Positions 1 to 23,125 of a stretch of 23,125 nucleotides of DNA are shown in pieces. The notes beneath the pieces are model-generated. The model was given only the letters and a program-made list of their open reading frames with translations. It was not told the DNA's origin and ran no database searches. The position numbers were made by a program, and so were the translations under genes. The DNA is from a virus. Positions within the stretch are counted from its first letter, which is position 1; each line of letters starts with the position of its first letter. The stretch lies in IMG/VR virus record IMGVR_UViG_3300017781_005396, positions 1 through 23,125 of that record; one strand, 5' to 3'.

Positions 1-44
1 ACTACAAAATTAATTAAATTTAATCACGATAAATCAGTAGAAAT
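1..44. repeat. Terminal direct repeat, left copy (circular-contig overlap)
   Basis: These 44 bases are identical to the last 44 bases of the window (23082-23125). An open reading frame continues in the same frame through the overlap, so the repeat looks like the assembly signature of a circular or circularly permuted molecule and not a biological long terminal repeat. The unique length is then 23,081 bp. Confidence 0.9.
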
Positions 45-453
45 TGGCAAAGTAGAAGTAAATAGATCAATTATTGTTTCTGATAAAGAAGGATTTTTGG
101 CTAGAAACTCAGCATTTACTGAGTTTTCAGAAGATAAATTATTTGGATTTATAAAGCAGAAACCTGAAAAACTTAAAGGAAGTTTTATAGTTAGAGAAGG
201 TGCTGCTGATCCTCTTGAATTTAGAGAAGATTCTATTTATGGAAAAGATGTAACTCCTGATGACATCGTATATCACGAGGACGAAAATGTAGCTATTTCA
301 TCTTCAGATGTTGAATTATCAAATGCTAATGGACCTGATTATATTCAAAGAGGATTAGTAATAACTTTAACAGTAGAAGCTGTAGCTGTATTAATTTTAG
401 CTTTAGCAGTAGGATTGCCTAAATTTATAAGCAATATGGCAGGAGGAGGATAA
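1..453 (+). CDS. C-terminal part of a junction-spanning 162-aa protein with a C-terminal membrane segment
   Basis: The frame is open from base 1. Joined to its 5' end at 23046-23081 it gives a 162-aa protein that starts MALLDSLKKKNN. A shorter TTG start at 97 is possible but unnecessary once the circle is closed. The first ~120 residues are soluble and acidic in the second half (EDSIYGKDVTPDD, HEDENVAISSSD). One hydrophobic helix of ~22 residues follows (LVITLTVEAVAVLILALAVG) and then a short tail ending in AGGG. The gene at 629 also ends with a membrane helix and a Gly-rich tail. A membrane-anchored virion or assembly protein is likely because the gene leads straight into the ATPase/coat operon. 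I recognise no family. Confidence 0.85.
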   Translation, partial: TTKLIKFNHDKSVEIGKVEVNRSIIVSDKEGFLARNSAFTEFSEDKLFGFIKQKPEKLKGSFIVREGAADPLEFREDSIYGKDVTPDDIVYHEDENVAISSSDVELSNANGPDYIQRGLVITLTVEAVAVLILALAVGLPKFISNMAGGG

Positions 454-455
454 AA

Positions 456-575
456 ATGAATCAAAATGATTATGAAAAAGAATTACAAAAATTAGAAATT
501 AATAAACATCGAAACTATTTTATATTTTTTCTTTTAGGGTTTATTGCTGCTCTAATAGTAGAAAAATTTTTATAA
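456..575 (+). CDS. Small single-membrane-segment protein (39 aa)
   Basis: This 39-aa reading frame begins two bases after the preceding stop; the end of that gene (AGGAGGA) acts as its ribosome site. It has a charged N-terminal half (MNQNDYEKELQKLEINKHRN) and one hydrophobic helix (YFIFFLLGFIAALIV). Its position in a continuously coding operon and its canonical membrane-peptide layout support it. The size and topology recall the minor coat proteins of membrane-extruded phages, but no family is recognised. Confidence 0.6.
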   Translation: MNQNDYEKELQKLEINKHRNYFIFFLLGFIAALIVEKFL

Positions 576-628
576 ATGTATGAAGAGAAAATATCAGATT
601 TATTAGTAATTTTAGGAGGTTACATAGT

Positions 629-1225
629 ATGGCAACTATTGATAATGATGTTATAACAAAACATCAAATTAAATTAAAAGATTTATATAATTTGCAGGAA
701 AAAATTATTTCTGGAATATCATTTTTAGGATGTTTTTCATTTGGTATTTATGTATATATGTTTTCAACTATGGGAGGATTTATTTTACTTTTAATTTCAG
801 TTCTTCCTACTTGCATAATTTTTTATAAAAATGCTAAAAAAAGAATATCGAAGGTTTATAGAATTGAGAGGAATAATAAAGTTACTAGATTTATTACTGA
901 GTATTGGAAAAAAGAAGATGTTGAAAACTTAGATCAAAGATTTTTTTGGATGGTAAATGGTAAATATACTCCAATACTTCAATTTTCAAATAAAAAAGAT
1001 AAATATTATCAGCCTGTATTTCCTTTTGATAAACCTGATCCTCCTGTAAGGTCAGGTAATCTTCAAAGATCATTAGTTCAAAAAGCTACTGAAATTTTGA
1101 TGACTCCAAAAAAAGATGAAAAATACGAAGCTTTAAAAACAGGAGGTTTACTGATTATGGCAGGAGGAGGAGGAATTTTAATACTAGCGATGATGGGAAA
1201 TATAAATGGAGGATCAGGAGGGTAA
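629..1225 (+). CDS. Membrane protein with N-terminal helix pair and C-terminal helix (198 aa)
   Basis: The start is fixed by a strong AGGAGGT ribosome site at 615-621. Two adjacent hydrophobic helices lie at roughly residues 30-65 (SGISFLGCFSFGIYVYMF, then GGFILLLISVLPTCIIFY). A soluble basic domain of ~100 residues follows, and a last helix near 172-190 (LLIMAGGGGILILAMM) ends in NGGSGG. The stop overlaps the next start (TAATG), so translation is probably coupled. The topology and position just ahead of the P-loop ATPase suggest a membrane component of the assembly or extrusion apparatus, or a minor virion protein. No family recognised. Confidence 0.85.
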   Translation: MATIDNDVITKHQIKLKDLYNLQEKIISGISFLGCFSFGIYVYMFSTMGGFILLLISVLPTCIIFYKNAKKRISKVYRIERNNKVTRFITEYWKKEDVENLDQRFFWMVNGKYTPILQFSNKKDKYYQPVFPFDKPDPPVRSGNLQRSLVQKATEILMTPKKDEKYEALKTGGLLIMAGGGGILILAMMGNINGGSGG

Positions 1226-1356
1226 TGCAAAAATTATGTTTAGAAAGTATACATTGGTCAATAAAGTATTTACCACTTGTTATTACACTACCTTACATAA
1301 TGGTATGTTTATCAAATGTAGTGATGGAGTTTTTTACAGAAAGGAAAACCAAATGA
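1225..1356 (+). CDS. Small membrane protein (43 aa), coupled by TAATG
   Basis: The start codon overlaps the preceding stop as TAATG, and the stop overlaps the next start as ATGA. This perfect tiling is why I prefer this frame to a longer alternative frame opening at 1206. The peptide is MQKLCLESIHWSIKY followed by one hydrophobic helix (LPLVITLPYIMVCLSNVV) and a charged end (EFFTERKTK). It is one of three tiny membrane peptides ahead of the ATPase gene. Function unknown. Confidence 0.6.
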   Translation: MQKLCLESIHWSIKYLPLVITLPYIMVCLSNVVMEFFTERKTK

Positions 1357-1460
1357 GTGATGAAGATATTTTTAAAATAGTAGGATTTGGTTTAATTGCC
1401 TTTGGAATAGGATGTTTATTAATAGTGTTGAAAAATGAATATCAAGGAGTTTTAATTTAA
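1353..1460 (+). CDS. Small membrane protein (35 aa), coupled to the ATPase gene
   Basis: The start is at 1353, inside a longer open frame. It is chosen because an AAGGA ribosome site lies just upstream and because it overlaps the previous stop as ATGA. The peptide begins MSDEDIFKIVGFG, has one hydrophobic helix (LIAFGIGCLLIVL) and ends KNEYQGVLI. Its stop overlaps the ATPase start (TAATG), so it is translationally coupled to the ATPase. Possibly a small partner that places the ATPase at the membrane; this is inference from position only. Confidence 0.6.
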   Translation: MSDEDIFKIVGFGLIAFGIGCLLIVLKNEYQGVLI

Positions 1461-2335
1461 TGGGTTATCACGATGAATTTTTTTATAAAGATAGCTGTTT
1501 AATTGGACTTTTAGCAGGAAGAGGAGTTGGCAAAACTTTGACTATGAGTATGTTAGCACATGAAGAGTTAAGGGATGCTGTTTCTGAGGGTTATGATGAT
1601 TTCAAAGTCTATCATAATGGATTCCTTGATCCTAAATGGTCAGGATGGCAAATTCCAGGAGAAACTGAATCAAGATTAGTTCAATATGATTTTGCTGAAA
1701 TTATCGAAGGAATGATGTATGGAGAATCAAAAATAGAAAATGGAATTATGTGTATTGATGAGATAGCTTCAATTCAAGATTCTGCTTATGGTCCTATGGG
1801 ATTTGGTAGAGTTAATTTTTCACACTTTATTATTATGATGAGAAAAATTGGATTGACTATTTTATTTGCAGGTCAAACTGAAGAAATTGATAAAAGATTA
1901 AAAATGCAAACTGACATAGTTGGTTATCCTGTAGTAGCTAGAAAAATGCGAGGCAAAGAAGTTGGAATCAAATGGGTTTATCAAAATGAAAATTATACAA
2001 AACCTGGAAAGGTTAGGAGAATGTATTATCCAAGAATGGATAAATATTGGGGATCTTACGATACTAAAAAAATTATTAGATCAGAGCAGGTAAATAAATC
2101 TGATGTTTTAAATAAAAAACAGGAAGATATTGAAGATGATATTGCAGATATTATTCAAGGAATAGTAACTGATGACCAAATTACTCAGATTCCAATTTAT
2201 AGAATAAAATCTGAAATGAAGAAAAAATTGAATGTAAATTGGGAATTAAAACAACTCGAAACAAGTCTTAAATATTATGGTAAACCTTTATCAAAAGATA
2301 AATCAGTTTACGATTTCAGAAAAAATTTTACATAA
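1460..2335 (+). CDS. Zot/FtsK-HerA-like P-loop ATPase, putative packaging or extrusion motor (291 aa)
   Basis: A Walker A motif AGRGVGKT lies at residues 19-26. A Walker B of four hydrophobic/uncharged residues followed by DE (GIMCIDE, 95-101) and a sensor-like Gln (LFAGQT, 135-140) after a hydrophobic strand complete the core, in the order seen in Zot/pI and FtsK-HerA type motors. There is no terminase nuclease domain and no membrane helix in the protein itself, unlike inovirus pI. The last ~80 residues are charged and helical and may be a small DNA- or partner-binding domain. It is the only recognisable motor in this genome and sits directly before the putative coat genes, so genome packaging or particle extrusion at the membrane is the likely role. 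The exact ATPase subfamily cannot be settled by eye. Confidence 0.8.
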   Translation: MGYHDEFFYKDSCLIGLLAGRGVGKTLTMSMLAHEELRDAVSEGYDDFKVYHNGFLDPKWSGWQIPGETESRLVQYDFAEIIEGMMYGESKIENGIMCIDEIASIQDSAYGPMGFGRVNFSHFIIMMRKIGLTILFAGQTEEIDKRLKMQTDIVGYPVVARKMRGKEVGIKWVYQNENYTKPGKVRRMYYPRMDKYWGSYDTKKIIRSEQVNKSDVLNKKQEDIEDDIADIIQGIVTDDQITQIPIYRIKSEMKKKLNVNWELKQLETSLKYYGKPLSKDKSVYDFRKNFT

Positions 2336-2354
2336 TATTACGAATCCTTGCTAT

Positions 2355-2383
2355 TTGCATTAATTTTTCAAATCATTTATTTT
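2355..2383 (+). promoter_or_regulatory. Possible sigma70-type promoter for the coat-protein genes
   Basis: TTGCAT at 2355-2360 and TATTTT at 2378-2383 are separated by 17 bases in the 88-base gap between the ATPase gene and the first coat-like gene. In DNA this AT-rich such matches are common, so the call rests mainly on the gap being unusual in an otherwise tightly packed operon. Confidence 0.3.
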
Positions 2384-2423
2384 AATATTGTCAAGGTAAA
2401 GAATCTAGGAAGCATATTTTTTT

Positions 2424-2900
2424 ATGTTTGGAAGAAGTTTATTTTCTTTAATGATTGTAGGAATGGGATTCTTTATTTTGACAATAATGCTTGGTCCTAT
2501 ATCAAAGCAAGTTAATGAACTAAGAACAGATGCTCAATTAGATACAGGATTAGCATGTACAACAGGAGCAGCAGAGACTAGCTGTACAGTTACTTTGAGT
2601 AACAAGTCAGCTTATGAGCCTACTGCACCTAATTGGACTGTCACAGAGACTTCTCCTGGATCATCTAATAAGACATCTTCTTCAACACTAGATTCTAACC
2701 TTACAAGTGTTACCATTTCAGGATTATCTAATGGCACTTCTTATGTATTTACTGTTGATTATTTCAAGGTAAATTCTGAGGTAAATTCTGCTAGTAATTT
2801 GGATTCAGTTTTAAAAAGATGGAATCTTCTTCTAGTAGTTGGCTTGATGGCAATTTTGGTCGTTGGAGTGGGATTTAGTTACAACTATGCAAAAGCATAG
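2424..2900 (+). CDS. Two-membrane-segment protein with an external Fn3-like domain (158 aa)
   Basis: An N-terminal hydrophobic helix (LFSLMIVGMGFFILTIML) is followed by GPISKQV, a ~95-residue Ser/Thr-rich ectodomain, and a second helix (LLLVVGLMAILVVGVGF) with a very short tail (SYNYAKA). The ectodomain has the end of a fibronectin-III/Ig-like fold (VTISGLSNGTSYVFTV) and a possible Cys pair in LACTTGAAETSCTV. Helix-loop-helix with a short C-terminal end is the topology of the two downstream coat-like proteins, so this may be an enlarged relative displaying a decoration or binding domain. There is no clear AGGAG site before the start. Confidence 0.75.
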   Translation: MFGRSLFSLMIVGMGFFILTIMLGPISKQVNELRTDAQLDTGLACTTGAAETSCTVTLSNKSAYEPTAPNWTVTETSPGSSNKTSSSTLDSNLTSVTISGLSNGTSYVFTVDYFKVNSEVNSASNLDSVLKRWNLLLVVGLMAILVVGVGFSYNYAKA

Positions 2901-2928
2901 TTTGTAAAATTTGTAAATATAAGTATTT

Positions 2929-3153
2929 ATGGAATTTAGAAAATTAGCATCCATAGTGTTAGCTATAGCTTCGCTTTTAGCGTTTCTAAGCATCATGCCT
3001 ATTATAATCGATTCAGCCAACTCTTCTTCAGCAGATACACTTGCTACAGGAGATCAGGCTACAGCCTCGATGATTAAACTTCTTCCTCTTCTTGCTTCAA
3101 TATCAGGACTTGGAGTTAGTTTATTAATAATCATGAAAATAAAAAAAGGCTAA
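2929..3153 (+). CDS. Two-helix coat-like protein A (74 aa), paralogue of the next gene
   Basis: It starts MEFRKLASIVL, with one hydrophobic helix to IMPIIIDS, a ~20-residue polar loop rich in Ser/Thr/Ala, then IKLLPLLASISGLGVSLLI and a KKG end. It aligns along its whole length with the gene at 3221 (ME..K.....L.....FL...P.II.S....IKL.PL.AS..G....LI...KG). Length, two helices joined by a small polar loop, and a short basic tail are the hallmarks of the VP1/VP3-type coat proteins of spindle-shaped archaeal viruses. I rely on topology and short motifs, not a database match. No strong ribosome site is visible. Likely a virion membrane/coat protein. Confidence 0.75.
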   Translation: MEFRKLASIVLAIASLLAFLSIMPIIIDSANSSSADTLATGDQATASMIKLLPLLASISGLGVSLLIIMKIKKG

Positions 3154-3220
3154 TCAATGTGTCAGCTTATAAATTTTTAAAGATAATTCTATAGATCACA
3201 GAGAAAGAAGCAAACTCGTA

Positions 3221-3442
3221 ATGGAAGTTTCAAAAATTACAGCAATTATACTTAGTGTCGTTGTGTTAGTTGCATTCCTCGCTGTGCTACCTACTATTAT
3301 TACATCTACAACTGCTGCAGTAACTGCTGCAGGAACTGACTATTCAGACGTAGGTGCAATAATTAAGTTAATTCCATTGGTGGCATCAGTTGGTGGTATC
3401 GCTGTGGCAGGTCTAATAGCCTTTCAAGCAGCAAAAGGATAA
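3221..3442 (+). CDS. Two-helix coat-like protein B (73 aa), candidate major structural protein
   Basis: MEVSKITAIILSVVVLVAFL forms helix 1, a Thr/Ala-rich loop follows (residues ~28-46), and IKLIPLVASVGGIAVAGLIA forms helix 2, ending FQAAKG. It is the paralogue of the 2929 gene. Its codons differ from the neighbours: GTC, GTG, CTC, ATC and GCC occur in a short gene within a genome that otherwise prefers A/T-ending codons. A strong hairpin follows 20 bases downstream. Both are typical of the most highly expressed structural gene, so I take this as the best candidate for the major coat protein. An AGAAAG ribosome site is weak. Confidence 0.75.
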   Translation: MEVSKITAIILSVVVLVAFLAVLPTIITSTTAAVTAAGTDYSDVGAIIKLIPLVASVGGIAVAGLIAFQAAKG

Positions 3443-3461
3443 TTCAAAAGAATTGCCTCTC

Positions 3462-3499
3462 ATTCATGGGAGCAGTTATGGTTCTCTGCTCCTATGAAT
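3462..3499 (+). terminator. 14-bp hairpin after the coat-like genes, no U-tract
   Basis: Arms 3462-3475 and 3486-3499 pair over 14 bp with a single G-U wobble around a 10-base loop. The sequence after the right arm (ACAAACTATA) lacks a T run. It is therefore more likely to stabilise the 3' end of the coat mRNA or act as a partial attenuator than to be a complete intrinsic terminator. Confidence 0.65.
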
Positions 3500-3533
3500 A
3501 CAAACTATAAAGAATTAAAGAAAGGAGATAAAA

Positions 3534-3797
3534 ATGGCAAGAAAATTAACAAAATTAAGTGAAATTAGAGAATCTTATAAAGAACAATCACCAGAAGAAA
3601 AAAAACTATTAAGTTCTTATGTAAAATTAAAAAATTATAAATTTAGTTCAGATGAACTGAAAAAATTAAAAAAAGATAAAGAAAAAATAATTAAAAGAGT
3701 TGATGCACAAAATGTAAATATGGGTGCAAAAAAAAATTTTAAAAGATTATTAAATATGAAAATTAAAGCACCAACAAAAACAAAATTTAAAGTTTAG
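3534..3797 (+). CDS. Small highly basic helical protein (87 aa)
   Basis: A perfect AAAGGAG site at 3522-3528 precedes the start. The protein is about one third Lys/Arg with long predicted helices (SEEIRES-type N-terminus, then SSDELKKLKKDKEKIIKRV) and no hydrophobic segment. It ends APTKTKFKV, a basic-aromatic tail that recurs in the following genes. A nucleic-acid-binding or internal virion role would fit the charge and its place right after the coat genes, but no family is recognised. Confidence 0.8.
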   Translation: MARKLTKLSEIRESYKEQSPEEKKLLSSYVKLKNYKFSSDELKKLKKDKEKIIKRVDAQNVNMGAKKNFKRLLNMKIKAPTKTKFKV

Positions 3798-3806
3798 GAA
3801 TTAAAA

Positions 3807-3893
3807 ATGCCAGGAAAAACAGAAGATGCAAGGATGAAAAAAATTCTTATCAAGCCTTCATCTCAATCAAAGAAAGGAGATGGAAATGCCTAG
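3807..3893 (+). CDS. Very small basic protein (28 aa), short paralogue of the 4353 gene
   Basis: The peptide MPGKTEDARMKKILIKPSSQ continues SKKGDGNA. It matches the start of the 48-aa product at 4353: both run MPxK, then a basic stretch, then LI-x-PSS, then KK. That paralogy is the main reason to accept such a short frame. It lacks the second half and basic tail of the longer copy, so it may be a truncated duplicate. Its stop overlaps the next start region (ATGCCTAG). Confidence 0.45.
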   Translation: MPGKTEDARMKKILIKPSSQSKKGDGNA

Positions 3894-4341
3894 TGGATAT
3901 AAACCAATAAATAGGGAAAAATCAAATAATAGAGTTGTTGAACTTTATTTAATGGCTCAAAATAATTATCCAAATAGATGGAATCCTATACAAGAAAATC
4001 AACAAAGAAAAGTTAAAAATGGAACATACGATTTTGAGAGATCAATAAAATTACAAAGATATTTAATTGATGATGCCTGGAAAGATCAAAAAAAAGATAA
4101 TTGGGAAGGTTATGAAGATGGAGATGGTTGGAGAGATACAACTGTAGCAGATAAGAATGAAGCAGCTACTATGTTAGCAGAAGATTTTTATGACAATATT
4201 GGTTATGAATTTGAAGATGAGATAAAAGAAGAATCAGGTAAAAAGCCTAAAAATAGTGCTGATGTAATTAAATATTATCAAAACAAAAAAAAGATGAAGA
4301 ATATGAAAAAATCTTCATCAAATAAAAAATTTAGAAAATAA
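3886..4341 (+). CDS. Hydrophilic protein with basic tail (151 aa), unknown
   Basis: I start it at 3886 and not at the upstream ATG at 3880, because AAGGAG at 3874-3879 abuts the first ATG and is correctly spaced (6 bases) for the second. The product (MPSGYKPINREKS...) has no membrane segment. It has aromatic/acidic patches (WKDQKKDNWEGYEDGDGW, EDFYDNIGYEFEDEIKEE) and ends in a basic tail, SSSNKKFRK. No family recognised. By position an internal or scaffold-like virion protein is possible. Confidence 0.8.
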   Translation: MPSGYKPINREKSNNRVVELYLMAQNNYPNRWNPIQENQQRKVKNGTYDFERSIKLQRYLIDDAWKDQKKDNWEGYEDGDGWRDTTVADKNEAATMLAEDFYDNIGYEFEDEIKEESGKKPKNSADVIKYYQNKKKMKNMKKSSSNKKFRK

Positions 4342-4352
4342 AGGAGATTAAG

Positions 4353-4499
4353 ATGCCTTCAAAAAGCAGAAAATCTGAGAATGATAAATTAAAAAATGTT
4401 TTAATTATTCCATCTTCAGAAAATAAAAAAAATAGAGATGCTTTCAGAAAAATAAGCAGTAGTTTTAAAGCATCAAATGGAAGGAAATTTAAGAAATAA
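4353..4499 (+). CDS. Small basic protein (48 aa), long paralogue of the 3807 gene
   Basis: An AAAGGAG site lies at 4340-4346, and its stop overlaps the next start (TAATG). The peptide starts MPSKSRKSENDKLKNVLIIP, shares the LI-x-PSS-xx-KK core with the 28-aa product at 3807, and ends SFKASNGRKFKK, again a basic-aromatic tail. No hydrophobic segment. Function unknown. Confidence 0.65.
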   Translation: MPSKSRKSENDKLKNVLIIPSSENKKNRDAFRKISSSFKASNGRKFKK

Positions 4500-4717
4500 T
4501 GCAGTTTACAGGCGATGGTTCTCTTAGATCAACTAAATATTCTCAGGAAATAAAAGATTTAAAAGTTGAATTAAGAAAACTTGAAAGAGAAAATGTAGAT
4601 CGTAATCAACTAATTGCGATGAAGCAAAGAATAGATAAATTACAAAAAGCTGATAAAGACTTTCAAGCTAATTTTTCAACTCGAAAAAAAGCATCTGATT
4701 TCTTATTTGGGAGATAA
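4499..4717 (+). CDS. Small coiled-coil protein (72 aa)
   Basis: It starts by TAATG overlap with the previous gene. Residues ~15-55 form an obvious charged coiled coil (EIKDLKVELRKLERENVDRN then QLIAMKQRIDKLQKADKDF). The end is STRKKASDFLFGR. It is probably a structural or assembly adaptor that dimerises through the coil; nothing more can be said from sequence. Confidence 0.75.
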   Translation: MQFTGDGSLRSTKYSQEIKDLKVELRKLERENVDRNQLIAMKQRIDKLQKADKDFQANFSTRKKASDFLFGR

Positions 4718-4720
4718 AAA

Positions 4721-4873
4721 ATGGCTGAATATAATATGAATAAATTTTCAGAGCCTATCTATGATTTTGAAAAAGTAGAAGATACAAATGATGATATGAA
4801 TGTTGAATTAAAAAAATTAAAGAGGATGATTAAACCTACAAAATCATCTCCTAGAAAGTATAAAAGGAGTTAA
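4721..4873 (+). CDS. Small protein with acidic N-terminus and basic tail (50 aa)
   Basis: GGGAG at 4709-4713 gives a ribosome site. The product starts MAEYNMNKFSEPIYDFEKVE, then DTNDDMNVELKKLKRMIKP and a tail SSPRKYKRS. The C-terminus has the same basic-aromatic-basic character as four neighbours. The end of the gene (AAAAGGAGTTAA) doubles as the ribosome site of the next gene, so the two are coupled. Function unknown. Confidence 0.65.
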   Translation: MAEYNMNKFSEPIYDFEKVEDTNDDMNVELKKLKRMIKPTKSSPRKYKRS

Positions 4874-4876
4874 AAA

Positions 4877-5281
4877 ATGGCTTATGTATCAACAGAAGAT
4901 AAAAAAGAGCTTTCAGTAGGCATAAAAAAAGTTCTTAAAAAATATGGCATGAAAGGTACTATTGCAAGAAGTTCAACTAAATCAGGTATAGTTGTAAATA
5001 TTAAATCAGGACCAATAGATTTTGATATGCAAGACGAATATGAAGATGTTAATGTCTATCACATAGATAGAGATTATAAAGGTACTGCTAAAAATTTTCT
5101 TAGTGAATTACTTTCTGCTATGGAAGGACCAAATTACTATAACAAAGATGATTGGCAAGTAGATCATTTTGATAGATCACATTATACAGACATCAACATA
5201 GGCACATATAACAAGCCTTACATAAGAACACCAAAAATTAAAATGCCTAAATCTAAATCAACAAAAAAGTATAGGAGTTAG
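4877..5281 (+). CDS. Conserved phage-type small protein, LPD29-like (134 aa)
   Basis: The opening MAYVSTEDKKELSVGIKKVL continues KKYGMKGTIA, a basic segment, VVNIKSGPIDF, a middle KGTAKNFLSELLSAM and an end HYTDINIGTYNKPY. This order matches a widespread family of small phage and bacterial hypothetical proteins that I recall as related to large-polyvalent-protein domain 29. Function is unknown in that family; it is soluble and common in marine phage genomes. Here a basic tail (PKSKSTKKYRS) is added after the conserved part and matches the tails of neighbouring genes. The ribosome site is AAGGAG at 4864-4869. Confidence 0.75.
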   Translation: MAYVSTEDKKELSVGIKKVLKKYGMKGTIARSSTKSGIVVNIKSGPIDFDMQDEYEDVNVYHIDRDYKGTAKNFLSELLSAMEGPNYYNKDDWQVDHFDRSHYTDINIGTYNKPYIRTPKIKMPKSKSTKKYRS

Positions 5282-5283
5282 TT

Positions 5284-5454
5284 ATTTCATTTCCATTTCT
5301 TATATTAGCAGGAGTTTCTTGCCTTATATTAGCAGGAGACATTCAAACTGATGCAGCTACTAAGGATATTCCATTAGCGATTATGCTTACTTATGCCTTA
5401 TCAGGATTATTTTTCTTTTATGGAGTAGTGAGAGTGTTTAGGTTAGTAAGATGA
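5284..5454 (+). CDS. Two-helix membrane protein (56 aa) with apparent ATT start
   Basis: An open frame fills the whole gap from the 4877 gene to the 5451 gene and ends by ATGA overlap with the latter. It has no ATG, GTG or TTG at its head. The AGGAG at 5273-5277 is placed six bases before an ATT codon, so ATT is the likely initiator. The product has two hydrophobic helices, the first with a repeated LILAG (FPFLILAGVSCLILAG), then DIQTDAATKDIP, then a second ending FFFYGVVRVFRLVR. Length and topology resemble the coat-like proteins at 2929 and 3221. A sequencing error in a lost ATG is the alternative. Confidence 0.5.
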   Translation: MSFPFLILAGVSCLILAGDIQTDAATKDIPLAIMLTYALSGLFFFYGVVRVFRLVR

Positions 5455-6611
5455 GATTTTTCAGATTCGTAAATATAAAAAAAAAATATTTTTCATTTGC
5501 TCTAGCAATTAGTTTTATTGCTATCAATTTATCATTTAATTCAGATACGATTGCTGCTCAACAGCCTACTCCTGTTCCAACTCCTACTGCTGTTCCTGTT
5601 ACCTCATTACCTCCTCTTAGCATCAAAGAAGCCATTGGATTCAATAATATAGCTACTTCATCATCAGATGATTTCTTAGTTCTTATACGATTTGATTTAG
5701 ATATTGGTACAGGTCCAAATGAATTTTGGTGCAAAAGTGATTATTTAATTAATGCTACAGGCTGTGAATTAGATCCTCCAAATCCTGATTATCCTTTCTC
5801 ACTTCGTGAAGGATATGTATATATAGAATATTTAGATTCAGCAGGTACAATTCACAGACAAAATAGAAAAATTCCTAGAATTGATGCAGGATTAATGGGA
5901 ATATATGCAGAATCTCCTGCAAGTTCATCTTTTGGATTCAATCAATCTTTACTTCCAGGAAAAGTATGTTTAAGATATGCTTCAGATTTTTTTGATACAA
6001 ATGGAAATGGATCATGGAATTGTAGGCAAGTATCAAATATTTCAGGAGGCACAACTGCATTAGCAAATGAGATATCTTCAGATTCAGGAATACTATATAA
6101 CCTCGAAAATCAAATCGGATTGCCTCTAAACACACTTGTAAGCGAAAGAGGTATGGTAACTCCTACAGGTCAAACTTATTTAGAAGAGGCATTACAAGGA
6201 ATTGTAGATGTAGCTGTTAATTCAAATGGAAATACAGTTTTTCAACTAGGTGCAACTCTTACAAATAAAGATTATGCTCCTACAGGATATAATATTCCTC
6301 TTCAAGATAATATCTTAGCTACTGCTACAGCTTCAGGAGTTACAGAAAATATGGAATATGTATCTTCTGAATATTTAGGTTTTTCAAGTTCAATGTTTTT
6401 TGGAGGATTGATTTTTCTCTTACTCGCATTGTTTGTTGGTGGAGTAGTCGTAGCCACAACTAAAAATGCCTTATTGTCTATTCTTTCAGCATCAATGATG
6501 ATGTTACCTGGAATTTTCATAGGTGCAGTTTCAATAGCATTTCTATTTACTATGCTTTCAGTATTCATTGTATTTGGATCATGGTATTGGCTGAGAAGGA
6601 GTCCTGAATAA
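5451..6611 (+). CDS. Surface protein: signal peptide, Pro-rich linker, ectodomain, C-terminal membrane helices (386 aa)
   Basis: A basic N-terminus and hydrophobic segment (residues ~14-36, ending DTIAAQQ) form a signal peptide, followed by a Pro/Thr linker (PTPVPTPTAVPV). The ectodomain (~60-310) has two probable Cys pairs (WCKSDYLINATGC; VCLRY...WNC) and an Asp/Asn-rich turn DTNGNGSW. The last ~74 residues hold two or three membrane helices and end RRSPE. It overlaps the upstream and downstream genes by one to four bases. Layout resembles the spikes or adsorption proteins of enveloped and filamentous viruses. PTP-type linkers are frequent in Chloroflexota and some archaea, a weak host hint. 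No family recognised. Confidence 0.8.
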   Translation: MRFFRFVNIKKKYFSFALAISFIAINLSFNSDTIAAQQPTPVPTPTAVPVTSLPPLSIKEAIGFNNIATSSSDDFLVLIRFDLDIGTGPNEFWCKSDYLINATGCELDPPNPDYPFSLREGYVYIEYLDSAGTIHRQNRKIPRIDAGLMGIYAESPASSSFGFNQSLLPGKVCLRYASDFFDTNGNGSWNCRQVSNISGGTTALANEISSDSGILYNLENQIGLPLNTLVSERGMVTPTGQTYLEEALQGIVDVAVNSNGNTVFQLGATLTNKDYAPTGYNIPLQDNILATATASGVTENMEYVSSEYLGFSSSMFFGGLIFLLLALFVGGVVVATTKNALLSILSASMMMLPGIFIGAVSIAFLFTMLSVFIVFGSWYWLRRSPE

Positions 6612-7180
6612 TGAGTGGACGTTTGGTGGGTACATTATTTTTACCATATCTTTTAATATCTTTGTTAGGTCAAATGTCAGAAGGCACATTTTCTAGTTCT
6701 GTATCAACAGGAGAATTGATGGTAAATGAGATTTATGATGCAAGATTATCTGAAGCTGATGCTGCAGGTACAGCTTCATTTACAGGAGGAAATACTGTTA
6801 ATAAATTATCTACAGGATTTACTTTTTTAACTGATGCTACAGGCACAATTTTAGGCTTTACTAAAAATCTATTCAAAATTATTACTTTGAATTATTCATG
6901 GTGGTCAAGTTGTAAACAATCAACTGATAATGATCCAGGTTATAATTCAGCAGGAAATTTGCTAACAGGAGGTACAGGAAATTGTTATATAGATTCACAA
7001 GGAGTGGAATATAAAGATTCTCCTATGGCTTATGTATTTGTTAGATATTTAATTCTAATAATGGCTTTACCTGGAATTTATATTTTGAGTTACTACTCAG
7101 CTCAATTAATGAGCAGATTTATCAGTTCAATCGGAAGTTCTATAGCAGGTTTGGCAAGTTTTATTCCAGGATTAAGATGA
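6611..7180 (+). CDS. Membrane-anchored protein with N-terminal signal/anchor and C-terminal helix (189 aa)
   Basis: The start overlaps the previous stop as TAATG. A hydrophobic N-terminus (VGTLFLPYLLISLLGQM) precedes a ~110-residue Gly/Thr-rich exposed region with a Cys pair (SCKQ... and GNCYIDSQG). A C-terminal hydrophobic helix follows (VFVRYLILIMALPGIYILSY), then an amphipathic end SSIGSSIAGLASFIPGLR that could lie on the membrane surface or be fusion-peptide-like. It sits between two larger surface proteins and probably forms a complex with them. No family recognised. Confidence 0.8.
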   Translation: MSGRLVGTLFLPYLLISLLGQMSEGTFSSSVSTGELMVNEIYDARLSEADAAGTASFTGGNTVNKLSTGFTFLTDATGTILGFTKNLFKIITLNYSWWSSCKQSTDNDPGYNSAGNLLTGGTGNCYIDSQGVEYKDSPMAYVFVRYLILIMALPGIYILSYYSAQLMSRFISSIGSSIAGLASFIPGLR

Positions 7181-8625
7181 TGTTATTAAAATTAAAAGAT
7201 AAACCTAAAAAATTAAGTAATTGGTTCTTAGCTAGTATGCTTTTTATTTTAGCTTTTACACTTTGGTTTTCTCAAACTCCTGCTTGTTTAAATGCTGCTA
7301 CTCTATCTGATTATTGTTATAAATTTGATATTTCAGTTAGAAATGATACAGGATCAAATAAATCTTATTTCCCTGTTTTATTAGATGGAGTAAATATGAA
7401 TGAATGGGATTCAAATGATTATATTGATGACTTCGCATGGTCAATATTTCCTTATCAAGCATCTTTGGTAGATGAGTATCAAGTTTTATTACAAGATATA
7501 AATTCTCTATCATCAAATCAATGGTATGTATTTCCTTCTCTTTCTGCATCAGGTACTAATAATTTAAATGTTTTATTAGGTGCTAAAGATATACAAAGAA
7601 ATCAAGGAATATTTTTTACAGGATTAGACTATGTAAAAGTCGATAATCATAATGATTTTAATCAAACTAATTTTGAGATAAATGTTGAATTTAATGATGT
7701 AATACAAAATGAAATGTCATCTAGTGTTTATACTATTTTAGAAAAATATGATGAGGCTACCTTTCAGGGATTCAAATTAGAAATAGTTAATAATTCAGCT
7801 ACTTCAGGTACAGGAGATATTTTCATTAGAGGCTATTCTGATAATTCTTCTATTCAATCACATACATTTATTCCTTCAGGTAATGAAAATATAGAATTTA
7901 AACTAAATACAGGTAGTCTAGATTTATCTGTAGATGGAACATCAGCATCAACTGTTACAGGTGCAACTCTTACATCTAATACTGAGGATCTTTATATAGG
8001 AGCAACTTTTAACACTACCTTATCTAAATATTTAGATAATACAGTTATTAGAGTTGTTGATATGGTATTTGGAGGAAATTTAGTAGCTTACTATGGTTTT
8101 AATCCATCAGATATAGCACAAACATCAGCTTCAAATCCAAATTATGCAGGATCAGTTTCAGATATTTCTTTTAGTACAAATACTCATAATGCCAATTATT
8201 TTTTCAATAGAGATCAAACAAATATAAATGTAGTAGCTTCAAGAATAGTTCCTGCTACTGCATCAGGAAGTACAATTTTCTCATCAGAAACATCAGATAT
8301 TATCGGAAGATGGTATGGATCAGGAAATCCAAATAATCTTGCAACTACAAATCAAAACATGATCGGATTATCTTTTTTAAATCCTCCTGCTGATTTGGGG
8401 ATGCCTGATACAGTTTGGTTTTCTCTTTGGCTTTCAGCTATAGGAATTGCTATGGGTATAGGAGTTTTTTGGATTTTTAATAATACTCCTGTAGCTATGT
8501 TTGGTGCATCATTTCCTCTAGTTTTAGGAAGTATGCAGGGATTAATAAATACCTGGTTTATAGTTCTTTGGTTTATGTTCGCTATAAGTATATATTCAAT
8601 GTCTCAATGGTATGAAAGGAGTTAA
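7177..8625 (+). CDS. Large surface protein: DUF2341/ConA-like ectodomain with C-terminal membrane helices (482 aa)
   Basis: A signal-like segment (~18-42, ending QTPACLNAA) is followed by a domain beginning DYCYKFDISVRN and containing SYFPVLLDGVNM, which recalls DUF2341-type modules. A probable concanavalin/LamG-like beta-sandwich follows (FEINVEFND, FKLEIVNNS, IEFKLNTGSLDLSVDG, LYIGATF, VVDMVFGGNLVAYYGF). The last ~75 residues have two or three membrane helices. It overlaps the preceding gene at ATGATG, so the start may be 7177 or 7180. ConA-like folds bind glycans in many surface proteins, so receptor binding or particle decoration is plausible. Domain assignment is by eye. Confidence 0.8.
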   Translation: MMLLKLKDKPKKLSNWFLASMLFILAFTLWFSQTPACLNAATLSDYCYKFDISVRNDTGSNKSYFPVLLDGVNMNEWDSNDYIDDFAWSIFPYQASLVDEYQVLLQDINSLSSNQWYVFPSLSASGTNNLNVLLGAKDIQRNQGIFFTGLDYVKVDNHNDFNQTNFEINVEFNDVIQNEMSSSVYTILEKYDEATFQGFKLEIVNNSATSGTGDIFIRGYSDNSSIQSHTFIPSGNENIEFKLNTGSLDLSVDGTSASTVTGATLTSNTEDLYIGATFNTTLSKYLDNTVIRVVDMVFGGNLVAYYGFNPSDIAQTSASNPNYAGSVSDISFSTNTHNANYFFNRDQTNINVVASRIVPATASGSTIFSSETSDIIGRWYGSGNPNNLATTNQNMIGLSFLNPPADLGMPDTVWFSLWLSAIGIAMGIGVFWIFNNTPVAMFGASFPLVLGSMQGLINTWFIVLWFMFAISIYSMSQWYERS

Positions 8626-8627
8626 TA

Positions 8628-8738
8628 ATGGAAGATCAAAATCAATATAATCAGCATCTTTTAGGAATTGTAGTAATAGCTATAGTTTTTTCAGTAGGAT
8701 TTGCTGTTGGTATAAGTTCATGTAAATTATTTTTTTAA
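8628..8738 (+). CDS. Small single-helix membrane protein (36 aa)
   Basis: It starts two bases after the preceding stop and uses the AAAGGAG at the end of that gene as ribosome site. A polar start MEDQNQYNQHLLG precedes one hydrophobic helix (IVVIAIVFSVGFAVGI) and SSCKLFF. It is another of the tiny membrane peptides interspersed among the surface-protein genes. Function unknown. Confidence 0.6.
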   Translation: MEDQNQYNQHLLGIVVIAIVFSVGFAVGISSCKLFF

Positions 8739-8768
8739 AAAACAAATTCTCTAAGAAAGGAGAAAAAA

Positions 8769-10139
8769 ATGAATAAATTTAAACAAAAAATAAAAAATAT
8801 TAGAATACCTTTTAATCAATCAACTATGGCATTTGCATTTTCAATATTTGCAGTAGCATTTGCAGTTGGCTCATTTGATTCTCCTTGTTTATCTGCTCAA
8901 TCAACTTGTGCGATTGGATCAGATAATATTTTTAGTGGGAATATAAGTTTGAAAGGAGGAACAGCTAATAAAGGTACTTTTGATGCTGCAGGAATGACTG
9001 CTGATAGAACATGGACCTTGCCTGATGCTTCAGGAACATTAGCTGTAGCAGGTGCAACTCTTCCTGCTTCTAAAGTAATGGCTACTGATGTATCAGGAAA
9101 TGAAAGCACAACTAATGTTTATCCTCTTTCATTAACTTCAAACAGTCCTTTAAAAACTGATGGAACAGGGAATCTGACTGCAACTGATTTAGATCCTGAA
9201 ACTGATTTAACTATTGGAACAGGATTAGCAAATCAGGTATTAGGAGTAAACTCAGGAGCATCAGCTTTGACTTTTACATCAATAACAGGAGTTCCAAGTT
9301 TAACTGCTGATAAAAGTGTAGCCACAGATGGTACAGGAGCTTTAACTACAACTGATGTTTATCCGTTAACACTTACAGCATCAACTCCATTAAAAACTAA
9401 TGGATCAGGCGAAGTAACAGCAAGTGATCTTGATATTACTACTGACATTACTCCAGGATCAGCATTGCAACAAATTAGAACAAATGCTGCGGGAAATTCG
9501 CTTGAATTTTTTACTCCTAGCGGTGGTGGTGCTTATACCTTAATTGATAGTGGAACTATAATTGCAAATCCAGGTTCTTCTGATGAGGTTTTTACTTGTT
9601 GGTACGGAAATACGCTAGATGGTACGAAAAAATATAAATTAATTTTTGATGGTGGTACAGGTTTAAATATTGGTGCTTCAGGATATAATCCTGGATATGT
9701 TCCTATTGAAGGCGATTGCACTTTAGCAAAGCAAGAGTGGGAAGCTAATTCATATTATGCTACAGCACAACTACACGTAGGAACTAGAGCAAATTCAGAA
9801 TATGAAACATATGGAAATAAATGTTATACAATACAAGGTGCAGATCCTAATCATGCTTCAAGTTTGGCATCTAATATACAAGGGCATATACAATTCTCCG
9901 CAGTAGACAATGGTAATGGTTATGGCTTATGGTCGGAATATAAAATGTCAGCAGTAGTAACAAATGGAAGTGGAGTTGTACAAAGTCCAGGAATACAATG
10001 GGCTACTGGTAGTTGTTTAGTATGGGATCAAGCATATACTAATCCATTTTCTGACATAACTGGATTTATGCACTATTTTGAAGGGGGCTTTCCTGCTCCG
10101 TTAACTAGAAAATGGGCATTATATGAAATTGATTATTAA
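8769..10139 (+). CDS. Signal-anchored phage-fibre-like protein, putative receptor-binding protein (456 aa)
   Basis: AAAGGAG at 8756-8762 sets the start. A basic N-terminus and hydrophobic segment (residues ~19-36, ending SPCLSAQ) form a signal or anchor. FDAAGMTADRTWTLPDASGT (71-90) is a motif common in tailed-phage and marine-phage tail fibres. Two shaft repeats follow with a period of 80 residues (101-146 and 181-226, sharing VYPL.LT...PLKT.G.G..TA.DLD). From ~240 there is a different globular C-terminal domain of ~210 residues with several Cys. Fibres of tailed phages are cytoplasmic and lack signal peptides, so this one seems adapted to a membrane-bound particle. The C-terminal domain shows more G/C-ending codons (TCG, ACG, CCG, GGC), as in a swapped receptor-binding tip. 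Confidence 0.8.
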   Translation: MNKFKQKIKNIRIPFNQSTMAFAFSIFAVAFAVGSFDSPCLSAQSTCAIGSDNIFSGNISLKGGTANKGTFDAAGMTADRTWTLPDASGTLAVAGATLPASKVMATDVSGNESTTNVYPLSLTSNSPLKTDGTGNLTATDLDPETDLTIGTGLANQVLGVNSGASALTFTSITGVPSLTADKSVATDGTGALTTTDVYPLTLTASTPLKTNGSGEVTASDLDITTDITPGSALQQIRTNAAGNSLEFFTPSGGGAYTLIDSGTIIANPGSSDEVFTCWYGNTLDGTKKYKLIFDGGTGLNIGASGYNPGYVPIEGDCTLAKQEWEANSYYATAQLHVGTRANSEYETYGNKCYTIQGADPNHASSLASNIQGHIQFSAVDNGNGYGLWSEYKMSAVVTNGSGVVQSPGIQWATGSCLVWDQAYTNPFSDITGFMHYFEGGFPAPLTRKWALYEIDY

Positions 10140-10142
10140 TAA

Positions 10143-10256
10143 ATGCCAATAGACAATAACAAATCATGGAAAAAAACAGATGCTTTAAAAGAAGAGTTTT
10201 ATAAAGCTATTCAAAAAAGCATACATAGAGAAAAGAGTAAAAATGGCAACAAGTAG
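10143..10256 (+). CDS. Small hydrophilic protein (37 aa)
   Basis: It begins three bases after the fibre gene stop with no obvious ribosome site, and overlaps the next small gene by 14 bases. The peptide MPIDNNKSWKKTDALKEEFY is followed by a basic helix KAIQKSIHREKSKNGNK. There is no membrane segment. Its tight placement supports it; function unknown. Confidence 0.45.
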   Translation: MPIDNNKSWKKTDALKEEFYKAIQKSIHREKSKNGNK

Positions 10257-10371
10257 AAATTATGAATTGTTAGAGATGCCTTCAAGGAAAAAGTCGATGG
10301 TTCGGTATGGAGCATTGATTGGAAGCACCTTATTCGCAGTTTATTTTGTAGTCAAAAAGTATAAAGACTGA
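10243..10371 (+). CDS. Small single-helix membrane protein (42 aa)
   Basis: The ribosome site would be GAGAAAAGAG just upstream of the start. A basic N-terminal part (MATSRNYELLEMPSRKK) precedes a hydrophobic helix (YGALIGSTLFAVYFVV) and a KKYKD end. It precedes the giant 1260-aa gene and fits the series of tiny membrane peptides in this operon. Function unknown. Confidence 0.55.
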   Translation: MATSRNYELLEMPSRKKSMVRYGALIGSTLFAVYFVVKKYKD

Positions 10372-10386
10372 AAAAAGAGGTAAATT

Positions 10387-13300
10387 ATGGTAAATGATCC
10401 TTTAATGGATGAAGAAAGAAATAGAGAAAAAAAACAATCTCAGGTAATTAAACCTGCTGATAATTTTATTCCCTATGATCCAAATACTGATGAAGAAAGA
10501 TCATCAGGAGAATCTTTTAATTCAGGATTAACTCTTCCTCCTGAAAATCCTCCAAAAGTTGAACCAATAAATTATAATTTAGAAAAACCTTCTGATCCTA
10601 CTGCTGAAATTTCTCCTGCACAAAGTTATCAATTAAATCCTGTAGAAATAAAAGAATTTAGAGAAGAAGAATTATTAAAGCCTCCTGCAATAAAACCAGG
10701 AGAAAATCCTTATTACATAAATGAAGAAGCAGGAATAATAAATCCAAGAGAATTAGATAAATTAGAAACTCGTACTGAATCTTTTATGCAAGATGCTGAT
10801 ATGTTAGATAGGCAAATTACAGAATTTAATAATACCTATGATGAATTTGCTTCTGATATTGATAAAGATACAGAAGAATTAAATCAAGAATTTAAACAAA
10901 TTGATCTTTTATATAAAAATTCATCAAATAGAGATGATGATTTTTGGGAGGAATATAATACAAGATGGGATGCTGCAGAATTAAAAGATAAAGAATTAGA
11001 TAAAAAAGTGGATATGTTTAATTCTTTTTACGATGCAAACTCTCCTTTTTTAGATGATAGAGAAGCATCTGTAAAAATGAGAGAAAGATATATAATGCGA
11101 GATTGGGATGCAATCGGAGATGAATTTGAATTGCCTCCTGAAATCTCTTCAGGCGATATCTATGATCGTGATTTACCTCAATCTTCATTTTATTTAGAAA
11201 CTCCAGGAGATATCTATGATCGTGATTTACCAAAATATCCAACAAAAGAAGATATCCAATTTACAGATAGATCCCTAGAAGTTCCTGGAGAAGAAATAAT
11301 TGAAGAAAAAGACATTCAATATACTGATCCTTCATTAGAAAATCCTATTAATTTTTATAAACCTGAAATAACAAAAGAAGATATCCAATTTACAGATAGA
11401 TCCCTAGAAGTTCCTGAAGAAAGAACATTAGAAGAAAAAGATATAAATTTTGCAGATATTAATTTAGAAGAAAACTATCAAAATAGATTTAGATCAAAAG
11501 AAATTCCTGATCCTATATTAGATACATCATTAGAAGTTCCTGATTCTGTATATGAATCAAGGTCCTTTTTTGATAGAGCAAAAGATAATGTTACAGGCTT
11601 TGAATTAGGAAGCATTGTAGGAAAGGGCGATTCAGCTTTATCTCCAACAGTTGGAGGAGTAGGTAAAGCAGGTAAAGTGGCTGTTAGTGGAGCATGGGTA
11701 TTATCAGGAGCAGATTATTTAGTAGATCAGGCTAAAAACATTCCAAATTTAAGGGTTTTTGATCCTAAAGGATTTACAGAAGATGAAGTTAAAGATGGTT
11801 CATTTATTGATAAAGCTAGAAATGTATCTGATGTAGATGATTATTTAGTTTCTCTAGCAGGTCAAGTTGAAAGAGGAATTAATATAATTCCAACTCCATC
11901 TTATAAAGATACTGATGGAGATGGAGAAAAAGAATTAACCTGGAAATCTATTCAAAGAGATGATCCTACATCTTATGGAGCATTAAGAATGGCTGATGAA
12001 AAAAGAATGGATCTTCCTTTTGGAGATATATTTTTTTCATCGCAAGAAAATTTAGATACTTTGAGAGAAACTGAAGGTAAATCAGGAAATCCATTTGATG
12101 AAGATTTTGATGAAAGAAGATTTGGTGCATTGGCTACAGATAAATTTCGTCCTGTTGATCTTGCCTTAACTTTGGCACAAATAAAGGTATTAGGAAGCCT
12201 TGTAAAAGGAGGAGCAAATTATGGAATAAGAGGCATTAAAAATTCATCACAAATGCTTAATTCAGGAAAAAGAATAGTTCAAAATAATATTCCTGATAAT
12301 ATGCTAACTGCTCAACAAATGGTAGATAAAGCATATTATAAATCTTATAAAGGATCACAGGATATAACAAAAAAAATAGATGATGTTCAGGAAGATATTG
12401 AAAAAGTTTTAGCAGGTCAAAGAATTGGCTCATGGATATCAAGAAAACCATCTCCTCAATTAATAAAAAAACTTGAAGATTTACAAGAAGAAATTGCTAA
12501 CTCTACAAGAAAAAATAATATTGCTTCATTTCGAGGTAAATTAGATATAAAAAAAGTAGATGGAACAGCTACAAAAAAAGAATTAGAAATTTTAGATATA
12601 TTAGAAAATAAGCAGAAAGATCAAGTAATAATAGCAGAAGCTAAAACCATAGATAGAGGATATAAATTTACTGATAAAGAAGGTCCTTATGGAAAGGAAA
12701 TGCAAGAAATTGTAAAAGAAACTGATGATTTATCTCAACTAAAAGAAAATTTAAATTATGTTGAAAAAAGATTCCCAAATTTATCAGGTACTCCACAAGC
12801 TGAAGAATTAGCTAAAAAGCTAACAGGAGGTACAGTAACAGGCAAATTATTTGATGATGCAGGAGGATTAGGAGCAGCGAAACTAAATCCTGATGTTCTT
12901 AGAAATCCAAAAGTTATGGCTGAAATCGAGGCAAATATAATTAAAGCTCAGGAATTAATTGATGCTAAAAAAAGATTACCTGATGGAAGATATGGTCAAG
13001 AATTATTAAGAGATACAGTAGAAAATGCAGATGCTCAATATAAGGCTTTATATAAATTAGATGACTTATATACAGATGGAAAATTTGATTACGATAAATT
13101 AGATGAATGGCTGAATATAACCTGGAAGCCTGGAAATAAATATAGAGCATTTGTAGATGATGCTTATGGAAAAAATAAAGGTACAGTTTTAAGGGATTCA
13201 AACAATCCATTTTTTAAAGTTACAGGTACTAAAATTAGTTCTGAGAATCAAGGTGGAGGAAGTCAAACTTTACCTGATGGAAATTTTAAAACAGGTAAAG

Positions 13301-14169
13301 GAAGTCCTGAAGGAAATAAACCTGCTTCTGAAAAACTAGAATCTCAAATAACTGATTTAGAAGGACCAAAAGGAAGAGGAATGAAGGGAATAAATGATCC
13401 TGAAGATTCACAATCATCAACAGGTAAAACTCAAATGCCTCCTCCAAAAGATATCCCTGATAAGCCTGATCCAAATGATAAGCCTGATCCCAAAGATTCT
13501 CCTGAAACTGATCCTAAAGATTCTCCTGAAACTGATCCTAAAGATTCTCCTGATCCCAAAGACTCTCCTGAAAGTACATCTAAAGGTAAAAAAGGTAAAT
13601 CTTCAGATGCTTCTGCTAAAGGTAAATCAGGTAAAGGTAAAAAAGGAGATGAGGGTAAATCTGAGGGAGGTAAAGGTAAGAAAAAATCTAAAACTAAAGG
13701 CGATGATGGAAAAATAAAACGTAAGGGTAAAAAAGGTAAACCTTCAAAGACAAAAGTTAAGACAAAATCAAAAGGAAGAAAAGTTAAAAGAAAAAAAGGT
13801 AAAAAAATAATTAGATTAGGAGATGGATCAGATAATATTGTTACTCCTGATTTAGATGTTGATTCACAATCAATAAAGCCAAAAAGATTTGCAGCAAAAA
13901 TCCAATGGAAAGAAAACAATAAATATTATCAATTTGATTTCAATAATAAAAAAATAACTAGATCAGATGATCCTGTAGGATCAGGAGTTAAGAAGGGTAA
14001 AACTCCATCAGAAACAGTCAAGATAATCAAAAGGCAATCTAGGAAGCCACGATATCAAAAAGCTATCTTAGGAAGAATTGAAATAAGATTACAATCTCCT
14101 AACTCAGTAGCTTTAAAAAATTTACCAAATTACAAAACAATTACAAAAGTAAGCAATTTTAAAAAATAG
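10387..14169 (+). CDS. Giant repeat-containing protein with histone-H1-like lysine tail (1260 aa)
   Basis: The largest gene (about 16% of the circle), with AGAGG as ribosome site. Residues 1-~390 are acidic, Pro-rich and repetitive: GDIYDRDLP twice (from ~257), EDIQFTDRSLEVP twice, and related units. A middle part (~400-880) looks globular, with a weakly hydrophobic Gly/Ala stretch near 419-445 (VGKAGKVAVSGAWVLSGADY) and a Ca-loop-like DTDGDGEKE near 514. From ~1034 come DPKDSPET repeats, then ~75 residues of Lys/Gly/Ser (KGKSGKGKKGDEGK type) resembling histone H1 or phage DNA-condensing tails, then a ~115-residue basic C-terminal domain ending VSNFKK. I infer a virion protein that binds or condenses the genome; no homologue is recognised. 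Confidence 0.85.
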   Translation: MVNDPLMDEERNREKKQSQVIKPADNFIPYDPNTDEERSSGESFNSGLTLPPENPPKVEPINYNLEKPSDPTAEISPAQSYQLNPVEIKEFREEELLKPPAIKPGENPYYINEEAGIINPRELDKLETRTESFMQDADMLDRQITEFNNTYDEFASDIDKDTEELNQEFKQIDLLYKNSSNRDDDFWEEYNTRWDAAELKDKELDKKVDMFNSFYDANSPFLDDREASVKMRERYIMRDWDAIGDEFELPPEISSGDIYDRDLPQSSFYLETPGDIYDRDLPKYPTKEDIQFTDRSLEVPGEEIIEEKDIQYTDPSLENPINFYKPEITKEDIQFTDRSLEVPEERTLEEKDINFADINLEENYQNRFRSKEIPDPILDTSLEVPDSVYESRSFFDRAKDNVTGFELGSIVGKGDSALSPTVGGVGKAGKVAVSGAWVLSGADYLVDQAKNIPNLRVFDPKGFTEDEVKDGSFIDKARNVSDVDDYLVSLAGQVERGINIIPTPSYKDTDGDGEKELTWKSIQRDDPTSYGALRMADEKRMDLPFGDIFFSSQENLDTLRETEGKSGNPFDEDFDERRFGALATDKFRPVDLALTLAQIKVLGSLVKGGANYGIRGIKNSSQMLNSGKRIVQNNIPDNMLTAQQMVDKAYYKSYKGSQDITKKIDDVQEDIEKVLAGQRIGSWISRKPSPQLIKKLEDLQEEIANSTRKNNIASFRGKLDIKKVDGTATKKELEILDILENKQKDQVIIAEAKTIDRGYKFTDKEGPYGKEMQEIVKETDDLSQLKENLNYVEKRFPNLSGTPQAEELAKKLTGGTVTGKLFDDAGGLGAAKLNPDVLRNPKVMAEIEANIIKAQELIDAKKRLPDGRYGQELLRDTVENADAQYKALYKLDDLYTDGKFDYDKLDEWLNITWKPGNKYRAFVDDAYGKNKGTVLRDSNNPFFKVTGTKISSENQGGGSQTLPDGNFKTGKGSPEGNKPASEKLESQITDLEGPKGRGMKGINDPEDSQSSTGKTQMPPPKDIPDKPDPNDKPDPKDSPETDPKDSPETDPKDSPDPKDSPESTSKGKKGKSSDASAKGKSGKGKKGDEGKSEGGKGKKKSKTKGDDGKIKRKGKKGKPSKTKVKTKSKGRKVKRKKGKKIIRLGDGSDNIVTPDLDVDSQSIKPKRFAAKIQWKENNKYYQFDFNNKKITRSDDPVGSGVKKGKTPSETVKIIKRQSRKPRYQKAILGRIEIRLQSPNSVALKNLPNYKTITKVSNFKK
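11155..11177 (+). repeat. 23-bp direct repeat, copy 1 (copy 2 at 11209-11231)
   Basis: It is identical to 11209-11231, 54 bases (18 codons) downstream, and encodes the repeated DIYDRDLP unit of the giant protein. The in-frame spacing and DNA identity point to recent unit duplication. Confidence 0.85.
11241..11287 (+). repeat. 47-bp perfect direct repeat, copy 1
   Basis: It is identical to 11370-11416, 129 bases (43 codons) away. It encodes TKEDIQFTDRSLEVP in the N-terminal repetitive region of the giant protein. Perfect identity, including third codon positions, suggests recent duplication or gene conversion. Confidence 0.9.
11370..11416 (+). repeat. 47-bp perfect direct repeat, copy 2
   Basis: Second copy of the repeat at 11241-11287. 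Between the copies lies a diverged related unit (EKDIQYTDPSLENP), so the region is a small array of ~20-43-codon units at different stages of divergence. Confidence 0.9.
13486..13569 (+). repeat. Tandem 24-bp repeats coding DPKDSPET
   Basis: About three and a half units of GATCC(C/T)AAAGATTCTCCT plus GAAACT. They form an acidic Pro-rich hinge in the giant protein just before its lysine-rich tail. Such arrays expand and contract easily, so the length may vary between relatives. Confidence 0.8.
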
Positions 14170-14195
14170 TTTCTATAATAATAAAAAGGAGATAA

Positions 14196-14288
14196 ATGTT
14201 TACTACTGAATTTCAAGAAATAATTATAAGTCTTTTAGTTATTGGAGCAGTTTTACTCTTCAAACTTAATGGAACATTATTCTCGTAA
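14196..14288 (+). CDS. Small single-helix membrane protein (30 aa), last gene of the rightward unit
   Basis: AAAAGGAG at 14186-14192 is a correctly spaced ribosome site. The peptide MFTTEFQEIIISLLVIGAVL has one hydrophobic helix and ends LFKLNGTLFS. Its last codon and stop lie inside the first copy of the 57-bp repeat at 14283. It closes the rightward transcription unit. Function unknown. Confidence 0.55.
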   Translation: MFTTEFQEIIISLLVIGAVLLFKLNGTLFS

Positions 14289-14339
14289 TATACTGTAATC
14301 CTTTGTAAAAAATGGTAACAAAAAAGGTAACAGTTGCTT
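14283..14339. repeat. 57-bp direct repeat, copy 1 (candidate integrase arm or att repeat)
   Basis: It matches 14454-14510 at 55 of 57 positions, offset by 171 bases. Each copy carries two GGTAACA heptamers 12 bases apart (14314-14320 and 14326-14332 here). Paired direct heptamers on both sides of a core are the usual layout of arm-type sites for tyrosine integrases. The copy starts inside the stop region of the last rightward gene. Confidence 0.85.
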
Positions 14340-14453
14340 AATTTGAGTTCAAATACTTTGTTTTTTTATACATGTCGGCAGTATCTAAATAAAAAGACTT
14401 TTTATACTTAGGCTAAACTCAAATTATACTCAATAAAAAATTTTATCTTTCAT
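14339..14453. other. Core between the 57-bp repeats: inverted repeats and palindrome
   Basis: Contains an 11-bp inverted repeat (14339-14349, TAATTTGAGTT, with its complement at 14416-14426) and, inside it, the 17-base palindrome 14389-14405 (ATAAAAAG, A, CTTTTTAT). It lies between converging transcription units and may work as a bidirectional terminator, as the crossover core of attP, or both. No reading frame is evident. Confidence 0.5.
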
Positions 14454-14510
14454 TCGTAATATACTGTAATCCCTTGTAAAAAATGGTAACAAAAAAGGTA
14501 ACAGTTACTT
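14454..14510. repeat. 57-bp direct repeat, copy 2
   Basis: Second copy of the 14283-14339 repeat with two substitutions. Its GGTAACA heptamers are at 14485-14491 and 14497-14503. It ends exactly where the stop codon of the leftward gene 14511-15035 begins, so both copies abut gene ends. Confidence 0.85.
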
Positions 14511-15035
14511 TTAAATAAATTTTGATCCTCTATTATATTTTTCAAATGTTGATTTAGTATTTCCCATATCTAATTTATCAAACTTTTTTCTTTTAATTTT
14601 AGAGTTCTTAATAAAATCTTTACCTAGTTTTTTTTCTAATACTGAATCAAATCTAATTGACCATTTTTTATAATTATCTTTAATTTCTTTATCAGATAAT
14701 CTTCGTAAAGCTGTACCTTTCTTAGTTCCTTTGATAACTAAATCAGGATCTATCCTATTTTGAAGCCAAAAATTTACGTTCTCTCCATAATATAATTTTT
14801 TAGAATAGGGAGATGCTTCTAATTTATTAAAGTCTGATTTAGACATATCTTCATACTTTAATGCGTATATATTGCCATTTAAAGCCTTTGCTTGATGTGA
14901 GGCTCTATCTATTACTATAGGTACTAATAAGCCTTGCCTATCAGCAATTTTTATTTTTTCAAGATTTGCTACTTTTAAATTGTTTAATTCTTTACCTGTA
15001 TAAAATGTATTTTTATCTACTATATTTTTAGCCAT
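14511..15035 (-). CDS. Soluble basic protein (174 aa), unknown, isolated leftward gene
   Basis: AGGAG eight bases before the ATG sets the start. The product (MAKNIVDKNTFYTGKELNNL...) is hydrophilic and basic in its second half (NSKIKRKKFDKLD), with no membrane segment or recognisable motif. It ends KYNRGSKFI, a loose relative of the basic-aromatic tails of the genes at 3534-5281. It lies downstream of the integrase terminator and beside the 57-bp repeats, so it is probably expressed separately from the integrase operon, like a lysogenic accessory (moron) gene. No family recognised. Confidence 0.8.
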   Translation of the reverse strand: MAKNIVDKNTFYTGKELNNLKVANLEKIKIADRQGLLVPIVIDRASHQAKALNGNIYALKYEDMSKSDFNKLEASPYSKKLYYGENVNFWLQNRIDPDLVIKGTKKGTALRRLSDKEIKDNYKKWSIRFDSVLEKKLGKDFIKNSKIKRKKFDKLDMGNTKSTFEKYNRGSKFI

Positions 15036-15080
15036 TTTTATCTCCTAAAAATTTCAATGTGTTAGGTACATGATAATAAA

Positions 15081-15114
15081 AACTCCTCCAATAAGCAAAT
15101 TTATCGGAGGAGTT
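15081..15114 (-). terminator. Intrinsic terminator of the leftward repressor-integrase operon
   Basis: Arms 15101-15114 and 15081-15094 pair over 14 bp (one mismatch, GC-rich GGAGGAGTT/AACTCCTCC base) with a 6-base loop. Read leftward the hairpin is followed directly by TTTTTATTAT. This complete hairpin-plus-U-tract structure is typical of bacterial intrinsic terminators and lies 80 bases past the integrase stop. Confidence 0.9.
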
Positions 15115-15118
15115 AGTT

Positions 15119-15186
15119 TAGCGAGGTAGATCGCTTGATAGCTTAGCAGTCGTTGTGTTAGTAGCTTTCAAAATCGTGCAGCAACT
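15119..15186. other. GC-richer unexplained segment between integrase stop and terminator
   Basis: The stretch is visibly richer in G/C and CpG than the surrounding DNA (GCGAGG, GATCGC, CAGTCG, ATCGTGCAGC), holds a short AGCGA/TCGCT inverted repeat near 15120, and has no credible reading frame. Position beside the integrase gene and a composition closer to a host tRNA or gene end make it a second candidate for attP. A small RNA transcribed leftward is the other option. It does not fold into a recognisable tRNA by eye. Confidence 0.35.
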
Positions 15187-15193
15187 ATTATTA

Positions 15194-16393
15194 CTATAGT
15201 ATTTTATTATTAGTTACATAAGAATCCATAAAATTCATAGCATCTCTTTTTTGATCTAAAGTATCTTTATAATAAATCATAGTAGTTTCAATGTTACTAT
15301 GACCTAAAATTCTTGAAAGGTCCTGTATAGCCATACCTGATTGTGCAGATCGTGTAGCAAATGTTCTTCTAAAATTATGAGTTTCTACTACACATTCATC
15401 CCTTTTTCCATTCCATTTCCAAAATTGTGGAAATTCTTTTTGGTTAAAAATTCTTCTATACAAATAACTCATAACTACTGCATCTACATAATTTTTTTTA
15501 GTTCTCGAATGACCATTTATTTTTCTAAAGGCTTCTCTAGGAAAAATCAAATCATCTTTCGTAATATTTCTTGATAAAGATTTTTCTTCATAATCTTTTA
15601 TATAAGGCAAGAAATTTTTAAGAATTGGAAGTGTTCTTCTTGCAAATTTTTGATTCCCTTTCATAATATTACTAACTCCATATCTTGTAACAGTATTTCT
15701 AACTTTAATGATGTTATTGTCAAAATCAAAGTCTCTCCAATGAAGTCCTGATATTTCTTCGCATCTCATACCTTGAAATGCTCCAAACTGACCATGCAAA
15801 GTCAATGCAGGATAATGCTTATCGGTAGTTTCCCAAATAAGATTAAGCTCATCAGGAGAAAATATATATTCTCTTTTTTCAGTTATGATTGTAGGAGTAA
15901 TTTTTTTCTTCCAAAATTCTTTTAAGTAATTATTAAAATTTCCAGGTATTAAATTATTCTCAATTCCATAATTAAAAATCTGCATAATTATTAATTTTTT
16001 TGAATCAATAGTAGATTCAGCATATTGTTTAAAATGATTAGATAATTCAATAAAAAATCCATTTCCTATTTTTGATAAAGATATTTTCCCAAAATTTTCT
16101 CCAATAATAGAAAAAGATGCTCTTTCTTTCTCTCTAGTGTTTTTTGTTACTTCCTCCTCATAATCTCTAAAATTAAAATATTTTTCAGCTAAATCTGATA
16201 ATGTCATACTCTTATTTGCAAAATGAGAATCACTTTCTATAATCTGTTGAATTTCTTTTAATTTCTCTTTAGCTTCAATTTTAGTCTTTGCTCTTTTAGA
16301 AATAAATTTATTGTTTTTAGGGTTCTTAATCCTTGCAATATAACCTTGTGATCCATTTTTTGTTATAGTGCCTCCAATTTTTGATTTAGCCAT
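15194..16393 (-). CDS. int: Tyrosine-type phage integrase (399 aa)
   Basis: The N-terminal ~55 residues (GTITKNGSQGYIARI...AKTKIEAKEKLKEI) look like an arm-type/AP2-like DNA-binding domain. A SAM-like core-binding domain spans ~60-165. The catalytic domain has Arg210 (GAFQGMRCEEISGLHW), His339 and Arg342 (THNFRRTFATRSAQ), His365 (ILGHSNIETT) and the Tyr nucleophile at 374 (MIYYKD). All key residues are present at full family length. The start overlaps the repressor stop as TAATG with AAGGAG upstream, so integrase is co-expressed with the repressor. It should integrate the circle at attP; candidate sites lie at 14283-14510 and 15119-15186. Confidence 0.95.
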   Translation of the reverse strand: MAKSKIGGTITKNGSQGYIARIKNPKNNKFISKRAKTKIEAKEKLKEIQQIIESDSHFANKSMTLSDLAEKYFNFRDYEEEVTKNTREKERASFSIIGENFGKISLSKIGNGFFIELSNHFKQYAESTIDSKKLIIMQIFNYGIENNLIPGNFNNYLKEFWKKKITPTIITEKREYIFSPDELNLIWETTDKHYPALTLHGQFGAFQGMRCEEISGLHWRDFDFDNNIIKVRNTVTRYGVSNIMKGNQKFARRTLPILKNFLPYIKDYEEKSLSRNITKDDLIFPREAFRKINGHSRTKKNYVDAVVMSYLYRRIFNQKEFPQFWKWNGKRDECVVETHNFRRTFATRSAQSGMAIQDLSRILGHSNIETTMIYYKDTLDQKRDAMNFMDSYVTNNKIL

Positions 16394-17181
16394 TATAAAA
16401 CTCCTTCATTTGATACAGGTAAATCATTATGAATTTGATTTGATCCATTATATTGAATAGATCGATTTACCTGGATTACCATCCCTGTATAATAATTTTT
16501 TTTCAGCAATCTAGGTTTTTGGGAAATTTGAGTGCCTTCTAATTTATTGTTAACATAATAAAATTTGTCATCAATTTTTTTTATTAAAACAACTGAAGAT
16601 CCTACTGTTCCAAATGCCTTTCTAACTTTACCATGTTGAATAATTGCAAGTCCTTCTGAGATAGGTAAATTGGGATCAACTACTAATCTATCATTAGGAT
16701 TTACTTGTGGGTACATACAACTCATTTGGGATTGAAGTACAAATATATTTTCTCTACCATCTACTCTATTTTTGCTCCAATAAGTAAAATCATAGGCTTC
16801 TTCTCTACTTACTTTTTGATTATGGGTTTTTTGAGAATAAACAGGTACTTCAAAAGGTTCATAAGAATCTAATTTTTTTTCAATTTCTCTCAAAGATTTT
16901 CTAACATCTTCTTTGCTATCTGCATAACTTGTTTCTCCTGTATTTAATGGAAGTACACTTCCTAAAAAATAACCTGCTTTTAATGAAAACAAAGTAGAGT
17001 ATTTATAAATTATTTCTAAGTTAGGAGTAATTTTACCATTCTCATATTTTTGGATAGTTTGAAATGAAACTCCAACCTGTTCTGCTATTTGAGTTTGAGT
17101 CCATCCTTCTTTTATTCTTAGTTCTTTAAATTTATTTGCGATTATCATTTTTTCATTTAATTCAAATTCTTTAATTGACAT
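16393..17181 (-). CDS. XRE-family repressor with S24/LexA-like C-terminal domain (262 aa)
   Basis: I start it at 17181 (MSIKEFELNEK); an ATG at 17211 would add 10 residues but lies inside a palindrome and lacks a ribosome site. Residues ~17-65 form an XRE helix-turn-helix (RIKEGWTQTQIAEQVGVSFQ, TIQKYENGKITPNLE). The C-terminal part aligns with LexA/CI peptidase folds: CMYPQVNPNDRLVVDP (155-170) takes the place of SMxPxIxxGDxVxVD, and VLIKKID (198-204) the catalytic Lys strand. The nucleophilic Ser is Cys155 here, and no Ala-Gly cleavage site follows VPVYS. It is probably the lysogeny repressor, and its activity may not depend on self-cleavage. Confidence 0.88.
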   Translation of the reverse strand: MSIKEFELNEKMIIANKFKELRIKEGWTQTQIAEQVGVSFQTIQKYENGKITPNLEIIYKYSTLFSLKAGYFLGSVLPLNTGETSYADSKEDVRKSLREIEKKLDSYEPFEVPVYSQKTHNQKVSREEAYDFTYWSKNRVDGRENIFVLQSQMSCMYPQVNPNDRLVVDPNLPISEGLAIIQHGKVRKAFGTVGSSVVLIKKIDDKFYYVNNKLEGTQISQKPRLLKKNYYTGMVIQVNRSIQYNGSNQIHNDLPVSNEGVL

Positions 17182-17206
17182 TTTTTTCTTCTTTCTTAAC
17201 TGACAA

Positions 17207-17228
17207 AGCATCCAAAATTTTGGATGCT
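17207..17228. promoter_or_regulatory. 22-bp perfect palindrome before the repressor gene (operator or hairpin)
   Basis: AGCATCCAAAA followed immediately by its exact complement. It lies between the stop of the 73-aa gene and the repressor start. A gapless perfect palindrome suits a dimeric repressor, suggesting autoregulation. As RNA it could form a hairpin, but no U-tract follows leftward. Confidence 0.55.
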
Positions 17229-17237
17229 CTATCAGAA

Positions 17238-17459
17238 TTATTTATTTTCTTCTATTTCTCGCTTTTGCAAGACTTCAATAAACTTTCGCTCAACATAACT
17301 TTTAAATTCTTTATGCCACTCTCTAAATCCTATTGGATCATATATCGCTCCTTCTAACAAAAGTTCTTCAATTTTGTTTAATGCTTCATCATCATTATTA
17401 AATTCTATGAGGTTAGCATCTCCAAAATAAATTTCTATTGGTTTACTTCCTGTTTCCAT
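17238..17459 (-). CDS. Small acidic protein (73 aa) upstream of the repressor
   Basis: A strong AAAGGAGG precedes the start. The product (METGSKPIEIYFGDANLIEF...) is acidic and predicted helical in its second half (WHKEFKSYVERKFIEVLQKR). The small size and place directly ahead of the repressor suggest a regulatory partner or anti-repressor-type protein, but no motif supports that. Unknown. Confidence 0.7.
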   Translation of the reverse strand: METGSKPIEIYFGDANLIEFNNDDEALNKIEELLLEGAIYDPIGFREWHKEFKSYVERKFIEVLQKREIEENK

Positions 17460-17565
17460 TTTTTCCCTCCTTTCTCCAACTTTTTATTATTACTATTGTG
17501 AGATAAAATATCCCAATTACCATCAAGGTTGTTACTATCAAATCTATTATTTCTTTATAAAGCAT
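17443..17565 (-). CDS. Small single-helix membrane protein (40 aa)
   Basis: It reads MLYKEIIDLIVTTLMVIGIF then YLTIVIIKSWRKEGKNGNRK: one long hydrophobic helix and a basic tail. The start overlaps the end of the 17555 gene and its stop overlaps the start of the 73-aa gene, so it tiles the gap in the leftward operon. GGAG lies 8 bases before the ATG. It could be an exclusion or membrane-modifying lysogenic peptide; unknown. Confidence 0.5.
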   Translation of the reverse strand: MLYKEIIDLIVTTLMVIGIFYLTIVIIKSWRKEGKNGNRK

Positions 17566-17974
17566 GAAATCTTACTCCATCATCATTCCCAATGCTTATT
17601 TTCTTAGGTGCTATCTGATAGGCTTTCCTAAGAAAATTCCATACAAGAGCATCATAAGGCTTTCTGTTAGTTTTACAAAACTCAAATGCTCCTTTGTTTT
17701 CATAATCTTGATCGGTTTCATAATCATATTTTTCTCTTTTTATTTGAGTAAAAACAAATGTTTCATGATCCAAATCATTTTCAATATCTCCATTGAAAGA
17801 AATATATTGCAAATCATCTTCTTTTAATGCCAACTCTTTGAAAGTAACTTCTGAAAATTTTATCTCTAATTCTTCTTCAAAAAATTTAATCATTTTTCTT
17901 GTATGATTTGCTAATTTCATAAATTCTATATCTGTAAAATCTTCTATTTGATGCCAATAATTTGTATATCCCAT
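17555..17974 (-). CDS. MGYTHYW-type conserved phage protein (139 aa)
   Basis: I start it at 17974, 24 residues inside the longest frame, because AAGGAG is correctly spaced there and the product then begins MGYTNYWHQ, the signature start of a widespread phage family of unknown function. Other family features are the central ISFNGD, ETFVF, the motif FCKTNRKPYDALVWNFL and the end ISIGNDDG. No catalytic motif is known to me. It lies in the leftward, repressor-linked operon. Confidence 0.75.
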   Translation of the reverse strand: MGYTNYWHQIEDFTDIEFMKLANHTRKMIKFFEEELEIKFSEVTFKELALKEDDLQYISFNGDIENDLDHETFVFTQIKREKYDYETDQDYENKGAFEFCKTNRKPYDALVWNFLRKAYQIAPKKISIGNDDGVRFHAL

Positions 17975-17984
17975 TTTTTTCTCC

Positions 17985-18590
17985 TTATCTGATTCTATAT
18001 ACATCAATATTTGAATTAAATTCTGCTCCATATTGAACATCTCCAACTTCAGAATTATTTACAAATTCTGTTAACTCAGGATTTTCACATTCTTCGAGTT
18101 CAATTTTTGCATCTTCTATAGCTTCTGATTCAGTTCTAAAAAAACTATTTGATGATCCTGTAGGCTCAAATTTATTATCAAATCTATAACCTGTAAAAAA
18201 TTCTTCATCGTGAAAGAAAAATAATTTAGAAATTCCATCATCTTCCCATAACATTGAATCATTTTCAGCATCTTGAATTAATTTCCATTTAGAACATTCA
18301 TCACAACTGAATCTTAAACGATCATCTCTGTATGAATCTACGTGCCTAAATTCTCCATTTTTTATATCTGCTTTTTCATCACAAACTGCACAATTTAATT
18401 TATCCAAAATATCCAAATAAAAATCATTCTCATCCTCAGAGTTTGCTGAACATACGATACAATCTTTAACTGATGATTCCAAACCTAATCCATCTACATC
18501 TTGATCGTAATCAACTTCAAGCAAACTTGCTTTACAATGTTTACATTTATCTCCAGACAATACTAATCTAATAATTTTATGTTTTACCAT
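17985..18590 (-). CDS. Acidic zinc-binding protein with four CxxC pairs (201 aa)
   Basis: GAGGT precedes the start. Four CxxC pairs lie at residues 16/19 (CKHC), 44/47 (CIVC), 67/70 (CAVC) and 96/99 (CDEC), enough for two zinc ribbons. The remaining ~100 residues are acidic with a SFFRTESEAIEDAKIELEEC segment. It is the first gene of the leftward operon, directly behind the sigma70-like promoter at 18634-18662. A regulatory or adaptor role through nucleic-acid or protein binding is plausible. No specific family recognised. Confidence 0.8.
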   Translation of the reverse strand: MVKHKIIRLVLSGDKCKHCKASLLEVDYDQDVDGLGLESSVKDCIVCSANSEDENDFYLDILDKLNCAVCDEKADIKNGEFRHVDSYRDDRLRFSCDECSKWKLIQDAENDSMLWEDDGISKLFFFHDEEFFTGYRFDNKFEPTGSSNSFFRTESEAIEDAKIELEECENPELTEFVNNSEVGDVQYGAEFNSNIDVYRIR

Positions 18591-18633
18591 AATTTACCTC
18601 TTTATTTCTTAAGCGTTTTCAATCTTATTTTTA

Positions 18634-18662
18634 TTTTTACAATACAAATCAATATAAGTCAA
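18634..18662 (-). promoter_or_regulatory. Sigma70-like promoter for the leftward lysogeny operon
   Basis: Read leftward: TTGACT (18662-18657), 17-base spacer, TAAAAA (18639-18634), about 45 bases before the first leftward gene. The -35 is strong and the -10 weak. Confidence 0.5.
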
Positions 18663-18728
18663 TAGAATATTCGCTTATTACGTGTATAGATTAGCCTGTT
18701 TTTTTCCCATTAATTTCCCAAAAGGGTA

Positions 18729-18756
18729 TTGACATAGTGAAAAATTGAAATAAAAA
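18729..18756 (+). promoter_or_regulatory. Sigma70-like promoter for the rightward operon
   Basis: A perfect TTGACA at 18729-18734 is followed after 16 bases by TAAAAA at 18751-18756. A transcript from here would carry the structured leader before the first rightward gene at 18998. Together with the leftward promoter it forms a lambda-like divergent switch. Confidence 0.5.
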
Positions 18757-18851
18757 ATAGATTATGTTACATGAAATTTGAAATTTACTTTTCGCTTATT
18801 TATAAGTCTAAGGTATTACTTCTACAAGAAAATTTTATGTATTCATAATTA

Positions 18852-18980
18852 TTTGAAGCTAGTAAATTTAGGGGTTCTTTTGTATTTGTAAATCCAGTTA
18901 ATTTACTAGCTTCGAAATTATATTTTGCTAGAGAGGTCTAATCCCTCCAAAAAAGGTTTTTTTTGAATATCTCTCTAGCA
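18852..18980 (+). ncRNA. Structured leader: two hairpins with complementary loops
   Basis: Hairpin 1 pairs 18852-18868 with 18900-18916 (14 bp perfect, GAAGCTAGTAAATT, plus one wobble and two pairs). Hairpin 2 pairs 18926-18935 with 18971-18980 (TGCTAGAGAG, 10 bp perfect). Loop 1 has AGGGGTT (18870-18876) and loop 2 has AATCCCT (18940-18946), which can pair over 7 bases with one G-U, a potential kissing interaction. CTCC in loop 2 (18945-18948) is also complementary to the GGAG ribosome site at 18987-18990, so the two pairings could be alternatives. It could also be part of a replication origin. Confidence 0.5.
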
Positions 18981-18997
18981 GCCATAGGAGAAATGAG

Positions 18998-19102
18998 ATG
19001 AGATATATAACTGATGAAGAGTGGAAAATATTTTTCCAGGAGTCAAAAAATAATAAATCAAATAGATATAAATTGAGTGAAAGGAATAAAAATGAAGAGT
19101 AA
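18998..19102 (+). CDS. Small hydrophilic protein (34 aa), first rightward gene
   Basis: ATAGGAG at 18984-18990 is spaced 7 bases from this ATG; a nearer ATG at 18993 stops at once. The peptide MRYITDEEWKIFFQESKNNK then SNRYKLSERNKNEE is charged with an amphipathic start. It overlaps the excisionase-like gene by 11 bases and contains that gene's ribosome site, so it may serve as a leader peptide that couples translation. Confidence 0.5.
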   Translation: MRYITDEEWKIFFQESKNNKSNRYKLSERNKNEE

Positions 19103-19292
19103 TTTTGATATTTTTGAAGATGAAAAATTATATAAAGCCTCAGAAGTAAGAAAGAGATTAAATTATTCAAATTATTTATGGGATAAAGAAAAAAATAATA
19201 TCCCCTGTATAAACGTAGGAAGCGAAAAAAAGGCATATTTTTATTTTAATGGTAAGGATCTAAATCAATATCTTAGAATGAGAGTTGTTTAA
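19092..19292 (+). CDS. Excisionase-like MerR-type winged helix protein (66 aa)
   Basis: The ATG at 19092 with AAAGGA upstream is preferred to a GTG at 19077. LYKASEVRKRLNYSNYLWDK forms a MerR/excisionase-type helix-turn-helix. IPCINVGSEKKAYFYFNGKD is the wing, followed by LNQYLRMRVV. Small proteins of this kind act as recombination directionality factors (Xis) or Cox-like regulators. Being the first substantial gene of the rightward operon opposite a repressor-integrase operon fits a switch role. Confidence 0.7.
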   Translation: MKSNFDIFEDEKLYKASEVRKRLNYSNYLWDKEKNNIPCINVGSEKKAYFYFNGKDLNQYLRMRVV

Positions 19293-19495
19293 TGACAGCT
19301 TTTTTTTCAAAAACTTTGTTTGATAAGTACAGTCCTTCGTACTCCGTTAACTATATATATATATATATATATAAAATAATGGATAGGAGGTTAGGTACTT
19401 ATTTTTTTTTAAGAATCTTCCTTAAAAGATATCTTAAAAGAATTAAATATATATATATAAAGTTAAGTTAACTTAACCTTAAAAGGGAGATTTTT
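19293..19495. other. AT-repeat and palindrome region, candidate replication origin
   Basis: Holds 11 consecutive TA dinucleotides (19352-19373), a 13-base AT run (19447-19459), an AAGATATCTT palindrome inside a repeated CTTAAAAGA, and the 16-bp palindrome GTTAAGTTAACTTAAC (19462-19477). Easily melted repeats with nearby palindromes are typical of origins. A 59-codon frame (19292-19471) overlaps the previous stop as TAATG, but much of it is YIYIYIY from the dinucleotide repeat, so I doubt it is a gene. Confidence 0.5.
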
Positions 19496-19693
19496 TTGCC
19501 TCGATCAAAAGTACATATCAGATTAGAAGAATTACAAGATGAATTAATTATTGTTAAAAATTGTATAAATGACATTAAATTTAAATATAAGTTAGTTGGA
19601 TTAGTAGAAGCAAAATTAAATGTCCTGGAAATTCAAAAAAAAGATATTTTAAAAGAAATGTATAAGCTAGAGGATAAATTTTTAGATGATTAA
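19496..19693 (+). CDS. Small helical protein (65 aa), TTG start
   Basis: AAAAGGGAG with GGGAG at 19485-19489 is spaced 6 bases from a TTG, the only credible initiator. The product (MPRSKVHIRLEELQDELIIV...) is mostly one long charged helix, with a second ending KEMYKLEDKFLDD. It overlaps the serine recombinase gene by 8 bases and is probably co-translated with it. It might be an accessory DNA-binding factor for that recombinase or for the adjacent AT-rich region; unknown. Confidence 0.65.
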   Translation: MPRSKVHIRLEELQDELIIVKNCINDIKFKYKLVGLVEAKLNVLEIQKKDILKEMYKLEDKFLDD

Positions 19694-20240
19694 AGCAGGA
19701 TTATTTATGAGAGTGTCTACTAAGGACCAAAATACAGAGAATCAGAAAGAAGCATTAACTCAATTAATTACTAATAGAAATTATAAATTAGCTAAAACTT
19801 ATGATATTACAGCTTCAGCTACAGGTAAGGATAACTTAAAGGGCATTAGCTACTTAGATGAAGTATATGAAGATGCAAGATTAGGAAAGATAGATGTATT
19901 AGTTGTTTGGGCATTAGATAGATTAACTAGGAGAGGCGATGGCTATCTATTAAAAATATTTAAAGACTTAGGTAAACATAATGTTCAGGTAATTTCATAT
20001 AGAGAATCTTTTATTGAATCTATAACTGATCCTAGTATGAAAAATGCTTTTTTAAGTTTTTGGGAGTTTATAAATAAGAGAGAATCTGAACAGAGGTCAG
20101 AAAGGCAAAAAGCAGCAATACAACTAATGAAGAAACAAGGTAGGAAGCTAGGTAGACCTCCAGGAGCAAAAGATAAGAAAACGAGGGCAAAAATGGGATA
20201 TTTTGGAAATCAGAATAAATCAGATAAAAGGAGGACGTAA
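19686..20240 (+). CDS. Small serine recombinase, resolvase/invertase family (184 aa)
   Basis: AGLFMRVSTKDQNTENQ carries the nucleophile Ser11 with Arg9. WALDRLTRRGDG (75-86) has the conserved Asp/Arg residues. SEQRSERQKAAIQLMKKQGR is the start of the long E-helix. The catalytic domain is complete. After GRPPGAKDKK the usual ~45-residue helix-turn-helix is replaced by a ~25-residue basic end (TRAKMGYFGNQNKSDKRRT); the GRPPG core looks like an AT-hook. Likely roles are resolving multimers of the circular form or inverting or moving a segment; no invertible repeats were found beside it. Confidence 0.88.
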   Translation: MIKAGLFMRVSTKDQNTENQKEALTQLITNRNYKLAKTYDITASATGKDNLKGISYLDEVYEDARLGKIDVLVVWALDRLTRRGDGYLLKIFKDLGKHNVQVISYRESFIESITDPSMKNAFLSFWEFINKRESEQRSERQKAAIQLMKKQGRKLGRPPGAKDKKTRAKMGYFGNQNKSDKRRT

Positions 20241-20245
20241 CTTTT

Positions 20246-20268
20246 TGATTTCCCTTAAGGGGAAATCA
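20246..20268 (+). terminator. 9-bp hairpin after the recombinase gene, incomplete terminator
   Basis: TGATTTCCC, loop TTAAG, GGGAAATCA: a perfect 9-bp stem six bases after the recombinase stop. An A-run and not a T-run follows, so termination rightward is uncertain. A weaker 8-bp inverted repeat (TCCTAAAA with TTTTAGGA) follows. The rest of the 158-base gap holds only A-rich sequence and the AGAAAGGAA ribosome site of the next gene. Confidence 0.5.
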
Positions 20269-20398
20269 TCCTAAAAAAATTCTTTGAAAAAAAAAAGGGT
20301 TTTAGGAGAAATTTGAGGACTGAGGACAAAAAAACACTATAAAAATAATTTGTCTTATTCCAAACAGGTAAATTCTAAAAATTAGAAAGGAAAAAAAC

Positions 20399-20644
20399 AT
20401 GAAAAAAATTGAAGAAATATATAAATTAAATGAAAAAATTGAGTTTCTTGAATCTGTAATAGAGAAGCAGAAAAGTTTAATGTATCACTACGATAGAGCA
20501 TTGGGAAAAAGTCAGAAAAATAAAGAGATAGATCAAACTGATAAGCAATTAGATATTGATAAAGCCTACCTGGATCATCTAAAAGAAACACAAAATATAG
20601 TAATTATGAGGAAATCAGAGAGAGGATGGAATAAGTATGAATGA
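20399..20644 (+). CDS. Coiled-coil protein (81 aa)
   Basis: AGAAAGGAA sets the start. The first ~35 residues form a coiled coil (IYKLNEKIEFLESVIEKQKS) followed by a charged helical region and a basic end (RKSERGWNKYE). Its stop overlaps the next gene's start region by 8 bases. No enzymatic motif; possibly an oligomeric regulator or replication accessory. Confidence 0.75.
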   Translation: MKKIEEIYKLNEKIEFLESVIEKQKSLMYHYDRALGKSQKNKEIDQTDKQLDIDKAYLDHLKETQNIVIMRKSERGWNKYE

Positions 20645-21065
20645 ACACGATATAAATATGGATATGAAGCCTTCTACGATGGCTGATTTTGAGAATAGGT
20701 ATAAATTGATGGTTCATAACATTTCAACACATCTTGAAGATAAGATGAGTGGTCAATCTGAAATAGTGCAGCTACAGGCGATGAATGGAATATCAAGTTA
20801 TATGGTTCAAAATTATGGATTGGTATTTAGAGAGATGATAAGGCAATTAGAATCCTTTATGGATAGCTTTCAGGAAATGGAGAGTATGAGAGGTCATTAT
20901 GCGATGAAATTTGCTGATTATGATCGATGGAAAGAGCAGAAGGTAAATGAGGTTCAATTTTTTCAAAGAAAATTTCATATTATGATGCGAGAAATTAGCA
21001 GAGAGATAAAAAGATTGGAAAATGATAATAAAAAATCAATTACTGAAAAATTAGAGAATTTATAA
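20637..21065 (+). CDS. Helical Met/Gln-rich protein (142 aa), unknown
   Basis: The product (MNEHDINMDMKPSTMADFEN...) is almost entirely predicted helix, rich in Met, Gln and Glu, with a C-terminal coiled coil (FHIMMREISREIKRLENDNK). It has no membrane segment and no nucleotide-binding or nuclease motif. It lies between the recombinase and the methyltransferase, where phages and plasmids often keep replication or recombination genes, so a DNA-maintenance role is possible but unsupported. Confidence 0.75.
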   Translation: MNEHDINMDMKPSTMADFENRYKLMVHNISTHLEDKMSGQSEIVQLQAMNGISSYMVQNYGLVFREMIRQLESFMDSFQEMESMRGHYAMKFADYDRWKEQKVNEVQFFQRKFHIMMREISREIKRLENDNKKSITEKLENL

Positions 21066-21161
21066 AAAAATCTAATCAAATAAGTCATAGGTAAAAAAAC
21101 AAAAAAAAATAAGAATAAAAAAATTGAAAATTACAAAACAAAAAAGGTATAGATAATTTGA

Positions 21162-21698
21162 ATGGCAAAACTAAAAGTATTTTCAATGTTTACAGGAATA
21201 GGAGGATTTGAACTAGGAATTAAAAATTCAAATATCGAGCATGAGTTAATTGGTTACTCAGAAATAGATCCTTATGCAATAAAGATATTTGAAAAACATT
21301 TTCCAGGAATCAAAAATTATGGAGATGCAACTAACATTCGAGGAGATGAAATCAAAGACTTTGACATCCTTTTTGGAGGATTTCCTTGCCAAGCATTTTC
21401 AGTTGCAGGAAAGCAAAAAGGATTTGACGATACAAGAGGAACACTCTTTTTTGATATCGCAAGGATTCTATCCATTAAAAAACCAAAATATTTGGTGCTT
21501 GAAAACGTTAAAGGTTTGTTATCTCATGGATCAGGGAAAACCTTTCAAAGAATACTTACCATACTCTCCAAATTGGAGTACAGAATTGAATGGAAGATAC
21601 TTAATAGCAAAAATTATGGAGTACCACAAAACAGAGAGAGGATTTTTATTACAGGATATTTTAGAGGAGAAAGTGGATCGAAAATACTTCGTATCTAA
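21162..21698 (+). CDS. DNA cytosine-C5 methyltransferase, N-terminal catalytic part (frameshifted)
   Basis: Motif I is FSMFTGIGGFELG (7-19), motif IV is GGFPCQAFS with catalytic Cys76, motif VI is VLENVKG with Glu114, and motif VIII is VPQNRERIF (154-162). All catalytic residues are present. The frame then ends at residue 178 before the target-recognition region and motifs IX-X, which continue in the +1 frame. So this is the front half of a methyltransferase interrupted by a frameshift between ~21640 and 21690, most simply at or near the T-run at 21643-21647. There is no AGGAG site before the start. No cognate endonuclease is seen; phage methyltransferases like this often protect against host restriction. 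Confidence 0.88.
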   Translation: MAKLKVFSMFTGIGGFELGIKNSNIEHELIGYSEIDPYAIKIFEKHFPGIKNYGDATNIRGDEIKDFDILFGGFPCQAFSVAGKQKGFDDTRGTLFFDIARILSIKKPKYLVLENVKGLLSHGSGKTFQRILTILSKLEYRIEWKILNSKNYGVPQNRERIFITGYFRGESGSKILRI

Positions 21699-22074
21699 AA
21701 AGCTAATGAATACTTTAAGAAGTCGATATGGCAAAGATGGATCAGAAATATTAATTCCTAAATTAACTGAATTAACTTCTAATATGCCTGATGCTAAAAG
21801 AGTTTACGATACAGGTATGGCAAGAACATTAAAAGCATTAGGAGGAGGATTAGGAGCAAAGACAGGCTTATATCAAACTTCAAAAAGTCAAATTAGAAGA
21901 TTAACTCCTACAGAATGTGAAAGACTGCAAGGCTTTCCTGATTCCTGGACTGAAGGATTGTCAGATAGCCAAAGATATAAAACATTAGGAAATGCAGTTA
22001 CTTCAAATGTAGTTACAGCTTTACTAAATGAAATGTTTAGAAATACAGAATATGAAAGAAAATTGGAGAAATAA
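21649..22074 (+). CDS. DNA cytosine-C5 methyltransferase, C-terminal part (target recognition, motifs IX-X)
   Basis: In the +1 frame the sequence resumes as LQDILEEKVDRKYFVSKK, a typical start of the C5-methyltransferase target-recognition region. It continues through ARTLKALGGGLGAKTGLY, motif IX RRLTPTECERLQGFPDSW and motif X YKTLGNAVTSNVVTALL. The frame is open upstream to 21289, but that part is only a shadow of the first half. Alone this fragment lacks the cofactor and catalytic motifs. A sequencing indel, a disrupted gene, or ribosomal frameshifting could explain it. The linker between motif VIII and this region is also shorter than usual. Confidence 0.85.
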   Translation, partial: LQDILEEKVDRKYFVSKKLMNTLRSRYGKDGSEILIPKLTELTSNMPDAKRVYDTGMARTLKALGGGLGAKTGLYQTSKSQIRRLTPTECERLQGFPDSWTEGLSDSQRYKTLGNAVTSNVVTALLNEMFRNTEYERKLEK

Positions 22075-22077
22075 ATA

Positions 22078-22209
22078 ATGGATGATGATTTATACAAAGT
22101 AACAAAACAAATACCTAATGAGGATAAATTTTTTCATCTTATAAAAAATTTAGGCGAAATAAAAGATGAATTAAAAAAAATAAATAAAAGGATAGATAAT
22201 GGTAAATAA
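22078..22209 (+). CDS. Small charged helical protein (43 aa)
   Basis: It starts three bases after the methyltransferase stop, with GGAG (22064-22067) as ribosome site, and overlaps the next start by 11 bases. The peptide MDDDLYKVTKQIPNEDKFFH precedes a helix LIKNLGEIKDELKKINKRID. It probably forms a short coiled coil, perhaps with the next gene product. Unknown function. Confidence 0.6.
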   Translation: MDDDLYKVTKQIPNEDKFFHLIKNLGEIKDELKKINKRIDNGK

Positions 22210-22411
22210 AAATTATGAGGAATTACAGAAAAAATTTGTTGAAGTAGTTATTAAATTTCAAAAACAAGAAGATTTATATAAAGATGCGATGCTAAAAATA
22301 CAAGTTATGAATGAAAATTTTGAGAGTTTTCAAGAATTTTTTGAAGAATACATGGAAGGATTAGATCACGATATAAGCAAAATAAAAAAGGAGATTAAAA
22401 TTGGTAAATGA
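22199..22411 (+). CDS. Coiled-coil protein (70 aa)
   Basis: The product (MVNKNYEELQKKFVEVVIKF...) is one long acidic coiled coil to residue ~65 (FQEFFEEYMEGLDHDISKIK). It overlaps both neighbours by about 11 bases. The A/G-rich end contains AAAAAGGAG, the ribosome site of the next gene. Perhaps an adaptor or scaffold at the start of the morphogenesis region; unknown. Confidence 0.7.
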   Translation: MVNKNYEELQKKFVEVVIKFQKQEDLYKDAMLKIQVMNENFESFQEFFEEYMEGLDHDISKIKKEIKIGK

Positions 22412-22874
22412 ATTAATTGAGAATCCAGGTGGAGATGAAAATGCTACAGGGTTTCGAGAAAATTGGGATGAAGCACCATCAACTATTAAAAAACTTACAA
22501 ATCCTATGGAATTATCAGGAGAAGGATTTAATGGACCTGAGCAAATATCAAATGCTCTAACTCTTACACAAAGTGTTGAAAAAAACTTTTATGCAGGTAA
22601 TTTGAGTCATCAGGCACAATATGGAGTTAAATTATTTTTTATAAAAGAATTTGAAAGAAAAAAAATGTTAGGAATCCCATTAGATCCTAAGATGTTTGGG
22701 TTATATGCAACTCTCGATACTATGGGAGCAAAAATGAGTTTATTAGAGATACAAACATCAAACTCTATTGATGCAAGGCATCAAGATTCATTAGTAGATG
22801 CTCTTACAAATGGAGTAAGAAGAGTATTTAACAAATTTAAAAAATCTCCTGAAGAAGAAAACTTACAAAAATAA
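22401..22874 (+). CDS. Soluble protein (157 aa), TTG start, unknown
   Basis: The TTG at 22401 follows AAGGAG by 7 bases; an ATG at 22406 is out of frame, so TTG is the initiator. The product is acidic at the N-terminus (ELIENPGGDENATGFRENWD) and helical after ~60 (GLYATLDTMGAKMSLLEIQT), with a basic end RRVFNKFKKSPEE. It overlaps the next start as TAATG. No motif recognised. By position it may be an assembly or DNA-processing factor for packaging. Confidence 0.75.
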   Translation: MVNELIENPGGDENATGFRENWDEAPSTIKKLTNPMELSGEGFNGPEQISNALTLTQSVEKNFYAGNLSHQAQYGVKLFFIKEFERKKMLGIPLDPKMFGLYATLDTMGAKMSLLEIQTSNSIDARHQDSLVDALTNGVRRVFNKFKKSPEEENLQK

Positions 22875-23059
22875 TGGCATTACCAAAACACACTAAAAGA
22901 TTGACTTCAAGAGATTGGAGAAAAAGATCAAACATTAGAAAAAATCTTTATAGAAAATGGAGAGATTTAAATGTTATGGGAGAAGTTTCTGAGGGGATGG
23001 AAGAGCAAATAAAAAATTTTATGGTAAGAACATATAGGAAAAAAAATGGCACTACTTGA
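22874..23059 (+). CDS. Small very basic protein (61 aa)
   Basis: It starts by TAATG overlap. MALPKHTKRLTSRDWRKRSN and continuing IRKNLYRKWRDLN give an Arg/Lys-rich N-terminal half likely to bind nucleic acid. The second half contains EGMEEQIKNFMVRTYRKK. Its end overlaps the junction-spanning gene by 14 bases. A small DNA-binding packaging or terminase-like accessory is imaginable, but there is no family match. Confidence 0.7.
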   Translation: MALPKHTKRLTSRDWRKRSNIRKNLYRKWRDLNVMGEVSEGMEEQIKNFMVRTYRKKNGTT

Positions 23060-23125
23060 TAGCTTAAAGAAAAAAAATAACACTACAAAATTAATTAAAT
23101 TTAATCACGATAAATCAGTAGAAAT
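23046..23125 (+). CDS. N-terminal part of the junction-spanning 162-aa protein
   Basis: ATG at 23046 with AGGA 6 bases upstream. It reads MALLDSLKKKNNTTKLIKFN and continues in frame across the terminal repeat into the frame open from base 1, ending at 453. The continuity is what shows that the ends of the window join. The part from 23082 duplicates bases 1-44. Confidence 0.85.
   Translation, partial: MALLDSLKKKNNTTKLIKFNHDKSVE
23082..23125. repeat. Terminal direct repeat, right copy (circular-contig overlap)
   Basis: It is identical to bases 1-44; see the left copy. Confidence 0.9.

Follow-up and report, generated by a model that had tools for sequence, protein, structure and literature searches.

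The two small paralogous proteins of 74 and 73 amino acids (aa) described here are, on balance, probably the paired major coat proteins, with a spindle-type hairpin fold, of a temperate, non-tailed virus that has a circular double-stranded DNA genome of about 23.08 kb and most likely infects a marine bacterium. They are encoded in a stretch of DNA of 23,125 nucleotides from the viral record IMGVR_UViG_3300017781_005396, which was analyzed as a whole and is called the window below. The best reading of the gene content overall is that of a temperate, non-tailed, membrane-rich virus. A more specific reading, namely a genuine lineage with spindle-type coats that infects marine bacteria, carries an Fn3 domain in the hairpin turn of one coat variant, and controls lysogeny by a CI/LexA-type repressor, is put forward tentatively, as a possibility that falls somewhat short of being probable.

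The window is a complete circular genome (~23,081 bp), because its first 44 bases are identical to its last 44 bases and a 162-aa gene on the plus strand, which starts at position 23046 and has its C-terminal part at 1-453, reads straight through the closed junction. This gene has the same length in the sole relative that was found in searches of 2.9 million viral contigs, IMGVR_UViG_3300020470_004551 (hereafter the relative), which is collinear over most of its length. Single-protein scans with the ATPase, the coat, the 386-aa protein, the integrase, and the 198-aa protein each retrieved the relative only, as did a search with the coat-motif pattern IIKL.PL.A. A degenerate Walker-A pattern was found in 56 stretches of the 2.9 million contigs, and the known relative was again the only related one. 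The HK97 coat, portal, and terminase that characterize Caudoviricetes were absent from the Pfam and PHROGs matches of the scanned ORFs of this complete circular genome. Also, no jelly-roll coat of Varidnaviria was matched in Pfam above the cut-off among the scanned ORFs, and a STIV-like Pfam match in the ATPase stayed below it (E 0.16). No DNA polymerase was recognized in the window. Charybdis elements, which are marine elements of 4.6 kb (PMC12324425), were ruled out by size and gene content.

Three consecutive genes on the plus strand, at 2424-3442, encode proteins that were originally predicted to share a helix-loop-helix plan, and two hydrophobic helices were indeed found in each of them. 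The first gene (2424-2900) encodes a 158-aa protein with helices at residues 6-24 and 135-153, a candidate surface-displaying coat or spike of the hairpin type. The second (2929-3153) and the third (3221-3442) encode the 74-aa and 73-aa two-helix hairpins, candidates for the major coat proteins A and B, with helices at residues 9-27/51-69 and 9-27/50-68, respectively. The proposed paralogy of the two smaller products was verified: they are 42% identical over their full length (E 4.5e-11), and their alignment score was reached by none of 5000 segment-preserving shuffles. An Fn3-like domain had been postulated for the loop of the 158-aa protein, and PF00041 matched residues 50-117, between the hydrophobic helices, with an E value of 4.5e-4 and 20.8 bits, which is below the curated 25 bits. 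In the relative, the order of the three genes is kept, the proteins are 91%, 89%, and 96% identical, and the dN/dS values are 0.157 (158 aa), 0.087 (74 aa), and 0.057 (73 aa). Because order, identity, and low dN/dS are kept in this way, the three ORFs are real, constrained genes. The value for the 73-aa protein was the lowest among the ten gene pairs compared, and the two paralogues were among the most constrained, as would be expected for a coat protein, without proving one.

In spindle-shaped viruses, the major coat protein spans about 70-90 aa and contains two hydrophobic helices joined by a polar turn, and this description fits both paralogues. Judged from the sequences, their likeness to spindle-virus coats appears to comprise more than plan and size. 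The 74-aa protein and mature SSV1 VP1 could be aligned gaplessly over 73 columns, and both prolines coincide. This score was matched by 0.4% of composition-keeping (per-helix) shuffles, and the score versus SSV4 by 2%. For the 73-aa protein, the shuffle rates were 0.2-0.5% versus SSV VP1 and 0.4% versus His1 (p 0.004), whereas the 74-aa protein was no better than shuffles versus the His1 coat (p 0.37). Accepted His1-SSV coat pairs, which served as a yardstick, gave shuffle p values of 0.0003-0.0007. The 158-aa protein has the same plan as His1 gp23 (shuffle p 0.027). A motif V/I-x-L-V/I-P-L had been proposed to open helix 2 of spindle-virus coats. As a small correction, the motif at this place reads IKLLPL and IKLIPL in the window, LNLVPL in SSV1, and WELLPL in His1.

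When whole gene sets were compared, the 74/73-aa pair and the SSV1/His1 coats were mutual best matches. The search set of 188 ORFs came from SSV1, His1, and a 40-kb part of STSV1, and the best matches in it were SSV1 VP1 (E 0.025) and the His1 MCP (E 0.086) for the 74-aa protein, the His1 MCP (E 0.0017) for the 73-aa protein, and SSV1 VP3 (E 0.13) for the 158-aa protein. Conversely, when 65 window ORFs were ranked with coat models of His1 and of SSV plus His1, the 74- and 73-aa proteins came out on top, as did the 73-aa protein with an SSV-only model. The ranking was also performed with a wider set of 2,315 ORFs from 64 other loci. In this set, the originally suggested profile search seeded from known spindle coats returned the 73-aa protein at the top for the His1 model (E 0.002, next E 1.1); for the SSV-only model, M13 pVIII was first and the 73-aa protein only fourth. 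With the combined SSV+His1 model, the 73-aa protein came first (E 0.012) and its 74-aa paralogue third (E 1). Alignment of the pair with spindle coats by hhalign yielded probabilities of 7-15%, and about 2% of shuffles were equally good; the profile probability published for a Nipumfusiviridae coat is 75%, which is below certainty though above these values (PMC10866085). A coat sequence profile gave no VP1 match in the PDB, and its TALE and GPCR matches were discarded, as they look like repeat or composition artefacts. Taken together, homology of the pair with spindle-virus coats is likely rather than proven.

An AF2 model of the 74-aa protein, based on four sequences and no template, was a hairpin with a pLDDT of 69. 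In a Foldseek search of 350,542 PDB chains, the first match of this model was 7xdi_A, which is SSV19 VP1, with a probability of 0.87 versus 0.35 for the next match and TM values of 0.75/0.80; the E value of 1.5 was not significant. VIA gave a Z of 8.6 and 2.0 A for 68 of 69 residues, and unrelated hairpins scored about equally, with ATP-synthase c subunits and designed hairpins matching at similar Z. Hairpins are common and match many folds.

It is conceivable that the proteins are coats of a membrane-rich virus from an unrelated lineage, perhaps pleomorphic or vesicle-like, and that their hairpin is convergent with that of the spindle coats. A short turn between two hydrophobic helices is an easy solution for very short, hydrophobic proteins, and the equally good structural matches are in line with convergence, as are the weak profile scores and the ATPase without clear homology. 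However, the mutual best matches were obtained despite many competing membrane proteins, and together with the E value reached by the His1 model and the gapless, full-length alignment with SSV1 VP1 they argue against convergence, which we consider unlikely.

The bacterial-style switch that had been proposed to accompany the coats was recovered. A tyrosine integrase (PF00589) is encoded at 15194-16393 and a CI/LexA-type repressor with an HTH_3 domain and an S24-like C terminus at 16393-17211, both on the minus strand; in the relative, Peptidase_S24 was above the Pfam cut-off. The bacterial host implied by the original prediction is favored because of these switch genes and of a gene that is shared with a marine bacterial phage. 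This 134-aa accessory gene of the structural block (phrog_10415; 4877-5281, plus strand) lies 1.4 kb from the coat genes and has a counterpart with 55.6% identity (E 1e-32) in the phage Melnitz, which infects the marine gammaproteobacterial OM43 clade (PMC9004378). In all 30 records listed of the 59 that matched, its relatives were phages of bacteria. The gene is missing from the relative and thus was gained or lost after the two genomes diverged, which suggests that the virus and bacterial phages draw on a common pool of hosts. Its match seems to be the strongest of the arguments for a bacterial host, and a marine origin of the window is likewise suggested by this match rather than by sample data. 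The closest matches of the integrase, with no more than 24-26% identity, were in bacterial phages and plasmids. The relative also carries a gene for the DNA-modification protein Mom, and the matching phage records of this gene were, among those listed, phages of bacteria. Each of the genes that point to the host is mobile, and the 134-aa gene is a single accessory gene. We infer from them that the host is most likely bacterial.

If the coats have been read correctly, the host could still be a marine archaeon, and the virus would then be one more archaeal spindle-shaped lineage, equipped with a bacterial-type switch. Spindle-shaped viruses have been described from archaea, including marine Nitrosopumilus (PMC12042106, PMC8491892, PMC10848233), and the low G+C content would fit some marine archaea. 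Genome scans with the ATPase and the integrase detected no provirus or host genome, the only match being Ezakiella with 24% identity. In contrast, the S24-domain repressor of the CI/LexA type, Mom, and the C5 methylase speak for bacteria, as do the distant affinity of the integrase and the distribution of the 134-aa gene, which is common to an OM43 phage and otherwise to phages of bacteria. We thus regard an archaeal host as quite unlikely.

The other candidate structural genes are also located on the plus strand. A conserved 198-aa membrane protein with three hydrophobic segments (629-1225) is a candidate minor virion membrane protein. The 386-aa protein (5451-6611) has a signal-like N terminus and two C-terminal TM helices and is a candidate membrane-anchored surface protein. 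It is followed by a 189-aa membrane protein (6611-7180) and a 482-aa candidate membrane-anchored adhesin (7177-8625), which has a signal-like start, C-terminal TM helices, and a middle part that is LamG-like at an E value of 0.12 only. The next gene (8769-10139) encodes a 456-aa fibre-like protein, a candidate receptor-binding protein with an N-terminal part that is conserved in the relative. The C-terminal part is unrelated in the two genomes (456 versus 553 aa), as in a receptor-binding module swap. A match of the fibre to MH319751, a record classed as a tailed phage (Kyanoviridae), had an E value of 1 and was discarded. A 1260-aa protein with a Lys/Ser/Pro-rich C-terminal part (10387-14169), 66% identical in the relative, is possibly virion-internal.

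Alternatively, the small hairpin proteins could be ordinary membrane proteins, for example holin-, pore-, or exclusion-like, of a plasmid or satellite. Small proteins with two TM segments are common, the virion role is read from the genes, and neither Pfam nor PHROGs assigned a structural role to the 74-, 73-, and 158-aa proteins. However, the pair is duplicated and has some of the lowest dN/dS values, it is sited among genes for membrane-anchored, adhesin-like, and fibre-like proteins, and it has links to known coats, and therefore this alternative appears very unlikely.

A 291-aa soluble P-loop ATPase is encoded at 1460-2335 on the plus strand, with AGRGVGKT as Walker A and CIDE as Walker B motif. 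It contains no transmembrane helix, its C-terminal region was modelled as a small helical domain, and the AF2 model had a pLDDT of 37. Versus SSV B251, ATV, and His1 gp16, the ATPase was aligned from Walker A to past Walker B with scores that beat 40 shuffles but were weak (hhalign probability 2-3%), and the spindle-virus ATPases were not recovered in a reciprocal search. A weak similarity to Zot was also observed. We infer that the protein is a packaging or assembly ATPase.

Among readings of tiny two-helix coats together with a P-loop ATPase, the best alternative is a large inovirus-like filamentous phage, with helix 1 as signal peptide, helix 2 as mature coat, and a Zot-like ATPase as motor: Inoviridae (M13, Pf1) likewise combine a P-loop assembly ATPase with coat precursors of the same size that contain two hydrophobic segments, the SSV-only model ranked M13 pVIII first, and the window ATPase looks Zot-like on visual inspection and faintly matches M13 pI. 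This reading is the least probable of those weighed, as the ATPase is soluble and lacks the transmembrane segment by which pI/Zot are anchored in the membrane, no Zot Pfam match and, at the family level among the scanned ORFs, no Rep or ssDNA-binding protein was found (there was one sub-threshold SSB hint, phrog_1410, E 0.056), the coats are alike in composition only, their fit to M13/Pf1 hardly exceeding that of shuffles, if at all (p 0.08-0.71), and 23 kb is far above the genome sizes of M13 (6.4 kb) and Pf1 (7.3 kb).

Under the preferred reading, that of a temperate virus with spindle-type coats, the 74- and 73-aa proteins would belong to, or derive from, the hairpin coat type of SSV1 VP1/VP3 and His1 gp21. 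They would be synthesized as hydrophobic hairpins at the membrane and would assemble into a helical or lipid-containing shell, on which the polar turn faces outward. In the 158-aa protein, which would follow the same plan, the Fn3-like domain in the turn would protrude from the surface, and the attachment end would consist of the membrane-anchored 386-, 189-, and 482-aa proteins and the 456-aa fibre-like protein. The role of the soluble ATPase would be genome packaging or assembly, and exit may occur by budding or extrusion. The provirus state would be kept by the integrase and the CI/LexA-type repressor, most likely in a marine bacterium.

Several known systems resemble the window in part. 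His1 (Halspiviridae) has a 73-aa two-helix coat with LLP...LLPL, gp21, which provided the best single-model link to the 73-aa protein, and its gp23 has end helices around a middle domain, as has the 158-aa protein. In addition, the His1 ATPase gene is located near the coat gene, and proteins with a signal and a C-terminal anchor are encoded downstream of the coat. The genome of His1 is linear and encodes a type B DNA polymerase, and the host of His1 is an archaeon, whereas the window carries a pair of coat paralogues along with a CI/LexA-type switch. The Fuselloviridae SSV1 and SSV19 share with the window two coat paralogues, a circular genome of similar size, and an integrase. Mature SSV1 VP1 has 73 aa and starts with Glu, and SSV19 VP1 was the first structural match of the 74-aa model. 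However, SSV VP1 is cleaved from a precursor, whereas the short form is the direct product of the window gene. VP2 and VP4 were not found in the window, and its integrase and repressor are of bacterial type. Plasmaviridae (Acholeplasma phage L2) are temperate, membrane-bounded viruses with circular double-stranded DNA and a bacterial host; they are not known to have a hairpin coat shell. According to published descriptions, Eurekaviridae, Itzamnaviridae, Huangdiviridae, Thaspiviridae, and Nipumfusiviridae, which are metagenomic or marine families of spindle-shaped viruses, have short hydrophobic two-helix coats, often two, and for several of them coat and ATPase are named as shared genes (PMC12451623, PMC9894754, PMC10848311, PMC10866085). 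In contrast to the host favored here, their hosts are archaea.

Paired hairpin coats are already known from SSVs, Itzamnaviridae (PMC9894754), Huangdiviridae (PMC10848311), and Eurekaviridae (PMC12451623). The hosts described for spindle-shaped viruses are exclusively archaeal (PMC12042106, 2025), and we found no literature report of the spindle coat type in viruses of bacteria. If the preferred reading is true, the bacterial setting and the Fn3 domain within the turn of a hairpin coat would be new. With a bacterial member, this coat would have to be older than the divergence of the two domains or have passed between them. Also, the lemon or spindle shape would occur in bacteria as well, and non-tailed marine bacterial viruses would have a wider range of forms.

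Further features were noted in the remaining part of the genome. At the expected S24 catalytic serine, the repressor (16393-17211, minus strand) reads SCMYP in the window versus NSMYP in the relative; the window repressor may thus use a cysteine as nucleophile or may have lost self-cleavage. A C5 cytosine methyltransferase is encoded in two frames on the plus strand (21162-22074), with a 178-aa N-terminal half followed by the next frame. In both genomes (relative L006:711-1701), a +1 frame change divides it at the same position, and both halves match PF00145, at 2-162 and, in the relative, 187-324. The split represents either programmed frameshifting or an enzyme of two subunits encoded by overlapping genes. 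The serine recombinase region at 19686-21065 is absent from the relative's record, where a Mom gene (E 5.9e-27) adjoins the methyltransferase instead.

The non-coding parts of the genome contain two conserved features. A 57-bp direct repeat (14283-14339/14454-14510), with copies that are 96% identical and 171 bp apart, is conserved in the relative and could represent integrase arm sites or an origin. A scan for sigma-70 promoters revealed no excess in comparison with shuffles. The region between the integrase and a 174-aa gene (15074-15184) is strongly conserved in the relative, and its minus strand has a folding z of -4.5. It matches the marine RNA family IMES-2 over the full length at a sub-threshold score (21.1 versus 54.7 bits), which is only a lead, as the match was missed by the default-filter search and control genomes also gave signals. 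The minus strand of this region reads as an intrinsic terminator.
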